Source: Microbacterium sp. SY138 (GTDB taxonomy: Bacteria > Actinomycetota > Actinomycetes > Actinomycetales > Microbacteriaceae). From it: a DNA stretch of 64,000 nt. Positions within the stretch are counted from its first letter, which is position 1; each line of letters begins with the position of its first letter. The notes beneath the pieces are model-generated. The model worked only from the letters and a program-made list of their open reading frames with translations. It did no database searches and had not been told where the DNA came from. Of the stretch, positions 1 through 64,000 are shown one piece after another. Both the position numbers and the translations under genes were made by a program. The DNA lies in NCBI RefSeq assembly GCF_039729145.1, contig NZ_CP155793.1, positions 2,356,001 through 2,420,000 on the forward strand. The letters are read 5' to 3'.

Positions 1-169
1 CCACCGAACCGCGTTCCACCACCACCACCGGATCCGTGATCCCCGCCTCAGGGCTGACGACGCTCTCCGCGCGGTCGGGGAAGAACGCGATCTTGACGAG
101 TGCCGCGGCACACGCTCCGAAGACCACCACGAGAAGCAGGGGGAAGATCCAGCGACGCCAGACGATCAC
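1..169 (-). CDS. N-terminal fragment of a membrane-anchored protein, possibly an HlyD-type efflux adaptor (runs off window)
   Basis: Only the first 56 residues are in the window; the reading frame is open at base 1. It starts at a GTG with a GGAAAGG Shine-Dalgarno about 5 nt upstream. The fragment has a short basic N-terminus (VIVWRRW), one strongly hydrophobic helix (about residues 7-25), then an extracytoplasmic stretch ending in a valine-rich strand (DPVVVVERGSV). This is how periplasmic adaptor (HlyD/MacA-like) proteins usually begin, but the diagnostic biotinyl-lipoyl domain would lie outside. Seen: anchor topology. Inferred: adaptor identity, weak. Confidence 0.5.
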   Translation of the reverse strand, partial: MIVWRRWIFPLLLVVVFGACAAALVKIAFFPDRAESVVSPEAGITDPVVVVERGSV

Positions 170-269
170 GAGTGCCTTTCCGGCCGTGCCGCCCTGGCAC
201 GCCTGCGGTCAGCGTATCCAGACTTCGGATCCTCGCCGACGGCTGCGTCCGCGTGTCGACGCAACGCCG

Positions 270-476
270 TCAGGCGCGGAGGGCCTCGTGACGGACGACC
301 AGCCAGCCCGCGGGAACCGAGAGCCGGTCCGCATGCGGTGAGCACAGATCATGTGCCTGCGGGTCGTTCGCGGCGCCGAGCGGGCCGAGCGCCGCCATCT
401 GATCGCCGTAGTCGTAGGTGAGGGTGGCTACGGCTTCGCGCGCGCAGCCGACCTTCGAGCACAGTCGTCCGTCCAT
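270..476 (-). CDS. DUF3499 family protein
   Basis: A 68-residue protein starting MDGRLCSKVGCAREAVATL. It has an N-terminal CxxxxC pair (C6, C11) and a later CSPHAD segment (C45, H48), a pattern that could bind a metal ion. DUF3499 proteins are small, actinobacteria-specific and of unknown function; they commonly lie next to a metallopeptidase-fold gene, whiB2 and manA, as here. The start follows a TACGCT hexamer by 7 nt with no clear Shine-Dalgarno, so the mRNA is probably leaderless. It is divergent from the metallopeptidase-like gene at 555. Confidence 0.85.
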   Translation of the reverse strand: MDGRLCSKVGCAREAVATLTYDYGDQMAALGPLGAANDPQAHDLCSPHADRLSVPAGWLVVRHEALRA

Positions 477-483
477 CTCCGCC

Positions 484-489
484 AGCGTA
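484..489 (-). promoter_or_regulatory. Candidate leaderless -10 hexamer (TACGCT) for the DUF3499 gene
   Basis: TACGCT on the minus strand ends 7 nt before the ATG at 476. This spacing puts the transcription start at or next to the start codon. The same hexamer and spacing occur before rmlB. Confidence 0.5.
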
Positions 490-542
490 CGGCGCGCCCC
501 GGGTGAGCGCCGGATGCCGCGCCGAGTGATCCTCGCACCGCC

Positions 543-548
543 TAGACT
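543..548 (+). promoter_or_regulatory. Candidate leaderless -10 hexamer (TAGACT) for the metallopeptidase-like gene
   Basis: TAGACT ends 6 nt before the ATG at 555, with no Shine-Dalgarno between. The same hexamer precedes galE with near-identical spacing. Confidence 0.5.
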
Positions 549-554
549 TTCGTC

Positions 555-983
555 ATGCCCCGCCGTCGCACCGCTCATGCCTCCGCTGCCCCGCGGCGCG
601 GTGCACGGCACGGACGACACGGGCGTCTCGGCCGCAGCGAGGTCGTACGACCACCGCTGGCTCCGCTCGACGGCCGCCTCGACAGATTCGACCTCACCGT
701 CGGAACGGCCGTGGAGTTCCTCCGCGGGACATGGCCAGAGTTGCAGAACGTCCGGTTCGAGATCGGCGCGATCCCGGGTTTCGACGCCGGCGAAGAGGTG
801 CCGCGCTGGTACCTCGATCGCGACAATCGACGTATCGTCCTGTTCCGACTTCCCATCGAGCGGCTCCTGCCTCCGGGGCACGACGATGCCGCCCACAGAC
901 GCATGGCCATCGAGAGCGCGGTGTTCCGGGCCGCCGCGGAGTACGTCGGCCGTGAACCGTGGGATCTCGGTCACGAGCACTGA
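555..983 (+). CDS. Metallopeptidase-fold family protein (minimal zincin type) without a visible HExxH
   Basis: 142 residues: an Arg/Ala-rich N-terminal tail of about 40 residues, then a domain with the segment PRWYLDRDNRRIVLFRLPIE and a helix near the C-terminus (about 113-130). This matches the small actinobacterial metallopeptidase family found next to DUF3499 and whiB2. In active members the C-terminal helix carries HExxH; here the equivalent helix reads MAIESAVFRAAAEYVG, so zinc catalysis is doubtful. Neighbourhood supports the family call; function is unknown. It converges on the DUF5719 gene, 29 nt away. Confidence 0.75.
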   Translation: MPRRRTAHASAAPRRGARHGRHGRLGRSEVVRPPLAPLDGRLDRFDLTVGTAVEFLRGTWPELQNVRFEIGAIPGFDAGEEVPRWYLDRDNRRIVLFRLPIERLLPPGHDDAAHRRMAIESAVFRAAAEYVGREPWDLGHEH

Positions 984-1012
984 CACTCCGGCGGCCGGGG
1001 CCCCGCATTCCG

Positions 1013-2398
1013 TCAGGGATAGACCGTGATCGGCTTCTCTCCGCCGCTGCTCGCCTGCACCGGGAGCACTGCGAGCGCCCCGGGTGCCGTGAGGGTCACG
1101 GCCGCGTGCACGGGCGCCGTCGTCCGCATCCGGTACGTCGTCCGCCCCTCCACCGCGATCCCGCCGGTCTCCCCCGCGGGGATGACGACCTCCTGGGCCT
1201 GACCGCCGTCGACCGGCTCGAGTGTGACGGTCGCGTCCCGGTCCGAGGTGTTCGACACCTGCAGTCGTGCATCGGGACCGGAGGGCACGGCGAAGACCAC
1301 CTCGGCGTCGATCTCCGGCGCGGGGGTGACCCACGCGAAGTCCGAATCGAGACCGAAGCCGTCCTGCTGTCTGACCCCGGCGAGGAGCGGCACGTCGGAT
1401 TCGACCTCGACGGTGTACCGACCGGGCTCGAGGCCGGAGAGCGAGACCTGAGCGGGAAGATCCGCCTCGACGGGCACGGTGAACTCGTCTACAGGCACCG
1501 TGGCGCCCTCGGCCTGCACCCTCACCTGGACCCGAGCGTCGACGCCGGGGGCCAGCACCCGCAGAACGGCCATCTCCGCGTCATCGCCGTTGGCCGGGAA
1601 CGCCTGCACTCCGGTGAAGACGAGTCTCTGCTGGGGGCCCGCGACCGAGTCCTGGAGATCGATGCCCGCAGGATCGAGGACGCGCACGAGCGAGGACTGC
1701 AGGGCCGCTCTCACCGGAGCTCCCACCGCGCTCACCTTGACAACCGGCAGATCGTTGCCGGCGGCGAACGAGGTCAGAGGGAGCGCCGTCTGCGAGCGCG
1801 GAGGGACGATGACCGTCCGGGTGCTGCGGGCGGCTCCGTACACGGCGAGGGTCACCGTCGACGGGACCTCGGTCGCGTTGGTGAGGGTGATGATGTCTTC
1901 GGTGCCGGTGTCGATGCTCCCGCCCACGAGCCACGACTCCAGCCTCGGCACGCCGCAGGGCAGGGCAGCGTACCCCGCGAGGTCGTCCGCGGCGATCGTG
2001 ACGGACTCGGCACCGGCGATCAACGGTGCCGAACGCCCGTCGACCGGGCCGGTGAGCACCTGCGGTCCACCCGCATCGGGCAGATCGGGTACCTCAAGCG
2101 TCTCGGACGACGGTCTTCCGGCCGTGCCTCCGGACGTGAGGCTCGTCGGTGCCGCGGAGAGCATGTCCAGGGGGGCCGACGCGTCACGACCGAGAGCACG
2201 GAGATCGCCGTTGCAGACCAGCACGCTGTCGCCGGGCACGGGTGTGACCTCGACCTGCGCGGGGTCGTGCGCGACGGTCGGCCACGGCGCATGGATCGCC
2301 GTGGCGACACCGACGACGCAGGCGGCGATCACGGCCACGCCCGTGATGACACGGGCGCTGGTCGCGGCGACCCGGAAGGCGCGGTTCCCGTTGCTCAT
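1013..2398 (-). CDS. DUF5719 family membrane-anchored exported protein
   Basis: 461 residues. One transmembrane helix lies near residues 14-34 (TGVAVIAACVVGVATAI) after a basic start. The rest is a predicted extracytoplasmic, beta-rich region with many Val, Thr and Gly residues. DUF5719 proteins are typically encoded directly after a very large GT2 membrane protein in actinobacteria, as here: the start overlaps that gene's stop by 4 nt (ATGA), indicating translational coupling. A role together with the GT2 protein at the cell surface is likely, but the activity is unknown. Confidence 0.85.
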   Translation of the reverse strand: MSNGNRAFRVAATSARVITGVAVIAACVVGVATAIHAPWPTVAHDPAQVEVTPVPGDSVLVCNGDLRALGRDASAPLDMLSAAPTSLTSGGTAGRPSSETLEVPDLPDAGGPQVLTGPVDGRSAPLIAGAESVTIAADDLAGYAALPCGVPRLESWLVGGSIDTGTEDIITLTNATEVPSTVTLAVYGAARSTRTVIVPPRSQTALPLTSFAAGNDLPVVKVSAVGAPVRAALQSSLVRVLDPAGIDLQDSVAGPQQRLVFTGVQAFPANGDDAEMAVLRVLAPGVDARVQVRVQAEGATVPVDEFTVPVEADLPAQVSLSGLEPGRYTVEVESDVPLLAGVRQQDGFGLDSDFAWVTPAPEIDAEVVFAVPSGPDARLQVSNTSDRDATVTLEPVDGGQAQEVVIPAGETGGIAVEGRTTYRMRTTAPVHAAVTLTAPGALAVLPVQASSGGEKPITVYP

Positions 2399-5300
2399 CG
2401 GTCCTCCTCCATCGGCTTCGCGTGTTCGTCGTGGGGGCTCGCCGAAGCGCCGTCCGCCGACCCACCGTCCGCTGTCGCCTCGCTCACCGTCGCGTCGCCC
2501 ACCGTCGCGTCGCCCGCTGTCGCGTCGCCCACTGTCACCTCGTCCACCGGCCCAGCGGCGTCATCGATCACCGGATCAGCGATCGGCGCCAGTGCCTCGT
2601 CATTCAGGGCGGGCGCGTCCTGGGGGTCCTCGATCACCCCGACGGGCGCTTCATCGAGGGAATCCCTGTCCTCCGCGTGCCGAGGCAGCACGATCGGCTC
2701 CTCAGGCACGCGACCGACGATGCGCGACTGGGCGCGAGCCGCACGACGCGACGCACGGGTCGGGATGGACAGCAGGAGGGCCGCGAAGACTGCGAGCAGC
2801 TGCACGGTGATCACGAGGCGAGCAGTGCCCTGCTGGGCGGATGTCAGCGGTGGCTGTTCGGCGGCGTCGGCATCGAGACGCCAGAGCACGCCGCGATCGG
2901 TGGTGCCCGCGTGCACGAGGCCGGCACGCTGATCGATCGAGGCGACCGCCGCGGTACGAAGCGCCCGCGCCTTGTCCCCTTCACCAGGAACCTCAGCGAC
3001 CAGGACGTAGCTGATCCCTTCGGCGGCCAATGCTCCGGGCGCATCGAAGTCGCGGGCCGAGAGGAGATCCACGGCCAGGGCGGAGATGTCGGCTCCCTGC
3101 GGCTCGACCGCGGTGGAGATCATCGTCGACTGCGACCCCAGCGTCTCGCTGGCTCCCCAGGCCACTTCTGCGGCCAGTCCTCCGTCGTTCTGCGGGGTGA
3201 GCACGAGGGTCGCGATCGGCCGATCCCCTGCGGCCTGTGCAGCCACATACGAGGGCAGCGTCGACTCAGGACCGTTCGTGAGCACCGAGCGCCCCATGTG
3301 CAGCGCGCTGAGCGCCGGGATCGCGCAGACCGCCAGTGTCACCGCCGCGGCGACGGCCGCGAAGATCCGCAGACGCGGAAGCGTGAGCGCGGTGTCGAGC
3401 GTCACGAGGGCAGCCCCTACGACACCGATCCACGCCAGGCTGAGTCCGGTACCCGGCCAGATCGCCACCGGCGTCCCCTGCGCGAAGCTCACCGTGACCC
3501 CGACCGCGAGGAACGCCGTGGCGAGCCCGGACAGGGCGACCACGAGCAGGGTGATCCCCGCGCGCCAGCGTGGAGCGACCGCCGCACCGAGCGCCAGCAC
3601 GGCGAGAGGTGCGCACAGGAGTGGCGCCCACACGGCGATGGGTGCGGGCAGAAGCGCCATCCAGCCGCCCAGCTCCGATGTCGGGAAGCCACCGGCGATC
3701 GCGAGGCGTCCGGCGGCGTCAGCGGCGGCCTGGGGGCCCGCCCAGATGAGTCCGGGGTCGCCGAGGATCCCCAGAGGCGTGCCGTGAGCGAGCTGCCAGA
3801 TCACCAGTGGTGCGAACAGGGCGATCGTCGGCACCGGCAGCCAGAGCAGTCGCCCCGCGCCACGGAACTGCGCCGTTCCCAGCACGATGCCCAGGGCGAC
3901 AATCCAGAGCAGCGCAAGGGCGGGTGCCAGCGACGGTGCGCAGGCGAGCACGGCGGCGAGGAGCAGCGACGCGCTCCCGGCGGCGCCCCATGACCGATGG
4001 GCGACCACAGCGCTGTGGAAGAGCCAAGGAAGCAGGAGATGGACGAGCACCGCGGCCGGACGTCCGTCGACCAGGGCGGTGAGGAACGTGGGCGCGAGCG
4101 CCCACGCGATGCCGGCGAAGATCCGGAGCCCTCCGCGATCGGTCACTCGCGTGGCGGCGAACCACCCTCCCAGAACTGCGAGCGGGAGGGCGAGGATCCA
4201 CAACAGCACCATGGCGAAGGAAGGACCGGCAGGCCAGAGCGTCCCGAGTACCGCGACCACGGAGGCGAAGGGGTCGGCAGGGCCGACGAGGCCGAGGGCG
4301 ACGTCGCGGGTTCCCCACGCCGCATCGCTCCAGAGCGCGGCGATGGTCTGACGGAGCGGCAGCAGTCCCCCGCCCCCGAGCGTCGGCCAGGCGAGCAGGC
4401 TCGTGAAGGACGCGATGCTGACGACCAGGGCCGCGAGTACGGCCCAGGCCCCACCACCGGAGAAGAAACGCAGTTCGCTGACCGCACCTCCCTCGCTTCC
4501 GTGCCCGTCATCCAGACGCCGTCGCAGCTCGGAGGACGTCACGCGCAACGGAGCGATGCCGGCCCAGGCGGAAGTGCGGAAGGCGCGGATGCCGGCGCGG
4601 GAACGTGCGACCGCACCGAATCGGAACATGGCCGTGAGGGCAGCCCCCCATTCGGGGAAAACAGCCTCGGGCCGCTTGCCGACGAGGTCGGTGATGGAGC
4701 GCCACAGCGCGAGAGGAAGCAGGCTGAGCCAGTGCAGCGGCACGGCCGCGGCCGGCGCGTACGCCAGCCGTCGGTGCAGCTGGGCCAGGCGGGTCACGTA
4801 GGCGCGGCGCGATCGACCCGGCGGAAGCGCAGCAGGACCGCCCGATGATGCTGAGACCCGCGCACTCGGCGCGAGGACGACACGGCCACCGCCGAGGCGT
4901 GCACGGACCCCGAGGTCGAGTCCCTCATCGGCCCCCGCGAGGGCCGGATCGGGTCGCAGGGCATCGCGCACCTCGCCACGGATGAGCATCCCCCGCACAT
5001 CGGCGCCGAGAGCATCGTCGGAACGGTCGTGCTGACCCTGATCGAGCTCTCCCGCCGCGAGTTCGACGGAGCGGCCCCACGCGGTCATGCTGACGCCGAG
5101 CGAGACGATCTCGCGCTCGTTGTCCGTGGCGACGAGCTTGGGGGCGACGATGGCGGCGGACGGCGAGCGCTCCAGCGTGCCGCTCAGACGCTCCAGCGCC
5201 CGAGGGTGCGGCGTCGTGTCCTGTGCCAGCAGCCAGACCGCAGACCCCTCGGGCACTCGAGGTCGGGCGAGCTCCACCGCCTCGGCGAAGGACGTCGAGG

Positions 5301-5499
5301 CACGCGCCTCGATGATCCCTTCGACGGTGCCCGCCACGACGTCGCTCTCGCGCACGGACGACGCATCGCCGCATACGACGAGGGTCACCGCCGCCGCGGG
5401 GGTGGTCTGCGTGCGAAGGGCGTCGAGAGTGCGGAGGAGTTGCGCTCGGGAAGAGGATCCAGTGCGCGCGACGATGATGGCGTGAACTCGGGCTGGCAT
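2395..5499 (-). CDS. Very large family 2 glycosyltransferase with C-terminal polytopic membrane region
   Basis: 1034 residues. Residues 1 to about 220 form a GT-A domain (MPARVHAIIVARTGSSSRAQ start, VWLLAQDTTPHPRAL in the position of the DXD-type loop). After a linker, roughly residues 350-720 hold about a dozen hydrophobic helices, then an extracytoplasmic domain, a further helix near 880, and an acidic low-complexity tail with pentapeptide repeats (VGDAT/VSEAT). It would transfer a sugar during envelope glycan assembly, acceptor unknown. First gene of an operon with DUF5719. A TAGGCT hexamer (5509-5514, minus) ends 9 nt before the ATG, so the leader is very short. Confidence 0.85.
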   Translation of the reverse strand: MPARVHAIIVARTGSSSRAQLLRTLDALRTQTTPAAAVTLVVCGDASSVRESDVVAGTVEGIIEARASTSFAEAVELARPRVPEGSAVWLLAQDTTPHPRALERLSGTLERSPSAAIVAPKLVATDNEREIVSLGVSMTAWGRSVELAAGELDQGQHDRSDDALGADVRGMLIRGEVRDALRPDPALAGADEGLDLGVRARLGGGRVVLAPSARVSASSGGPAALPPGRSRRAYVTRLAQLHRRLAYAPAAAVPLHWLSLLPLALWRSITDLVGKRPEAVFPEWGAALTAMFRFGAVARSRAGIRAFRTSAWAGIAPLRVTSSELRRRLDDGHGSEGGAVSELRFFSGGGAWAVLAALVVSIASFTSLLAWPTLGGGGLLPLRQTIAALWSDAAWGTRDVALGLVGPADPFASVVAVLGTLWPAGPSFAMVLLWILALPLAVLGGWFAATRVTDRGGLRIFAGIAWALAPTFLTALVDGRPAAVLVHLLLPWLFHSAVVAHRSWGAAGSASLLLAAVLACAPSLAPALALLWIVALGIVLGTAQFRGAGRLLWLPVPTIALFAPLVIWQLAHGTPLGILGDPGLIWAGPQAAADAAGRLAIAGGFPTSELGGWMALLPAPIAVWAPLLCAPLAVLALGAAVAPRWRAGITLLVVALSGLATAFLAVGVTVSFAQGTPVAIWPGTGLSLAWIGVVGAALVTLDTALTLPRLRIFAAVAAAVTLAVCAIPALSALHMGRSVLTNGPESTLPSYVAAQAAGDRPIATLVLTPQNDGGLAAEVAWGASETLGSQSTMISTAVEPQGADISALAVDLLSARDFDAPGALAAEGISYVLVAEVPGEGDKARALRTAAVASIDQRAGLVHAGTTDRGVLWRLDADAAEQPPLTSAQQGTARLVITVQLLAVFAALLLSIPTRASRRAARAQSRIVGRVPEEPIVLPRHAEDRDSLDEAPVGVIEDPQDAPALNDEALAPIADPVIDDAAGPVDEVTVGDATAGDATVGDATVSEATADGGSADGASASPHDEHAKPMEEDR
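2471..2545. repeat. Five 15-bp tandem repeats encoding a pentapeptide tail
   Basis: Five consecutive 15-bp units (consensus accgtcgcgtcgccc on the + strand) lie in the C-terminal coding region of the large GT2 gene and encode VGDAT-like pentapeptides. Two units are identical. Being in frame, copy-number change would alter only tail length. Confidence 0.8.
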
Positions 5500-5601
5500 G
5501 ACGTCGTCAGCCTATGCGCGCGAGGGGCGACGTCGACGCACCGGATACGGCGCGCCCGCGAAGCCGGTGGCATCGTCGCTCTCGCGCCGATGCGGGTCCG
5601 T

Positions 5602-5922
5602 TCAGCTCGCGCGGCGCTTGAGCTTCCGGCGCTCGCGCTCGGACAGGCCACCCCAGATGCCGAACCGCTCATCGTTGTTGAGAGCGTATTCCAGGCACTC
5701 CCCGCGGACGTCGCACGACGTGCAGATCCGCTTGGCGTCCCTCGTCGATCCACCCTTCTCGGGGAAGAACGCCTCCGGGTCGGTCTGCGAGCAGAGAGCG
5801 TCGCTCTGCCAGGCGAGAGCGTTGTCGTCATCGCCGGCATCGGTGCGTCGAACCCCGGGAACACCGAGGTTGATCGGATCGACGAACCAGTTCTCCGGTA
5901 CGTCTGAACGGTAACCCGTCAT
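5602..5922 (-). CDS. whiB2: WhiB-family iron-sulfur transcription factor (WhiB2-like)
   Basis: 106 residues from the chosen ATG, which has GGAG 6 nt upstream; an in-frame start 15 codons further upstream is possible but lacks this. The four cysteines of a Wbl [4Fe-4S] cluster are present: one in ALCSQTD, a pair in RICTSCDVRGEC, and the last C of that segment. They are followed by the G[IV]WGG turn (FGIWGGLSERERRKLKRR) and a basic DNA-binding tail. WhiB2/WhmD-type proteins control septation and division genes. Placement beside manA, DUF3499 and the metallopeptidase gene matches the actinobacterial whiB2 locus. A good -35/-10 pair lies upstream. Confidence 0.88.
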   Translation of the reverse strand: MTGYRSDVPENWFVDPINLGVPGVRRTDAGDDDNALAWQSDALCSQTDPEAFFPEKGGSTRDAKRICTSCDVRGECLEYALNNDERFGIWGGLSERERRKLKRRAS

Positions 5923-5972
5923 CTCGATCTCCAACCCTGTCTCCGCCCCCCGGCGGGCCGTGCGCATGACTA

Positions 5973-6001
5973 ATTACACCCGTGTCATTCGCTCCGGTCA
6001 A
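5973..6001 (-). promoter_or_regulatory. Sigma-70-type promoter of the whiB2-like gene
   Basis: On the minus strand TTGACC (5996-6001) and TGTAAT (5973-5978) are separated by exactly 17 nt. The predicted start would give a leader of about 45 nt with the GGAG Shine-Dalgarno. It is the best -35/-10 pair I found in the window. Confidence 0.7.
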
Positions 6002-6086
6002 GTCGCGGATCGTAAACCCTCAAGCGACTCTTGAAGGTTCATGGACCATCACCGGCGTGTCGGGATGCGGTGATCGGCCGCGGGGA

Positions 6087-7217
6087 TCATCGCCCTGGAC
6101 CAGCGATGAAGACCTCGCCCACGCCCGAGAGCGTGACGGTCGCCTCGTCCGCGTCGGCGAAGGCGACCGTGCCGACCGCGAGCACGAGTTCGTCCCCGGA
6201 GGCCGAAGAGACGGTGACGTCTCCCGCGGTGGCGAGCACCATCGTCGGCCCGGAGACGTCGAGGGTGAGGACGGCTCCGTCGACCACGACGCGCTCGAGG
6301 GCGAAGTCGGATACCGGAACGGGATACGGCGTGACCGGCCCCGCGCTCTCTGCGCGCAGCACCGGCACCTCCCCGGGAGTGGTGTCGAGGATGGCCAGGA
6401 GCTCGGGCACATCGATGCGCTTCGGCGTGAGGCCCCCGCGGAGCACGTTGTCGCTCGCGGCCATGATCTCGACGCCGAGCCCGGAGAGATAGGCGTGCAG
6501 CAGACCGGCGCGCAGGAACACGCCTTCTCCACGCGCGAGCACCACATGGTTCATGAGCAGCGCCACGACGACCCCCGGGTCCCCCGGGTACGTCTCCGCG
6601 ACGTCGGCGATGGCGCGGAGCGTCGTGCTCCACTCCCCCGCCTCGCCCCGAGCCGCGGCCGTGACGATCGCGCCGATGATCTCGTCGACCTCGTCGTCCG
6701 CCTCACCGCCGAGCAGCCAGGCGATCACGTCGCGGAGGGCGTCGCCCTCGGCGCGCAGACGTGCGCGCAGCTGTCGGACCCCACGGCTGTCATCGAGCGC
6801 CTCGAGCAGAGAGAGCGTGTCGGGGACGGGACGCAGTCCGCTCAGCGACTCGAACCGATCGCTGAGCGCCACCAGGAGTTCGGGTTTGTGGTTGTCATCC
6901 CGATAGTTGCGCTGCGGGTCGTCGGCGTCGAGACCGCTCTCCCGCGCCCACCCCGCGCGCGCCTGCTCGATCGTCGGATGCACCTGGATCGAGAGCGGGC
7001 GTCCCGCCGCGAGCAGCTTGAGGAGGTAGGGAAGCGTGCCTCCCGTGACCTGATCGAGTGTGCCACCACCGGCGACGTCGGCGGGGTCACCGGGGTGATC
7101 GCCGAACCAGACCTCCGCCTCCGGAGCGCCGGTCGGTGTGCGTCCCTCGAGTCCGGCGAGGAGGGAGTCCGATCCCCAGGCGTAATCACGGGGCGTGTTG
7201 GTGAGGCTCAGCAGCAT
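6087..7217 (-). CDS. manA: Mannose-6-phosphate isomerase, class I
   Basis: 376 residues, normal length for type I phosphomannose isomerase, which interconverts fructose-6-phosphate and mannose-6-phosphate using zinc and so feeds GDP-mannose synthesis. Metal and active-site segments are visible: PLSIQVHPT, DDNHKPELLVAL, and the C-terminal cupin segment with FLRAGLLHAYLSG and SDNVLRGGLTPK. It is divergent from the O-antigen-ligase-like gene. A TACGCT hexamer ends 6 nt before the ATG, suggesting a leaderless mRNA. Confidence 0.95.
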   Translation of the reverse strand: MLLSLTNTPRDYAWGSDSLLAGLEGRTPTGAPEAEVWFGDHPGDPADVAGGGTLDQVTGGTLPYLLKLLAAGRPLSIQVHPTIEQARAGWARESGLDADDPQRNYRDDNHKPELLVALSDRFESLSGLRPVPDTLSLLEALDDSRGVRQLRARLRAEGDALRDVIAWLLGGEADDEVDEIIGAIVTAAARGEAGEWSTTLRAIADVAETYPGDPGVVVALLMNHVVLARGEGVFLRAGLLHAYLSGLGVEIMAASDNVLRGGLTPKRIDVPELLAILDTTPGEVPVLRAESAGPVTPYPVPVSDFALERVVVDGAVLTLDVSGPTMVLATAGDVTVSSASGDELVLAVGTVAFADADEATVTLSGVGEVFIAGPGR

Positions 7218-7223
7218 GCCACC

Positions 7224-7229
7224 AGCGTA
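7224..7229 (-). promoter_or_regulatory. Candidate leaderless -10 hexamer (TACGCT) for manA
   Basis: TACGCT on the minus strand ends 6 nt before the manA start at 7217. Confidence 0.5.
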
Positions 7230-7272
7230 GAGCCGCGTCGCCGCGTTCAGCGACGTCGGGAGCGCGGGGCGG

Positions 7273-7278
7273 TAGCCT
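7273..7278 (+). promoter_or_regulatory. Candidate leaderless -10 hexamer (TAGCCT) for the first O-antigen-ligase gene
   Basis: TAGCCT ends 7 nt before the ATG at 7286; there is no Shine-Dalgarno. It lies 44 nt from the manA hexamer, making a compact divergent promoter. Confidence 0.5.
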
Positions 7279-7285
7279 GAACGCG

Positions 7286-8701
7286 ATGGCCCAGTACACG
7301 AAGCATCCGGTGTCTGCCCCGCCCACCGCGCCGGAGCGCGAGTCGACGGGGCATCTCCTGCTGCGCGGGTATGCGATCATCGTGCTATTCGTCACCTTCG
7401 CCCACTCTGCCGTCTACAACCTGCTCGGGCCGGAGGGCGCCGCGATCACGCTCGCCGTCTTCACGCTGGCGACGCTCGGCATCGGCGTCACGATGCTCGC
7501 CCGCAATCGCCCGCAGCCTTTCCGCTGGCGTCGCCTGCCCTGGACCGCGCTCGGCTACACGACCCTCGCGCTCGTATCCGTGGCCTGGTCGCAGTGGCGC
7601 GGGCCGACGCTCATCACCTGGGTCCTGCTCGCGTCCGTCACGGTCAACGCTCTCTTCATCGCCCACGTGCTCACCTGGCATGAGATCGTCCGCGCTCTCT
7701 CCTCCGCGTTCAAGTGGATCCTCGGCCTCTCCCTGGCGATCGAGCTCTGGGTCTCTCTGGTGCTTCATGGACCGCTGCTGCCGAACTTCCTCGAACTCCC
7801 GGACGGAAAGATCGATCCGCAGTGGTACTGGGTGCGCGACAACCTGTTCGACGGGGGCAGGATCCAGGGCATCGTCGGAAACGCGAATCTCCTGGCGATC
7901 ATCTCGCTCTTCGCGATCATCACATTCGGAGTGCTGTTCGCCGCCAGAGCGCGGTGGCGCACGACGCTCGCCCTGTGGATGCTCCTCGCGGCGTACTTCC
8001 TGTTCCGTACGGCATCGGCCACCGCGATGGTGTGCGCAGCCGCCGTCGCGGTGGTCCTCGTCGTCGCACTCCTGATGCGCCGCGCCCGCACCCCCGGCGC
8101 ACGCACGCGCATCTACATCGTGGCCATCGGCGGCGCGGCGATCGCGGCCCTGGGCGTCTGGCTGCTGCGCGAGCCGCTGCTCGGTCTCCTCGGCCGCAGC
8201 GCCGATCTGACCGGCCGTTCGGACAAGATCTGGACCAAGGTGCTGCAGCGCGCCGTCGAGCACCCGATCTTCGGCAACGGCTTCTCGAGCCCCTGGATCC
8301 CGACGGACCCCGCTTTCGACGAGTGGATCACCGACCACGGCATCACCGTGTTCCACGCGCACAACATGTGGTTGGACGTCCTGCTCCAGCTCGGTGTCGT
8401 CGGCGTTGTGCTCATGGCGGTCGCGTACGGCACGCTGCTGTGGCGCTCCTGGTTCTTCGCCGTCGACCGTCCCCGCTGGGATCTCGACGGCGCACGACCG
8501 TTCTCCCCGCTGACCCTGCTTCCCAGCCTGTTCACGGTGGTGCTGCTGGTGCAGGGCTTCTCCGAGTCCACCCCGATCATGCTGTGGGGGTGGATGCTCC
8601 TGGTGCTCCTGTCGTTCAAGCTCAAGTCGGTGCCGCTGGTCGGCGTCGGCGAGCGCGACCTCCTGTTCGAACGCGGCGCTCGGCAGCGGCGGGTGCCGTG
8701 A
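7286..8701 (+). CDS. O-antigen ligase / polymerase family (Wzy_C-type) membrane protein
   Basis: 471 residues with roughly 11-12 hydrophobic segments. A large extracytoplasmic loop (about residues 295-360) contains ILQRAVEHPIFGNGF-like and TVFHAHNMWLDVLLQLG segments; the H-x-H-N-x-x-L motif is characteristic of O-antigen ligase / Wzy_C (PF04932) proteins. Such proteins polymerise or transfer lipid-linked glycans outside the membrane. The next gene is a paralogue whose GTG overlaps this stop codon. Substrate cannot be told from sequence. Confidence 0.85.
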   Translation: MAQYTKHPVSAPPTAPERESTGHLLLRGYAIIVLFVTFAHSAVYNLLGPEGAAITLAVFTLATLGIGVTMLARNRPQPFRWRRLPWTALGYTTLALVSVAWSQWRGPTLITWVLLASVTVNALFIAHVLTWHEIVRALSSAFKWILGLSLAIELWVSLVLHGPLLPNFLELPDGKIDPQWYWVRDNLFDGGRIQGIVGNANLLAIISLFAIITFGVLFAARARWRTTLALWMLLAAYFLFRTASATAMVCAAAVAVVLVVALLMRRARTPGARTRIYIVAIGGAAIAALGVWLLREPLLGLLGRSADLTGRSDKIWTKVLQRAVEHPIFGNGFSSPWIPTDPAFDEWITDHGITVFHAHNMWLDVLLQLGVVGVVLMAVAYGTLLWRSWFFAVDRPRWDLDGARPFSPLTLLPSLFTVVLLVQGFSESTPIMLWGWMLLVLLSFKLKSVPLVGVGERDLLFERGARQRRVP

Positions 8702-9996
8702 CGCCGGCGCGCCCGATGGTCCGCCTGCTCGGATCGGTGGAGCTGGCTCGTGCGTTCACGCTCGCTGCCCTGACCGCGGTGTTCGGATCGTACGCGATCC
8801 GGCAGATGACGTCAGCCGTCACGCTGGCGACGATCATCGCGGCGCTGTGCCTGCTCGGCGCGGCGATCCTGTGGGTGCGCAGGGACGAGCTCTCCCTTCT
8901 GCGCATCGCGCCGTCGTCGCTGCTCGCATTCCTCGCGTGGGCCCTCGTGAGCGTCTTCTGGAGCACGGACAAGTCCGACACGATCTTCGGCTGGATGTCC
9001 TTGTTCGGCTATGCGTTCCTGGCGATCACGATCGGACACGTCCGGGACACCCTCCAGACCGTGCGGGCGATCGGAGACACGCTGCGGGTGCTCCTCGCCG
9101 CCTCGCTCGCCGTGGAGATCCTGTCGGGCGTGCTTCTCGACCTGCCGTTCACATTCCTCGGCGTGCAGGGCGACCTCGCGGCGGGCGGCCCGATCCAGGG
9201 GCTGTTCGGCAGTCGCAACATGCTCGGGTTCATCGCGGTGATCGCACTGATCACGTTCGTGATCGAGTGGCGGACGCAATCGGTGAACGCACCACTCGCC
9301 GTGATCTCGATAGGGCTGGCGGGGTTCCTGGCGGTGCTCTCCTCCTCTCCGACCGTCCTGGTGCTCGCCGGTGCCGTGGGCGTCGTCACGGTGGCGCTCA
9401 CGATCGTCCGGCATGCGCCTCCGGAACGACGGACGATCGTGCAATGGATGCTCGGGGTCGTGGTCACCCTCGCTCTCGCTGCCGGCTTCGCGCTGCGCCA
9501 CCAGATCATCGCCCTGCTCGACGCCGGATCCGACTTCTCGCTCCGCGCCTCGCTGTGGAACACCATCCTGGACTTCGTCGCGGTGAAGCCGATCCAGGGC
9601 TGGGGCTGGTTCGGTGACTGGGCTCGCGGCGAATACCCGTTCACCTACATCAACTTCCAGCTCGACGATCGCCACCAGAGCGCGCTCAACGCGTTCTTCG
9701 ACGTGCTCCTGCAACTCGGCGCCGCGGGCCTGGTGGTGTTCCTGCTCCTGGGCGGTGTCGCCCTGATCCGCTCCTGGCTCGTGGCGAGCACACGACGATC
9801 GGTCGTCTACGCGTGGACCCCGATCATGCTCGTGACCCTGGCGGTCGACTCGATGTTCGAGAGCTTCACGCTCGTCGGCGCCGGGTGGTTCATGCTCGTG
9901 CTGTGCGCCCTACGTGCCGGGCAATCGCGGTCGTGGCGCGAGAACATCGATGCGGCGCATACGGGCGCCATCCCGACGCTGCGTCCGCAGGAGTAG
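8698..9996 (+). CDS. Second O-antigen ligase / polymerase family membrane protein
   Basis: 432 residues from a GTG that overlaps the upstream stop (GTGA), with GGCGGG just upstream. About ten transmembrane helices; the large loop carries FVAVKPIQGWGWFGDW and DRHQSALNAFFDVLLQLG, corresponding to the H-x-x-x-N motif region of the upstream paralogue. It ends in a cytoplasmic tail after residue 400. The pair looks like a tandem duplication that has diverged, perhaps for two polymers. It converges on galE with a 13-nt gap. Confidence 0.85.
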   Translation: MTPARPMVRLLGSVELARAFTLAALTAVFGSYAIRQMTSAVTLATIIAALCLLGAAILWVRRDELSLLRIAPSSLLAFLAWALVSVFWSTDKSDTIFGWMSLFGYAFLAITIGHVRDTLQTVRAIGDTLRVLLAASLAVEILSGVLLDLPFTFLGVQGDLAAGGPIQGLFGSRNMLGFIAVIALITFVIEWRTQSVNAPLAVISIGLAGFLAVLSSSPTVLVLAGAVGVVTVALTIVRHAPPERRTIVQWMLGVVVTLALAAGFALRHQIIALLDAGSDFSLRASLWNTILDFVAVKPIQGWGWFGDWARGEYPFTYINFQLDDRHQSALNAFFDVLLQLGAAGLVVFLLLGGVALIRSWLVASTRRSVVYAWTPIMLVTLAVDSMFESFTLVGAGWFMLVLCALRAGQSRSWRENIDAAHTGAIPTLRPQE

Positions 9997-10009
9997 CCGG
10001 AGAGCGTCG

Positions 10010-10999
10010 TCAGCGCACCGAGGGAAGCTTCGCCGCCCAGGTGATCGCGTCGCGCACGCCATCGTCCACAGAGCGCTCCGCACGCCAGTCCAGGACATCC
10101 GCCGCGCGATCGACGATCGCGAAGGCGCCCGCCTGGTCTCCGGGGCGGCGATCGATGTCGATCGTGGGAAGGGGCTCACCGGTGACGCGCTCGAACGCCG
10201 CCACGAGCTCGCGGACGGTCACGCCCTCCCCTGTACCGATATTGATCACCTGGTAGGGCTCATCGGGTGTGGAGACGTCGTCGAACCTCTTGACAGCGGC
10301 CACGTGCGCGAGCGCGAGGTCCCAGACATGGATGTAGTCGCGCAGCCCTGAGCCGTCGCGGGTGGGCCAGTCGGTGCCCGTGATCGAGAACGGCTCGCCG
10401 GTCGCGCGGGCCCGCATGATCTTCCCCAGCGCGTGCGAGGGCAGGGGGTTCTGCAGGCCGGTACGCATCTGCGGATCGGCTCCGATCGGATTGAAGTAGC
10501 GGAGAGCGATCGCGCGGAAGTCGTCGTTCGTCGCCGCGTCCTTCAAGATCTGCTCGACCATGGCCTTTGTCGTGGCGTAGGGGCTGGACGGTGCGAGGGG
10601 GCTGTTCTCGTCGGCGCCCTGACCGCTCTCCCCCGCGTACACCGCCGCCGACGAGCTGAACACGATGCGGGAGATACCCGCGTCACGGAGTCGCTGGAGC
10701 AGCACGATGGTCCTGCCCACGTTGGTGTCGTAGTAGCCGAGGGGGTCGGTTACCGATTCGGCCACCACGATGCGGGCCGCGCAGTGGACGACAGCATCGA
10801 TGTCGGGGTGATCCGAAAGGAGACGGGTGAGGATCTCCGGGTCGGCGATGTCGCCCTCATAGAGATCGCGCCCCTCACAGAACGCTCGAAGGCCCGTGGA
10901 CAGGTCGTCGAGGATGACCACTTGCATCCCCGCCTCGATGCACGCGGTGGCGACAGTGGATCCGATGTATCCGGCGCCGCCGGTGATCAGTACCTTCAT
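10010..10999 (-). CDS. galE: UDP-glucose 4-epimerase
   Basis: 329 residues from the ATG giving MKVLITGGAGYIGSTVATAC; the longer frame adds six unlikely residues. It has the Rossmann GxxGxxG, the catalytic SSSAAVY serine and YATTK (YxxxK), and a typical extended-SDR length. It interconverts UDP-glucose and UDP-galactose, supplying UDP-galactopyranose that the glf product at 18705 converts to UDP-galactofuranose. The start is preceded by TAGACT with a 7-nt gap, indicating a leaderless mRNA and supporting the chosen start. Confidence 0.93.
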   Translation of the reverse strand: MKVLITGGAGYIGSTVATACIEAGMQVVILDDLSTGLRAFCEGRDLYEGDIADPEILTRLLSDHPDIDAVVHCAARIVVAESVTDPLGYYDTNVGRTIVLLQRLRDAGISRIVFSSSAAVYAGESGQGADENSPLAPSSPYATTKAMVEQILKDAATNDDFRAIALRYFNPIGADPQMRTGLQNPLPSHALGKIMRARATGEPFSITGTDWPTRDGSGLRDYIHVWDLALAHVAAVKRFDDVSTPDEPYQVINIGTGEGVTVRELVAAFERVTGEPLPTIDIDRRPGDQAGAFAIVDRAADVLDWRAERSVDDGVRDAITWAAKLPSVR

Positions 11000-11006
11000 C
11001 GCAGCC

Positions 11007-11012
11007 AGTCTA
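11007..11012 (-). promoter_or_regulatory. Candidate leaderless -10 hexamer (TAGACT) for galE
   Basis: TAGACT on the minus strand ends 7 nt before the galE ATG at 10999. Confidence 0.55.
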
Positions 11013-11173
11013 ACCATCGTCTCTCTGCGGCCGAGGTGAGCCTCTCCGCTGATCCCGAGGGAGCGGACGGTAGGCTACTCACTGCTCGTCATGTCCCGCA
11101 TCGTCCCCGACGGTGACACGTGGTGACGGAGCCCTCAGCCCCCTGAACTGCCATCGATCTTCGAGGAGAAGGT

Positions 11174-12142
11174 ATGACCGCGGCGCCCGCTGCATTCGAT
11201 CCGAAAGCGGCGACGATCGTCGTCGTCACCTTCAACAGATCGCATCTGCTCACCGGACTTCTCACCAGCATCACGGCGATGGACCCGAAACCCGGGCGCG
11301 TCGTGATCATCGACAATGCCTCCTCCGACGACACGACCGACGTGGTCGAATCCTTCCGCGACACCATCGACACCGAGGTGGTGTATCGCCGCTTGGAGAC
11401 CAACACGGGAGGCTCCGGCGGGTTCAGCGAAGGCATGCGCACCGCGTATGAGCTCGGCTCCGAGTGGATCTGGATGATGGACGACGATGTCGAGGTCGTT
11501 CCGGACGGTCTCGCGAAGATGGGCAAGTGGGCCCCTCGTTTCAAGAGCATCCAGGGTCGCCGCTACGACTACGACGGCAGCGAGTTCTACTGGCAGTACC
11601 GCATCGCGGAGCGCATGGGCATCCCGATCCCCTTCGCTCCCTCGGGCTTCGACGACTCCGGCTTCAAAGAGATGAACAGCGGTTGCTTCGAAGGCATGTT
11701 CATCCACCGATCGATCGTGAAGCAGATCGGCCTGCCCGACCACCGCTTCTTCATCTACTGGGATGACCAGATGTACGGGTGGCTGGCCTCGCGAAAGACC
11801 ACGGCCGTCATCGTCGACGAGTTCGTGCTGCGCCGCACACGCGAGATCAAGCAGTGGGACATGGGCATCCGCCACATGAACGCCTCGAGCAACGCCTACC
11901 GCTTCTACATCATGCGCAATCGCGCCTACATCAAGCACTACTACCGCGCGCACGACAACTACAACCCCGTGCTGTTCGGACTCGGCACCGGGATGACCTT
12001 CGCGAAGGAGCTCATCCGCCTCTTCTTCGTCGAGCGCACCGTCCGCGGCACGAGCAACCTGTTCCGCGGGCTCAAGGAAGGCCGCAAGATCAGCCGCGAC
12101 CGCTCCTGGAAGCCCATGCCCGCGCTGGAAGACGCCTCATGA
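11174..12142 (+). CDS. Family 2 glycosyltransferase, GlfT1-like (probable galactofuranosyltransferase)
   Basis: 322 residues with a GGAGAAGGT Shine-Dalgarno before the ATG. The GT-A fold is clear: TIVVVTFNRSHLL, VVIIDNASSDDTTD, NTGGSGGFSEGM, and the DXD-type metal motif WIWMMDDDVEV, then IYWDDQMYGWLA. The combination NTGGSGGF plus WMMDDD is seen in GlfT1-type galactofuranosyltransferases and related GT2 proteins. With galE adjacent and glf nearby, adding galactofuranose to a lipid-linked primer is plausible. The stop overlaps the next start by 4 nt. Confidence 0.8.
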   Translation: MTAAPAAFDPKAATIVVVTFNRSHLLTGLLTSITAMDPKPGRVVIIDNASSDDTTDVVESFRDTIDTEVVYRRLETNTGGSGGFSEGMRTAYELGSEWIWMMDDDVEVVPDGLAKMGKWAPRFKSIQGRRYDYDGSEFYWQYRIAERMGIPIPFAPSGFDDSGFKEMNSGCFEGMFIHRSIVKQIGLPDHRFFIYWDDQMYGWLASRKTTAVIVDEFVLRRTREIKQWDMGIRHMNASSNAYRFYIMRNRAYIKHYYRAHDNYNPVLFGLGTGMTFAKELIRLFFVERTVRGTSNLFRGLKEGRKISRDRSWKPMPALEDAS

Positions 12143-12726
12143 GTGAGCCGTCCCCCGAGCTCCGGTGGGCACCGATCGAACCGAAGCCGAGGAACAGGGG
12201 CCGAATCTGGCTGATCGTCGGCCTCGCGATCGCCGGGCTGGCGGTCCTCGCCATTCTGCTGATCCTCCTTCTCCCGCGCGGCGAGAGCCCGACGCCTGGA
12301 GTCAGCGGATCTCCCAGCCCAGCGGCGACGGCATCGCCGGACCCGTCATCGACGACCACACCGTCGAGCTCTCCCACGCGCACGCCGGAGATCACTCCCC
12401 CCGCGCCGACCGACCCGAGCCTTGAGAATTTCCGTGCTCAGGTGGGCGGATGGCTAGGCGCCGCCGATCGCGGTCTCGATATCGTTTCCAGCTCAGATGC
12501 GCAGGATGCGGTGTCGGTGATCGACAGCCTCCAGATGGATGCGCAGCGCTTGTCGGATGCGCGACCGCCGGCCTCGATCGACCAGATGTGGCGCGATGGC
12601 GTCACCGCCTACGGTCAGACGCTGTCAGATCTGCGCACGGCCGCCTCTGCCGGAAACGAGACGAAGGCGGCTGTCGCCGCAGCCCGAGCCTCCGCCCACG
12701 AACTTCAGTCCCTCCTGGGTCTGTGA
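12139..12726 (+). CDS. Hypothetical single-pass membrane protein with Ser/Thr/Pro linker
   Basis: 195 residues starting at an ATG overlapping the upstream stop (ATGA), so translationally coupled to the GT2. Seen: a cytoplasmic basic segment, one helix at about 24-46 (IWLIVGLAIAGLAVLAILLI), a Pro/Ser/Thr-rich linker at about 50-95, and a C-terminal alpha-helical domain of about 100 residues rich in Ala, Asp and Ser. I do not recognise the outer domain. Topology suggests an extracytoplasmic or wall-spanning accessory protein. Confidence 0.75.
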   Translation: MSEPSPELRWAPIEPKPRNRGRIWLIVGLAIAGLAVLAILLILLLPRGESPTPGVSGSPSPAATASPDPSSTTTPSSSPTRTPEITPPAPTDPSLENFRAQVGGWLGAADRGLDIVSSSDAQDAVSVIDSLQMDAQRLSDARPPASIDQMWRDGVTAYGQTLSDLRTAASAGNETKAAVAAARASAHELQSLLGL

Positions 12727-12753
12727 GCGGAAGAACAATACGGAAGGGCAATA

Positions 12754-13515
12754 ATGCACAACGTCGTACTCACCGTCGATGTCGATTGGGCACCCGATTG
12801 GGCGATGAAACAGTTACTGGATGTACTCGTGGAGGCTGAGACACCGTCGACGTGGTTCGTCACGCATGAATCTCCGATGCTCGACGTTCTGCGTGAGCAC
12901 CCGACACTCGTCGAGATCGGCGTTCACCCAAACTTCCTCCCGGGCTCCAGCCACGGCGAGAGCCCCGAGGAGGTCATCAGCGAGTGTCTTCGCTTCGCCC
13001 CCGAAGCGCGCACGATGAGGACCCATTGCCTCGTGCAATCGACCCCGATCCTGCAGACGGTCGTGGACGCGAGCCCCATCAGTGTCGACGCAAGCGTCTA
13101 CCTGCGAGACCTCAGCGGGGTTTCTCCTTCGACGCTGCCTCTGGACCATGGACGCAGCCTGACTCGATTCGCTTACGTCTGGGAAGACGACCTCGAGTTC
13201 TTCGCTGAGGAACCCCGCTGGGACGGGCCCCGCTTCATCACGGATCGCGGTACGTCGGATGAGATTACGATCATCGATGTCCACCCGATCCACTTCGCTC
13301 TCAACAGCGCGAGCGTCGGCCCGTATGAGCGCCTCAAAGCCGCCCTGGGCAACATGCGCAACGTGACGGAAGCTGACGCCGCCGAGTTCAGAGGCACGGC
13401 CCCTGGGGCGCGCACTTTCATCCAGTCGATGCTGGAGGCCAAGAACACGCTCGATGCGGAGTTCACGACGCTGTGGAGCCTGGCCGAGTCGAAACGACTC
13501 ACAGACGCACGCTGA
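12754..13515 (+). CDS. WbmS-like polysaccharide deacetylase superfamily protein
   Basis: 253 residues, GGAAGGG Shine-Dalgarno about 7 nt upstream. It starts MHNVVLTVDVDWAPDW, with the paired Asp residues typical of the NodB/deacetylase barrel; EIGVHPNFLPG and a later IIDVHPIHF supply candidate metal and catalytic histidines. This layout matches the WbmS-like branch found in O-antigen clusters rather than classic peptidoglycan deacetylases. No signal peptide is present, so it probably works in the cytoplasm on a nucleotide- or lipid-linked sugar. The specific substrate is unknown. Confidence 0.75.
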   Translation: MHNVVLTVDVDWAPDWAMKQLLDVLVEAETPSTWFVTHESPMLDVLREHPTLVEIGVHPNFLPGSSHGESPEEVISECLRFAPEARTMRTHCLVQSTPILQTVVDASPISVDASVYLRDLSGVSPSTLPLDHGRSLTRFAYVWEDDLEFFAEEPRWDGPRFITDRGTSDEITIIDVHPIHFALNSASVGPYERLKAALGNMRNVTEADAAEFRGTAPGARTFIQSMLEAKNTLDAEFTTLWSLAESKRLTDAR

Positions 13516-13527
13516 GGTGAACGAAGA

Positions 13528-13592
13528 GACCCACGCGCACGGTTCGTCGAACGCGGGCCGATCCCCGGTTCGATGAATCGTGCGCGTGGGTC
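13528..13592. terminator. Long bidirectional hairpin between convergent genes
   Basis: A 13-bp perfect outer stem (13528-13540 with 13580-13592) continues inward for about 12 more pairs with two G-T-type mismatches, giving a near 25-bp stem. It sits between the convergent deacetylase-like and KAS III-like genes and can serve both. Confidence 0.8.
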
Positions 13593-13603
13593 GCGCAGGA
13601 ACC

Positions 13604-14566
13604 TCAGATGCGGCGCTGCCTGACGACGGCACCCGCAATGGTCAGCCCAACTCCGAACCCGAGGAATCCGATCATCGACTCATCACCCGAAGCGTCCGCA
13701 AGCTGGAACGGGATGGAGCTCTGAACCACGTTGCCGTAGCCTGCGGAGCGGAAGAGACTGCCTTGCTCTGCGTTCAGGACCTTCTCGACGGCGGTGACCA
13801 CAGTTCTCGATCCCTGATGCACATACCACGAGACATCATCGAGCGAACCGGCCTGGTCGGTCAGGTCCTGGACGACCTCGGCGATGTTGCGCAGCACGAA
13901 CGTGTAGACCGCTCCACCATTCATCGTGAGATGCCCCGACTCGCGGAGCGCATCAGGTGTGATGCAGAGGTCCGCTGCGTGGCCTCCCTCGGATCGGAAG
14001 GTCGAAGCGATGATCTCCCACTCGTGTGCGACGACACCGTCCGGAACGTTGGACAGAGGCGCGCCGCTCACGATGAGCACGCTTGCTCCGTCCGAGAACA
14101 ACGGCGAGACTTTGAGCTCCGACGGGTCGTAGAGCTTCGTGTAGGTGTCAGCGGCGACAAGAAGCACGGTACGCGCGAGCCCCGCGGCGATAATCGCGTC
14201 GACGACGGCCAGTGCGCGGACGAATCCGGTGCACGCGTCATTGATGTCGAGGACGAACGTCTCCTTCTTGAGATCGAGCCGCGCCTGAAGGAGATGTGCG
14301 TTGCCCGGGGCCGTCAAGACACTCGTCGACGAGACATGCACGAGTCCGTCGACCGCGTCCCGCCACCAACCATCGTCGATCTTCTCGATCGACTCGACGG
14401 CAAGATCCATGGCCGAGACGTCGTCCGGTGTGGCGTACAACGTGTGGAACCCGGTCTTGTCCATGAAGTCAGGGCGCACCGGGCCGTACTGTTCGAGAAG
14501 CTCGGCGACATCGATCCTCTCGGAACCAAGCGCGGTCGAAGGCCCGTAGACCCAGAGCTTACTCAA
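13604..14566 (-). CDS. 3-oxoacyl-ACP synthase III (KAS III / FabH-like) of a glycan locus
   Basis: 320 residues. The thiolase-fold Cys-His-Asn triad is intact: C112 in NDACTGF, H250 in WYVHQGSR and N279 in AGYGNVVQSS, nearly the same numbering as FabH (C112/H244/N274). It would condense an acyl-CoA with malonyl-ACP. The gene overlaps the upstream ACP gene by 8 nt, so the ACP is its likely partner. Sitting in a surface-glycan island and divergent from an LpxD-like acyltransferase, it probably makes a special acyl group for a sugar rather than serving bulk fatty acid synthesis (inference). Confidence 0.85.
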   Translation of the reverse strand: MSKLWVYGPSTALGSERIDVAELLEQYGPVRPDFMDKTGFHTLYATPDDVSAMDLAVESIEKIDDGWWRDAVDGLVHVSSTSVLTAPGNAHLLQARLDLKKETFVLDINDACTGFVRALAVVDAIIAAGLARTVLLVAADTYTKLYDPSELKVSPLFSDGASVLIVSGAPLSNVPDGVVAHEWEIIASTFRSEGGHAADLCITPDALRESGHLTMNGGAVYTFVLRNIAEVVQDLTDQAGSLDDVSWYVHQGSRTVVTAVEKVLNAEQGSLFRSAGYGNVVQSSIPFQLADASGDESMIGFLGFGVGLTIAGAVVRQRRI

Positions 14567-14786
14567 TGAAGCCCTCTGTCCTGAGGATGCCCGCGAGCTC
14601 GTCGAAATCCTTGAACGAGGCGAGCGCGTCGATGTCGCTCACGCCGTCGCCGAGGTGGTCGTGGAGGTGCGTGGTGATCTCGAGCTGGTCGAGGGAGTCC
14701 CAGAGACGATCGCTGGGAGCACCGTCGGGCTGCACACCGCCGAGCGCCTCATCGATGAGCGACTTAAGTTCCGCAGATGACATCAC
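14559..14786 (-). CDS. Acyl carrier protein
   Basis: 75 residues with the 4'-phosphopantetheine attachment motif DSLDQLEI (Ser at position 31) and the acidic, helical make-up of ACPs. The start is GTG at 14786 or ATG at 14783; AGGAG at 14796-14800 is better spaced for the GTG. It overlaps the KAS III gene by 8 nt and has its own promoter (TATACT). The usual DSLD surroundings are kept but the rest differs from the housekeeping AcpP, consistent with a dedicated carrier. Confidence 0.85.
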   Translation of the reverse strand: MMSSAELKSLIDEALGGVQPDGAPSDRLWDSLDQLEITTHLHDHLGDGVSDIDALASFKDFDELAGILRTEGFIE

Positions 14787-14833
14787 GACGGCTGACTCCT
14801 CTCAGGCATCGAACTTCTCGACGCACGACACAA

Positions 14834-14839
14834 AGTATA
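14834..14839 (-). promoter_or_regulatory. -10 element (TATACT) for the ACP/KAS III operon
   Basis: TATACT on the minus strand lies about 50 nt upstream of the ACP start, leaving a leader with the AGGAG Shine-Dalgarno. No convincing -35 is visible. It lies back to back with the -10 of the LpxD-like gene. Confidence 0.5.
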
Positions 14840-14875
14840 TCCCTCGGGACTCTCAGAGAGGCGTCGAGGGCCGAA

Positions 14876-14881
14876 TAGAAT
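14876..14881 (+). promoter_or_regulatory. Candidate leaderless -10 hexamer (TAGAAT) for the LpxD-like gene
   Basis: TAGAAT ends 7 nt before the ATG at 14889, with no Shine-Dalgarno. Confidence 0.55.
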
Positions 14882-14888
14882 CACTTAG

Positions 14889-15761
14889 ATGATCACTCAC
14901 GACGACCTCCGCCGCGCTACCGACATAGAAGCCGCAGAGCCATTCGAAGTTGCCGGGCTGGATATGGCAGGCACGGATCCCGGTCGGTCGATTCTCAGCT
15001 TCATCGACGACGCCCGCTTCCTGCCGGAGGCCGCAGCCAACCCTGCCCTCCGCGTCCTCCTGGTCGCGACGCCGCTGGAAACGGATGCACGGGCGGTTCT
15101 TCACGACGTGGTGATCGTCGTCACCGACGATCCCCGTTGGGCGTTCTACTCACTGCACAATCAGGTCGCGCTGACCTCGACGCTCGAGACGGAACCCAGT
15201 GTCATCGCGGACAGCGCCTCGATCCATCCGACAGCGTTCGTCGACCCCATCGGCGTCGAGATCGGCGCGAACGTGATCATCGAGGCCAACGCGACCGTTC
15301 TGCGGTCGGCCCGGATCGGCGCCAACGCCGTGATCAGGGCGGGCGCAGTGATCGGCACCAGCGGATTCGAGCACAAGCGAACGAGCCGCGGCGTGTTGAG
15401 CGTCGTCCACGACGGGGAGACGGTCATCGGCGAAGGGTCCGAGATCGGGTCGCTCACGGTTGTGGGACGTGGCTTCTCTCGTCGCCACACTCGCCTCGGC
15501 GCAGACTGTCGCATCGATTGCAACGTGATGATCGCCCACGGCAGCCAGCTCGGGGAACGCGTGTTCGTTGCCGCGGGTGCGGTCCTGGCAGGAAGCACAG
15601 CAGTCGGAGATGACGTCTGGGTCGGCCCCAACGCGACGCTCATCGACCGGGTCCGGGTCGGCGCGGGTGCACGTATCGGAATCGGGAGCGTGGTCTTTCG
15701 CGAGGTATCTGCCGGCGACCAGGTCCTCGGCAACCCCGCGCGGGTGGTTGCCCGCTCTTAG
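14889..15761 (+). CDS. LpxD-like acyltransferase (left-handed beta-helix, hexapeptide repeats)
   Basis: 290 residues: an N-terminal alpha/beta domain (1 to about 100), then hexapeptide repeats from about 105 (ADSASIHPTAFVDPIG, IGANVIIEANATVL) to the C-terminus. It keeps the LpxD layout: IGTSGFEHKR in the place of the IGxxGF loop and CNVMIAHGSQLGE, where H217 aligns with the catalytic histidine of LpxD (IAHN). LpxD transfers a hydroxyacyl chain from ACP to the amine of a UDP-sugar derivative. Divergent from ACP and KAS III, its likely acyl source. Lipid A itself is not expected in this organism, so the acceptor is unknown. Confidence 0.8.
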   Translation: MITHDDLRRATDIEAAEPFEVAGLDMAGTDPGRSILSFIDDARFLPEAAANPALRVLLVATPLETDARAVLHDVVIVVTDDPRWAFYSLHNQVALTSTLETEPSVIADSASIHPTAFVDPIGVEIGANVIIEANATVLRSARIGANAVIRAGAVIGTSGFEHKRTSRGVLSVVHDGETVIGEGSEIGSLTVVGRGFSRRHTRLGADCRIDCNVMIAHGSQLGERVFVAAGAVLAGSTAVGDDVWVGPNATLIDRVRVGAGARIGIGSVVFREVSAGDQVLGNPARVVARS

Positions 15762-15768
15762 CGGGCAG

Positions 15769-15798
15769 ACGTGGTTGCTGTCGGCACGGCAACCACGT
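15769..15798. terminator. Hairpin between convergent LpxD-like and GT4 genes
   Basis: A 10-bp perfect stem (15769-15778 with 15789-15798) lies just after the LpxD-like stop. A smaller GCCCGC/GCGGGC hairpin overlaps that stop. There is no T-tract. Confidence 0.55.
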
Positions 15799-15816
15799 TC
15801 ACGCCGGCTGTCCGGC

Positions 15817-17061
15817 CTACCCGGCGCGGTTCGAGCGTGAACCCGTCTGAATCGGTTCCTCCGCGAGCTCCTTCAAGACCTCGAGGTGGCGCCCGGCGAC
15901 GGCATCGATGGTGAAGTTCTGGTCGATGAACGCCTGAGCATTCATCGACACGGCCTCGCGCGTCGCTTCGGGGTTGTCGAGAATCTGATTGATCAGAGCG
16001 GCCAGCGCCACGGGATCGGCTCCGGGATCCTTCGAACTCACGGGCGGAACGATGAACAGTTCTCGCCCGCTCTCCACGACGAGATCGAGGAAGTTGTCCG
16101 GCTCGATCGCCGCGATCACGGGGATACCGGATGCGAGCGCTTCGAGGCTCGCTGTCCCGAACCCACCACCTTCGAGTTCGTGGACTTCGATCTCCGCCGC
16201 AGCGAGATAGTCGGGCACCTCTGCCTGAGGCAGAGCGCCCAGCGCGACGACGGCGTGCTCGACATCGAGCTCAGCCGCGATCTTCAGGAACTCATCGTGG
16301 TAGACCCCGCCGACGACCACGACCAGGGTGTCGGGGTGCTCGACGAGGATCTGCGGCAGAGCGCGAACGAGCGCGATGCGGCTCCGTTGCGGAATCACGT
16401 GTCCGATCGAGACGATGATGCGTTTGCCCGGCTGCCCCAGCTTCGCGATCGCGACGGAGGCATCCCCGCCTCGCATGACGGCGGGATCGATGCCCACCGG
16501 AATGTTCACCTTTCCACTGATACAGCGCGCGTACCGCTTGTCGATGTAGCGATCCATCAGGATGTCCATCACCACGAGCTTCGGCCGATGGACCCGCATG
16601 AGAGGAGCGACGAGCATCCGGTCGGCGACCCCGTAGACGAACGAGTTGAACTTGCTCAACGGGCTTTCCAGCCGGGTGTGAATGCTCAGGAGGGTGGGCA
16701 CACGTCGCTTTCTCGCCCACCATCCACTGAGCCAGGTGAGGTCGAAGAACTGCCCGTGCTGGTGGACGACGTCGGGCGCGAACGCATCGAGCAGTTCGAA
16801 TACACGACGCTTCGCGCTCGGGGAAGAGACGAACCCGATGTCGAAGTTCGCGGCGAACCGCGTCTTGGGCAGGGTCCAGGCGGGAATCCGCACGATCCTT
16901 ATCCCGTCCTTCGTCTCTTCCCGCGGCGCCTCGCCGTATGTCGCGGTGAGCACGAGGACCTCGTGCCCGGCTGCTGCATACTTCTTCGCAAGGTGCTGAG
17001 CGAGATGCGCCGAGCCACCAGGGCGAGGCGGGAAGAAGTTGTTTACGACTGCAATTCTCAT
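15817..17061 (-). CDS. Family 4 glycosyltransferase
   Basis: 414 residues. N-terminal GT-B domain begins MRIAVVNNFFPPRPGGSAHL, with DVVHQHGQFFDL following; C-terminal domain has IIVSIGHVIPQRS and the nucleotide-sugar motif ELEGGGFGTASLEALASGIPVIA, corresponding to the E-x7-E region of GT4 enzymes. The first Glu is in a HELEGGG context rather than the commoner EGFGLxxLE, but the second is intact. Last gene of the flippase/LpxA/glf/Wzm/Wzt operon, so it probably adds a sugar to the same polymer. Sugar donor not predictable. Confidence 0.85.
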   Translation of the reverse strand: MRIAVVNNFFPPRPGGSAHLAQHLAKKYAAAGHEVLVLTATYGEAPREETKDGIRIVRIPAWTLPKTRFAANFDIGFVSSPSAKRRVFELLDAFAPDVVHQHGQFFDLTWLSGWWARKRRVPTLLSIHTRLESPLSKFNSFVYGVADRMLVAPLMRVHRPKLVVMDILMDRYIDKRYARCISGKVNIPVGIDPAVMRGGDASVAIAKLGQPGKRIIVSIGHVIPQRSRIALVRALPQILVEHPDTLVVVVGGVYHDEFLKIAAELDVEHAVVALGALPQAEVPDYLAAAEIEVHELEGGGFGTASLEALASGIPVIAAIEPDNFLDLVVESGRELFIVPPVSSKDPGADPVALAALINQILDNPEATREAVSMNAQAFIDQNFTIDAVAGRHLEVLKELAEEPIQTGSRSNRAG

Positions 17062-17141
17062 GCCCAGTCCATTTCGATACGTGCGACCGCGGGAATCCGC
17101 GCACAGCTGACCAGCCTAACAAGACTCCGGCTGGGGACATC

Positions 17142-17876
17142 TCACCCCGAGTGGTCCGCGTTGTACATGTCGAGGACTTCGCCGATCGAGGCGTCGAGGA
17201 CGAGCGCACCCTTGTCGAGGTAGAGTCCCCGAGTGCAGAACCTCCGGAGGTCGCGCTCGTTGTGGCTCACGAAGAAAAGCGTGCGCCCGTCTGCCAGCAA
17301 CTCGTCGATGCGCGTGTAGCACTTCTCACGGAAAGCCTTGTCGCCCACCGCCAGCACCTCGTCGACGAGCAGGATGGGCTCGTCGAGCTGCGAGACGACG
17401 GCGAAGGCGAGTCGGACCTTCATCCCGTTGGAGAGATGCTTGTAAGGCGTGTCCTCGAATCCAGCGAGCTCGGCGAACTCGATGATGCCGTCATAGCGTC
17501 GACTCACCTCTTCGCGTGACATCCCGTGCAGACCCGAGGTCAGACGCACGTTCTCCCGAACCGTGAGATCTCCGACGAACCCCCCGGTGATCTCGATGAG
17601 CGGAGCCACTCCGCCGTTCACCTCGACCGTGCCCTCGTCCGGCAGAAGCACCTTCGCGACCAGACGGAGGAGAGTGGACTTCCCCTGACCGTTGCGCCCG
17701 ACGACACCGATCGACTCCCCCGGTTCGACCGAGAACGTCACGTCGCGGAGTGCCCAGAACTCACCCGGGCGCGAACGCCGAGAAGCACCGGCGAAGAGAT
17801 CCTTGAAGCTGCGGCTGCCGCGCCTGTTGCGACGGAAGTGGACGCCGAGCCCCCGCACTTCGATGGCCGCGCCCAT
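17142..17876 (-). CDS. wzt: ABC transporter ATPase, Wzt-type polysaccharide exporter (short form)
   Basis: 244 residues from the ATG overlapping the permease stop (TGATG); the upstream in-frame extension reads through the permease gene and is rejected. Walker A GRNGQGKST, signature-like HLSNGMKVRLAFAV and Walker B ILLVDEVLAVGDKAF are clear, and the VLAVGD motif is typical of polysaccharide and teichoic acid exporters (Wzt/TagH/RfbE). Unlike the second ATPase at 32295 it lacks a C-terminal substrate-binding domain. With the preceding Wzm it should export the polymer made with UDP-galactofuranose. Confidence 0.9.
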   Translation of the reverse strand: MGAAIEVRGLGVHFRRNRRGSRSFKDLFAGASRRSRPGEFWALRDVTFSVEPGESIGVVGRNGQGKSTLLRLVAKVLLPDEGTVEVNGGVAPLIEITGGFVGDLTVRENVRLTSGLHGMSREEVSRRYDGIIEFAELAGFEDTPYKHLSNGMKVRLAFAVVSQLDEPILLVDEVLAVGDKAFREKCYTRIDELLADGRTLFFVSHNERDLRRFCTRGLYLDKGALVLDASIGEVLDMYNADHSG

Positions 17877-18694
17877 CACAGCTCCTTCAGGACGGGTCGT
17901 TCCAGGCTCCGGAATGTCCAGATGCCCAGTCCGAGGATCAACAGACTCATGACGACGCTGATGGTCAGGGTGAACGGGTTCCATTGATCAGGGAAGAAAG
18001 GCATGCGATAGAGCATCATGATTCCCGCAAGAGGGTTGAATGCCCCGAGCGTCTGGAAGATGCCGGGAAGATCGGTGACGTTGTAGATGATCGGTGTCGC
18101 ATAGAACATCGCGCGCAGAACCAGTGCCGTCGTGCGTTCGAGGTCGACGAAGAGCACGCAGAGCGGGGCAATGAGCAGGCCCAACCCGACGAGGAGAACG
18201 GTCTGCAGAATCATCGCCACCGGCATCCACAGGATGCCCCAGCCGACGTGCACGGTTCGCCCCGGATCCAGCTCGACGAACAGGTTCACGACGATGAAGA
18301 GCACCAGTACCGGCAGCGAGAACAAGTACTCGATGCCCTTGCTGAGCACGATCCGATTCACCCAGATCGAGCGTGGGATGGCGGTGGAGCGCACCAGCCG
18401 GGCGTCCTTCTTGAACGCACGGGTGAAGTCGGACACCGAAGCGTTAAACCACACCCACGGGAGCAGCGCGCTGATCAGGAAGATGATGTAGGGCTCTTCG
18501 CCGACGTCGCGGTTGAACACCTGTGTGAACACGAACCAGTAGATCGCACTCATCACGAGCGGATCCAGCACCGACCACAGATACCCGAGGAGGCTGGTCG
18601 AGTAGCGGACCTTCAGGTCACGGGACGACAGCAGCCACAACGAATGCAGATATCGCCGGGGCGTCCCGGGCGCCCCGACAGCAGCGTGACTCAC
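17876..18694 (-). CDS. wzm: ABC transporter permease, Wzm-type polysaccharide exporter
   Basis: 272 residues from the GTG giving VSHAAVGAPGTPRRYLHSLW; the upstream frame runs into glf and is Ser/Arg-rich shadow sequence. The ABC2-type permease layout is clear: amphipathic LWLLSSRDLKVRYSTSLLG segment, LWSVLDPLVMSAIYW, and about six transmembrane helices. It starts 10 nt after glf and its stop overlaps the ATPase start, so export and UDP-galactofuranose formation are tightly co-expressed. Confidence 0.9.
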   Translation of the reverse strand: MSHAAVGAPGTPRRYLHSLWLLSSRDLKVRYSTSLLGYLWSVLDPLVMSAIYWFVFTQVFNRDVGEEPYIIFLISALLPWVWFNASVSDFTRAFKKDARLVRSTAIPRSIWVNRIVLSKGIEYLFSLPVLVLFIVVNLFVELDPGRTVHVGWGILWMPVAMILQTVLLVGLGLLIAPLCVLFVDLERTTALVLRAMFYATPIIYNVTDLPGIFQTLGAFNPLAGIMMLYRMPFFPDQWNPFTLTISVVMSLLILGLGIWTFRSLERPVLKEL

Positions 18695-18704
18695 GATGTC
18701 GAGT

Positions 18705-19883
<1,179 letters not shown>

Positions 19884-19902
19884 TCAGACAGCGAGCGCCG
19901 CG

Positions 19903-20553
19903 TCAGCCGAGCAGCCGGGACAGGACATCGTCGAATGCTGTGCCGTCCCGATAGCGGCGATCGAGATCCTCGGCATCAGCGATCGAGATGCCGGAACGCT
20001 GCATGCCGACCACGTTCGCACCCACGACCCGCGCGGGCACGCCGTAGACCTTGGCGAAGGCGGGAACATCGGCGGTCACGACCGAACCCATTCCCACCAT
20101 CGCTCCCACGCCCACGGTGCGGAACTGATGAACCGCCACGCCCAGACCGAGGTTCGCCCGCTCGCCGACCGTGACGTGACCTGCGAGCAACACGCTGGAC
20201 GCGAGCGTCACGCCGTTCCCGATGTTGCCGTCATGCGCGACGTACACCTGGTTCATGATGAAGGCGCCGTCGCCGATCTCGGTCGGTCGCTGGGAACCCT
20301 GATGGACCTGCGCCGCCTCGCGGATGACGTTCTGCGACCCGATCAGAAGGCCAGCTCCGTACGAATCCTCCTCGTCGCGAGGATGGGCGAACGATCTGAC
20401 CTCCGGCGGTGCGCCGAGGACGACACCCGCACCGATCCAGTTGTCGTCGCCGAGGCGCACCCCGGGATGGATGACGACCCCGGGCCCGACGACGTTTCCG
20501 CTGCCGAGTTCGACCCCGCGGGAAACATGTGCGCTCGGATGGATCGTGTTCAC
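19903..20553 (-). CDS. LpxA-like acyltransferase (hexapeptide repeats)
   Basis: 216 residues with hexapeptide repeats from the first residue (MNTIHPSAHVSRGVELGSGN). It retains the LpxA pattern: NVIREAAQVHQGSQR for the IREFxxINRGT segment, NQVYVAHDGNIGNGVTLASS with H107 in the position of LpxA catalytic His125, AGHVTVGE, and GMQRSGIS near the C-terminus in place of GLKRRGF. It is shorter than typical LpxA (about 260), lacking most of the C-terminal helical domain. Start overlaps the upstream flippase-like gene by 4 nt. A divergent DegT and Gfo/Idh pair may make its amino-sugar substrate. Confidence 0.8.
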   Translation of the reverse strand: MNTIHPSAHVSRGVELGSGNVVGPGVVIHPGVRLGDDNWIGAGVVLGAPPEVRSFAHPRDEEDSYGAGLLIGSQNVIREAAQVHQGSQRPTEIGDGAFIMNQVYVAHDGNIGNGVTLASSVLLAGHVTVGERANLGLGVAVHQFRTVGVGAMVGMGSVVTADVPAFAKVYGVPARVVGANVVGMQRSGISIADAEDLDRRYRDGTAFDDVLSRLLG

Positions 20554-21683
20554 GAGGAGGAATCCTTCTTCACGGCTGCGTCATCCTCGCCGCGCACAGG
20601 CGCTGCAGGGTGCTCATGTGAGGGAGCTTCGTGCTCCCCGCTCAGGTCGAGGGTGCTGATCGACCCTTCGTCACGTAGTCGACGGCGCATGATGATGACG
20701 AAGAGCACCGCGACCCCGGCCGCTGCCACGTCGCCGACGGTGAACATCATCCGCGACACGGCGCTCACGGCGGCCGCCTGCGGGACGGTGACGATCGTCG
20801 CCATCGCTGCGACGAGCACGGCCTCGCGCACCCCGATCCCCGACGGAAGGATGAAGGCGAACAGGCTGAGCGAGAACCCGATCGCCATCGCACCCGTCAA
20901 CAACACCACGGTCTGCGGGTCGGGATCCGCCAGGGAGTTGACCAGCAATGTCAGATGCAAGCCGTAGCAGATGTACGACCCGATGGAGGTGCTGAGGGCG
21001 ATGAGCACCGTCGACACCTTGACCCGATGATCGAGCGGCGGTCGCCGGAACAGTTTCAGAACGAGGGAAGCTAACCAGGTCATCACTGCGGGATGCAGGC
21101 AGATCAGCCCGACCGGAAGCAGTGCGAACAACCACAGCAACTCGGGCTGCTCCTGGGAGAGCAGCGGAACGGCCAGCGCGCCGAGGATGAGGGAGGCCAC
21201 CACGCCGACGCCCGCAGAGTAGAGAGCGGTGATGAGCACGCGCGGCCTCGAGACGTTGTACTGGCGCCCGAGTTCCATCTGCATGACGTACGACCACACC
21301 GATCCCGGCACGTACTTCCCGAGTTGTCCGACCAGGAGGATCTGGGCCGCTCGAAGAAATGGCACCCTGTCCTCACCGAGACCGTTCAGGATGGCGATCC
21401 AACTGATCGTGCCGAGCGCGAGGCCTGCGAGCACGAGCAGGAACGACAGAACAGCAGACTGCCAGGCGATCAGCTTGATGGCGGCCGAGACCTCGTCCCA
21501 CTGCGAGATGAGATAGTACGCAGCAAACCCGAGGACCAGTGCCAGCAGCACATAGCGCAGGATCAGAAGCACCCAGGAGCGGGCGCTGCGGGATTCAGCG
21601 ATGAGGATTCCCTCTTTCTTTGCAAGCAAGGCGGTGACGCCGGACATATGGGCTTCCGCCGTGTGAACTGGGGGCACGGTCAC
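20550..21683 (-). CDS. Flippase-like membrane protein (lysylphosphatidylglycerol synthase TM family)
   Basis: 377 residues with about eight transmembrane helices and the family segments GQLGKYVPGSVWSYVMQME and FILPSGIGVREAVLV (P-G-G-x-G-x-R-E type), which mark the LPG_synthase_TM / AglD-like group. Members act with polyprenyl-linked glycans or lipid synthesis; several lie in surface-glycan loci. Charged C-terminal tail of about 45 residues is cytoplasmic. First gene of a six-gene operon, overlapping the LpxA-like gene. An internal start at residue 13 is possible. Confidence 0.82.
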   Translation of the reverse strand: MTVPPVHTAEAHMSGVTALLAKKEGILIAESRSARSWVLLILRYVLLALVLGFAAYYLISQWDEVSAAIKLIAWQSAVLSFLLVLAGLALGTISWIAILNGLGEDRVPFLRAAQILLVGQLGKYVPGSVWSYVMQMELGRQYNVSRPRVLITALYSAGVGVVASLILGALAVPLLSQEQPELLWLFALLPVGLICLHPAVMTWLASLVLKLFRRPPLDHRVKVSTVLIALSTSIGSYICYGLHLTLLVNSLADPDPQTVVLLTGAMAIGFSLSLFAFILPSGIGVREAVLVAAMATIVTVPQAAAVSAVSRMMFTVGDVAAAGVAVLFVIIMRRRLRDEGSISTLDLSGEHEAPSHEHPAAPVRGEDDAAVKKDSSS

Positions 21684-21731
21684 TCGACGTTATGCTGGTC
21701 TGGTTCACGTTCATCCAGATGAGTAGGTCTC

Positions 21732-22838
21732 ATGATACCAATCACCGTCGTCGAGTTCGGAGCCGAGGAAGAGCGTCTCGTGCTCGAGGTCCTCCGCTCC
21801 GGTCGAGTCGCCCAGGGTCCGCTCGTCGCGGAGTTCGAGAAGCGCTTCGCCGAACTCACGGGCGTTCGACACGCGATCGCGGTGAACAACGGCACTACTT
21901 CGCTCATCGCATCCCTGCAGTGCCTCGACCTCGAGCCCGGCGACGAGGTCATCACGAGCCCCTTCACCTTCGCGGCGACACTGAACGCGATCCTTGAGGC
22001 CGGCGCGACCGCACGCTTCGCGGACATCTCCGAGGAAGACTTCAACATCACGGCTGCCTCGATCGAGTCGCGCCTGAGCGACCGCACCAAGGTGATCATG
22101 CCCGTCCACATCTTCGGCCAGATCGCCGAGATGGAAGCCATCTCCGGCATCGCGAGAGACCGCGGCCTCCGAATCCTCGAGGACGCAGCACAGGCCCACG
22201 GAAGCAAGCTCGGCGACCAGGCGGCCGGCAGCTACGACATCGGCTCGTTCTCCTTCTACGCGACGAAGAACCTGACCACCGGCGAAGGCGGGATGGTCAC
22301 CACGAACGATGACGAACTCGCCGACCGCCTGCGCATCCTCCGCAACCAGGGGATGCGCGCCCGCTACGACTACGCCATGCTCGGACAGAACTATCGTCTG
22401 ACCGACCTCCAGGCGGCTCTGGTGCTGCCGCAGCTCGATCGCTACGACGGCATCGTCGAGACGCGCAGCGACAATGCCGCGTACCTCAGCGCCGGTCTCG
22501 CCGACGTCAAGGGGGTCATCACCCCTGGAGAGCTTCCCGGTCGCCGACACGTGTGGCACCAGTACACGATTCGTGTCACTCCCGACGCTGCGGTGACGCG
22601 AGACGAGTTCGTCGAGCGAATGAACGACGCGGGAATCGGCGCGGGCGTGTACTACCCGAGACTCGTGTTCGACTACGACGCATACCGCAACCGCCCCGAT
22701 GTGGTGATCGAGCCGACGCCGGTCGCGGAGATGCTCGCGGCCCAGGTCGTCTCACTCCCCGTGCACAATCACCTGACACGCGAGCAGCTCGACACCATCA
22801 TCGCAACAGTCCGCACCGTCGCTGAAGGAGAGTCATGA
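21732..22838 (+). CDS. DegT/DnrJ/EryC1 sugar aminotransferase (GnnB/WbpE-like)
   Basis: 368 residues. PLP-dependent sugar aminotransferase with catalytic K179 in SFYATKNLTTGEGG, phosphate-binding NNGTTSL, and the ILEDAAQAHGS aspartate that contacts the pyridine nitrogen. It would transaminate a keto-sugar nucleotide. The next gene, overlapping by 4 nt, is a Gfo/Idh dehydrogenase that could create that keto group. This dehydrogenase/aminotransferase pair resembles GnnA/GnnB or WbpB/WbpE (3-amino-3-deoxy sugar formation). A TATGCT -10-like element is at 21691-21696. Confidence 0.88.
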   Translation: MIPITVVEFGAEEERLVLEVLRSGRVAQGPLVAEFEKRFAELTGVRHAIAVNNGTTSLIASLQCLDLEPGDEVITSPFTFAATLNAILEAGATARFADISEEDFNITAASIESRLSDRTKVIMPVHIFGQIAEMEAISGIARDRGLRILEDAAQAHGSKLGDQAAGSYDIGSFSFYATKNLTTGEGGMVTTNDDELADRLRILRNQGMRARYDYAMLGQNYRLTDLQAALVLPQLDRYDGIVETRSDNAAYLSAGLADVKGVITPGELPGRRHVWHQYTIRVTPDAAVTRDEFVERMNDAGIGAGVYYPRLVFDYDAYRNRPDVVIEPTPVAEMLAAQVVSLPVHNHLTREQLDTIIATVRTVAEGES

Positions 22839-23791
22839 GCCAGCCTCGTATTGCACTCGTCGGAGCCGGCACGATGGGGTCGTATCACGCCCGCGTCGTC
22901 GCCTCCTCCGATCGGGCCTCGTTGGCGCGAGTGATCGACGGCCGACGCTCCGTCGGCGAGGCAGTCGCAACGAAGTACGACTCCGAGTGGGCACCCGAGC
23001 TGGGCGACCTCGACGACATTGATGCTGTGATCGTCGCCGCGTCCACCGAGTCGCACGACGCCCTCGCCCGACAGGTCCTGGCTGCAGGCAAGCCCCTCCT
23101 CGTCGAGAAACCGGTCGTCAACGGCTACGAGCGCACGCAGGAAATCCTCGCTCTCTCGGAAGCCGCCGGCGTGCCGATCTTGTGCGGTCTGCTCGAGCGG
23201 TTCAATCCCGCTGTTCTCACCGCTCGCCACCTGATCAACGAACCGTTGCACGTCACCTCCGTGCGCCACTCCCCCTACGCCCCGCGCATTCGAACCGGTG
23301 TCGCATGGGATCTCCTCATCCACGACGCCGACCTGGCGATCAGCCTGCTGGGTGGAGAACCCACCAAGATCGAGGGAAGCCTCGGCTACTTCCACCCGGA
23401 CTCCGAGTCCGGCGCGGAGGATGTCGCGACGGCTACGCTCGGGTTCAGCGGAGGTCAGGTCGCACAGTTGTCAGCAAGCCGTATCGGCCAGCGCAAGGAA
23501 CGGAGCCTGCTGATCCACGAACTCGATCGTCTGGTGGAGATCGACCTCCTTCGTCGCGACGTCACCGTCTACCGGCATGTCTCAGCAGATGCCGTAGACG
23601 TGGACGGACGGGGTTACCGCCAGCAGACAACGATCGACATTCCCGAACTCGTGACCTCGCGAGAGCCGCTCGCGGCGCAGTTCGACCACTTCGTCGACCT
23701 CGTGAACGGAGACGCCGACGCCGACGCCGAGCGAAGCTCGATCGCTCCCGCGCACATGGTGATCGCTGCCCTTCTCGCAGGCCGTGGGTAA
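22835..23791 (+). CDS. Gfo/Idh/MocA oxidoreductase (UDP-sugar 3-dehydrogenase-like)
   Basis: 318 residues, ATG overlapping the aminotransferase stop. Rossmann ALVGAGTMGSYHARVV, then VIVAASTESHDALARQ and the family EKPV segment (LLVEKPVVNGY), and DLLIHDADLAISLLG with the H-D pair typical of the second catalytic region. The short length and context fit UDP-N-acetylglucosamine 3-dehydrogenase-type (GnnA-like) enzymes, which make a 3-keto sugar for transamination. Sugar identity is inferred only. Confidence 0.85.
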   Translation: MSQPRIALVGAGTMGSYHARVVASSDRASLARVIDGRRSVGEAVATKYDSEWAPELGDLDDIDAVIVAASTESHDALARQVLAAGKPLLVEKPVVNGYERTQEILALSEAAGVPILCGLLERFNPAVLTARHLINEPLHVTSVRHSPYAPRIRTGVAWDLLIHDADLAISLLGGEPTKIEGSLGYFHPDSESGAEDVATATLGFSGGQVAQLSASRIGQRKERSLLIHELDRLVEIDLLRRDVTVYRHVSADAVDVDGRGYRQQTTIDIPELVTSREPLAAQFDHFVDLVNGDADADAERSSIAPAHMVIAALLAGRG

Positions 23792-25223
23792 GGATCTCCC
23801 GAGAAGAGGCGTCGTGGCGGCGCGGAGGGCGATCCCCCTCGTAGTTCTCTCGTTGTTCATCTCGCTTTTCGGGGCGGGGCTGTTCACCATCGCGCAGGAC
23901 GGACATCCGCTCTCCGTCATCGACGAGCACATCCACTTCGACACGGCGGTCAAGGCGGGGCAGGGCGAGTTGCCCTACCGGGGCATGCTTCTCGGCCAGG
24001 AACTCCTGGATGAGTGGGCTTGCGGCGTCGGGCACGAAGGAGGAGACATCCCCTACCCGTGCGGCGACCCCAGAGTCACGCCCGACGCTATTCCATCGGG
24101 TAAGTACAGCACAGGCTACGGGCACTATCCCACCTACTTCTTCGCAGCGGCGGGGTTCCAGAAGATCTTCGGCGCAATCACCGGCTCCGAGGATCTCCTC
24201 CAGGGCTTTCGCGTCTTCAGCGCCCTCACGCTTTTCCTCGGTGTCGTGGCGACCGCCGTCTTCGGCTGGCTGCTCGGCTTGCGGGGTGCCCGGTTGATCG
24301 CCGTCACCGCTGTGCCGATCGCGACCTCGATGGTCGTCTTCGCCGGCACGATCGTGAACCCGACGTCGACATCCGTACTCGCAGGGGCACTGATCGGGGG
24401 TACCGGGCTGCTATGGATGCGGCGAGGCAGGGGCTTCGTCTGGTTCGCGCTCTCCGTGGCGTTCGCGTCGTCCATCGCAGTCACCGTCGTGCTGCCGGCT
24501 GGTGGCTTCGGCCTCGCAATGCTCGTCGCACTCATCTGGAAGCGAGCCGCGTTCTTCCGCGAGCTGGAGTGGCACCCACGATGGTGGCAACTGGGAACCC
24601 TCTCAGCGCTGGTCCTGCTGCCGATCATCGCCTGGGGTCGATTCATCGCTGCGAGAGCAACGGTGTCGAACGAAGCGCTGTATGGCTTCCTCCCCCCCAG
24701 CGGCAAGAAGGACATTCTGGTCGGGGCGACTCTGGAGCTCTCTCTGCTGCACACGCCCTGGCGAGAGACTCACGGGATAAAGAGCCAGCCTGAGAGCTTC
24801 ATCGGGCGGCTCGCGCACGCCTTCTCCGAAGGAGCGCCCATCTGGATCGGAACGCTCATCTTCGGTGGCATCGTCGTCGCACTGCTGCTCCAGCGATGGT
24901 ACAAGTTCAGCACCGTCGACGCTCTCCTGCCGCGCGCGCAGGTCACTGGTGCCCGGGGCTGGGCACCGACCGCCTTCGACGCCTCGGTGAATCTCGTCGC
25001 CCTCGGGACCCTCGCGACCATCATCGTGTATCCGCCGGCGTTGCGGATCATGAACTGGATGAACTTCGGGTTCGACTTCCCGATCGTCGATCGCTACTCC
25101 AGCGCGTTCACACCGCTGCTCGCGATGCTCGCACTGCTGATGATACGCAACCGCTGGTTCGCGATGCTACTCGCCGTCATCGCCGTGCTCACCGGTCTCG
25201 GTACGGTGTCAGGCGCGATCTGA
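23784..25223 (+). CDS. Polytopic membrane protein of unknown function (DUF2142-like layout)
   Basis: 479 residues from a GTG overlapping the upstream stop. About ten transmembrane helices; between the first two is an extracytoplasmic loop with VIDEHIHFDTAVKAGQGELP and four cysteine/glycine-rich positions, similar to the D-E-x-x-H-F opening of DUF2142 and GT-C-type membrane proteins. This suggests a lipid-linked sugar transferase or polymer-modifying enzyme, but no catalytic assignment is safe. The 3' end overlaps the convergent acetyltransferase gene by 15 nt. Confidence 0.75.
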   Translation: MGKDLPRRGVVAARRAIPLVVLSLFISLFGAGLFTIAQDGHPLSVIDEHIHFDTAVKAGQGELPYRGMLLGQELLDEWACGVGHEGGDIPYPCGDPRVTPDAIPSGKYSTGYGHYPTYFFAAAGFQKIFGAITGSEDLLQGFRVFSALTLFLGVVATAVFGWLLGLRGARLIAVTAVPIATSMVVFAGTIVNPTSTSVLAGALIGGTGLLWMRRGRGFVWFALSVAFASSIAVTVVLPAGGFGLAMLVALIWKRAAFFRELEWHPRWWQLGTLSALVLLPIIAWGRFIAARATVSNEALYGFLPPSGKKDILVGATLELSLLHTPWRETHGIKSQPESFIGRLAHAFSEGAPIWIGTLIFGGIVVALLLQRWYKFSTVDALLPRAQVTGARGWAPTAFDASVNLVALGTLATIIVYPPALRIMNWMNFGFDFPIVDRYSSAFTPLLAMLALLMIRNRWFAMLLAVIAVLTGLGTVSGAI

Positions 25224-25661
25224 ACGGGATTTCGTGACAGGCTCGAAGCTCGGATCTGCAGGCTCGGACAAGTCGACAGTACCGATCACCCGCGCAGGTA
25301 CGCCCGCGACGATGCTCCGCGCAGCGACGGGCCCCGTGACCACTGCACCGGCACCGATCACCGCCTCATCACCGATCGTGACGCCCATGTTGATCACGGC
25401 GTTCGCGCCGATGAACACGCGGTCGCCAATGGCCACGGGCTGCCGGTCGACCTGATCGTACGCGCGACCCGAAACGCAGCGCTTCGCGCTCGAATGGGTG
25501 TAGATGTGCACTCCGGAGGAGATATCGCATCCTTCGCCGATCGACAGTCCGCCCGACCCGTCGATGAGCGTGAATGCGCCGATCCAGGTGCCCGCACCGA
25601 TGCGCGGCTCGCCGATGATCCAGGCATTTGGATTGTAGGGGTTGTCCGGAAGGCTGGTCAT
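25209..25661 (-). CDS. Hexapeptide-repeat acetyltransferase (sugar O/N-acetyltransferase)
   Basis: 150 residues from the ATG giving MTSLPDNPYNPNAWIIGEP. It has left-handed beta-helix repeats (IGAGTWIGAFTLID, IGEGCDISSGVHIYTH, IGANAVINMGVTIG, IGAGAVVT) and the VIYTHSS-type histidine of sugar acetyltransferases, then the AGVPARVIG terminus. Probably acetyl-CoA dependent. Part of an operon with the epimerase and aminotransferase upstream, consistent with acetylation of an amino sugar. Overlaps the stop of the convergent membrane protein gene. Confidence 0.85.
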   Translation of the reverse strand: MTSLPDNPYNPNAWIIGEPRIGAGTWIGAFTLIDGSGGLSIGEGCDISSGVHIYTHSSAKRCVSGRAYDQVDRQPVAIGDRVFIGANAVINMGVTIGDEAVIGAGAVVTGPVAARSIVAGVPARVIGTVDLSEPADPSFEPVTKSRSDRA

Positions 25662-25743
25662 GGTCGCTCCTCTGCGCCGAATGAACGAACTGGGGGCGCG
25701 ACGGCGTGGCCATCGCGCCCCCATCTCGTAGGGTGAACCCGCG

Positions 25744-26670
25744 TCAGGAGTTCTGCACGAGTCGGGTCATGCCCGACACGACGTCGATCTCGGCTTCGAA
25801 CCCGAGCACGTCCTTCGCGCGCGTCGTGTCTGCCGCACGACGCGAGACGAGCACCGGACGCGGATTGAACTGCGGCTCCACGTCAGCTCCGACCGCGGCG
25901 ATCAGGATGCGCGCGAGGTCGGCGACCGTCGTATCGATTCCGGTTCCGACATTGACCGGAACGTTGGCCTTCTCCGAGGTGAGGGCGAGCACCACAGCAC
26001 GGGCGATGTCCTTGACATGGATGAAGTCCATGGACTGCTTGCCTTCGCCGTCGATGACCGGCGCCTCACCGTTCTTGAGGCGGTTGACGAAGTGGTTGAT
26101 GACCGACGTGTAGTAGGCCGTCGTCTTCTGTCCCTCGCCGTACACGTTGAAGAAGCGCAGCGCGATCCACGGGAGATTCGTCTGACGCTGGTAGTAACCG
26201 AGCATGTCCTCGGCAGTGCGCTTACCGATGCAGTACGGCGTGAGGGGGTTGAGGCGGTCATCCTCGTGCATCGGGAGCTTCTCCGGGTCGCCGTACACCG
26301 ATGCGCTGGACGCGATCACGATGCGCTTCGCGCCGAGCTCGGATGCGGAGGCGATCACGTTGTGCATGCCGACGACGTTGGTGTCGAACGAAGCGTACGG
26401 ATCAGCGACAGACTTGTTGATGGAGTCCGCGGCGAGGTTGATGACGTAGTCATATCCCTCCATGGCGTTCCGAACGGCTGCGCCGTTGCGGATGTCCTGA
26501 TCGATGACGTCAACACGGCCCGTCTTCGTGAGTTCGTTCGCTGCGTCGCGGTCACCGCGCCACATGTTGTCGAAGATGCGAACGGTCCATCCCTCGTCGA
26601 GCAGTCGCTGGACCACGTGAAGCCCGATGAACCCGGCGCCTCCGACGACGAAGACCTTCTTGTCACTCAT
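25744..26670 (-). CDS. NAD-dependent nucleotide-sugar epimerase/dehydratase
   Basis: 308 residues from the ATG giving MSDKKVFVVGGAGFIGLHV, with AAGGAG about 10 nt upstream. Extended SDR: GxxGxxG, INLAADSINKSV, ASSASVYGDPE, catalytic YCIGK (YxxxK), FFNVYGEGQ and a C-terminal substrate domain. Resembles UDP-glucose/GlcNAc 4-epimerases and dehydratases. Between the acetyltransferase and DegT genes it should act on the same nucleotide sugar. Exact reaction unknown. Confidence 0.88.
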   Translation of the reverse strand: MSDKKVFVVGGAGFIGLHVVQRLLDEGWTVRIFDNMWRGDRDAANELTKTGRVDVIDQDIRNGAAVRNAMEGYDYVINLAADSINKSVADPYASFDTNVVGMHNVIASASELGAKRIVIASSASVYGDPEKLPMHEDDRLNPLTPYCIGKRTAEDMLGYYQRQTNLPWIALRFFNVYGEGQKTTAYYTSVINHFVNRLKNGEAPVIDGEGKQSMDFIHVKDIARAVVLALTSEKANVPVNVGTGIDTTVADLARILIAAVGADVEPQFNPRPVLVSRRAADTTRAKDVLGFEAEIDVVSGMTRLVQNS

Positions 26671-26708
26671 TGAATCGATACTCCTTTGGTAAGTGGAAAC
26701 AGCCCGCG

Positions 26709-27839
26709 TCAACGCGCGAGCGGGATGGCTTCGGCAAGGACCTCAACGACACGATCCACGTCGTCGAACGTCAGATTCGCGTGCATCGGGATCGCGAGAT
26801 GACGCGTGAAAAGGTCTGCAGACACCGGCAGTGAACCCTCGAACCCGTACACAGGCTGGATGTGCGATGCGTAGGTTCCGAAGTTGCACTGCACACCGCT
26901 GTTGCGGAGATGCGCGGCGACGAGCCCACGATCGATATCAGCATCGAGCGTCACCACGTACGACTGCCACGGGTGAGTGCGGTCGTCCAGGGCGACCGGA
27001 GCGGTGACTCCCTCGAGGCCACGAAGACGCTCCGCGTAGGCGGCGGCGATCTCGCCGCGGCGAGCCACGAGCCCAGGAAGCCGATCGAGCTGCGCGAGCA
27101 TGATCCCCGCGGAGATGTCGGAGAGACGGTAGTTGTAGCCCGCTTCGTCGAAGGACGGGATCGGGAGGTCCGAGCTCCCCTCGCGCGACAGGGCGGGCGC
27201 GATGCCGTAGGTGTGGAGCTTTCGTGCGCGCTCGGCGAGGTCTGAACGGTCGGTGACGAGGGCTCCGCCTTCGCCGGCGGTGATGCCCTTTCGCCCGTGG
27301 AAGCTGAAGGTCGCCACGTCCGCAAGGCTTCCCGCGGGCCGCCCCTTGTAGGAGGCTCCGGCAGAACAGGCCGCGTCCTCCATGAGGAACAAGCCGTGCT
27401 TGTCGGCGATGGCGCGAAGTTCGTCGTAATCCGCAGGCTGACCGAACACGTCGACGGCGAGGATGCCCACGGTGCGCTCGGTGATCGACGCCTCGACTGC
27501 CGCCGGATCCACCGACCAGATGTCAGGACGGATGTCCGCGAACACCGGCTTCGCCCCCGTCCACATGACGGAGTGTCCGGTGGCAGGGAAGGTGTAGTCG
27601 CCGACGATGACCTCATCCCCCGGCTTGACGCCGAGGGCATCGAGCCCGAGGTGGAGCGCAGATCCGCAGTTGCTCGTGGCGAGTGCGTGCGCGGTGCCGA
27701 CCGCTTCCGCGAAGCGCCCTTCGAACTCACGGCACGTCGGTCCTGCTCCGGAAAGCCATCCCGAATCGAACACGCGCTGAACCGCCGCGAGCTCTTCTGG
27801 TCCGACAGTCGGTTCGCCGAGAGCGACGGTGTGCGCCAT
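26709..27839 (-). CDS. DegT/DnrJ/EryC1 sugar aminotransferase (second copy)
   Basis: 376 residues, AAAGGTG Shine-Dalgarno 4-5 nt upstream. Catalytic K184 in TFSFHGRKGITAGEGG, phosphate-binding SNCGSALH, and LFLMEDAACSAGASY. Clearly diverged from the other DegT at 21732, so it probably serves a different amino sugar. It is the first gene of the operon with the epimerase and acetyltransferase, a set that could build an N-acetylated amino sugar nucleotide. Confidence 0.88.
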   Translation of the reverse strand: MAHTVALGEPTVGPEELAAVQRVFDSGWLSGAGPTCREFEGRFAEAVGTAHALATSNCGSALHLGLDALGVKPGDEVIVGDYTFPATGHSVMWTGAKPVFADIRPDIWSVDPAAVEASITERTVGILAVDVFGQPADYDELRAIADKHGLFLMEDAACSAGASYKGRPAGSLADVATFSFHGRKGITAGEGGALVTDRSDLAERARKLHTYGIAPALSREGSSDLPIPSFDEAGYNYRLSDISAGIMLAQLDRLPGLVARRGEIAAAYAERLRGLEGVTAPVALDDRTHPWQSYVVTLDADIDRGLVAAHLRNSGVQCNFGTYASHIQPVYGFEGSLPVSADLFTRHLAIPMHANLTFDDVDRVVEVLAEAIPLAR

Positions 27840-27968
27840 CGTTCACCTTTCGCTTGAAGTGGGGTTCGGAGAGTTCACGGCACTCGGAGCCGTAGGATCG
27901 AAACGTGGTGCGGGCACCAGAATCGCCACCGCCATCCTACCCGCTTGTTGTCGTCAAGGAGATTTACC

Positions 27969-29159
27969 GTGCCAGGAACCAGTGTCGTCATCATCGGCGG
28001 CGGCATCGTCGGCCTCGCCGTTGCGGAGCGCGCGGCACGCTCGGGACAGCGCGTCGTGGTCCTCGAGAAGGAAGAGGCGTGGGCCTTGCACCAGACGGGC
28101 CGCAATTCCGGCGTCATTCATGCGGGACCGTACTACAAGCCGGGTTCCCTGAAGGCGAAGATGTGCGTCCAGGGCAACGCGAGCATGCGGAGGTTCGCGG
28201 TCGAGCACGGTATCCCACACGAGTTCACGGGCAAGCTCATCGTCGCGACGAATGAGTCCGAGTTGCCGAACCTCAAGGAGCTGGAGCGGCGCGCCCAGGC
28301 GAACGGCGTCCCCACCCGCTGGCTCACGGCCGCGGAGGCGCACGAGTACGAGCCGCACGTCGCCTGTGTGGCCGCACTTCGCGTCGAGACGACGGGAATC
28401 ATCGACTACGCCGCCGTGAGCCGACGTCTCGCGGAGATGGCGGCCGAGCACGGCGCAGAGATGATCCTCGGAGCCCAGGCCACAGCGATCCGCAATGAGA
28501 ACGGGCACGTCGTCGTCGAGCACACTAAGGGCACGACACGTGCAGACTTCCTGATCAACTGCGCCGGTCTGCACAGCGACAAGGTCGCGCGACTCGCGGG
28601 GCTGCGCCCCTCGGCACGCATCGTGCCCTTCCGCGGTGAGTACTTCCACCTCTCGGCCGAGAAGGAACACCTCGTTCGGGGACTGATCTACCCGGTTCCG
28701 GACCCCGACCTCCCGTTCCTCGGCGTCCACCTGACGAAGATGATCGACGGCAGTCGCCATGCGGGTCCGAACGCGGTCACCGCACTCGGACGAGAGAGCT
28801 ACAGCTGGGCGAAACTGAACATTCCCGAGGCGATCGGCGACATCACCTACCCCGGGTTCCTCCGCATGGCCTCTCACAACATCCCGGTCGGCGTGAAAGA
28901 GGTCCTGCGCTCGTTCTCCCGACGGATGTTCGCGCAGAGTCTGTCGGTCCTCGTCCCCGGTATCGAAGCCCGTGACCTGACCTCGTCCCCCGCCGGTATC
29001 CGCGCGCAGGCGATCACGAAGGACGGCAAACTCGACGATGACTTCCTGTTCGAGATCGCCCCTCAGCAGGTGCACGTGCTGAATGCACCTTCACCGGCGG
29101 CCACGAGTGCCCTGGTCATCGCGGAGGATATCTGCCGGAGGGCCGGCTTCCTGGACTGA
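27969..29159 (+). CDS. lhgO: L-2-hydroxyglutarate oxidase-like FAD enzyme
   Basis: 396 residues from the GTG at 27969, set by AAGGAG 6-7 nt upstream; the longer frame lacks a ribosome site. FAD-binding VVIIGGGIVGLAVAERAA, LHQTGRNSGVIHAGPYYKPG (the LhgO-type N-S-G-V-I-H-x-G loop) and FRGEYFHLS are present. LhgO oxidises L-2-hydroxyglutarate, a by-product of 2-oxoglutarate reduction. A place in a glycan island is unusual; it may oxidise or detoxify a 2-hydroxyacid formed alongside the PLP aminotransferases, or be an unrelated resident. Confidence 0.85.
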   Translation: MPGTSVVIIGGGIVGLAVAERAARSGQRVVVLEKEEAWALHQTGRNSGVIHAGPYYKPGSLKAKMCVQGNASMRRFAVEHGIPHEFTGKLIVATNESELPNLKELERRAQANGVPTRWLTAAEAHEYEPHVACVAALRVETTGIIDYAAVSRRLAEMAAEHGAEMILGAQATAIRNENGHVVVEHTKGTTRADFLINCAGLHSDKVARLAGLRPSARIVPFRGEYFHLSAEKEHLVRGLIYPVPDPDLPFLGVHLTKMIDGSRHAGPNAVTALGRESYSWAKLNIPEAIGDITYPGFLRMASHNIPVGVKEVLRSFSRRMFAQSLSVLVPGIEARDLTSSPAGIRAQAITKDGKLDDDFLFEIAPQQVHVLNAPSPAATSALVIAEDICRRAGFLD

Positions 29160-29162
29160 GCG

Positions 29163-29198
29163 GATTCGGACGCCGGCTCCTCCGCCGACGTCCGAATC
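29163..29198. terminator. Hairpin between convergent lhgO and the large membrane protein gene
   Basis: A 10-bp perfect outer stem (29163-29172 with 29189-29198), extended inward by a few G-C pairs, lies in the 43-nt gap between the two stops. No T-tract. Confidence 0.6.
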
Positions 29199-29202
29199 GC
29201 CG

Positions 29203-31287
29203 TCAGGACACGGGAACGACTTCGTAGATGCGCATCTTGGTCGGTCCGTCCGTCGTCGTGGTCACCAGACGGACGCAGTCCTGCGAGATGTCGCTCTCGG
29301 CGATCACGTACTCCACGTTCGCCTGCGCGAACGCACTGCAGGAATCGAAGGACAACTGGATCTGATCCGGTGCCGGGTTGCGGGGATCGGGATCTCCGTC
29401 GCCTACCACCCACGAGACGTTCGCCAGCCTGTTCCAATTCTTCTCACTGCTGTTCGTCGGATCGATCTCCTCCCACATCTCCGGCGACGGTGCGCTCTGG
29501 AAACCGTTGTAGGAGGCGACCCCGGCTTGAACGAGCATCATCGTCGGCAGCGGAGAGTCGGCTATGCCCACCCAATCCCCCGGTTCCGTCGCGTCGATCT
29601 TCTCGATGGCATCCACCGCATGCGTCTCGCGGAGGTCGAGCACACCACGGTAGAGCGGATTGACACCCGCCGTGGACAGCAGCGACAGCACGAGCACGAG
29701 CCCCGCCCCGACAGCGATCCGGTTGGTCGCGAACAGCCACACGCTCGCGACGAACAGAGCGACGCACAGGACCGTGGCCCCCGCGACCAATGGATTCGCC
29801 GCGGCGAAGTCCCGGAAGCTGAAGTCGCCGGAAGCGCCGATGAGAGCGGCGACCCCGACGCTCGCGGCGGCGAGTATCGTCGCGACCGCGGCAGGCAGCC
29901 GAAGACCGCCGCCCCGACCGCGCTCATCGGCGAGTCGGGTGCCGGCGACCACGACGAGGACGAGGCTGAGAAGTCCGAATCCGAGCCTCACCCGGCCATA
30001 GGTTGTTCGATCCAGCAGGAGCAGGTGCGAGACCGGGTCCCACCCGGGCAGGAACATGTATGCCAGGAACACCACGGCGACGACGGAGAGGCATACGGTG
30101 AGCCAATCGACCCCCTCGCCTCTTCGGAAGCGGCGAAGAGCGATCCAGATGAGCGGCACGAGCAGGAAGAGACCGGGAAGTACGAATGTCGCCGATTCGG
30201 AGCTGTTCATGCCCCATGGCACGCCGCCGGACGGTCCGATGATCGGCGAGAAGGGACCACTGAACAAAGCCGCGAGCTCGTACCCGCCACCCCCACCGAC
30301 CGGCTGGAGTCTTTCCCCGGGATAGACCGTGCTCGTGAAGCCCACGATCGTGTCCCAACGGGTCACCAGCCAGATGCAGAGGAGTGCCACACCGGCCGCA
30401 CCGGCGATGAAGACCGGGACCACCGCCTTCAGACGGTCCACGAATCGCGGTCTGTCGACAGAGGGCATGAGGACGAATCCGACGCCGAAGGCAGCGACCA
30501 CCCACACGACGGGGACGATGAACGGCACGTAGATTCCCGTTCCCATCGTCGCGGTGAGGTAGGCCACGAGCGCCGCCAGCACCCATTTCCCCGTCCGGTG
30601 CCGAGACCTCACGCACCAGACGATCGCCGCCATCACCAGAAGCGCCCACGCGGGCGCATAAAGCGTGATCGACAAGAACCACCATTGGAAGAATGGCGCG
30701 AGGAAGAAGCCGCAAGACAGGAGCAAGGCGGTGATCGGGCGTCGAGGGAGGAGCGTCACGGCGAACAGGAACGCGGCGGCGACCAATGCGAATGCCGGGA
30801 GCCACCATTTCACGGCCATCGCCTGGTCGAGTGGAAGGAAGAGGAAGCCGACGAGGTGCGGGCGGAGGGCTGTCGACCAGTCGCGCGTCGGCAGGTCATG
30901 CTGGACCGTCGCGTCCATGCCGCCCGGGAAGGTCTCGTTGCGGGTAGGCAGCCCCTGCTCGACCTGCGAGATCGTCCATGTCGTCTGCACGAACCACTCG
31001 TCGCTCCGGATCGGCTCGGGCATGCCTGCGATCAGATCCGAATCGGCGTCGTTGCTCACGAGGCCGTGCATCACTCCCGTGGACGAACCGGTGATGCCGA
31101 GGATGACCAGTAGCACGAACACCGCTGCCAGCAGGCTCAGAGGGGCGAGCAGGACTCGACGATTGGGCAGCCCGTCCTCCCTCGGCATGACGAAACTGCG
31201 GTAGGAATCTCGGACCGCCGCCCAGCGGGACGGCCTGGACCCTGCCTCGTTCGGGGGCGTTGACGATGACAACAACTCATGCCTCAC
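29203..31287 (-). CDS. Large polytopic membrane protein of an actinobacterial glycan locus
   Basis: 694 residues if GTG at 31287 is used; the start is uncertain (GTG at 31347 or ATG at 31188 also in frame, none with a good Shine-Dalgarno). About 14 hydrophobic segments, with a first loop containing NDADSDLIAGMPEPIRSDEW and a C-terminal extracytoplasmic domain of about 150 residues with two or three cysteines. It resembles the family of GT-C-like proteins of unknown function found beside Wzm/Wzt in actinobacteria. It could act on a lipid-linked glycan outside the membrane. Confidence 0.72.
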   Translation of the reverse strand: MRHELLSSSTPPNEAGSRPSRWAAVRDSYRSFVMPREDGLPNRRVLLAPLSLLAAVFVLLVILGITGSSTGVMHGLVSNDADSDLIAGMPEPIRSDEWFVQTTWTISQVEQGLPTRNETFPGGMDATVQHDLPTRDWSTALRPHLVGFLFLPLDQAMAVKWWLPAFALVAAAFLFAVTLLPRRPITALLLSCGFFLAPFFQWWFLSITLYAPAWALLVMAAIVWCVRSRHRTGKWVLAALVAYLTATMGTGIYVPFIVPVVWVVAAFGVGFVLMPSVDRPRFVDRLKAVVPVFIAGAAGVALLCIWLVTRWDTIVGFTSTVYPGERLQPVGGGGGYELAALFSGPFSPIIGPSGGVPWGMNSSESATFVLPGLFLLVPLIWIALRRFRRGEGVDWLTVCLSVVAVVFLAYMFLPGWDPVSHLLLLDRTTYGRVRLGFGLLSLVLVVVAGTRLADERGRGGGLRLPAAVATILAAASVGVAALIGASGDFSFRDFAAANPLVAGATVLCVALFVASVWLFATNRIAVGAGLVLVLSLLSTAGVNPLYRGVLDLRETHAVDAIEKIDATEPGDWVGIADSPLPTMMLVQAGVASYNGFQSAPSPEMWEEIDPTNSSEKNWNRLANVSWVVGDGDPDPRNPAPDQIQLSFDSCSAFAQANVEYVIAESDISQDCVRLVTTTTDGPTKMRIYEVVPVS

Positions 31288-31425
31288 TAGATCACTGCCA
31301 TGATGGCGGGAAGAGGGAACTGCCCGTCGAGCCGAACAGCAGGTCACATCCTATCGACAGGATCTGATCAAGCCTGAGAACGCGGTGCTCCCCCGTTCGC
31401 AGGCCGGCCCGCCCAAGGCACGCAC

Positions 31426-32298
31426 TCAGCCGACGGTTGATCTCACCTGACGAAACCGCGCTCCGTCGATGAACCCGCGTATGCCAGCGCGAATCTTCGG
31501 GCCCCGTTCGCGCTCGCAGAGCAGCATCTTGATCCAGGCCTTCGTCGCGTATGCAGCGTCGTCCCAGAACCAACGGCCGAAGCCGTACCGTCGGATCATG
31601 ATCATGCGGTTACGCGTCATGTAGTACTGACGCATGGGCGAGTAGTTCGAGAGGTAGATCCGTCTGCCGAGGAAAGTAGACGGCACCGAGTCGCCGAACC
31701 GATGGTCGAGTACCGTGTCGTACACCTTGACCACGCGGTAACCCGCTCGGCGTGCTCGGAGCGAAATGTCGTGATCGACGTAGTCGATGAAGAGGCGTTC
31801 ATCGTGAAGCCCGATCTTCTCCAGCGCCGCCCGGGAGAAGAGCGCACCCGAGGAGATCACTGCCACCTGCTCCTCGACACCCACCCGGTTCTCGCCGTCG
31901 TACAAGTGGCCGGTCTCCTCGGCACGCAGCGCCGGCCCGGCGATGGCGACGGGACGGCCGGCAGGCGAGAAGGCACCGATGAGCGCCTCAAGCATCCCGT
32001 CTGCCACAGTGCTGTCCTGGTCGAAGACCCACACATAGTCGAATCCTGCGCCGAGAGCCTGCCTCATCCCCGCGTTGAATCCTGCGGCGACGCCGACATT
32101 CTTCGTCTGGTCCAGGACGGTCAGGGCGTCACCGTCGCGTAACGGGGCGAGGAGCTTCTCAGTGCCTTCGTCGTCCGGCGAGTTGTTCACCAGGTAGATG
32201 TGGTCTGCCTGGGCGGCGAGCTTCGCAAGGTTGTCGCGGATGCTCGATGACGGACGGTAGGCCAGGACAACAGCGGCGACCTTCGGCGGTGGCGTCAT
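31426..32298 (-). CDS. Family 2 glycosyltransferase, rhamnosyltransferase-like
   Basis: 290 residues, ATG overlapping the Wzt stop by 4 nt. GT-A domain: VAAVVLAYRPSSSIRDNL, HIYLVNNSPDD, NVGVAAGFNAGMRQAL and the metal motif WVFDQDSTV, then LFIDYVDHDISLRAR. This combination, notably VFDQDS and FIDYVDHD, is that of RfbF/WbbL-like rhamnosyltransferases. Adjacent RgpF genes and the rml set support dTDP-rhamnose as donor. Confidence 0.85.
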   Translation of the reverse strand: MTPPPKVAAVVLAYRPSSSIRDNLAKLAAQADHIYLVNNSPDDEGTEKLLAPLRDGDALTVLDQTKNVGVAAGFNAGMRQALGAGFDYVWVFDQDSTVADGMLEALIGAFSPAGRPVAIAGPALRAEETGHLYDGENRVGVEEQVAVISSGALFSRAALEKIGLHDERLFIDYVDHDISLRARRAGYRVVKVYDTVLDHRFGDSVPSTFLGRRIYLSNYSPMRQYYMTRNRMIMIRRYGFGRWFWDDAAYATKAWIKMLLCERERGPKIRAGIRGFIDGARFRQVRSTVG

Positions 32299-33506
32299 CG
32301 TCCCACCGAGGAGTCCACGGTGATCTTCGCCGCCACGGTACCCATCGTGGTGTCGTCGGTCCGCACCCGCAACGTGGCGCCGCGCATGAGGCCGTGGCTG
32401 CTCGGTTCGCTCACGCCGGCGGCGTTCGCATTCACGAAGTAGTCCCCCGGACCGAATCCGGCCTGGGCGATGCGGAGATCCACGACGGTCTTGCCTGCGA
32501 TCGGATCGAGCACCACGCCGAGCACCTCGGTGTTCGAGGCCATCACCATCTGCCCGAGCGGGGTGTCCATGCTGAAGCCGATCTCCCATCGCTCGATCGG
32601 CCGCAGCGTATCGACATGCACACGGACCGTGAACGGATCGCCCGTCTGGAGCTCCTTGATGGTTGCGCCATCGTCGTCCACCAGCTCGATGCGCTTCACC
32701 TGGATCGGATGGATGGTCTCCTCCGGAGGCGCCTCGCCCACCTCGCGGTCGGCGAGCACGTCACGCAGTCCGTCCACCGCGCGATTGATGTCCCCGTCGA
32801 ACACCAGCTTCCCGTGATGGAGCAGGATGCCGCGGTCGCAGAGCTCCTGAACCTGCTGCGCGGAGTGGCTCACGAGGATGATCGTCCGGCCCTCCTCACG
32901 GAACTGGTGGATGCGGTCCATGCACTTGCGCTGGAAAGCCTCATCGCCGACGGCGAGAACCTCGTCGACGAGAAGCACGTCCGGATCGGTGTGCACCGCA
33001 ACAGCGAAAGCCAGTCGCACATACATTCCGGACGAGTAGAACTTCACGGCGGTTTCGATGAACTCGCCGATTCCACTGAACTCGAGGATGTCGTCGAACC
33101 GTTCGTCGATCTGAGCGCGACTGAGCCCGAGGATCGCGGCATTGAGATAGACGTTCTCCCTGCCGGAGAGATCGGGGTGGAACCCTGCGCCCAGCTCCAG
33201 AAGCGCGGCCATGCGCCCCCGAGCCTCCACGGTACCGGTCGTCGGCGCCACGATACCGCCGATGAGCTTCAGCAACGTGCTCTTTCCCGAGCCGTTCTGG
33301 CCCAGCAGCCCGACGGTCGTGCCCGCCTTGATGTCGAGCGAGATCTCGTCGACAGCGGTGAACTCCTCTCGGAAGGCTTTGCCGTGCCTTCCGAAGTGGA
33401 CGATGCGGTCCTTGAGGTTGTTGTCCTTGCGCACGCGGAACTTCTTGCTCACGCCCTTGAGACGGATGATGTCCGGGCGGGATGAGAGGTCGGTGTTATC
33501 GATCAT
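32295..33506 (-). CDS. wzt: ABC transporter ATPase Wzt with C-terminal substrate-binding domain
   Basis: 403 residues. The ABC domain (1 to about 245) has GQNGSGKSTLLKLIGG, FYSSGMYVRLAFAVAV and VLLVDEVLAVGDEAF. Residues about 260-403 form a beta-rich Wzt-type C-terminal domain (VDTLRPIERWEIGFSMDTP, AGFGPGDYFVNANA), which in Gram-negative Wzt binds the non-reducing end of its own O-antigen and so sets specificity. The first exporter at 17142 lacks it. Directly downstream of Wzm (3-nt gap). Confidence 0.92.
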   Translation of the reverse strand: MIDNTDLSSRPDIIRLKGVSKKFRVRKDNNLKDRIVHFGRHGKAFREEFTAVDEISLDIKAGTTVGLLGQNGSGKSTLLKLIGGIVAPTTGTVEARGRMAALLELGAGFHPDLSGRENVYLNAAILGLSRAQIDERFDDILEFSGIGEFIETAVKFYSSGMYVRLAFAVAVHTDPDVLLVDEVLAVGDEAFQRKCMDRIHQFREEGRTIILVSHSAQQVQELCDRGILLHHGKLVFDGDINRAVDGLRDVLADREVGEAPPEETIHPIQVKRIELVDDDGATIKELQTGDPFTVRVHVDTLRPIERWEIGFSMDTPLGQMVMASNTEVLGVVLDPIAGKTVVDLRIAQAGFGPGDYFVNANAAGVSEPSSHGLMRGATLRVRTDDTTMGTVAAKITVDSSVGR

Positions 33507-33509
33507 GGC

Positions 33510-34412
33510 CTACAGCTCCTGCGCGAAATTGCCCTGCATGCGCGTGAAGACGCGATGCGAGATCCAGAGGAACACGAGCCCGATGACACTCATGATCGCC
33601 ATCCTCAGCCCGAGGTTCGGGGGGTAGTCGGCGACGGTGCCGGAGCCCCAGAACGCCCGGTGAAATCCGAATACCCCCACGGTGAGCGGGTTCGCGAGGT
33701 ACACCTCGAGAAGCCACGCGGGAAGGTCGTACTGCGCCACCACCGTCTTGACCATGGTCCACGAGTAGACGATCGGCGAGGCCCACATCGCGAGCATCAT
33801 GACGACCTCGGTGAGGTACTGGATATCCCGAAGGTAGACGTTGAGGGCGGACAGCAGCAGCCCGGTCGCAATTCCCCACAGCAGCACCATCCCGAGCGAC
33901 GGGAAGAACCACAGCATGTGCACCGGCTCTGGGAGTCCGTTGAGGAGCAGCGCCGCGACCAGCAGCACACCCAGCTGCACCAGGAACATGAAGCTGGCCG
34001 CACCGATGCTTCCCAGCGGGAAGATCTCACGCGGGAGATAGATCTTCTTCACGAGTCCGGCGTTGGAGATGATCGACCCCGTCGAGCCGAAGATCACGTC
34101 GGCGAAGAACGTGTAGAGAGTGAAACCGGCGAAAAGGTAGATCGCGAAGTTGTCGATCCCCCGTGAAGCGCCGAGGATCTGTCCGAGCACGATGAAATAG
34201 ACCAGGAACTGTACCAGCGGGCGGATCACGGTCCACAGGAACCCGAGGAAGCTGTCGCGATAGCGTGCTTGGAGGTCGCGACGGATGAGCAGTATCAGAA
34301 GTTCGCGCCGTCGGTACAGTTCGCCGACCTTGCCGCCACGACCACCGTCGCGGAGTCCGCGCGCGTCGATCGTGGTGAACGGCTCGGCGGCGAGCCGAGT
34401 GAATCTGTCCAC
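33510..34412 (-). CDS. wzm: ABC transporter permease Wzm
   Basis: 300 residues, about six transmembrane helices, with the ABC2 permease features LIRRDLQARYRDSFLGFLW and IRPLVQFLVYFIVLGQ, and a conserved ASPIVYSWTM loop. It pairs with the Wzt above and lies downstream of two rgpF genes, so it probably exports a rhamnose-containing polymer across the membrane on a lipid carrier. Confidence 0.92.
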   Translation of the reverse strand: MDRFTRLAAEPFTTIDARGLRDGGRGGKVGELYRRRELLILLIRRDLQARYRDSFLGFLWTVIRPLVQFLVYFIVLGQILGASRGIDNFAIYLFAGFTLYTFFADVIFGSTGSIISNAGLVKKIYLPREIFPLGSIGAASFMFLVQLGVLLVAALLLNGLPEPVHMLWFFPSLGMVLLWGIATGLLLSALNVYLRDIQYLTEVVMMLAMWASPIVYSWTMVKTVVAQYDLPAWLLEVYLANPLTVGVFGFHRAFWGSGTVADYPPNLGLRMAIMSVIGLVFLWISHRVFTRMQGNFAQEL

Positions 34413-34489
34413 GGGGGTTTCCTTTTTCGGGTGTTCGGGTCGTCCCTGAGCCTATCCTCAGCAGAACCTGTGCCTCGGCGCGGCGCGCC

Positions 34490-36382
34490 TCACCGATGCC
34501 CGGGGAGGCGCCGGCGGATGCCGCCGACGATACGCTCGCGCGCGGCACGGATTCGGGCTCCGGCGCCAGGGTGGTTGCGACGCATGTACATCCGCGCGAA
34601 ATCGCGCAGCTTCCCCTCCCCCACATGTCCGATACCGCGCAGGAAGGTGATCTGCTCGTAGGTGCGTCCGGGAACGGTCGAGGACATCTCGTCGAAGTTG
34701 AAGTCGAGCGTCGTGTAGCTCACGGCGAAGTACTCGGCGTTCGTGATCGTGCGCGTGTGGAACCCGAGCTCCGCGGCCGCATAGCTCGGTACCCGCTCCA
34801 GGACGTGGGCGAGGCCGCCGTCCTGGTAGGCCTCAGCACCTCCGAAGTCCGAGTACTCCCACGGCTGCTCTACCAGGAGACGAAGCGCCTCCGGTCGCGC
34901 GATGAACATCGAACCGTACGGCGCAAGCGGTGAGATGTCGTCGAGAGGCACCATGATCCCCATCTGGGCAGCAAGCTTCTCGAATCCCGGCTTGTTCGCC
35001 CACCAGGCGCGCCCCATGGTCGGGTAGCCGATGTGCACCATGGGCGGATAGACGATCCCGAGTCCCGGCTCGCGCTGGAACAGGGCGAGCACGTTCGCGG
35101 CATATCCCGGACTTGCGAGCAGATTCGTGAACTGCTGCTCCTTGAAGGCGCGCCCGACGTTGAAACCATCCTGCGGGGTCTTCTTCGAGTGAAGCTTGAC
35201 GACGAGATCGTAGCCGCCGTCGAGGAGCACATCCTTGCAGCCCACGAGGAACGCGCTCTGATCACGACCATCGTTCGACGCGACCACGCGCACGTCGACC
35301 GCGCGACCGTCACGCGGCCGCGCATCGACGATCTCACGAATGTCCGCAGCACGCCTCTCATCCTGGGTCGTGATGACGAGGTCGTAGGTGGTGGGGAGCA
35401 TGTCGACGCGGTCCAGCATCTCGTCCGTCATGTCGACGTAGAAGATGTGGAGGATGGCGACGACCCGGGGGGCGCGCAAGGGGTCGAACCCGTGGTCGAT
35501 GTCGCCCAGAACATCGTTCAACCCGAGATCGACGTTGAGATCCTTCGGCGGCACATTGCGGGCGAGGTTCGAGAACATGTACTCGACGGGATATCCGTGC
35601 GATGCCATGTCCTCGGCGATCCACCTGCCGATCACGCCGTGACGGTCCAGGTACGGCGGCCAGTGGAAGAACGGACGACGCTTGACGAGCGGGCATCCGT
35701 CGGCGATGAGCAGATCGGCGTTGAAGAGCGCGGGATGATCCGTCGGATAGTTCTCGGCGGAAAAAGCCGCTGCAGAGACGAAACCCGCGTCATGGAACCG
35801 CTGTGTGAACGTCACTTCGTGACTGAGGACAGCCGCATAGTAATCATCCATAGCCGGCAGATCGCGCCAGTAGTCGCGCCAGATGCCGGACATGAACATG
35901 CGCTTGCGCACCGCGATCCAGAACGATTGCAGGTGGTCAGGCACCCGCCCCTCACCTGTCGCAGGATTCTTCATTCGGACGTTGTCCGTCATGCCCCAGA
36001 AGTCCAGATCCTGCGACGCCATCCTGTCCAGCACCGGCCCGTACGGTCGCACCGGACCGAACCAGGTGTCGTTGGTGAGCACGACCTCGTCGAATTTCTC
36101 GATGCCGTCGCCCAGGTGATCGATACCTGCCTTGTGGCCCCAGATGTCGAACCCCTCGTTCGGACGCACGAGGATGTCGTCCGTCACTGCCTCGAGACGC
36201 TCGCGTCCCTCCGGACTCAGGGCGCCGTTGACGACCGCGAGGATGTGGTCCGCGTCTGCGCGCATCTGCTCCAGCGCATACAGCACATAGTCCTCGACCG
36301 CGCCGCGGCGGTCGAACACGACGTAGATGACCGCGCGTCTGCTCTCCGACGTGAGTCCCGATGGCTGATCGTTGACAATCAC
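34490..36382 (-). CDS. Rhamnan synthesis RgpF-family glycosyltransferase (copy 1)
   Basis: 630 residues from a GTG overlapping the upstream stop (GTGA). It has the RgpF (PF05045) layout: AVIYVVFDRRGAVEDYVLYAL, HILAVVNGALSP, DILVRPNEGFDIWGHKAG, VVLTNDTWFGPVRPYGPV and, later, VVKLHSKKTPQDGFNVGR. RgpF-family proteins add rhamnose side or main chain units to cell-wall rhamnans. A C-terminal extension follows the family core. Tandem paralogue of the next gene; the two differ throughout, so they may have different linkages. Confidence 0.9.
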   Translation of the reverse strand: MIVNDQPSGLTSESRRAVIYVVFDRRGAVEDYVLYALEQMRADADHILAVVNGALSPEGRERLEAVTDDILVRPNEGFDIWGHKAGIDHLGDGIEKFDEVVLTNDTWFGPVRPYGPVLDRMASQDLDFWGMTDNVRMKNPATGEGRVPDHLQSFWIAVRKRMFMSGIWRDYWRDLPAMDDYYAAVLSHEVTFTQRFHDAGFVSAAAFSAENYPTDHPALFNADLLIADGCPLVKRRPFFHWPPYLDRHGVIGRWIAEDMASHGYPVEYMFSNLARNVPPKDLNVDLGLNDVLGDIDHGFDPLRAPRVVAILHIFYVDMTDEMLDRVDMLPTTYDLVITTQDERRAADIREIVDARPRDGRAVDVRVVASNDGRDQSAFLVGCKDVLLDGGYDLVVKLHSKKTPQDGFNVGRAFKEQQFTNLLASPGYAANVLALFQREPGLGIVYPPMVHIGYPTMGRAWWANKPGFEKLAAQMGIMVPLDDISPLAPYGSMFIARPEALRLLVEQPWEYSDFGGAEAYQDGGLAHVLERVPSYAAAELGFHTRTITNAEYFAVSYTTLDFNFDEMSSTVPGRTYEQITFLRGIGHVGEGKLRDFARMYMRRNHPGAGARIRAARERIVGGIRRRLPGHR

Positions 36383-38313
36383 AGCAGCTCTCCCTCGATC
36401 GGACGTCCTCGTCGGAGCACCTTGCGGAGCGTATGCATCCCGATGCGGGCCACGGCGACGAACGGGCGCATGACCGGCGCGAGACGCGCGGAAGTCGTCG
36501 GATGGTTCAAACGCATATACATGCGGGTCATCGCGACGATTCCGCCGGCGCCGGCCCATCCTGCGCGATGCAGCCACTGGATCTGCTCCAGAGGGTAGCC
36601 CGGGGGCGTGATCGAGAGCTGATCGAGCTTGTACGCAAGATTCGCGTAGGCAATCCCCGCGTGCTCCTGATTGAGCACCGTGCGGCAGTGGTAGCCGATC
36701 TCGCCCAGTGCAAGCGGCAGAAGACGCTCTTGCACGCGGGCGAGGTCGGCCCCGCCACGCTTCGCGGCGACATAGTCTTCATAACGGAGCTGGTCATCCA
36801 GCAGCAGGCGGAGAGCCTTCGGACGTCCAACCCACATGCCGCCCATCGGGGCCAGGGGCGAGGCGCCGTCGAACGGCACGTTGATGCCGAGACGCTCGCT
36901 GATCTCGAGCGCGGGCTCCCGGTACTGCGACCATCCTCGCCCGGCGAGGGCGTATCCGATATGCATCATCGGCGGGAAGACCGCTCCGAGTCCTGGTTCA
37001 CGCTCGAACAGGGCGAGAAGGTTCGAGAACTGCCCGGGACTCGAGATGAGGTTCTCGAGCTGGTAGCGGCGGAAGTACCGTGCGATGTTCGCCCCGCGCT
37101 TCCGCGGGGCGCGGGAGTGGATCTTGACGACGAGGTCGTACCGGTCGGACACGAGGATGTCCCGACATCCGATGAAGAACGCGCTCATGTCGCGTCCGTG
37201 CTTCGACGGCACGACACGGATGTCGAAGCCGGTCGCCTTCGTGAGTCGCCGATCATCGATCGCCGTCCGGATACGGGTCGCGCTGTCGTCGTCGAGTGTC
37301 GTCACCACCAGATCGAAATCGACGGGGATCTGCTCGAGCCGATTGAGAATATGGTCGATCGTCCGCGGATCCGCGCAGTGAGCAAGGACCGCGATGCGTC
37401 TGCTCGGTGCCGGGGCATGAGCGCTCTCGTCGAGCACTTCGAGCATTCCCGCATCGGTGTTCAGCGTCTTCGGCTGCACGTTCTTCGCGAGGTTGCTCCA
37501 CATCAGCTCGATCGGATAGCCGTATCCGGCGATCGCCGCAGCCGTCCGCCGTCCGATGACGGCATGCCGGTCGAGGAAGGGGGGATAGTGGAAGAAGGGA
37601 CGACGCTTGACCAGAGGGCAGCCGTCGGCAAGAAGAAGATCGGCGTTGAACAGCGAGGGGTGCTCGGTCGGATAGTCGTGCGACGCGAAAGCGACCGAAG
37701 CAGAGTAGCCGCGCTCTTGGAAATGCTTCGTGAACTGTGTCTCGTGCTTGAGCACCGCGTCGAAGTAGGACGGCATCTCCGGCAGATCCCGCCAGTACTC
37801 CTGCCAGTCGGGAGACAAGAACATCTCCTTGCGGACGGCGATCCAGAAGGACTGGAGGTGATACGGAAGCTCACCCTCGTTCGTGAACTTGTTGAGCGGC
37901 TCCCACTCGTGATCGGTCATGCCCCAGAAATGCACCTCACGAGCATTCATCCGCTCGAAGACCGGACCGTACGGACGAACCGGGCCGAACCAGGTGTCGT
38001 TCGTCAGCAGCACCTCGTCGAACTCGGCGATTCGATCGCCGATATGCGCCAGTCCCTCCTTGTGCGCCCAGATATCGAAACCGGTGTTGGTGCGCACCAG
38101 AATGTCGTCGGTCACGCTCTCGAGCGTGGCTCGACCGGCATCGTCCAGAGGCCCGTTCACCACCGCGAGAATGTGCGCGGCGTCGTCTCGCATGCCTTCC
38201 AACGCGAACCGGACGAACTCCTCGACCGTCCCACGACGGTCGTAGACGACGTAGATGACCAGCCGCTTCCCGCCATCAGGAAATGTCGCTGATTTCTGCC
38301 CCGGCGTCGTCAT
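36379..38313 (-). CDS. Rhamnan synthesis RgpF-family glycosyltransferase (copy 2)
   Basis: 644 residues from the ATG giving MTTPGQKSATF, with GGAGGGAT about 4 nt upstream. Same blocks as its neighbour: VIYVVYDRRGTVEEFVRFAL, DILVRTNTGFDIWAHKEG, VLLTNDTWFGPVRPYGPV, and LVVKIHSRAPRKRG. Divergent enough to be an old tandem duplicate. Upstream of copy 1 in an operon that continues to Wzm/Wzt, with rmlA just 83 nt upstream on the same strand. Confidence 0.9.
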   Translation of the reverse strand: MTTPGQKSATFPDGGKRLVIYVVYDRRGTVEEFVRFALEGMRDDAAHILAVVNGPLDDAGRATLESVTDDILVRTNTGFDIWAHKEGLAHIGDRIAEFDEVLLTNDTWFGPVRPYGPVFERMNAREVHFWGMTDHEWEPLNKFTNEGELPYHLQSFWIAVRKEMFLSPDWQEYWRDLPEMPSYFDAVLKHETQFTKHFQERGYSASVAFASHDYPTEHPSLFNADLLLADGCPLVKRRPFFHYPPFLDRHAVIGRRTAAAIAGYGYPIELMWSNLAKNVQPKTLNTDAGMLEVLDESAHAPAPSRRIAVLAHCADPRTIDHILNRLEQIPVDFDLVVTTLDDDSATRIRTAIDDRRLTKATGFDIRVVPSKHGRDMSAFFIGCRDILVSDRYDLVVKIHSRAPRKRGANIARYFRRYQLENLISSPGQFSNLLALFEREPGLGAVFPPMMHIGYALAGRGWSQYREPALEISERLGINVPFDGASPLAPMGGMWVGRPKALRLLLDDQLRYEDYVAAKRGGADLARVQERLLPLALGEIGYHCRTVLNQEHAGIAYANLAYKLDQLSITPPGYPLEQIQWLHRAGWAGAGGIVAMTRMYMRLNHPTTSARLAPVMRPFVAVARIGMHTLRKVLRRGRPIEGELL

Positions 38314-38396
38314 CTGATCCCTCCAGACCCTCGGTGGGAGGGCACAACTCATGCCCGCGCCAAGCGCGGAATGTCACTGAACTCGGACGAGCCTAG

Positions 38397-39266
38397 TCAG
38401 CGTCCCTGTGCGAGCGCCTTGAGGAGGTACTCGCCGTACCCGCTCTTGCGCAACGGCTCCGCGCGCTCTCGCAGCTCGTCATCCGTGAGGAACCCCATCC
38501 GCCACGCGACCTCTTCCGGGCAACCGATCGAGAGTCCCTGGCGCTTCTCCACCGTGCGGATGAAGTCCGTCGCCTCGGCGAGTGAATCGAATGTCCCCGT
38601 GTCGAGCCAAGCGGTGCCACGGGTGAGCAGCTGCACTTTGAGCTTTCCCCTGTCGAGGTACTCGCGATTGATGTCGGTGATCTCGAGCTCTCCACGAGGT
38701 GAGGGCTTGAGAGCCTTCGCGATCTCGATCACGTCGTTGTCGTAGAAGTAGAGCCCGGGAACGGCGTAGTTGCTCTTCGGGTGGGCGGGCTTCTCCTCGA
38801 GGGAGACCACCTTGCCTTCGCGGTCGAACTCCACCACCCCGTATGCCGCGGCGTCGTCGACCCAATAGCCGAAGACGACGCCACCGTCGAGTTCTGTGTA
38901 CTGACGAAGCTGCGTGCCCATGCCCTGGCCGTAGAAGATGTTGTCACCAAGGACGAGGGCCACCGAGTCGTCGCCGATGTGCTCCTCCCCCAAGATGAAT
39001 GCCTGCGCAAGGCCATCCGGGGACGGCTGGGTCTTGTACGTGATGGAGACACCGAACTTCGACCCGTCCCCGAGCAGACGCTGGAAGGACTCTGCGTCGT
39101 GGGGCGTCGTGATCATCAGGATGTCGCGGATGCCGGCGAGGATCAGCGTCGACAGCGGGTAGTAGATCATCGGCTTGTCGTACACCGGGACCAGCTGCTT
39201 GGAGACGCCGAGGGTGATCGGGTGCAACCGGGAGCCTGTGCCGCCGGCGAGAATGATGCCACGCAT
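38397..39266 (-). CDS. rmlA: Glucose-1-phosphate thymidylyltransferase
   Basis: 289 residues from the ATG giving [20 protein letters not shown], the nucleotidyltransferase signature; an upstream in-frame start adds 12 residues without a site, while AGGGAG lies about 10 nt before this [22 protein letters not shown] and [12 protein letters not shown] are standard RmlA segments. It makes dTDP-glucose from glucose-1-phosphate and dTTP, the first step to dTDP-L-rhamnose. Divergent from rmlB. Confidence 0.95.
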
Positions 39267-39284
39267 GATCACTAGTCTCCCTGA

Positions 39285-40342
<1,058 letters not shown>

Positions 40343-40343
<1 letters not shown>

Positions 40344-41755
40344 TGACGGAGTTCGGAAAGTCGCTGACAGTGTCGGAGACGGGCATCCCCGGACTCCTGA
40401 TCGCCGACCTTCCCGTTCACGGGGACTCCCGTGGCTGGTTCAAGGAGAACTGGCAGCGCGAGAAGATGATCGCCGCAGGTCTTCCGGACTTCGGTCCTGT
40501 GCAGAACAACATCTCCTTTAACGACGAGGTCGGGACCACACGTGGCATCCACGCGGAGCCGTGGGACAAGTGGGTATCGGTGGCGACCGGGCGCATCTTC
40601 GGCGCGTGGGTCGACCTCCGCGAGGGCCCGACTTTCGGCGCGGTGTTCACCGCTGAGATCGATCCGTCACGCGCGATCTTCGTCCCGCGTGGAGTCGGGA
40701 ACTCGTATCAGACACTCGAGCCGGACACCGCCTATGTCTATCTCGTCAACGACCACTGGTCGGCGGATGCGGAGTACTCGTTCCTGAATCTGGCTGACGA
40801 GACCGCGTCCGTCCAGTGGCCCATCCCGCTGTCCGAGGTCGAGATCTCGGCCAAGGACCTCGCACATCCGCGCCTCGCGGACATCGCCCCGATTCCGGCA
40901 AAGAAGACCCTGGTGATCGGGGCCAACGGTCAGCTCGGTGTCGCTCTGCGCAGACTCCTCGGCGATTCGGCGCAGTACGAGTACGCCGGACGCAGCGAGT
41001 TGGATCTCACTGACCCCGGCTTCGCCTCCGCACGGCGCTGGCGTGACTACGAGACGATCATCAACGCCGCCGCGTTCACCGCGGTCGACCTCGCGGAGAC
41101 ACCGGAAGGGCGCGCCGCCGCGTGGGCGGCAAACGTCGCCGGAGTCGCTGCGCTGGCTCAAGTGGCAACGGAGAACCGCATCACCCTCGTGCACGTCTCG
41201 AGCGACTATGTCTTCGACGGCACAAAGGAAGATGCCTACACCGAAGACGACTGTTTCCGCCCGCTCGGAGTTTATGGCCAGACCAAAGCTGCGGGCGACG
41301 CGATCGTCAGCACTGTGCCGAGGCACTACATCGTCCGCACGTCATGGGTGATCGGCGAAGGCAAGAACTTCGTCCGCACCATGGTGTCGCTTGCGGAGCG
41401 CGGCATCGATCCGCAAGTGGTCGACGATCAAACGGGACGGCTGACGTTCACGAGCGACATCTCTGCGGCGATCGTGCATCTTCTTCACACCGACGCCGCC
41501 TACGGCACCTACAACCTGTCCGGTACGGGCGAACCCGCAACTTGGGCGGAGATCGCTGCCGAAGTCTTCGCTCTGACCGGGAATGCGCCCGAGCGCGTGA
41601 GCGGTGTCTCGACCTCCGAGTACTTCGCTTCTGCCTCGACGCCGGTCGCCCCGCGCCCGGCGAACAGTGTGCTCGCGCTAGATAAGATCGTGGAATCCGG
41701 ATTCGAGCCGGCTCCGTTCCGCGAGACGCTGAACGCCTACTTGAACGCTGGTTGA
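40343..41755 (+). CDS. rmlCD: Bifunctional RmlC-RmlD fusion (dTDP-4-keto-rhamnose 3,5-epimerase / reductase)
   Basis: 470 residues. Residues about 10-190 are RmlC-like: DLPVHGDSRGWFKENW, TRGIHAEPWDKWV with H70 as the catalytic-type histidine, and FVPRGVGNSYQTLE. Residues about 190-470 are RmlD: LVIGANGQLGVALRRLL, INAAAFTAVDLAE, HVSSDYVFDG and YGQTKAAGDAI (YxxxK). Together they convert the RmlB product to dTDP-L-rhamnose. The second RmlC histidine region (GFAHGF in typical enzymes) reads GVGNSY. The fusion is known from several actinobacteria, so it is not by itself new. Start set by overlap with the rmlB stop. Confidence 0.93.
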
Positions 41756-41760
41756 GGACT

Positions 41761-41798
41761 CCTTGGGCGCCGGCCGATGAACGGACCGGTGCCCAAGG
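41761..41798. terminator. Hairpin between convergent rmlCD and the LGFP-repeat gene
   Basis: CCTTGGGC (41761-41768) pairs with GCCCAAGG (41791-41798); the inner arms extend as GCCGG/CCGG. It lies 6 nt after the rmlCD stop. Confidence 0.6.
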
Positions 41799-41810
41799 CC
41801 TCACGCCCCC

Positions 41811-44432
41811 TCAGAAGCGGATCGTCCCACCCTCGAAGGTCTGAGAACACACCCCACCCGCACACACCTGTGCGCTGGTAGGCCATCCGTACGAACCCGA
41901 GGCACCTCCCGCGGCGAAGTACGCATCGCGAACCTTTCCGGTGACCGCGAACGCACCCAGGGTGCGCTTGAAGAAGACGGCGCCATTCGCGAATCCCTCG
42001 GCCATCCCCCCGCCGTTGAACGAGTAATAGACGAACGACGAAGGAATCCTCGCCCCCAGCGTCGCGGCCTGAGCCGTCGCCACGGCATCGATCGCAGGCG
42101 CACCCACCCGCGCTCCGGCAGCCGCCGACCAACTGATCCACCCGTACTGGAACTCCTGCGAGCACAACGTGGACGTGCACGTCTGCGCCCCCACGGGGAA
42201 ACCGAGCCGCCCCGTGGCCCCACCAAGCGTGAAGTACTGATCACGGATGGGACCCGACACGAAGAACGCCGTCCCATTCGTCACCGCATACGCGGAACCA
42301 CTCCCGAACGCCTGACCGGTCCCTCCCGGCAGAGCGGCCACCGCAGAAACCGGCACCCCCCACGAACCGGAGATCCCGCCTGCAGCGGCATACGCCGCAT
42401 AGACCGGGCCCGACACACCGAACGCACCCGCCCCAGAAGACGACACCATCCCACCCTCGAAGGTCTGAGAACACACCCCACCCGCACACACCTGTGCGCT
42501 GGTAGGCCATCCGTACGAACCCGAGGCACCTCCCGCGGCGAAGTACGCATCGCGAACCTTTCCGGTGACCGCGAACGCACCCAGGGTGCGCTTGAAGAAG
42601 ACGGCGCCATTCGCGAATCCCTCGGCCATCCCCCCGCCGTTGAACGAGTAATAGACGAACGACGAAGGAATCCTCGCCCCCAGCGTCGCGGCCTGAGCCG
42701 TCGCCACGGCATCGATCGCAGGCGCACCCACCCGCGCTCCGGCAGCCGCCGACCAACTGATCCACCCGTACTGGAACTCCTGCGAGCACAACGTGGACGT
42801 GCACGTCTGCGCCCCCACGGGGAAACCGAGCCGACCCGTGGCCCCACCAAGCGTGAAGTACTGATCACGGATGGGACCCGACACGAAGAACGCCGTCCCA
42901 TTCGTCACCGCATACGCGGAACCACTCCCGAACGCCTGACCGGTCCCTCCCGGCAGAGCGGCCACCGCAGAAACCGGCACCCCCCACGAACCGGAGATCC
43001 CGCCTGCAGCGGCATACGCCGCATAGACCGGGCCCGACACACCGAACGCACCCGCCCCAGAAGACGACACCATCCCACCCTCGAAGGTCTGAGAACACAC
43101 CCCACCCGCACACACCTGATCGGCAGTAGGCATCCCCAGTTCACCGTTCGCACCGTTCTGTGCGAAATAGCCTGAGCGCAACGGTTCCGCGACGACGAAC
43201 GTACCTTTGGAGCCCGAATACACGGATCCTCCGGAGAAGAGCTGCCCGATGCCCTGTGTGAGCGGTTGCTGGTTCAGCACGGGCCACCCCAGGGGCCCGT
43301 CGGCGCCTTGCCGCGCGAAGTAGTACTCCCGGAGCGGACCGGACCACACCGTCTTCGCTCCGAAGGATCCCGTCCAGTAGATCGAGGCAATGGAGAACGC
43401 ACGCCCGTAGCCCCCGCCGTTCTGCTGCAGACGAGTGACGTCGGAGACCGGGGCTCCGGGCCCGGCAGCACCGCCTTGCGCCAGGTACTCACCCTGAATC
43501 GCTGCCGTCGCCGTGGCGAGGCCCGACGAGACCTGGGTGGATCCGAACCAGTCGGTGAAGTAGTTGTAGAAGTTGCGGTTTCCGTACGCGGAGCACCCGT
43601 CTCCCAGACCGTATCCGGCGTTGAGCGCAGCGGCGTTGGGCTGATACGGCGTGTAGTAGTAGAGAGCCGACGTCGCCTTGTTGGCGACGTACACCGGTGA
43701 ACTCCCGCAGTTGGCGTTGGGGTTGTAGAGGATGTTCCAGGTCCTGCCCGGGGCATACCACTGGAACCACTTGCCCTCCATGTAGATCTGCATCTGACGT
43801 GCTGCGCCGTAGATCTGATGGAAGAACCCGATGTAGTTCGGGTCGCAGGGCGCGGTGTCAGGACATCCCTGCCCGAGTGCGATCCGGTAGCGCCATGCGC
43901 TGGGCCAGATGTGAGTGACGAGCCCCTGTTCCTTCTGGAGCATCACGATAAGCACCTGCGGGTTGATGTTGCAGGCCTGCGCGACGCGATAGATGATGCG
44001 AGCCGCCGATTCGTTCGCCGCCCCCGAGTACCCGCTGCAGTAAGCGTCGGCCGGACGAGTGACGGTGTTCATCGTGAAGTCCTTGATGCACACGATCGGC
44101 TCGTTGTTCTCGTCCCTTCCCCCCTGACACCGTGACACCTTGCTGTTGAAGAATGCCTGGATCTGAGCCTCGGTCATCGTGGTCTTGTCCGTGAACACGG
44201 CATCGCTGATGAGGTTGCCAGGCGTGAAGCCGGCCAGCGTCGTCTTGACGATCCCGCTCGCGGCGGGGTCGACCATCGTTCGAGACGTACTCGGAGCACT
44301 CAAGGAGACCGACGCCGTGGCAGCAGTGGCGGGGGCCACGGTGCCGAGGACCAGGGCGGAGGCAGCAAGGAAACAGGTGAGGAGACGGGCGGTCCTCAGG
44401 GTGTTTCGCGAGCGTGGGGCACGTCGAGACAT
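41811..44432 (-). CDS. Exported LGFP-repeat protein with an N-terminal lysozyme-like domain
   Basis: 873 residues from the ATG giving MSRRAPRSRNTLRTARLL. A signal peptide ends near APATAATA. An N-terminal domain (about 65-285) reads like a lysozyme/transglycosylase fold: INPQVLIVMLQKEQGLVTHIW with a candidate catalytic Glu, then NYFTDWFGSTQ. The rest (from about 300) is a chain of LGFP repeats (GPLGWPV, GELGMPTA, GSWGVPVS, GRLGFPVG, GSYGWPTS), which bind wall components in other actinobacteria. It contains a near-perfect 208-residue internal duplication. Surface-located, possibly wall-anchored or wall-remodelling. Confidence 0.85.
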   Translation of the reverse strand: MSRRAPRSRNTLRTARLLTCFLAASALVLGTVAPATAATASVSLSAPSTSRTMVDPAASGIVKTTLAGFTPGNLISDAVFTDKTTMTEAQIQAFFNSKVSRCQGGRDENNEPIVCIKDFTMNTVTRPADAYCSGYSGAANESAARIIYRVAQACNINPQVLIVMLQKEQGLVTHIWPSAWRYRIALGQGCPDTAPCDPNYIGFFHQIYGAARQMQIYMEGKWFQWYAPGRTWNILYNPNANCGSSPVYVANKATSALYYYTPYQPNAAALNAGYGLGDGCSAYGNRNFYNYFTDWFGSTQVSSGLATATAAIQGEYLAQGGAAGPGAPVSDVTRLQQNGGGYGRAFSIASIYWTGSFGAKTVWSGPLREYYFARQGADGPLGWPVLNQQPLTQGIGQLFSGGSVYSGSKGTFVVAEPLRSGYFAQNGANGELGMPTADQVCAGGVCSQTFEGGMVSSSGAGAFGVSGPVYAAYAAAGGISGSWGVPVSAVAALPGGTGQAFGSGSAYAVTNGTAFFVSGPIRDQYFTLGGATGRLGFPVGAQTCTSTLCSQEFQYGWISWSAAAGARVGAPAIDAVATAQAATLGARIPSSFVYYSFNGGGMAEGFANGAVFFKRTLGAFAVTGKVRDAYFAAGGASGSYGWPTSAQVCAGGVCSQTFEGGMVSSSGAGAFGVSGPVYAAYAAAGGISGSWGVPVSAVAALPGGTGQAFGSGSAYAVTNGTAFFVSGPIRDQYFTLGGATGRLGFPVGAQTCTSTLCSQEFQYGWISWSAAAGARVGAPAIDAVATAQAATLGARIPSSFVYYSFNGGGMAEGFANGAVFFKRTLGAFAVTGKVRDAYFAAGGASGSYGWPTSAQVCAGGVCSQTFEGGTIRF
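41826..43118. repeat. 624-bp near-perfect tandem duplication inside the LGFP-repeat gene
   Basis: Units 41826-42449 and 42450-43073 are 624 bp each (208 codons, in frame). I find one difference (C at 42210, A at 42834), though I checked by eye rather than by alignment. A third stretch of 45 identical bp continues at 43074-43118 and then diverges. The 45-bp match at both outer edges is what unequal crossing-over between short repeats would leave. Confidence 0.9.
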
Positions 44433-44533
44433 GTGACCAGTGTGACGGAAGTTGCGGGATGATGCCACTGTTGCCGGGATCGCACCACAAGTTTCCGGCG
44501 TGTCGCACGTATGCGCAGGTGGCTCTCAGCCAA

Positions 44534-45607
44534 TCAGAGGTCGGCGTGAAGGGCCCAGAGCCGCTCAGCTGCGCTCGCCCACGAGAACGCTCGCGAACGG
44601 TCGGCGGCGAGGACACTGAGGCGTGTCGCGGAGTCTCCGGTAGCTGCGGCAACGGCTTCGGAGAGTTCATCGGCGCTAGCGAGCACCCCGCCGTCTGCGA
44701 GAACATCACGGTGCGACCCGCTGTCGACTGCCACCACCGGGATGCCGAGTGCCATCGCCTCGACGGCGCGCCACGGCCACCCGGCGACGGCACTGGTGGC
44801 GACATAGGCGGATGCACCCGAGAGAATGGCGGCGCGATCCTCGATCGACAGCACCCCGCGGACGTGCGCGCGCCGCTCAGGCAGCCCGGCGGCAGAGGCG
44901 ACTTCCACATAGTGTGGTTCCGACCCCTCGGGAGCGTCGAACACCACCGCGTCGAGCCCCGCGGCCACCGCACCTCGGATGCCGTCGGCAAGTCCCGACG
45001 GAGATCCGCTGACCACGATGTAGCGGTCGGGCAGCGACAGCGCGTTCCGACGCGCAGCAGCGTCGAAGGGAACGTCGAATCCCTGCGGCGGTGCGCCCGC
45101 GATCACCCGAACGCGGTCGCCGATCTTCGCCAGCTCCGAAAGACGCTCAGCCACGGCGTGAGACGGCACCACCACCGCGTCGGCATGTCTCACAGCTCGA
45201 CGGAGCATGCCTCGCTGCCAGGCCGCATTCCCCTTGGACAGCAGCTCCGGCGCATCCCAGGCTCGCAGATCCCACACCGTGACCGTGGTCTGGTGGTTGT
45301 CGTGCACCCGATCATGGCGCACAAGGGGCGCCATCAGCGTCGGCGAATGGATGAGTCCGCCGCCGACACCCGGAGCGATCCCGAGCTGCCAGGCTGCGGC
45401 GAGTTCACGACGCCCCATCCCGAGCGTGCGGATGTCCCCTATTCCCGCCACAGGCACGGACGCGCCGGCCGGAACGATGGCGTCCACGGCGCAACCGGAG
45501 GGGGCGGTCGCGACCAGGCCGGCGGTGATTCCCACCGCGGCGTCCGCGTGATCGGCATCGACGACATCCACGAGCTGATCCAGAACAACACGCAGTCGAG
45601 CACCCAT
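44534..45607 (-). CDS. Family 4 glycosyltransferase (mannosyl/glucosyl-type)
   Basis: 357 residues from the ATG giving MGARLRVVLDQLVD. GT-B fold: N-terminal domain with GGGLIHSPTLMAPLV, TVTVWDLRAWDAPELL and AVVVPSHAVAERL (typical GT4 acceptor-domain segments); C-terminal domain with SGASAYVATSAVAGWPWRAVEAMALGIPVVA, the E-x7-E-equivalent region. It sits between the LGFP-repeat protein and the DUF4012 gene. Donor and acceptor are unknown. Confidence 0.82.
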   Translation of the reverse strand: MGARLRVVLDQLVDVVDADHADAAVGITAGLVATAPSGCAVDAIVPAGASVPVAGIGDIRTLGMGRRELAAAWQLGIAPGVGGGLIHSPTLMAPLVRHDRVHDNHQTTVTVWDLRAWDAPELLSKGNAAWQRGMLRRAVRHADAVVVPSHAVAERLSELAKIGDRVRVIAGAPPQGFDVPFDAAARRNALSLPDRYIVVSGSPSGLADGIRGAVAAGLDAVVFDAPEGSEPHYVEVASAAGLPERRAHVRGVLSIEDRAAILSGASAYVATSAVAGWPWRAVEAMALGIPVVAVDSGSHRDVLADGGVLASADELSEAVAAATGDSATRLSVLAADRSRAFSWASAAERLWALHADL

Positions 45608-45717
45608 GCACACAGGCTATCCCCGCTGTGCCGCTCCCCCCGTGAGGTCAGCGCCCGCGCCGCCGTAGTGTCAGCGTTCGCACAGTTTTCGCCCACCACG
45701 GCCGCAGCGGTTCATGC

Positions 45718-45723
45718 TTGAAT
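45718..45723 (+). promoter_or_regulatory. Candidate leaderless -10 hexamer (TTGAAT) for the DUF4012 gene
   Basis: TTGAAT ends 6 nt before the GTG at 45730, which supports that GTG over the TTG at 45718 as the start. Confidence 0.4.
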
Positions 45724-45729
45724 GCTCGG

Positions 45730-47493
45730 GTGAGCGATGGTCGACTTCCCGTCCGGCGCCGATGGATCGGGTGGACCGTCGGCATTCTGCTGACCCTTCT
45801 CCTCATCGCCGTCGGCTGGGTCACCGTCCGCGGGATCGGCGCCGTGAACGACCTTCAGCAGGTCGCGAAGGGTGCCTCGCAGCTGAAGGCCTCGATCGCT
45901 ACCGGTGATCTCGACGGCGCGAGGCCGATCGCGCGGAGCATCGCTCACAACGCGGAGTCTGCGCACGCCCTGACCTCCGACCCGGTGTGGCACGCTTTCG
46001 GCGCCCTCCCCTGGATCGGACCGAACTTCAGCGCTGTGAGCGACATCGCCGAGATCGCCGACGATGTGTCGAACGACGCCCTCACGCCGCTCCTGGATGT
46101 TGCCGCGGACTTCGACCTGGCGAGCCTCGGCTTCGCCGGCGGAACCATCGACCTCGCACCGTTCGCCGAGATCGCCGGCCCGCTCGGCGCCGCGGACACG
46201 GCGCTCGGCACCGCGGAGTCGAAGGGCAGACGCATCGACGCGGACGCCACGCTCCCCCCGCTCGCCGATGCCATCCGCACCATGCGTTCATCGGTCGACG
46301 AGGCGGCGACCGTCGTCGGCTCGCTCCACGGCGCCGCCGTGCTGCTGCCGACGATGCTCGGCGGCGAAGGCCCGCGCAACTATGTGCTCGCGATGCAGAA
46401 CAACGCGGAGCTGCGATCCTCGGGCGGGATCATCGGATCGATCGCCCTGCTGCATGCCGAGGGCGGCAAGATCTCGCTTCAGACCCAGGCATCGACTCGG
46501 GACTTTCCTCCGCTGGAGACCGGCCTGCCTCTCAGCGACTCCACGATCGCCCTGTTCGAGGATCGCCCCGGCCGATATCTGCAGAATCTCACCAGCATCC
46601 CTGATTTCCGTGAGGCCGGCGCCGCCATCGCCGCGCGGTGGGAGGGACGGTTCGGCGGGACCGTGGACGGCGTCATCGCCGTGGACGCCGTCGTCGCAAA
46701 GCATCTGATCGCCGCGACCGGAGATCTCACGTTCGGCCCCTTCACGGCCACGTCCGAGAACATCACCGACATCCTCCTGTCGGAGATCTACGCTGCCGTC
46801 CCCGATCCCGCGGTACAGGACGAGATCTTCGCTCAGGCCGCTGGAGCCCTGTTCGGTGCCGCCCTGTCCCGCGCGGAACCGCGCGCACTGCTCGGAGCTC
46901 TCTCTGACTCGGCGGCCGAGGGACGCATCCGCATCTGGAGTGCCCACGAGCCCGAGGAGACCGTGCTCGCGGCTTCCGCCCTGGGCGGGACGATCCCCGA
47001 CGACACCTCCGATACGACCTCCGTCGGGGTGCTGATGAACGACACCACCGGCGGCAAGATGGACTACTACACCCGCGCCGCCATCTCGACATCGGTCGGC
47101 ACGTGCCAGGGAACACCCACCACGCAGGTGCGGGTGACGTGGACGAACACAGCCCCCGCCGACGCCGCGACCACCCTGCCCGCCTACGTCACGGCCGATG
47201 GCTTCTACGGCGTACCGGCAGGAACGGTGCGCACTCTGATCGCCGTATACGGCCCCGAGGGGTCGACACCGTCGCATATCGATCGGGACGGCGCAGAGGA
47301 GGGCGTGCAGACGGCGATGATCGGGGATCGATCGGCGGTGCAGCACGAGGTCTCCCTCGCGCCCGGAGAATCGACCACGATCACGATCGAGTTCCAGGGC
47401 ACCGGCGCAGGTGAGCGTCTCACCGAAGTGCTGCACACCCCGCTGATCGACACCCCCGTCACGAGTCGATCACCGCTCCGATGCGCTTCGTGA
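45730..47493 (+). CDS. DUF4012 membrane-anchored exported protein
   Basis: 587 residues from GTG (an in-frame TTG four codons upstream is less likely). One transmembrane helix at about 16-40 after a basic start, then a large extracytoplasmic region with the DUF4012 core (NYVLAMQNNAELRSSGGIIGS, FGGTVDGVIAVDAVV, and LSEIYAAVPDPAVQDEIFA). DUF4012 proteins occur in actinobacterial surface-polymer loci; a role in polymer handling at the surface is inferred. Divergent from the GT4 gene; leaderless -10 proposed. Confidence 0.85.
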   Translation: MSDGRLPVRRRWIGWTVGILLTLLLIAVGWVTVRGIGAVNDLQQVAKGASQLKASIATGDLDGARPIARSIAHNAESAHALTSDPVWHAFGALPWIGPNFSAVSDIAEIADDVSNDALTPLLDVAADFDLASLGFAGGTIDLAPFAEIAGPLGAADTALGTAESKGRRIDADATLPPLADAIRTMRSSVDEAATVVGSLHGAAVLLPTMLGGEGPRNYVLAMQNNAELRSSGGIIGSIALLHAEGGKISLQTQASTRDFPPLETGLPLSDSTIALFEDRPGRYLQNLTSIPDFREAGAAIAARWEGRFGGTVDGVIAVDAVVAKHLIAATGDLTFGPFTATSENITDILLSEIYAAVPDPAVQDEIFAQAAGALFGAALSRAEPRALLGALSDSAAEGRIRIWSAHEPEETVLAASALGGTIPDDTSDTTSVGVLMNDTTGGKMDYYTRAAISTSVGTCQGTPTTQVRVTWTNTAPADAATTLPAYVTADGFYGVPAGTVRTLIAVYGPEGSTPSHIDRDGAEEGVQTAMIGDRSAVQHEVSLAPGESTTITIEFQGTGAGERLTEVLHTPLIDTPVTSRSPLRCAS

Positions 47494-47495
47494 CA

Positions 47496-47501
47496 TTGAC
47501 A
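47496..47501 (+). promoter_or_regulatory. Consensus -35 hexamer (TTGACA) upstream of the sorting-motif protein
   Basis: A perfect TTGACA lies 135 nt before the ATG. The expected -10 position (17-18 nt later) has CGACTC, which is poor, so the pairing is unclear. The leader holds GGGGAG as Shine-Dalgarno. Confidence 0.3.
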
Positions 47502-47636
47502 GCTCGATAGGGTACTGTCGACTCACTGGGGAATATCTGACGTCCGCAATCCTGCCGTGGGGGCAGGACGACGTCACGCAGTTGGATGCAGGGGTGTATC
47601 CAAAGGCGATTCCGCGTGAAATTCTGGGGAGAAATC

Positions 47637-48221
47637 ATGCTGAAGAAACTGGCTGCCATCAGCCTTGCCGCCGGCGCGCTCGTACTCGTCGCGCCCACCG
47701 TCGCAACCGCTGCGCCGACGGTTCCGTCCGCGTCGTCCGACTCGTATCCGACGCCTCCCGGCGCCAAGGTCGGCGATCCGATCATCGACATCTGCGAAGC
47801 CTCGACGATCGTGTTCGGACCGGGCTACTTCCTGCCGTCCGAGAACGTGAACGTTTCGGTTTCTGGCTACAACGCAGGGAAAGCCGCGGTCTCCGGCAAC
47901 ACCGCTGCCGGAGACGGCAGCCTGACGCTCACGTTCCGTCCGCCGTCCGACGGAGAGGGCTCCTACGCCGTCGCCTTCAACGGCTCGCGTGCGTACACGG
48001 CGACGATCACGGTCTCGCACGGCCACGATGCTGCCGTGAGCTGCGACCACGATCCTGGAGTCGCGGCCGCAGGTTCTGAGCTGCCGCTCACCGGCGGGGG
48101 TATCGAGCTGGCCCTCACGGGCGGGAACGTCTCGCCGTGGATCCTCGGCGGCGGAGCAGCTGCGCTGGTCGCCGGCGGAGCACTCGTCGCGGTCGGAGCT
48201 GCACGCCGCAAGCGCGCCTAG
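47637..48221 (+). CDS. Secreted protein with two sortase-like sorting motifs
   Basis: 194 residues from the ATG with GGGGAG 6 nt upstream. Signal peptide of about 25 residues (AISLAAGALVLVAPTVATA), a beta-rich domain of about 110 residues with two cysteines (C53, C136), then LPLTG at 149-153 and LALTG at 158-162, a hydrophobic segment and a basic end (AARRKRA). That is a sortase substrate layout; LAxTG is the form favoured by actinobacterial class E sortases. No sortase gene is in the window. Possibly an abundant surface coat protein. Confidence 0.8.
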   Translation: MLKKLAAISLAAGALVLVAPTVATAAPTVPSASSDSYPTPPGAKVGDPIIDICEASTIVFGPGYFLPSENVNVSVSGYNAGKAAVSGNTAAGDGSLTLTFRPPSDGEGSYAVAFNGSRAYTATITVSHGHDAAVSCDHDPGVAAAGSELPLTGGGIELALTGGNVSPWILGGGAAALVAGGALVAVGAARRKRA

Positions 48222-48253
48222 GTCCGGCTGCCGCCTCGTGCGGTGGTCGACTG

Positions 48254-48290
48254 GACGACGGTGATCCCTCCCCCTCCGATCACCGTCGTC
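48254..48290. terminator. Hairpin downstream of the sorting-motif protein gene
   Basis: A 13-bp perfect stem (48254-48266 with 48278-48290), loop 11 nt, 33 nt after the stop. No long T-tract follows, but the stem is strong. Confidence 0.7.
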
Positions 48291-48315
48291 TGGTGCATCC
48301 GGTGGAACCCACCGG

Positions 48316-48357
48316 AAGCCCACGGCCGCTCTCCTTCGGGAGGCGACCGTGGGCTTT
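48316..48357. terminator. Second hairpin with T-run before the convergent LCP gene
   Basis: AAGCCCACGG (48316-48325) pairs with CCGTGGGCTT (48347-48356), with an inner CTCC-TTCG-GGAG loop, followed by TTT. Two terminators in a row separate the convergent genes. Confidence 0.75.
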
Positions 48358-48430
48358 GTCATGCGCACTGACCTCGCGCTCCAGCGGGCACGGACCAGCA
48401 CAGAATTCCGCCGCTCCGGGACACCCGGGG

Positions 48431-49885
48431 TCACGGCTCAGGAGTCGGCGTCTCCGTCGGAGGATGCAGCTTCTGCTGGATCATCTCGTGGATGAATGCG
48501 TAGTCGGGCTGGTGCTCGTCCACGCCGGTCTCGGGTGTGAGTTCGATCGAGGTGACCGGTTGCTCCTTGGCCTTGAGCATCAGATCGAAGAACTCCGGGA
48601 GCTTGTCGGAGGGAAGGTCGGTGCTGATCAGCGCCGTCCCCGCCGCGGCCACCTCGTTGAAACGCGTGAGAACCGTCTGCGGGGTGAACTGCGCCAGAAT
48701 CGCGGCCTGCAGCTCTCTCTGACGCTTCATGCGATCCCAGTCGCTGGTGGTGTACCGCGAGCGGGCGTACCACTGCGCCGTATCGCCATCCATGCGCTGC
48801 TTGCCGGGCTCGATCCATCCGATAGCCCACTCGTTCACATCGCTGCCCGTCCATCCCTCCGGCGGGCCGCCCTTCGGCAGACGCTCGGTGACGTCGATCT
48901 CCACGCCGCCCAGAGCGTCGACGAGCTCTGCGAAGCCGTGCATGTCGACGAAGACGTAGTACGGGATCTCGATTCCGAGAACTCCCTCCGCCGCGTCCTT
49001 CGTCGCCTCGATCCCGGGTTCCGAGCCGTTGGCCTTGGCATCCGGATAGAGGCCGGTGCCACCATCCTCTCGACAGACCTCCGCGGCGTTCCGTACATGG
49101 TTCATCCAGCCGTTCCAGCCGCAGGTCGATGAGCCATGGCCTTCGAACCCGTTCGGATACAGCTCCTGCATCGGACTGCCGTCGCTGAACGGCGCATTCG
49201 GAAGCTCTCGCGGGATACCGGTGATCGTGACAGCCCCGGTGTCGGCGTTCACGGAGACCACCGAGATGCTGTCGAACCGCATCGAATCGCGCCCGTCACC
49301 ACTGTCGGCGCCGAGGAGAAGGATGTTGTAGTAGCCGTCGCTGGGCTGCACGCTCGGTCCGCTCTGTCCGAAGATCGAGCCGATCGTGTTGCGCACCGAT
49401 CCGACGGCGGTCGCAGCGTAGCCTGCGCCGCCTCCCACGAGTCCCAACAGCACCAACGCGACGACCGGGATGGCGAATCGGGACGGCCCAGGCACTTTCA
49501 CGAGTCGCACCAGGCGGAGAGTGTCGAAGGTGAGCACGGCCCAGAGCACGACGTACCCCACCAGCAGCACCTGCACGATCGTCAGGACCACGGCGGAGAA
49601 GAACCCGCCACCGATCGTGAGCCAGAGCAGGACAGGGCGGGCGAAGAGCGCGAGGCCCAGTGCCACGATCGCGAGGAACCAGGAGAGCAACGTGGCACCG
49701 AGACCGAATCGCCCGAGGCGACGGTTGCCGGCGAGCACCTGCGCGGAGCCCGGAACCAGGAGGTTCACCGCGATCAGCCACCACCCGCGTTTGACCATCG
49801 TCCCCGAATCGGCGGGATCAGGATGCCGCAGCGGCCGGGTCTCGATGAGCGGGCGCCGTGTTGCGCGCGGAGGCGCAAGAGTCAC
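48431..49885 (-). CDS. LytR-CpsA-Psr (LCP) family wall glycopolymer ligase
   Basis: 484 residues. Unusual N-terminal region with about four transmembrane helices (residues 30-165), then the LCP domain: [32 protein letters not shown], and [21 protein letters not shown]. These hold the conserved Arg/Asp residues that bind the polyprenyl-pyrophosphate glycan. LCP enzymes attach teichoic acid, galactan or capsular polymers to peptidoglycan, which fits the polymers made in this window. Starts at GTG overlapped by the purE gene end. Confidence 0.92.
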
Positions 49886-50397
49886 AGTGAACCCTTCAGC
49901 CGTTCGTTCTTCTCCTCGACCTGCGCCTCGAGCGCACGTGCGTACTCCTCGACGCTATCGGCGAGAGCCTCATCCGACGTTCCGAGAATCCGCGCGGCCA
50001 GCAGACCGGCGTTGCGCGCCCCGCCGATGGACACGGTCGCCACCGGGATACCCGCGGGCATCTGCACGATCGACAGCAGGGAATCCATGCCGTCGAGATA
50101 TGCGAGCGGCACCGGCACGCCGACGACGGGAAGCGGTGTCATGGAGGCGAGCATGCCGGGCAGATGGGCGGCTCCCCCGGCACCGGCGATGATGACGCGG
50201 ATGCCACGTGAACGCGCGTCGCGCGCGTACGACATGAGCTTGTCGGGTGTGCGGTGCGCGGAGACGACCTCCACCTCGTGGGGGATCCCGAAATCCGTGA
50301 GCGCCTGAGACGCATCGCTCATCACGCGCCAGTCGGAGTCGGATCCCATCACGACGCCGACCAGGGGCTCGGCGGAAGAATGCAGTGGCTCGGTCAC
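49882..50397 (-). CDS. purE: 5-(carboxyamino)imidazole ribonucleotide mutase
   Basis: 171 residues from GTG; the upstream in-frame start is unlikely because TACCCT ends 6 nt before this GTG (leaderless pattern). PurE class I signatures: [26 protein letters not shown] and [14 protein letters not shown]. It catalyses the N5-CAIR to CAIR step of purine synthesis with PurK, 92 nt upstream on the same strand. Its stop overlaps the LCP start. Confidence 0.96.
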
Positions 50398-50403
50398 CAG
50401 ATC

Positions 50404-50409
50404 AGGGTA
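50404..50409 (-). promoter_or_regulatory. Candidate leaderless -10 hexamer (TACCCT) for purE
   Basis: TACCCT on the minus strand ends 6 nt before the purE GTG at 50397. Confidence 0.5.
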
Positions 50410-50489
50410 CGGTCTGCCGCTGTGAGATTCCCCGAACGGCACACCACTTGCCGCGCATGTGTGGCGAAGAGCCGCCACATGCGATCTGA

Positions 50490-51614
50490 TCAGACGAAGT
50501 GCGCGGCGACGGCACGGGCGACGTAGACCGCATCGTCGAGATCATCGTCTGCAACGTTCACGTGGCCGACCTTCCGACCGGGCCGGGGCGCCTTCCCGTA
50601 GGTGTGGATCTTCGCCTGCGGGTGCTCAGACATCGCGGCCCCGAAGCGCTCGTCCAACGTCCCTTCGGCCGGGCCGCCGAGGATGTTCACCATCACTGAC
50701 CACGCGGCGCTCGGCGCGGTGCTCCCGAGAGGAAGATCGGCGACCGCCCGCAGATGCTGTTCGAACTGGCCGGTGACGGCGCCGTCCTGACTCCAGTGGC
50801 CGCTGTTGTGCGGACGCATCGCGAGCTCGTTGACGAGTATCCGCTCGTCGTCGGTCTCGAACAGCTCAACCGCCAGCATGCCCGTCACGCCCAGACCTTC
50901 CGCGATGGTGCGACCGATCGACTCCGCGACCTCCACCAAACGCTCGGTCGCGGCAGGAGCCGGGGCGATGACCTCGGCACATACCCCGTCGCGCTGAACG
51001 GTCTCGACGACGGGGTAGGCGACGATCTCGCCGCCGACGCCACGCGCCACCTGCTGGGCGAGCTCACGCACGAACGGGACGAGCTCCTCGACGAGCAGGG
51101 CGTCTCCGTCGGCGAGCGCCGCCAGCCAGTCCTGTGCCTCCTCCGCCGCACGCACGACCCGCACGCCTTTGCCGTCATAGCCTCCGCGTGGCGTCTTCAC
51201 CACGCCTGCTCCGGCGTGCTCGTCCAGGAAAGCCTGCAGTTCGGCGGCGGTGCGCACAGCCGCCCATTCGGGCTGAGGGATCCCCAGCTCTGCGAGGCGC
51301 GCGCGCATCACGAGCTTGTCCTGGGCGTACTGGAGCGCATCCGGCCCCGGGTGCACGGAGACGCCGTCCGCGACCAGCTGTCGGAGAACGTCCTGCGGCA
51401 CGTGCTCATGGTCGAAGGTCACGACATCGACGCCGGCCGCGAAAGCCCGCACCGTATCAAGATCGCGGTAGTCGCCCACGGCGGTGGACGCCAGCTCGGC
51501 AGACATCCCCTCCCCCTCTGCGAGCACCCGCAGTTCGATCCCGAGCTCGACCGCCGGAGCGATCATCATCCGGGCCAGCTGTCCTCCGCCGATCACGCCA
51601 ACACGCAACGCCAT
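50490..51614 (-). CDS. purK: 5-(carboxyamino)imidazole ribonucleotide synthase
   Basis: 374 residues from the ATG giving [17 protein letters not shown], with GGAGG 6 nt upstream. ATP-grasp signatures follow: [34 protein letters not shown], and [14 protein letters not shown]. It makes N5-CAIR from AIR, ATP and bicarbonate, feeding PurE. The longer frame upstream is shadow sequence. Confidence 0.96.
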
Positions 51615-51729
51615 GTGCCGCCTCCATTCGTCTGCACCCATTCTTCCGCACGCGACCGGGCGCGCACGACCGGTTGCCGATGGGCGTCGCCGGCGCCGGC
51701 TCGCTCCGCGGCATGCCCGGCGAGGGAAC

Positions 51730-52269
51730 TCAGTCGCCGACGGCCTGCGCGTCGCGGTGGGCGAGGATCTGCCCGACCTCGATCTGGTCGGCAAGAGTCT
51801 CGTGCACCAGAGTCACGTTCGGCACGTTCGGCAGTCGCAGCGGCGCGTCGACGCCGTTCGAGAGGGTGATCGTGCCCGACCCCCACAACCGCTGCAAGGG
51901 CCCCCGCCGAACGGCGATCGTGTAGCCCCGGGCATGCGACATCTCATGGCGCCGACGAGAACCGATCCCCTGGCGGACGATGACCCGCCGCGTCGTGACG
52001 GTGGTGCTCCGCGAGTACCAGACGATGAACGGCAGCACGACGGCGAACAGCAACAGCGCACCCGCCGCGGCGAGGAGCATCCAGTCCTCGAACCCCGCCG
52101 GGAGGTTGCCGAAGAAGTATGCCGTCGCCCCGAAGGTGGCGATGAGGACGAGAGCCGACCAGAACAGCCGACGTGCGTGGCTTCGGAAGCGCGCGATCAG
52201 CAGCTCCTCCGAAGGCGTACCGGGCGGCGGCATCAGGGGCCGCCCGCCGAGCGTCACAGGCTGGGTCAC
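51730..52269 (-). CDS. PH-domain-containing membrane protein (bPH2 type)
   Basis: 179 residues from GTG. Two adjacent hydrophobic helices (about 40-85) are followed by a bacterial PH domain: SRSTTVTTRRVIVRQGIGSRRRHEM, RLWGSGTITLSNG. The family (YdbS-like) is widespread and of poorly defined function. The upstream reading frame would extend far into birA and is rejected. It lies between purK and birA on the same strand; a CACAAT hexamer 6 nt before the GTG is a weak promoter candidate. Confidence 0.85.
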   Translation of the reverse strand: MTQPVTLGGRPLMPPPGTPSEELLIARFRSHARRLFWSALVLIATFGATAYFFGNLPAGFEDWMLLAAAGALLLFAVVLPFIVWYSRSTTVTTRRVIVRQGIGSRRRHEMSHARGYTIAVRRGPLQRLWGSGTITLSNGVDAPLRLPNVPNVTLVHETLADQIEVGQILAHRDAQAVGD

Positions 52270-52319
52270 CCCACCATTGTGCCCGTGATCTGCGACAAAG
52301 CCGTCTGTGCGGCGGCGTG

Positions 52320-53090
52320 TCAGCTTCCGGCCGGGCGCACGTGCACGACATCCCCCGCAGAGATCGCGTGCTCGAGACCTTCGGATTCGACGAGAAGACG
52401 ACCGTCCGGGTCGATCGCCGTCGCCACTCCTTCGAGAGAGCGTCCAGCCGGCAGCGATACCCGCACCGTCTGCCCGAGAGTCGCGCACCGCGCCGACACG
52501 GCGCCGTGCAGACCGCTCACGACCGCGTTCTCCGTGACGGTCAGCGCGGAGAGCAGGCCGTCGAGTCTCTCGAGGTAGCTGGAGAGCAGGAGATCGTCGT
52601 CCGCGACGGCGCCGAGTGCGGCGAACGACGAGGCCGACGGCACGGGAAGCTGCTCGGCCGTCATGGCGGTGTTCACGCCGGCGCCGAGAACGACGGCGTC
52701 CGTCGTCGCTTCCGCGAGGATGCCGCAGATCTTGCGTCCATCCACGAGGACATCGTTCGGCCACTTCACGGCGACGTCGTGCGTCGGAAGCTGCTCAGCG
52801 ATCGCCTCCGCCATGGCCACCCCTGCGGCGAGCGGGATCCACCCGCGCGCGGCAGGATCGGCGGGAAGCGCCCGAAGCAGGACCGAGACGGCGATGGCCG
52901 CGCCCGCGGGTGCCGTCCAGGTGCGGTCGAGGCGGCCACGTCCGGCCGTCTGGTCGTGCGTGACCAGGACCGCCAGGTGCGGCCACGCGTCGGCATCGGA
53001 CGCGTGCGCGCGCAGATCGGCGTTCGTGGAGCCGGTGGCACCCACCAGATCGAGACGAGCGGCGATCGCACGCGCGAGGGGGAGATCCAT
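52320..53090 (-). CDS. birA: Biotin--[acetyl-CoA-carboxylase] ligase
   Basis: 256 residues. Biotin ligase motifs: GRGRLDRTW, KWPNDVLVDGRKICGILAE, and a C-terminal SH3-like domain with LLVESEGL. No N-terminal helix-turn-helix, so it is a monofunctional ligase and not a repressor. It attaches biotin to carboxylase carrier domains. Starts 2 nt after the stop of the CDP-glycerol-like gene, with GGACTCCT-like sequence upstream. Confidence 0.95.
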   Translation of the reverse strand: MDLPLARAIAARLDLVGATGSTNADLRAHASDADAWPHLAVLVTHDQTAGRGRLDRTWTAPAGAAIAVSVLLRALPADPAARGWIPLAAGVAMAEAIAEQLPTHDVAVKWPNDVLVDGRKICGILAEATTDAVVLGAGVNTAMTAEQLPVPSASSFAALGAVADDDLLLSSYLERLDGLLSALTVTENAVVSGLHGAVSARCATLGQTVRVSLPAGRSLEGVATAIDPDGRLLVESEGLEHAISAGDVVHVRPAGS

Positions 53091-53092
53091 GA

Positions 53093-54376
53093 TCAGGAGT
53101 CCTCGTCGGCTTCCTCGTCGTCGTCGTCATCCTCGTCGGTTCGAACGGTCCCGACCTCGTGAGCCTGCCAGCGCTCCCACTCCTGCATGAGGCCGTCGAC
53201 AGCCGCATGGAACTTCGCGGTGGCCACCCCGTGCGTCGTGTCACCGAAATAGTGCTGGACCCACATCCGCAACCGGGCGATCGCAGCCTCATCCGCGCGG
53301 ACGCGGTCGACCTCGGCCACGATGTCGGCCGCCGCCTCGGCGGTCAACCATTCGCAGTCCGCCAGGTAGCCCTGCGTGTCGATCGATGCCTGCTCGTCGG
53401 TCGGACGCGTGATCATCAGCGGCTTCCCCGCCGCAAGCCGGTCGTACACCATCGCGGAGATGTCGACGATCGCGACGTCAGCCGCCGTCAGCTGCCAACC
53501 GAGTTCCGGAGCTGCATCGTAGATGTGGTGTGCGTTCGGGTCCGCCGTGTTCGCCGCATGGATCGCAGCCACGATCCGTCGGTGCGCGGCTCCGTACTCC
53601 TCGTCGACGACCCCGCTGCGAGGGTGGGGACGGTAGATGACACGGTGGGCGCCGGTCGCGAGCAGGCGAGACACGAGAACCTCGCCGTGCGATGCGATCG
53701 AACCGTAGTGCGCGCTGGGTCGGTCTCCCTCCCACGTCGGCGCGTAGAGCACCACGGTGCGCTCATCGGGAGTGTACGGAAGGGTGCCGGCGTAATGATC
53801 GGCCTGCGGGCGACCGATCTCGATCGTGCGGCGGTCGACGTCGTAGTCCCACAGCGTGCGCGAGAGACGATCACGGGCGGCCTGTCCGGCGACGAACGCG
53901 TAGTCGTAGGCCTTGTACTGGTTCGTCGTCATGTACATCTTGTCGGACTCGCCGTGGTTGATGAACACGTGCCAACGCCGCCCGTAGCGGAACATCTGGA
54001 AGTTCCGAGTGTTCTGGTTCACGTAGAGCACCAGGCGGATGTCCTGGGTCGCGATGAAGCGTTCCATGTCGCGCACCTTCGGCACGAAAGCCACGGGCGG
54101 CGAATCCTCCTCGAGCAGCTTCTCGGTCCCGGTCGCCTGGCGGGAGAGCACGACGACGGGCCAGCGCTTCGAGAGCTCGGCGAGCGGGCGGTACCACTGG
54201 CGCATCTGGTACATGTTCACCGCGCCGTCGGCGAAGTAGACCGCAACCTTGAAATGATCGGCCGGAAGCGGTTCGCGTTCGGCGAGACGCCGCCGCACAC
54301 GCTGCACAGCGGTGCGAGACGCGAGCGCCCGCTTCAGCAGACGATATGCCTTCTTCGCGTCAGACAGTGCACCCAT
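53093..54376 (-). CDS. CDP-glycerol glycerophosphotransferase family protein (TagF-like, variant 1)
   Basis: 427 residues from ATG; GGAGG lies right before it with very short spacing, so a slightly different start is possible. The C-terminal half has family segments LYAPTWEGDR, VIYRPHPRSG and VAIVDISAMVYDRLA, plus INHGESDKMYMTTN. The canonical WHGTPLK of its two relatives at 55661 and 57094 is absent. It ends in an acidic tail (EDDDDDEEADEDS). Likely transfers a polyol-phosphate or is a related enzyme of teichoic-acid-type polymer synthesis. Confidence 0.82.
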   Translation of the reverse strand: MGALSDAKKAYRLLKRALASRTAVQRVRRRLAEREPLPADHFKVAVYFADGAVNMYQMRQWYRPLAELSKRWPVVVLSRQATGTEKLLEEDSPPVAFVPKVRDMERFIATQDIRLVLYVNQNTRNFQMFRYGRRWHVFINHGESDKMYMTTNQYKAYDYAFVAGQAARDRLSRTLWDYDVDRRTIEIGRPQADHYAGTLPYTPDERTVVLYAPTWEGDRPSAHYGSIASHGEVLVSRLLATGAHRVIYRPHPRSGVVDEEYGAAHRRIVAAIHAANTADPNAHHIYDAAPELGWQLTAADVAIVDISAMVYDRLAAGKPLMITRPTDEQASIDTQGYLADCEWLTAEAAADIVAEVDRVRADEAAIARLRMWVQHYFGDTTHGVATAKFHAAVDGLMQEWERWQAHEVGTVRTDEDDDDDEEADEDS

Positions 54377-54493
54377 CCCTCCAGAATAGTTCGTCCGCGT
54401 CGCTTCCTCCGGCTGAGCCCCAGCCACGTACCCGAGGTCTGCCCCTCCCACACCCTCAGGCAACGTCCGTCGACGCCGTGCCATGATCGTCAT

Positions 54494-55567
54494 GTGCCCG
54501 CAGACGAATTCCCCACTCCCCGGCCCGGGGTGTCCTTCGTGATGCCGGTGCTCAACGAGCGTGCATACCTCGAACACGCGATCGCGTCGGTGCTCGCACA
54601 GGATGTCGACGCTCCCACCGAACTCGTGCTCGCGCTGGGGCCGTCGACGGACGGCACCACCGAGCTCGCGCGACGGCTCGCCGACGCGGACGACCGCATC
54701 CGGCTGGTCGACAATCCTGCGGCGCACATCCCCGTCGGCCTGAACGCCGCGATCCGCGCAAGCCGCTACGACACGATCGTGCGCGTGGACGCGCACTCCG
54801 AGCTCTCCCCCGGGTACGCCGCTCGGGCGCTGAAGACCCTGGAACGCACCGACTCCGCGAACGTCGGCGGCGTGATGCATGCCGAAGGACGCACCCCCTT
54901 CCAGAAGGCCGTGGCGCGTCTGTACAACTCGCCGGTCGGGCTCGGTGGTGGCGCATATCACGGGAGCTCCCAGGAAGGCGAGGCGGAGTCGGCCTACCTC
55001 GGCGTGATGCGGCGTGACGTGCTCGACGAGGTCGGGTTGTTCGACGAGACGATTCGACGCGGCGAGGACTGGGAGCTCAACCTCCGGATCCGCCAGGCAG
55101 GTCATCGGGTCTGGTTCGACCCCGACCTGTCCGTCACCTACTGGCCACGGGAGAGCTGGCTGCGTCTGGCCCGACAGTTCCGTGCCACCGGAGCCTGGCG
55201 GGGCGAGCTCGTTCGGCGGTTCGGACGGCGCAACGGGCTTCGATACTTCGCCCCGCCCGCGCTTGTCGTGGCCGTCGCCCTCGCCGTCCTCGTCGGGGTC
55301 CTGCAGGTGACCGGCGTGCTCACCGGGGTGGCCTCGATGGTCGCCTCCCTTCTCGTGTACGGACCGCTCGCCCTCTACCTGCTGCTCATCCTCGGCGTCG
55401 CGCTGGCTCCCGGCGGAGGGGGCGTGCGACAGCGGATGTGGACGCTCCTCGTCCTGCCGACGATGCACATCTCCTGGGGTCTGGGCTTCCTCGGAGGCGT
55501 GCTCCGGGGAGCCCACGACACCGTGGACGCCTCGCGTCTCGGCACCCGCAACACCCCGCTGCCCTGA
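54494..55567 (+). CDS. Family 2 glycosyltransferase with C-terminal membrane helices
   Basis: 357 residues from GTG; the rest of the longer upstream frame lies antisense to the CDP-glycerol gene. GT-A core: VSFVMPVLNERAYLEHAI, TELVLALGPSTDGTTEL, VRVDAHSELSPGYAA, LFDETIRRGEDWELNLRIR. The second Asp of the DXD-type motif is replaced (VDAH). Two or three hydrophobic helices close the protein (about 255-345). It resembles actinobacterial GT2 with ExoA-like layout. Divergent from the CDP-glycerol gene at 53093. Confidence 0.85.
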   Translation: MPADEFPTPRPGVSFVMPVLNERAYLEHAIASVLAQDVDAPTELVLALGPSTDGTTELARRLADADDRIRLVDNPAAHIPVGLNAAIRASRYDTIVRVDAHSELSPGYAARALKTLERTDSANVGGVMHAEGRTPFQKAVARLYNSPVGLGGGAYHGSSQEGEAESAYLGVMRRDVLDEVGLFDETIRRGEDWELNLRIRQAGHRVWFDPDLSVTYWPRESWLRLARQFRATGAWRGELVRRFGRRNGLRYFAPPALVVAVALAVLVGVLQVTGVLTGVASMVASLLVYGPLALYLLLILGVALAPGGGGVRQRMWTLLVLPTMHISWGLGFLGGVLRGAHDTVDASRLGTRNTPLP

Positions 55568-55660
55568 CCCCCTCGCACGGAAACCGTCGAGCTGACACCC
55601 CCGCTGACGAGATCTCTCGCCGGAGGTGTTCCACGCGAGCGTGCTCGCGCCCCGCCGCGC

Positions 55661-57097
55661 TCAGGCCGTGACGAACCCGAGGTCCAGGATGCGGTCGACC
55701 ACGCGCCGCGCGGCATGACCGTCGTCGCGAGCGTTGAACTGCTGGCGCCAGGCGGCATAGCGATCCGCATACGTCGCCTCGTGGCGCTCGTCGTCGAGGG
55801 CAGCGGTGAGTTCCTCCTGCGTCCGCACGAGCGGACCGGGCGCCCTCTCCGCGAGATCGAAGTAGAAACCGCGCAGCTGTCCGCGATAGTGATCGATGTC
55901 GGGCACCAGGAAGTACATCGGCTTGCCGGTGACGCTGAAGTCGAACATGACCGAGGAGTAGTCGGTGATCAGCGCATCCGCGGCGAGCAGCAGCCGCGCC
56001 GTCTCCGGGTAGCCGGTCACATCGATGACCCGTGCACCGGCGAGATCCCGCCCCTGTTCCAGAGTGCGGGAGTGACCGCGAACGAGGACCACGGCGTTCG
56101 CCTGGCGTGCCAGAAGCTCCGCGTCGACGAAGTCGACCATCTCGGCGCGATCGTCACGCCAGGTCGGCGCGTAGAGCAGCACCCGCTCATCGGGGCCGAT
56201 GCCGAGCGCTGCACGGACCGCGACGGGATCACCCGTCGTGAGCGCATCGTTCCGGGGGTATCCCTCCACCCAGATCGGTCGCCCGAAGAAGGCGTACGCC
56301 TTCCGGAGGATGCGCTCGGAATACGGGTTCTGCGCCAGCAGGACGTCCCAGCGCCGGGATTCCTTCACGACCGCCGCCATCCGGCGCGGATCGAAACCGG
56401 GACGGTGCAGCGCGAGCCGCTTGAGGGGCGTGCCATGCCAGGTCTGGAGGACCTTCTGGCCGGGCTTGCGAGCGAAGCGCCGTCGCAGCCAGTCGTTCAC
56501 CACCAGCAGTCGAGCGGCTCCGCGTGCGTGCCACCACTGCGGGCTGCCCTCGACGACCGCGATCGCGCCCTCCGGCACCTCGACGGAGAGGTCGACCACG
56601 CTCCAATACCGTCGCACCTGGGGGGCTCGCGCCGCCAGTTCCCGGTCGATGGCCCGAGGGTTGCAGCCGACGCTGCGTCCGTAGAAGCTCTCGAAGAACA
56701 CGGCGTTCTCCGTGCCTCCCACCTGTGCGACGTACCTCTCCTCGAGGGTGGATCCTCCTTCCGCCGTCTCGTACACCGGATCGATCGGCGCGGCGATGCG
56801 CACGACACCGGCATCGACGGCGATGCGCACCCCGGTGAGCACCACCGGAGCGATGCGCACGCCGTCGAGGTCGGCGCCGGCGATCCGCAGTTCGTAGGAG
56901 CCGGTCGGCAGCGGGAGCGAGGGCCCGCCCCAACGCGATGCCTGCAGCGGGAACGTCGCCTTCCAGGTCGCGCCGCCTCCGCTGATACGAGCCTCGACGT
57001 GCGCCCGCGGTCCGCGCAGGTCGGCCGTCTCCGGTCGCTGACCGGTCCCTTCGATGATCAGGGCCTCCGCCGCGTCATCGATGCGGGCCGTTGTCAT
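55661..57097 (-). CDS. CDP-glycerol glycerophosphotransferase family protein (TagF-like, variant 2)
   Basis: 478 residues. N-terminal beta-rich part (1 to about 130), then the glycerophosphotransferase core: VLQTWHGTPLKRLAL, QNPYSERILRKAY, LLYAPTWRDDRAEM, VVLVRGHSRTL and LITDYSSVMFDFSVTGKP. All signature blocks are present, so activity is likely. These enzymes polymerise or prime poly(glycerol-phosphate) or similar teichoic acids. Start overlaps the next upstream gene by 4 nt. Confidence 0.9.
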   Translation of the reverse strand: MTTARIDDAAEALIIEGTGQRPETADLRGPRAHVEARISGGGATWKATFPLQASRWGGPSLPLPTGSYELRIAGADLDGVRIAPVVLTGVRIAVDAGVVRIAAPIDPVYETAEGGSTLEERYVAQVGGTENAVFFESFYGRSVGCNPRAIDRELAARAPQVRRYWSVVDLSVEVPEGAIAVVEGSPQWWHARGAARLLVVNDWLRRRFARKPGQKVLQTWHGTPLKRLALHRPGFDPRRMAAVVKESRRWDVLLAQNPYSERILRKAYAFFGRPIWVEGYPRNDALTTGDPVAVRAALGIGPDERVLLYAPTWRDDRAEMVDFVDAELLARQANAVVLVRGHSRTLEQGRDLAGARVIDVTGYPETARLLLAADALITDYSSVMFDFSVTGKPMYFLVPDIDHYRGQLRGFYFDLAERAPGPLVRTQEELTAALDDERHEATYADRYAAWRQQFNARDDGHAARRVVDRILDLGFVTA

Positions 57098-58347
57098 ACT
57101 GCTCCCTTCGGCGCGGGAATCCCCCGTGCGCGGATGACCTGATAGACGCGTTCGGTGTTGCGTCCGTCCCGATACGCGTGCATCTCCGCGCTGAGCGTAG
57201 CGGAACGGACGGATGCCGCGTCGCGGACGGCATCGTCTGCGAGGAGGGCGTCGAGCTGCGCGAGCAATTCCGTCCAGTCAGCGGCGGCATCCGGGCCCGC
57301 GACGTCGTCGAACCGACCGTAGAACCCACGGGTGGTGGCGTACTCCTCCGCATCGGGAGCCAGGAAGAGCACCGGCATGCGCAGGAGACCGACGTCGTAC
57401 GCGAGTGACGAGTAGTCGGTCACGAGCACGTCGAATGCCGCGAGCGCCGGTGTCACGTCCGACAGCACTGGGGCCCCGAGCGCGCGCACCCGCCTGCTCG
57501 GAAGTGGCGGCGCATACCCGCCTTCGCCGAGAGGATGCGAGCGTACGAAAAGGACGGCGTCACGTTCTTCGAGGAGCCGGAGGATGCGGATCCACTCGTC
57601 GGCCGTGGGAACCGCGGGGTCGGGGGCACCGTCACGCCAGGTGGGCGCATACAGGATGGAGCGCGCCGTCTCCGGGATCTCTCCCGCCACTGCACGGAGA
57701 AGAGTGGATGCCGCCGACCGCACCTCGTCGACCGCACCACGCGAGAGCACGTCGACTCGGGGTTCTCCAGTCACCACTACGCGGTCGCCCCCGAGTCCGA
57801 AGGCGGACTCCAGACGCCCTCTCGCGCGGTGCGAAGCCGCGGGGAGCACTCGGATGCGCTGGGCCGCCGCGCGGTAGAGGATGCCGACGGCACGGCGGAG
57901 CAGCGCTGCGCCGGGAACATTCGGAACCTGGGTCGTCGCGGGCGAGTCCAGGCCGATGCGCTTCAGGGGGATCCCATGCCAGAGCTGCACCACGAAGGCG
58001 CCGCCGTTCGCGTAGCGGTTCACATCGCCGAGCCCGTGCGTCACGACGAGCACCCCGGCCCGCGCTGTGTGCCACCAGCCGCGAAGCCCGCCCTTGCGCG
58101 CGGACCGGATGCCGAGCGCCGCCGCATCCCGGTCCTCGCGCTCCGACGATGTGAGCCATATCGTGTCGTGGCCGGCCGCCGATGCGAAGCGCTGCAGTGC
58201 GAGGGCGCCGTCGCCCACCCCGGCTCCGCAGCCGAAGACCCAGCGCCGACCGCGCGGAAGGAGGACCGTGCCGATGCGTCCGACGGCATACAGCGGGATC
58301 CGCAGGAGCTTGGCCGCATTGCCGGTGCCGAAAGAGAAGGACGCCAC
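57094..58347 (-). CDS. CDP-glycerol glycerophosphotransferase family protein (TagF-like, variant 3)
   Basis: 417 residues with the core blocks VVQLWHGIPLKRIGL, ILYAPTWRDGAPD, LFVRSHPLGEGG and VLVTDYSSLAYDVGLLRMP. It is preceded by HGLGDVNRYANGGAF. Start is GTG at 58347, which lies inside the 3' arm of a perfect 20-bp hairpin (58334-58380). No Shine-Dalgarno is visible, so either the start is further downstream or translation is affected by the structure. Coupled to variant 2. Confidence 0.88.
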   Translation of the reverse strand: MASFSFGTGNAAKLLRIPLYAVGRIGTVLLPRGRRWVFGCGAGVGDGALALQRFASAAGHDTIWLTSSEREDRDAAALGIRSARKGGLRGWWHTARAGVLVVTHGLGDVNRYANGGAFVVQLWHGIPLKRIGLDSPATTQVPNVPGAALLRRAVGILYRAAAQRIRVLPAASHRARGRLESAFGLGGDRVVVTGEPRVDVLSRGAVDEVRSAASTLLRAVAGEIPETARSILYAPTWRDGAPDPAVPTADEWIRILRLLEERDAVLFVRSHPLGEGGYAPPLPSRRVRALGAPVLSDVTPALAAFDVLVTDYSSLAYDVGLLRMPVLFLAPDAEEYATTRGFYGRFDDVAGPDAAADWTELLAQLDALLADDAVRDAASVRSATLSAEMHAYRDGRNTERVYQVIRARGIPAPKGAV

Positions 58348-58380
58348 CCCGCGAGCCTATCGCGGGGTGGCGTCCTTCTC
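58334..58380 (-). terminator. Perfect 20-bp hairpin: terminator of the HtrA gene overlapping the next start codon
   Basis: Bases 58334-58353 and 58361-58380 are exact reverse complements, with a 7-nt loop. On the minus strand the 3' arm ends in CTTCTC followed by TTTC. The stop of the HtrA gene is at 58396 and the GTG of the following gene is at 58347, inside the 3' arm. Confidence 0.85.
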
Positions 58381-58395
58381 GGCGCGCGGTGGGCT

Positions 58396-60024
58396 TCAGC
58401 CGGCGAGTTCGCCGAGCTTCACCTCGACGTCATACTGCTTGCCGCCGCGCACGTAGGTGACCTTGGCATCGCTGCCGGCCGCCGCCGCACGCACCTGAGC
58501 GGTGAGATCGCTCGCGCTGGTGATCGGGACTCCGTTGAACGTGGTGACGACGTCACCCTCCTGGATGCCGGCCGCAGCCGCAGCGCCGCCGTCCGTCGCC
58601 TTGGCGATGTACGCGCCGGAGACGGTGGCACCCTGCACGCTCGACGCGTCCTGGACCGAGGCGCCGAGAAGGCCGTGCGTCGCCGCACCGTCGGCGATGA
58701 TCTCGTCGGAGACCCGCTTGGCGATGTTCGACGGGATGGCGAAGCCGATGCCGATCGAGCCCGACTCCTCGGAGCTTCCCGAGCTCGCGATCGCCACGTT
58801 GATACCGATCAGCTCGCCCTTGCTGTTCACGAGCGCACCACCGGAGTTCCCGTGGTTGATCGCGGCATCCGTCTGGATCACGGCGATCGAGATGGAGTCC
58901 GAGGTCTGCGGCGTGCCGCTGCCCGGGATGTCGAACTGGAACGGCCCTTGGCCCTGTCCCTGATCGGGCGTCTGCTGCTGGTTCGGAGCGTCCTCGGAGG
59001 ACGAGTCGGGCAGAGCGGAGGAAGCGATCTGGATGCTCCGGTTCAGCGCGCTCACGATGCCCGTCGTGACCGAGTTCGCGAGCCCGAGCGGGGCTCCGAG
59101 CGCCACCGCGGTGTCGCCGACGTTGAGCTTCGAGGAATCGGCGAAGTCGATCGGGGTGAGCCCCTTGGCATCCTTCAGCTTGATCACGGCCAGATCGTAG
59201 ATCGGGTCGGTGCCGACCACGGTCGCCTCGAAGATGCGTCCATCGGACGTGGTCACCCGGATCGTCGGATCCGCGACAGCGCCGCCCAGCGTCACGACGT
59301 GCGTGTTGGTGAGCACGTAGCCGTCATCGCTGATGATGACACCGGATCCGCTGCCTGCCTGGTCGGAGCCCGCCACCTCGATGGTGACGACGGACGGAAG
59401 TGCGGCGGTCGCGACAGCCGTGGTCTCGTTGACGGAACCGGGGTTGTTCACGGTCACCGTCTGCGGCCCGGTCGCCGTGCCCGAGGAGGGCTGGTCCTGG
59501 AGCCCGTTCAGCAGAGCGCCTCCGCCGAAACCGGCGACCCCGCCGACCAGAGCGGCCGCGACGATGAAAGCGGCGAACTTCGCGCCGCTACGAGGCTTCT
59601 GCTCCTTGGTCTTCGTCCCCTCGCCCGGAAGGCCGGCACCGCCGTCGAGCGGCTGCGTCGGCTGGGTGTACGACGATGCGGTGGGGATGCCGAACGCCGC
59701 GCCCTGCGCGGTGGCGGTTGCCGGCGCGGTGGTGGCGGGTGCCGCGTAGCCCTGCGGGACCGGTGCGATCACCGGTGCGGCCGGGGCCTGCGAGGCGAAC
59801 GTCGACGGCATCTCATGCCCGTGCACCGGCGCAGCGGGCGCCGGCGCGGCCGACGCCGGTGTGACGGGTGCCGGCGCGGCCGACGCCGGCGTGGCGGGCG
59901 CCGGTGTGGCGTTGTCAGCGGCGGCATCCGTCGCCGACTGAGCGGCGACCTCTGCGGCCTCGGTGGACGGCACGGCGTCGTTCGACGCGGGTGCCGACTG
60001 GTCCTGGGGGTTGTCTTCGTTCAT
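58396..60024 (-). CDS. HtrA/DegP-like membrane-anchored serine protease with PDZ domain
   Basis: 542 residues from the ATG giving MNEDNPQDQ, with GAAGGAG about 9 nt upstream. A long Ala/Pro-rich cytoplasmic region (about 1-155) precedes one transmembrane helix (FAAFIVAAALVGGVAGF). Protease domain: GSGSGVIISDDGYVLTNTHVV (His), YDLAVIK (Asp), INHGNSGGALVNSKGELIG (Ser); then one PDZ domain at about 450-535. It acts on misfolded exported proteins outside the membrane. In-frame 30-bp repeats encode part of the Ala/Pro tract. A glutamine-rich insertion lies before the Ser region. Confidence 0.93.
   Translation of the reverse strand: MNEDNPQDQSAPASNDAVPSTEAAEVAAQSATDAAADNATPAPATPASAAPAPVTPASAAPAPAAPVHGHEMPSTFASQAPAAPVIAPVPQGYAAPATTAPATATAQGAAFGIPTASSYTQPTQPLDGGAGLPGEGTKTKEQKPRSGAKFAAFIVAAALVGGVAGFGGGALLNGLQDQPSSGTATGPQTVTVNNPGSVNETTAVATAALPSVVTIEVAGSDQAGSGSGVIISDDGYVLTNTHVVTLGGAVADPTIRVTTSDGRIFEATVVGTDPIYDLAVIKLKDAKGLTPIDFADSSKLNVGDTAVALGAPLGLANSVTTGIVSALNRSIQIASSALPDSSSEDAPNQQQTPDQGQGQGPFQFDIPGSGTPQTSDSISIAVIQTDAAINHGNSGGALVNSKGELIGINVAIASSGSSEESGSIGIGFAIPSNIAKRVSDEIIADGAATHGLLGASVQDASSVQGATVSGAYIAKATDGGAAAAAGIQEGDVVTTFNGVPITSASDLTAQVRAAAAGSDAKVTYVRGGKQYDVEVKLGELAG
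59837..59911. repeat. 30-bp tandem repeats in the HtrA N-terminal Ala/Pro coding region
   Basis: Two adjacent near-identical 30-bp units (59837-59866 and 59867-59896) plus a partial third encode APAxPASA-type segments. Length can vary without breaking frame. Confidence 0.7.
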
Positions 60025-60109
60025 GGTGTGTGCTCCTTCGACGACCATTTCAGAATGACGCCTGTATCTGTGCGTTCCTTATGCCGAAGATGAGTTTCAG
60101 CTATGGCCT

Positions 60110-60115
60110 TAGCCT
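60110..60115 (+). promoter_or_regulatory. Candidate leaderless -10 hexamer (TAGCCT) for the aminotransferase gene
   Basis: TAGCCT ends 7 nt before the ATG at 60123; the same hexamer and spacing occur before the gene at 7286. This favours 60123 over the ATGs upstream. Confidence 0.5.
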
Positions 60116-60122
60116 GTTCTTC

Positions 60123-61325
60123 ATGAGTGTCATTCCCGGCGCATGGCGTCGTACAGCAGCGGGTGCAGGTCTGCTCGCTGCGGACGGAACCGTCGCGCCC
60201 ACCATCTTCGCAGAGATGTCGGCAGCAGCGGCCCGAACCGGAGCGATCAATCTCGGTCAGGGTTTCCCCGACGAAGACGGTCCCGCAGCGGTGCTGGAGG
60301 CGGCGCGACAGGCCATCGCAGATGGAGCGAACCAATATCCTCCCGGTCGCGGAACCCCGGATCTCCTCGACGCCATCAGCGCTCATCAGCGTCGCTTCTA
60401 CGGGTTGACCGTCGATCCCACACGCGAGGTGATCGTGACGGCCGGGGCGACGGAAGCGCTGACCGCGACACTGCTGGCGCTGATCGACAGCCCGGACGAC
60501 GAGGTGGTCGTGTTCGAGCCGTACTACGACTCCTACGCCGCGGCCGTGGCTCTCGCGGGGGCGCGCCTTCGCACCGTCCCGCTGCGGGCCCCGGACTTCC
60601 AGCCCGACCTCGACCGACTCGCGGCAGCGGTGACCGACCGCACCAGGATCATCCTGGTCAACGACCCGCACAACCCCACGGGCGCGGTGTTCGGGCGCGA
60701 GGTTCTCAGCGAGGTGGTGCGTCTGGCGGAGAGGCACGACGCGATCATCGTCACCGACGAGGTGTACGAGCACCTGGCCTTCCATGCGCCGCACACGCCG
60801 ATCGCGACCCTCCCCGGAGCGGCCGAGCGCACACTGACCATCTCGTCCGCCGGCAAGACCTTCTCCACGACGGGATGGAAGATCGGCTGGGTGCACGGGC
60901 CGGCCGCGCTCATCACGGCCGTGCTGACGGTGAAGCAGTACCTCACGTATGTGAACGGCTCCCCCTTCCAGCCTGCCATCGCTGTGGGGCTGCGGATGGA
61001 CGACGCGTACTTCGCGGATGCGGCCGCCGCGCTCGCGCGAAAGCACGAGATCCTCGGAGCCGGGTTGAGGGAGGCCGGATTCACCGTGCACGCCCCGCAG
61101 GGCGGCTACTTCACCGTCGCCGATGCGACCGCACTGGGCGGCGCGGACGCCGCAGCGTTCTGCCGCGCTCTGCCCGAACGCGCGGGCGTCGTCGCGATCC
61201 CGCTCACGGCCTTCGTCTCGGAGGCGCACCGGGGCGAGTACTCGGGCCTGGTGCGCTTCGCGGCCTGCAAGCGCGTCGACGTGCTCGAAGAGGCAGCTGC
61301 GCGTCTCGCAGGCTTCTCCGCCTGA
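60123..61325 (+). CDS. Class I/II PLP aminotransferase (DapC / kynurenine-aminotransferase-like)
   Basis: 400 residues. Starts MSVIPGAWRRTAAGAG. Fold-type I aminotransferase: INLGQGFPDEDGP, VNDPHNPTGAVF, IIVTDEVYEHLAF, the lysine in SSAGKTFSTTGWKIGW, and the substrate-carboxylate Arg near the C-terminus (GLVRFAAC). The pattern matches N-succinyldiaminopimelate aminotransferase (DapC) and glutamine transaminase K-like enzymes. Upstream nitrilase-family neighbour (61333) fits an omega-amidase pathway, an alternative to DapC. Confidence 0.85.
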   Translation: MSVIPGAWRRTAAGAGLLAADGTVAPTIFAEMSAAAARTGAINLGQGFPDEDGPAAVLEAARQAIADGANQYPPGRGTPDLLDAISAHQRRFYGLTVDPTREVIVTAGATEALTATLLALIDSPDDEVVVFEPYYDSYAAAVALAGARLRTVPLRAPDFQPDLDRLAAAVTDRTRIILVNDPHNPTGAVFGREVLSEVVRLAERHDAIIVTDEVYEHLAFHAPHTPIATLPGAAERTLTISSAGKTFSTTGWKIGWVHGPAALITAVLTVKQYLTYVNGSPFQPAIAVGLRMDDAYFADAAAALARKHEILGAGLREAGFTVHAPQGGYFTVADATALGGADAAAFCRALPERAGVVAIPLTAFVSEAHRGEYSGLVRFAACKRVDVLEEAAARLAGFSA

Positions 61326-61332
61326 CTGCGGA

Positions 61333-62184
61333 TCAGGAGGGAGCCCCGGGGGCGACCGCTCCGCCGGGGACGGTGTCATGCGGCACGACCGCGTAGCGCC
61401 GCACCCGCAGCGACGGGTTCGTCGCCCGCACGCGCGCGATCGTCTCCCCCTCCACCACGGCGACCGCGATCCCGGGAGCAGTGCCCACACCGGCGAGGAT
61501 CACGCCCTGCGGATCGATGACCTGCGAATGTCCAACGCCGATCGGAGTCGGGTGGTCCGCGGCGATCACATAGACGGTGTTCTCGATCGCACGGGCGGCG
61601 AGCAGCGTGGTCCAGTGATGCTCCTTGAGCGGTCCTCTGACCCACTCCGCCGGCACGACGAGGGCGTCGGTCTGCGCATCGACGAGCGAACGGGCCACCT
61701 CGGGGAAGCGGAGGTCGTAGCAGGTCATGAGTCCGAAGCGCAGACCGCCGAGGTCAAAGATGGCCGCTAGGCCCAGCTCACCCGGTTCGACCCAGTCGGA
61801 CTCCCGCTGCCCGAATGCGTCGTACAGATGCTGCTTGCGGTACACGGCGAGTATGCCGTCGCCGCGCACCGCCACGACGGAGTTCCGCACCCGCTCACCG
61901 TCCGCGGCCCGCTCCGCGAGACCGGCGACGATCACGACGGCGTACTCGGCGGCCAGAGCGGCCAAGGTCGCGACGAACTCCCCATCGAGGTCCTCGGCGT
62001 TCGCCGCGAGGCTCTCGTCCAGAGGATCGACGAAGTAGCTCGAGTACTCCGGGAACACGACCAGCTTCGCACCACGTGCGGCGGCATCGGCCGTCAATTC
62101 GGCGATCCGCTCGCGGTTGTCGGCTCGGGATGCGGTGGGCGCGAACTGGCACACGGCGACGGGGACGGCTGCGATCTCGGACAT
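61333..62184 (-). CDS. Carbon-nitrogen hydrolase (nitrilase superfamily, Nit2/omega-amidase-like)
   Basis: 283 residues from the ATG with GGATGGAGTC upstream. Catalytic triad segments: LVVFPEYSSYF (Glu), VYRKQHLYDAFG (Lys) and LMTCYDLRFPE (Cys). The length and CYDLRFPE motif place it near Nit/omega-amidase enzymes that hydrolyse amides of 2-oxoacids. It converges with the aminotransferase gene, stops 7 nt apart; such pairs act together on glutamine transamination products in other bacteria. Substrate not proven. Confidence 0.88.
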   Translation of the reverse strand: MSEIAAVPVAVCQFAPTASRADNRERIAELTADAAARGAKLVVFPEYSSYFVDPLDESLAANAEDLDGEFVATLAALAAEYAVVIVAGLAERAADGERVRNSVVAVRGDGILAVYRKQHLYDAFGQRESDWVEPGELGLAAIFDLGGLRFGLMTCYDLRFPEVARSLVDAQTDALVVPAEWVRGPLKEHHWTTLLAARAIENTVYVIAADHPTPIGVGHSQVIDPQGVILAGVGTAPGIAVAVVEGETIARVRATNPSLRVRRYAVVPHDTVPGGAVAPGAPS

Positions 62185-62238
62185 GACTCCATCCTCTCGC
62201 ATCGACACGCCCGGGACGTCGCCCCGATGCCCTCTCGA

Positions 62239-62266
62239 TTCGACCGACTCCGGAATCCGTGATAAG
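62239..62266 (+). promoter_or_regulatory. Possible promoter of the initiator tRNA
   Basis: TTCGAC (62239-62244) and GATAAG (62261-62266) with 16-nt spacing; predicted start 6-8 nt before the tRNA. Both hexamers are weak. Confidence 0.35.
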
Positions 62267-62279
62267 TTTCTTCTTGTGC

Positions 62280-62353
62280 CGCGGGGTGGAGCAGTTCGGT
62301 AGCTCGCCGGGCTCATAACCCGGAGGTCGCAGGTTCAAATCCTGTCCCCGCAA
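62280..62353 (+). tRNA. Initiator tRNA-fMet (CAT anticodon)
   Basis: Cloverleaf folds with acceptor arms CGCGGGG (62280-62286) and CCCCGCA (62346-62352), giving a C1-A72 mismatch, and an anticodon stem with GGG/CCC pairs around CAT at 62314-62316. Both are initiator-specific features. The T-arm GGTTCAAATCC is intact. CCA is not encoded. A terminator follows. Confidence 0.95.
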
Positions 62354-62359
62354 CAAATG

Positions 62360-62401
62360 AAAGGCCCTCTGACTCGGAGAAATCCAGGTCAGGGGGCCTT
62401 T
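62360..62401 (+). terminator. Rho-independent terminator downstream of tRNA-fMet
   Basis: AAAGGCCCTCTGAC (62360-62373) pairs with GTCAGGGGGCCTTT (62388-62401) with one G-T wobble. T-rich sequence (TTTCGCTTT) begins within the 3' arm, 7 nt after the tRNA end. Confidence 0.85.
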
Positions 62402-62459
62402 CGCTTTGCTTCGCGTGCGACGCACTCGATCGGATTCGATCGAGTGCGTCGCCCCCGGC

Positions 62460-62867
62460 TCAGATCAGGTCGGCCACCAGACGTTCGATCCGGGCGCGGA
62501 TGTCGTCCCGGATCGGTCGCACGGCGTCGATCCCCTGTCCGGCAGGATCGTCGAGCTCCCAGTCCTCGTAGCGCTTTCCCGGGAAGAACGGGCAGGCATC
62601 GCCACAGCCCATCGTGATCACGACATCGGAGGCCTGCACGGCTTCGGTGGTCAGCACCTTGGGCGATTCCGCCGTGATGTCGACACCGAGCTCGGCCATG
62701 GCTTCCACCGCGACCGGGTTGATCTGATCCGCGGGCAGGGAACCGGCAGAGCGCACGTCGATCCGATCCCCCGCGATGTCACGCAGGAAACCCGCGGCCA
62801 TCTGCGAGCGGCCGGCGTTGTGCACGCAGACGAAGAGGACGGAGGGCTTGACGGGTACGTCGGTCAT
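62460..62867 (-). CDS. arsC: Arsenate reductase, low-molecular-weight phosphatase fold
   Basis: 135 residues. Phosphate loop CVHNAGRSQM with C14 and R20 (Cx5R), then SAGSLPADQINP and the C-terminal VITMGCGDACPFFPGKRYEDWELDDPAG block. It reduces arsenate to arsenite using thioredoxin or mycoredoxin. The additional cysteines in GCGDAC match the thioredoxin- or mycothiol-linked types. Start overlaps the upstream flavoprotein gene by 4 nt, so they form an operon. Confidence 0.93.
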   Translation of the reverse strand: MTDVPVKPSVLFVCVHNAGRSQMAAGFLRDIAGDRIDVRSAGSLPADQINPVAVEAMAELGVDITAESPKVLTTEAVQASDVVITMGCGDACPFFPGKRYEDWELDDPAGQGIDAVRPIRDDIRARIERLVADLI

Positions 62868-64000
62868 CGGATGCTCCTCGCGGGCGTGCTGTCGGAGTTC
62901 TCTGCGGCGTGATCGGCGGTTGCCGGAATCAACTCCATTCTCGCCCGAACCGTGCCGACCTGGACGAGGGGATTCCCACAGCAGCCGCCGCCTTCGCCAT
63001 CGAAGTCACCCGATCCCCCGCAGACACCCGTCGCAGGCAGGGTGAGCTGCGTGCTCCGCGCGGCGATCAGGTCGCCCGCGAGCCGTGCGGCGACGCTGCG
63101 TGCCTGCTCGAATCCCGTGAGCGCCAGGAATGTGGGCGCACGCCCGTAGCTCTTCGCGCCGATGATGTAGAAATCGTCTTCCGGCTGGGTGAGCTCGGCC
63201 GCCCCTGTCGCCCCGACCGACCCGCAGGAGTGGACGTTCGGGTCGATGTCCGCGGCGATGCCGGCCACCGCCTCCAGAGTCGGGTCCCATGCCACACGCA
63301 CCTCCGAGAGCATGCCGAGGTCGGGACGGAATCCCGTCAAGGCGAACACGTGCGAGACGCCCCTCACCGCACCTCCGCTGTCCGCAATGATCGTGAGACC
63401 CTCTTCGTCCGCGCGGAACTCCGCGACGCGGAACCCCTGGATGACATCGACGAGACCGGACTCGATGACTTTTCGAGCCCGCGCGCCCAGCGCCGCGCGC
63501 TCGGGAAGCGCATCGCCCGTTGCGCCACCGAGCAGGCGGGACGCCGCCTTTCCCCGGCGCATCAGCCACGAGACCCGTGTACCGGGGTGTCGTCGCGCCA
63601 ACGCGGTCAGGCGCAGCACGGTGTGCGTGGCCGAGTGCCCGGACCCGATGACGACCACGTGCCGCCCGGCCTGGGCCGTGACATCATCCGGAATCCGGTA
63701 GGAGATATGCGAGGCGAAGCCTGTCTCGCCGATCGCGGGGAGTCCCTCGGCTCCGGCCGGATTGGGGCGACCCCAGGTACCGCTCGCATCGACGACGGCA
63801 CGTGCACCGATCCGGAGTTCTTCACCATCCGCGCCGATCGCATGAACGACGAAGGGCTGTCCTGCGCGACCGCTCTCGACCACACGGTCCCGCCCCTTGC
63901 GCGCGACGCCGGTGACCGTCGTCGAGTAGCGGACCCGCTTCCCCAGCACATCAGCGAGGGGCGCGAGATACCGCACGATCCACTCCGCGCCGGTCGGATA
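62864..64000 (-). CDS. FAD/NAD(P)-binding oxidoreductase, arsenic-operon type (5' end outside window)
   Basis: Incomplete: the frame is open to base 64000 and the N-terminal FAD-binding region lies outside; about 378 residues are visible. Seen: a central NAD(P)-binding segment (HVVVIGSGHSATHTVLRLT), AVVDASGTWGRPNP, and a C-terminal FALTGFRPDLG-like FAD region; a cysteine cluster CGGSGDFDGEGGGCCG sits near the end. Flavoproteins of this type (ArsO-like) are common beside arsC. The cluster could bind metal or thiols. Translationally coupled to arsC (ATGA overlap). Confidence 0.82.
   Translation of the reverse strand, partial: YPTGAEWIVRYLAPLADVLGKRVRYSTTVTGVARKGRDRVVESGRAGQPFVVHAIGADGEELRIGARAVVDASGTWGRPNPAGAEGLPAIGETGFASHISYRIPDDVTAQAGRHVVVIGSGHSATHTVLRLTALARRHPGTRVSWLMRRGKAASRLLGGATGDALPERAALGARARKVIESGLVDVIQGFRVAEFRADEEGLTIIADSGGAVRGVSHVFALTGFRPDLGMLSEVRVAWDPTLEAVAGIAADIDPNVHSCGSVGATGAAELTQPEDDFYIIGAKSYGRAPTFLALTGFEQARSVAARLAGDLIAARSTQLTLPATGVCGGSGDFDGEGGGCCGNPLVQVGTVRARMELIPATADHAAENSDSTPARSIR

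Follow-up and report, generated by a model that had tools for sequence, protein, structure and literature searches.

Four linked genes of Microbacterium sp. SY138, encoding a WbmS-like deacetylase, a ketoacyl-ACP synthase III (KAS III), a small acyl carrier protein (ACP) and an LpxD-like transferase, form what we consider, on balance, to be a dedicated deacetylate-then-reacylate module that would N-acylate a nucleotide-linked amino sugar destined for a surface glycan that is exported. The proposal is built on the genes themselves, their catalytic residues, the predicted LpxD-like fold, the conserved linkage and a housekeeping FabH/AcpP pair located elsewhere in the genome. An earlier sequence-only reading had described a dedicated cassette putting an unusual acyl group on a glycan amino sugar; the dedicated N-acylating set in a surface-glycan locus was retained, and Gram-negative precedents for it are described below.

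Results

A four-gene block recurs in Agromyces and Microbacterium

All four core ORFs were present where first noted in the window, the whole 64-kb stretch of DNA that was analysed (Table 1). The coordinates, overlap, divergence and residues reported for KAS III, ACP and the LpxD-like gene were recovered, as was the WbmS-like gene converging on KAS III. Mononucleotide shuffling of this GC-rich 3.1-kb segment, repeated 200 times, gave ORFs of up to 396 aa, so ORF length is insufficient as proof of genes here; homology and conserved synteny establish them. A block with 99-100% identity per protein in Microbacterium maritypicum MF109 supported the Gram-positive host context, and when the four-gene set was sought in other genomes the block was found again in Agromyces and in Microbacterium sp. 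STN6. In both of these, as in the window, the ACP and KAS III genes overlap by the 8 nt originally described and diverge from the LpxD-like gene.

Table 1. Features of the block and its surroundings (positions in the window)
Feature	Position	Strand	Basis or remark
WbmS-like polysaccharide deacetylase	12754..13515	+	PF22537 166.6 bits (cut-off 27), E 7.9e-49
KAS III, TTG start	13604..14566	-	Pfam above cut-off; C112/H250/N279
Dedicated ACP, 75 aa	14559..14786	-	phosphopantetheine site S31 in WDSL; DSL motif; four-helix model
LpxD-like N-acyltransferase, two domains	14889..15761	+	H217; NCBIfam LpxD best match; Foldseek; divergent from ACP-KAS III
GT4 glycosyltransferase	15817..17061	-	adjoins LpxD-like gene; Agromyces partner 73% identical
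ABC-type glycan exporter, ATPase + permease	17142..18826	-	PF00005, PF01061; ORF starts assigned mechanically
UDP-galactopyranose mutase (Glf)	18705..19850	-	PF03275 271 bits (cut-off 26.3)
LpxA-like transferase	19903..20553	-	NCBIfam LpxA, both below cut-off: 167 bits (226) and 152.7 bits (231)
DegT-family sugar aminotransferase (GnnB/WbpE-like)	21732..22838	+	PF01041 396 bits
Gfo/Idh/MocA oxidoreductase, UDP-GlcNAc 3-dehydrogenase-like (GnnA/WbpB-like)	22835..23791	+	PF01408
Short left-handed-helix (hexapeptide) transferase	25209..25724	-	PF14602 and PF00132 above cut-off
Second epimerase/aminotransferase pair	25744-27839		

Deacetylase genes accompany N-acyl-adding enzymes

A profile of five WbmS-like relatives matched the solved Bordetella WbmS (3hft) at 1.6e-40, placing the window deacetylase in the same family; Bordetella WbmS belongs to an O-antigen locus for which the available text of PMC3849452 gives a diacetamido uronic acid as the backbone sugar. 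We propose that the window enzyme frees an N-acetylated amine. WbmS-like genes stood beside N-acyl-adding enzymes in all six loci examined: in three (the window, L007 and L008) the LpxD-like/KAS III block itself holds the WbmS-like gene, and in the other three (L134-L136) a formyltransferase adjoins it. This linkage backs an amine-freeing role and lends support to the earlier suggestion that the deacetylase could free the amine first. An obligatory pairing of WbmS with the LpxD-like enzyme was dropped, since three genomes (G367, G386 and G032) have WbmS with formyltransferases. Among the three genomes with both WbmS-like and LpxD-like genes, two (G000 and G008) carry them in one block.

A second, deacetylase-like family, recognised by the motif HDxD...GH..LH, adjoins LpxD-like genes in L102, L104, L105, L106 and L142 and a formyltransferase in L136. 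Searches of Pfam, NCBIfam and PDB with this family gave nothing significant, and profile comparison with WbmS gave E 1.7e-5 with wider alignments and E 0.38 with smaller ones. A deacetylase or deacetylase-like gene lies inside the LpxD-like block at 7/7 Microbacteriaceae loci (the window, L007, L008, L102, L104, L105 and L106).

Two aminotransferase pathways each have a hexapeptide transferase

The glycan cassette as first described included the four core genes, which stand, and overlooked both the LpxA-like gene and those for the 3-amino sugar. The best NCBIfam match of the oxidoreductase was UDP-GlcNAc 3-dehydrogenase, at 114 bits and under the cut-off of 450, and the PDB matches of the adjacent aminotransferase included WbpE at 181.5 bits, with perosamine synthetases ahead of it at 240. 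In four of the seven loci examined, DegT and Gfo/Idh genes with 60-66% identity diverge from the LpxA-like gene, and to judge from sequence the three genes look like a UDP-2,3-diamino-sugar pathway. H107 of the LpxA-like protein aligns with the histidine of the HD motif in P. aeruginosa LpxA; the catalytic histidine of E. coli LpxA is H125. Among solved structures, the best relative of the LpxA-like protein is 8e62, whose title names an N-acetyltransferase for a diacetamido-dideoxy sugar, and the LpxA-like enzyme is a probable 3-N-acyl/acetyltransferase of the diamino-sugar pathway. The addition of a fatty acyl chain by this enzyme was set aside on account of 8e62 and of four genomes (G044, G315, G055 and G178) in which it accompanies DegT/Gfo-Idh genes, all without KAS III above 160 bits.

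In STN6, genes for a nucleotide-sugar dehydrogenase, Gfo/Idh, DegT, a hexapeptide transferase, WbmS, the LpxD-like enzyme, ACP and KAS III lie side by side, so that the block adjoins a WbpA/B/E/D-like gene run. The fresh 3-amine is already served there by its own transferase, which leaves a second amine to the LpxD-like enzyme; the counterpart of the STN6 hexapeptide transferase in the window would be the LpxA-like gene. The short transferase at 25209-25724 is probably the acyl-group enzyme of the neighbouring epimerase/aminotransferase pathway, and the window accordingly has a hexapeptide transferase beside each of its two aminotransferase pathways.

These arrangements bear on a competing explanation, which we regard as unlikely although several loci speak for it: the LpxD-like enzyme would acylate a freshly made amine, in the manner proposed for VioB in the viosamine island (a 3-amine from Gfo/Idh and DegT, or a 4-amine from the second epimerase/DegT pair), and the WbmS-like enzyme would serve another step. 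In Limimaricola (L139) the row reads dehydrogenase, Gfo/Idh, LpxD-like and DegT, with neither a deacetylase nor KAS III annotated in the vicinity, and the LpxD-like gene occupies the place of WbpD. Pontibrevibacter (L137) has ACP, LpxD-like, hypothetical, KAS III, FdtA and DegT genes and no recognisable deacetylase, B. glumae pBGF3 (L141) has vioA, KAS III, ACP, SDR and acetyltransferase genes, and in G367, G386 and G032 WbmS follows DegT genes of the second epimerase/DegT type, which is also present in the window. Across the plasmid LpxD-like loci (L137, L138, L139 and L142, taken from the 20 records listed of 62), a deacetylase-like gene was adjacent in one, about 4 kb off in one and unseen in two; for the plasmid records with KAS III matches (15 listed of 224), three surroundings were examined, among which Deinococcus L140 was without a sugar-acylation set. 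Against this explanation, both aminotransferase pathways of the window and the Gfo/Idh-DegT pathway of STN6 already have a hexapeptide transferase, and deacetylase or deacetylase-like genes are present in all seven of the Microbacteriaceae blocks.

The LpxD-like transferase combines an LpxD fold with a VioB-like end

The LpxD-like protein scored below both NCBIfam LpxD cut-offs (130.9 bits against 207 and 107.4 bits against 242.5). Its predicted structure is a full two-domain LpxD fold, with the N-terminal domain and the left-handed helix, and the top 25 Foldseek rows were LpxD throughout. H217, which had been singled out as a catalytic-type residue, aligned with H239, the catalytic histidine of E. 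coli LpxD, and was invariant in 20/20 aligned sequences. In LpxD, a C-terminal helical extension binds ACP. The window model has no helix of at least four residues past residue 95, and the protein ends at residue 290 with ...GNPARVV, like VioB, which was also its best single PDB sequence match (64.9 bits vs 59.9 for LpxD). Because the protein has no such C-terminal extension, and its end is of the kind seen in CoA-dependent sugar N-acetyltransferases, the acyl-ACP use of LpxD is not simply transferable to it; given also the scores under the LpxD cut-offs, acyl-ACP is a putative donor. The earlier claim of LpxD-like acylation of an amino sugar from acyl-ACP thus kept its amino-sugar N-acylation and lost the direct carry-over of the donor.

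The association with KAS III was assessed in 398 Microbacteriaceae genomes. KAS III searches matched 388 of these, and the 15 above 160 bits were kept, matches at or below 160 bits being taken for housekeeping FabH and similar; LpxD-like searches gave 33 matches in 30 genomes, from which the six genomes at 183 bits or more were kept, most of the matches left out (at or below 114 bits) coinciding with LpxA-like matches. Both genes occurred in four genomes (hypergeometric 1.9e-5, not corrected for phylogeny). Two genomes (G047 and G151) have LpxD-like genes without KAS III of the block's kind, and gene maps showed KAS III without an LpxD-like partner in Alpinimonas and several second-tier loci.

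The VioB-like end, the absent helices, the VioB match and the two genomes without such a KAS III would all suit a plain CoA-dependent N-acetyltransferase, with KAS III and ACP supplying a different glycan step with a lipid or acyl group of its own. We judge this improbable, as the block with KAS III and ACP is kept in three lineages, KAS III co-occurs in four of the six LpxD-like genomes and the two-domain LpxD fold is predicted to be complete.

The KAS III/ACP pair is separate from housekeeping FabH and AcpP

KAS III matched ACP_syn_III at 60 bits (cut-off 24) and ACP_syn_III_C at 29.6 bits (cut-off 26.6), and its Cys-His-Asn triad, noted at the outset as intact, was unchanged in 27/27 aligned sequences, its own included. 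Against the FabH model TIGR00747 of NCBIfam it scored 101.6 bits, under the curated cut-off of 292.1. Its family membership would fit ordinary fatty-acid synthesis, a role that we rejected as very improbable for this pair: the housekeeping FabH and AcpP of the same genome sit elsewhere (G000:C1:1695-1696 kb), the block KAS III shares 27% identity with housekeeping FabH across 220 residues, and among 295 genomes searched in the genus only the window's own matched it at E 1e-40. The earlier reading of the pair as dedicated was supported. The genome also has a third KAS III-family match, of 28.1 bits, at C1:1433800.

Pfam and NCBIfam searches with the ACP gave no match, and its predicted identity as a carrier is weakly supported by fold: the model has four helices (mean pLDDT 88), and Foldseek named ACP in 6 of the top 10 titles, with a best E of 0.14 and none below 0.001. 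D30-S31-L32 was unchanged in 16/16 aligned sequences, its own included. A DSL-motif carrier lay within about 1.5 kb of KAS III at all 16 loci examined (WDSL in 15, FDSL in L010); L006, near-identical to the window, was left out of this set.

Genuine lipid A biosynthesis, for which the shared locus of LpxA-like and LpxD-like genes might speak, is hardly credible here and was rejected, in agreement with the initial expectation for a Gram-positive, as genome searches at E 0.001 gave no match to LpxC or LpxB and both Lpx-like proteins score below curated cut-offs.

A proposed route and its precedents

From these genes we infer the reactions of the deacetylate-then-reacylate module, along with its acyl chain, the nitrogen acylated and the use of ACP or CoA as donor. 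The Gfo/Idh dehydrogenase, DegT aminotransferase and LpxA-like transferase would build a UDP-2,3-diacylamino sugar, from which the WbmS-like deacetylase would strip an N-acetyl group, most simply the original 2-N-acetyl. KAS III would charge its own small ACP with a 3-oxoacyl group, which a general or unlinked reductase might convert to 3-hydroxyacyl; the LpxD-like enzyme would then load this KAS III-made, probably short acyl group onto the freed amine, and the linked ABC transporter would export the glycan. An SDR-type reductase lies beside the KAS III/ACP pair in 5 of 11 second-tier loci (L102, L103, L107, L111 and L114). Searches by tblastn with the reductases of two relatives, as a test for a linked 3-oxoacyl-ACP reductase, matched these five and L141, gave in STN6 no more than a 33% match at a distance of 3.6 kb, and gave no match in L007, L009 and L010 or, at E 1e-8, in the 64-kb window.

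The closest precedents are Gram-negative. In P. syringae, the viosamine island contains KAS III (vioS), acp, an acetyltransferase (vioB) and an aminotransferase (vioA), plus vioR, and its product is a 3-hydroxybutyryl-type amide (PMC3927599, in the sections available). Like this island and the P. aeruginosa PAK glycosylation island, in which a dedicated KAS III, ACP, sugar acyl/acetyltransferase and aminotransferase are gathered in a surface-glycan island, the window locus contains the set of KAS III, ACP, N-acyltransferase and aminotransferase. The viosamine island differs in its 213-aa VioB, its own reductase vioR, the absence of a deacetylase among the seven genes listed in that text and its Gram-negative flagellin substrate, whereas the window, in which no reductase was found, combines a two-domain transferase of LpxD type with a deacetylase in the glycan locus of a Gram-positive. 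In the Wbp/Vim pathway of Porphyromonas gingivalis and Tannerella forsythia, a Wbp-type 2,3-diamino sugar is proposed to lose its 2-N-acetyl group to VimE (CE4-type) before transfer by VimA (PMC7468200, in the portion available). Deacetylation followed by a different group on the amine is common to that pathway and our model; the VimA described there has FemAB-type matches, is classed as a putative N-acetyltransferase and transfers serine or glycine, whereas the window has an LpxD-like enzyme with its own KAS III and ACP. The literature searched contained no actinobacterial equivalent of the block, no report of LpxD-like or LpxA-like proteins in Gram-positives and, among the papers listed, nothing evidently relevant on acylated Microbacterium or actinobacterial glycans. 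The earlier reading, which knew of no described actinobacterial equivalent, agrees with that literature, with the qualification that Gram-negative precedents exist.

In the early lipid A pathway, 3-N-acylation is followed by deacetylation and N-2 acylation. The window resembles the GnnA/GnnB version of this pathway (LpxA, LpxC, LpxD) in its step logic and in its LpxA-like and LpxD-like sequences, and differs in that a WbmS-like enzyme stands where LpxC would be expected, neither LpxC nor LpxB was found, the context is glycan export and the LpxA and LpxD scores are sub-cut-off. The 3-dehydrogenase and aminotransferase of the early lipid A variant are gnnA and gnnB (PMC7663294, in the excerpt available). 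A bolder, tentative view, which we consider less likely than not, is that chemistry in the lipid A order operates in a monoderm actinobacterium to yield a mixed diacylamino sugar for a surface glycan and that the unit serves as a general plug-in: two deacetylase families would combine with LpxD-like or formyl transferases, and N-acyl groups would be swapped on wall sugars as O-antigens are. The order would be 3-amination, LpxA-like 3-N-acylation, WbmS-like deacetylation as a stand-in for LpxC, and LpxD-like re-acylation fed by KAS III and ACP.

Discussion

If the deacetylate-then-reacylate module operates as proposed, a private KAS III/ACP pair would make bespoke acyl groups for Gram-positive surface glycans, a chemistry that the literature searched describes for a Gram-negative flagellin glycan. 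Glycan analysis should then change, as unusual N-acyl groups can be lost or hidden when deacylation is harsh, and the genes would provide markers for sequence-based prediction of N-acyl variation. The system would also offer an outer-membrane-free, lipid-A-like step in which the choice of donor and chain length by LpxD-type enzymes could be studied.

A probable dedicated acyl-supply and acyl-transfer block

The genes for KAS III, an acyl carrier protein (ACP), an LpxD-like acyltransferase and a WbmS-like deacetylase were all present and placed as the sequence-only reading had described, within positions 2,356,001–2,420,000 of a 3.92 Mb single-contig genome, and a block 99–100% identical per protein was found in Microbacterium maritypicum MF109. 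KAS III retained an intact Cys-His-Asn triad, and its 8-nt overlap with the ACP gene was confirmed and occurred likewise in Agromyces and Microbacterium sp. STN6. The carrier protein contained a WDSL motif and gave a weak ACP fold match. The LpxD-like gene was indeed divergent from the ACP-KAS III pair across a gap of 102 nt, with its catalytic-type H217 aligned to H239 of E. coli LpxD, and the WbmS-like gene converged on KAS III, as claimed; a profile of the WbmS-like family found the solved Bordetella WbmS at 1.6e−40. Among the 25 best Foldseek matches, the LpxD-like protein matched LpxD across both domains. As this protein scored below the LpxD cut-offs and lacked the C-terminal helices of LpxD, its donor could be CoA instead of acyl-ACP.

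A role of KAS III and ACP outside general fatty acid synthesis, also proposed earlier, held up: housekeeping FabH and AcpP were encoded elsewhere in the genome, FabH being 27% identical to the window's KAS III over 220 residues. At E 1e−40, KAS III of this type was found in one of 295 genomes of the genus, the window's own, and scores >400 bits were reached in 4/398 genomes of the family. GC content per 2 kb was 62–66% across the 10–44 kb stretch and 67–72% on the flanks. Taken together, the rare KAS III, the separate FabH and AcpP and the GC content lower than that of the flanks fit an exchangeable glycan locus. Lipid A synthesis was rejected because LpxC and LpxB were not found in the genome at E 0.001.

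Recurrence of the block in other genomes

The four-gene set recurred in Agromyces and in STN6. The Agromyces locus (L007) has the window's order of GT4, LpxD-like, ACP, KAS III and WbmS, with Epim2/DegT2 and Gfo/Idh-DegT1 genes close by. The STN6 locus (L008) is a contiguous run of nucleotide-sugar dehydrogenase, Gfo/Idh, DegT, hexapeptide transferase, WbmS, LpxD-like, ACP and KAS III, the layout to be expected of a full Wbp pathway with the module placed after it, the WbpA/B/E/D names being assigned by interpretation.

Among 398 genomes, KAS III (>160 bits) was present in 15 and the LpxD-like protein (183 bits or more) in six, with both in four genomes of four genera (p = 1.9e−5). WbmS, found in five, was shared with the LpxD-like protein in three (p = 1.9e−5) and with KAS III in three (p = 4.2e−4), all p values taking genomes as independent. 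One of the WbmS-overlap genomes (G367) carries WbmS and a formyltransferase on a separate contig, outside the block.

A carrier with a DSL motif lay at most about 1.5 kb from KAS III in all 16 loci examined (the window, L007–L010 and 11 second-tier genomes), the motif reading WDSL in 15 and FDSL in L010, and of the 11 second-tier loci, five have an SDR-type reductase adjoining KAS III and ACP. No LpxD-like gene accompanied KAS III and ACP in the gene maps of Alpinimonas and several second-tier loci. In Alpinimonas (L009:7560–10999), ACP and KAS III adjoin DegT and NeuB-family genes, and the product is possibly an N-acylated nonulosonic acid. An alphaproteobacterial Pontibrevibacter plasmid typed as conjugative (L137:11633–15910) carries in one run ACP, an LpxD-like gene annotated as hypothetical, a hypothetical gene, KAS III, FdtA/QdtA and DegT, perhaps a cassette for an N-acylated 3-amino-6-deoxy sugar.

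Deacetylase-like genes adjoining acyl-adding enzymes

WbmS-like genes lay inside the LpxD-like/KAS III block at three loci (window, L007, L008) and directly adjoined a formyltransferase at three others (L134–L136; assigned by Pfam for L134 and by 70–77% identity for L135 and L136). Each of four more distant LpxD-like genes (L102, L104–L106) adjoins a member of a non-WbmS family (64–72% identity in BLAST alignments) with HDxD, GH..LH and SSHEP motifs. Relatives of this family adjoin an LpxD-like gene in Sphingomonas (L142, 9767–10519) and a formyltransferase in L136 (12531–14196), and one lies ~4 kb from an LpxD-like gene on a haloarchaeal plasmid of the archaeon Haloprofundus (L138:4100–4798). 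The members scanned had no Pfam or NCBIfam match, and the family profile aligned with WbmS around DxD...GxH (E 1.7e−5, probability 78.5); we infer that the family is a deacetylase.

Other amino-sugar and glycan genes in the window

Additional amino-sugar and glycan features of the window
Feature	Position	Remark
LpxA-like transferase	19903–20553	absent from the sequence-only reading
LPG-synthase-type membrane protein	20550–21683	absent from the sequence-only reading
DegT aminotransferase and Gfo/Idh oxidoreductase	21732–23791	absent from the sequence-only reading
Short hexapeptide transferase	25209–25724	alongside the second pair
Second epimerase/aminotransferase pair	25744–27839	
Second amino-sugar set	25209–29159	
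Second glycan export and rhamnan-type set	31426–41755	adjoins the first
LGFP-repeat protein	41811–44468	885 aa

LpxA-like genes occurred in 30/398 Microbacteriaceae genomes and, in four of the seven loci viewed (L117–L120), were divergent from DegT and Gfo/Idh genes 60–66% identical to the window's. At E 1e−15, L112 and L121 had DegT several kb away and no Gfo/Idh was found, and neither was found at L116. The nearest solved protein to the LpxA-like transferase is 8e62, titled "N-acetyltransferase" for a diacetamido-dideoxy sugar; this title and the linkage to DegT and Gfo/Idh indicate that the three genes probably form a self-contained UDP-2,3-diacylamino-sugar pathway, the group handled likely being acetyl. 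The top NCBIfam match of the Gfo/Idh protein was UDP-GlcNAc 3-dehydrogenase, far below cut-off.

The second amino-sugar set comprises the short hexapeptide transferase, epimerase, DegT aminotransferase and an FAD oxidoreductase; the last three have relatives of 65–83% identity near the KAS III block of Agromyces. The surface-glycan locus is rounded off by Glf, by a Wzt that carries a C-terminal domain, together with the Wzt permease, and by rml genes. The second export set contains Wzt with a C-terminal domain, an ABC-2 permease, two RgpF-like proteins (the second named for its similarity to the first) and rml genes, and the locus product seems to be two glycans or one composite glycan. The LGFP protein has nine repeat matches and an exact internal duplication of ~220 residues.

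Proposed mechanism and relation to known systems

We propose that WbmS would strip an acetyl group, the 2-N-acetyl by analogy with VimE, and that the LpxD-like enzyme would re-acylate the amine so freed. The LpxD-like enzyme might instead acylate a fresh 3-amine, as gene position suggests for the LpxD-like genes of Limimaricola (L139) and Pontibrevibacter, but the newly formed amines in STN6 and the window seem to be served by dedicated transferases, making deacetylation by WbmS and re-acylation by the LpxD-like enzyme the most economical reading. The weak fold match of the ACP and the loci that have KAS III and ACP but no mapped LpxD-like gene also count against this reading. The same logic is described for the published Wbp/Vim pathway in PMC7468200, where the authors argue that the C-2 acetyl is the VimE target, since removal at C-3 would reverse WbpD.

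KAS III and ACP would supply the acyl group, as is proposed for vioS and acp of the viosamine island, whose product is a 3-hydroxybutyryl-type amide according to PMC3927599. By this analogy, our guess is a short acyl chain. Searching with relatives' reductases as queries found no reductase in the window; therefore, either a 3-oxoacyl product or the action of an unlinked reductase must be supposed.

In agreement with the sequence-only reading, no actinobacterial description of such a set was found in the literature searched, which included few subscription papers. The supply line resembles that of the viosamine island and the deacetylate-and-reacylate step that of Wbp/Vim, whereas an LpxD-type transferase in a Gram-positive glycan locus distinguishes this set from both. 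By analogy, the set would work like a viosamine-island supply line joined to a Wbp/Vim step, with an LpxD-type transferase.
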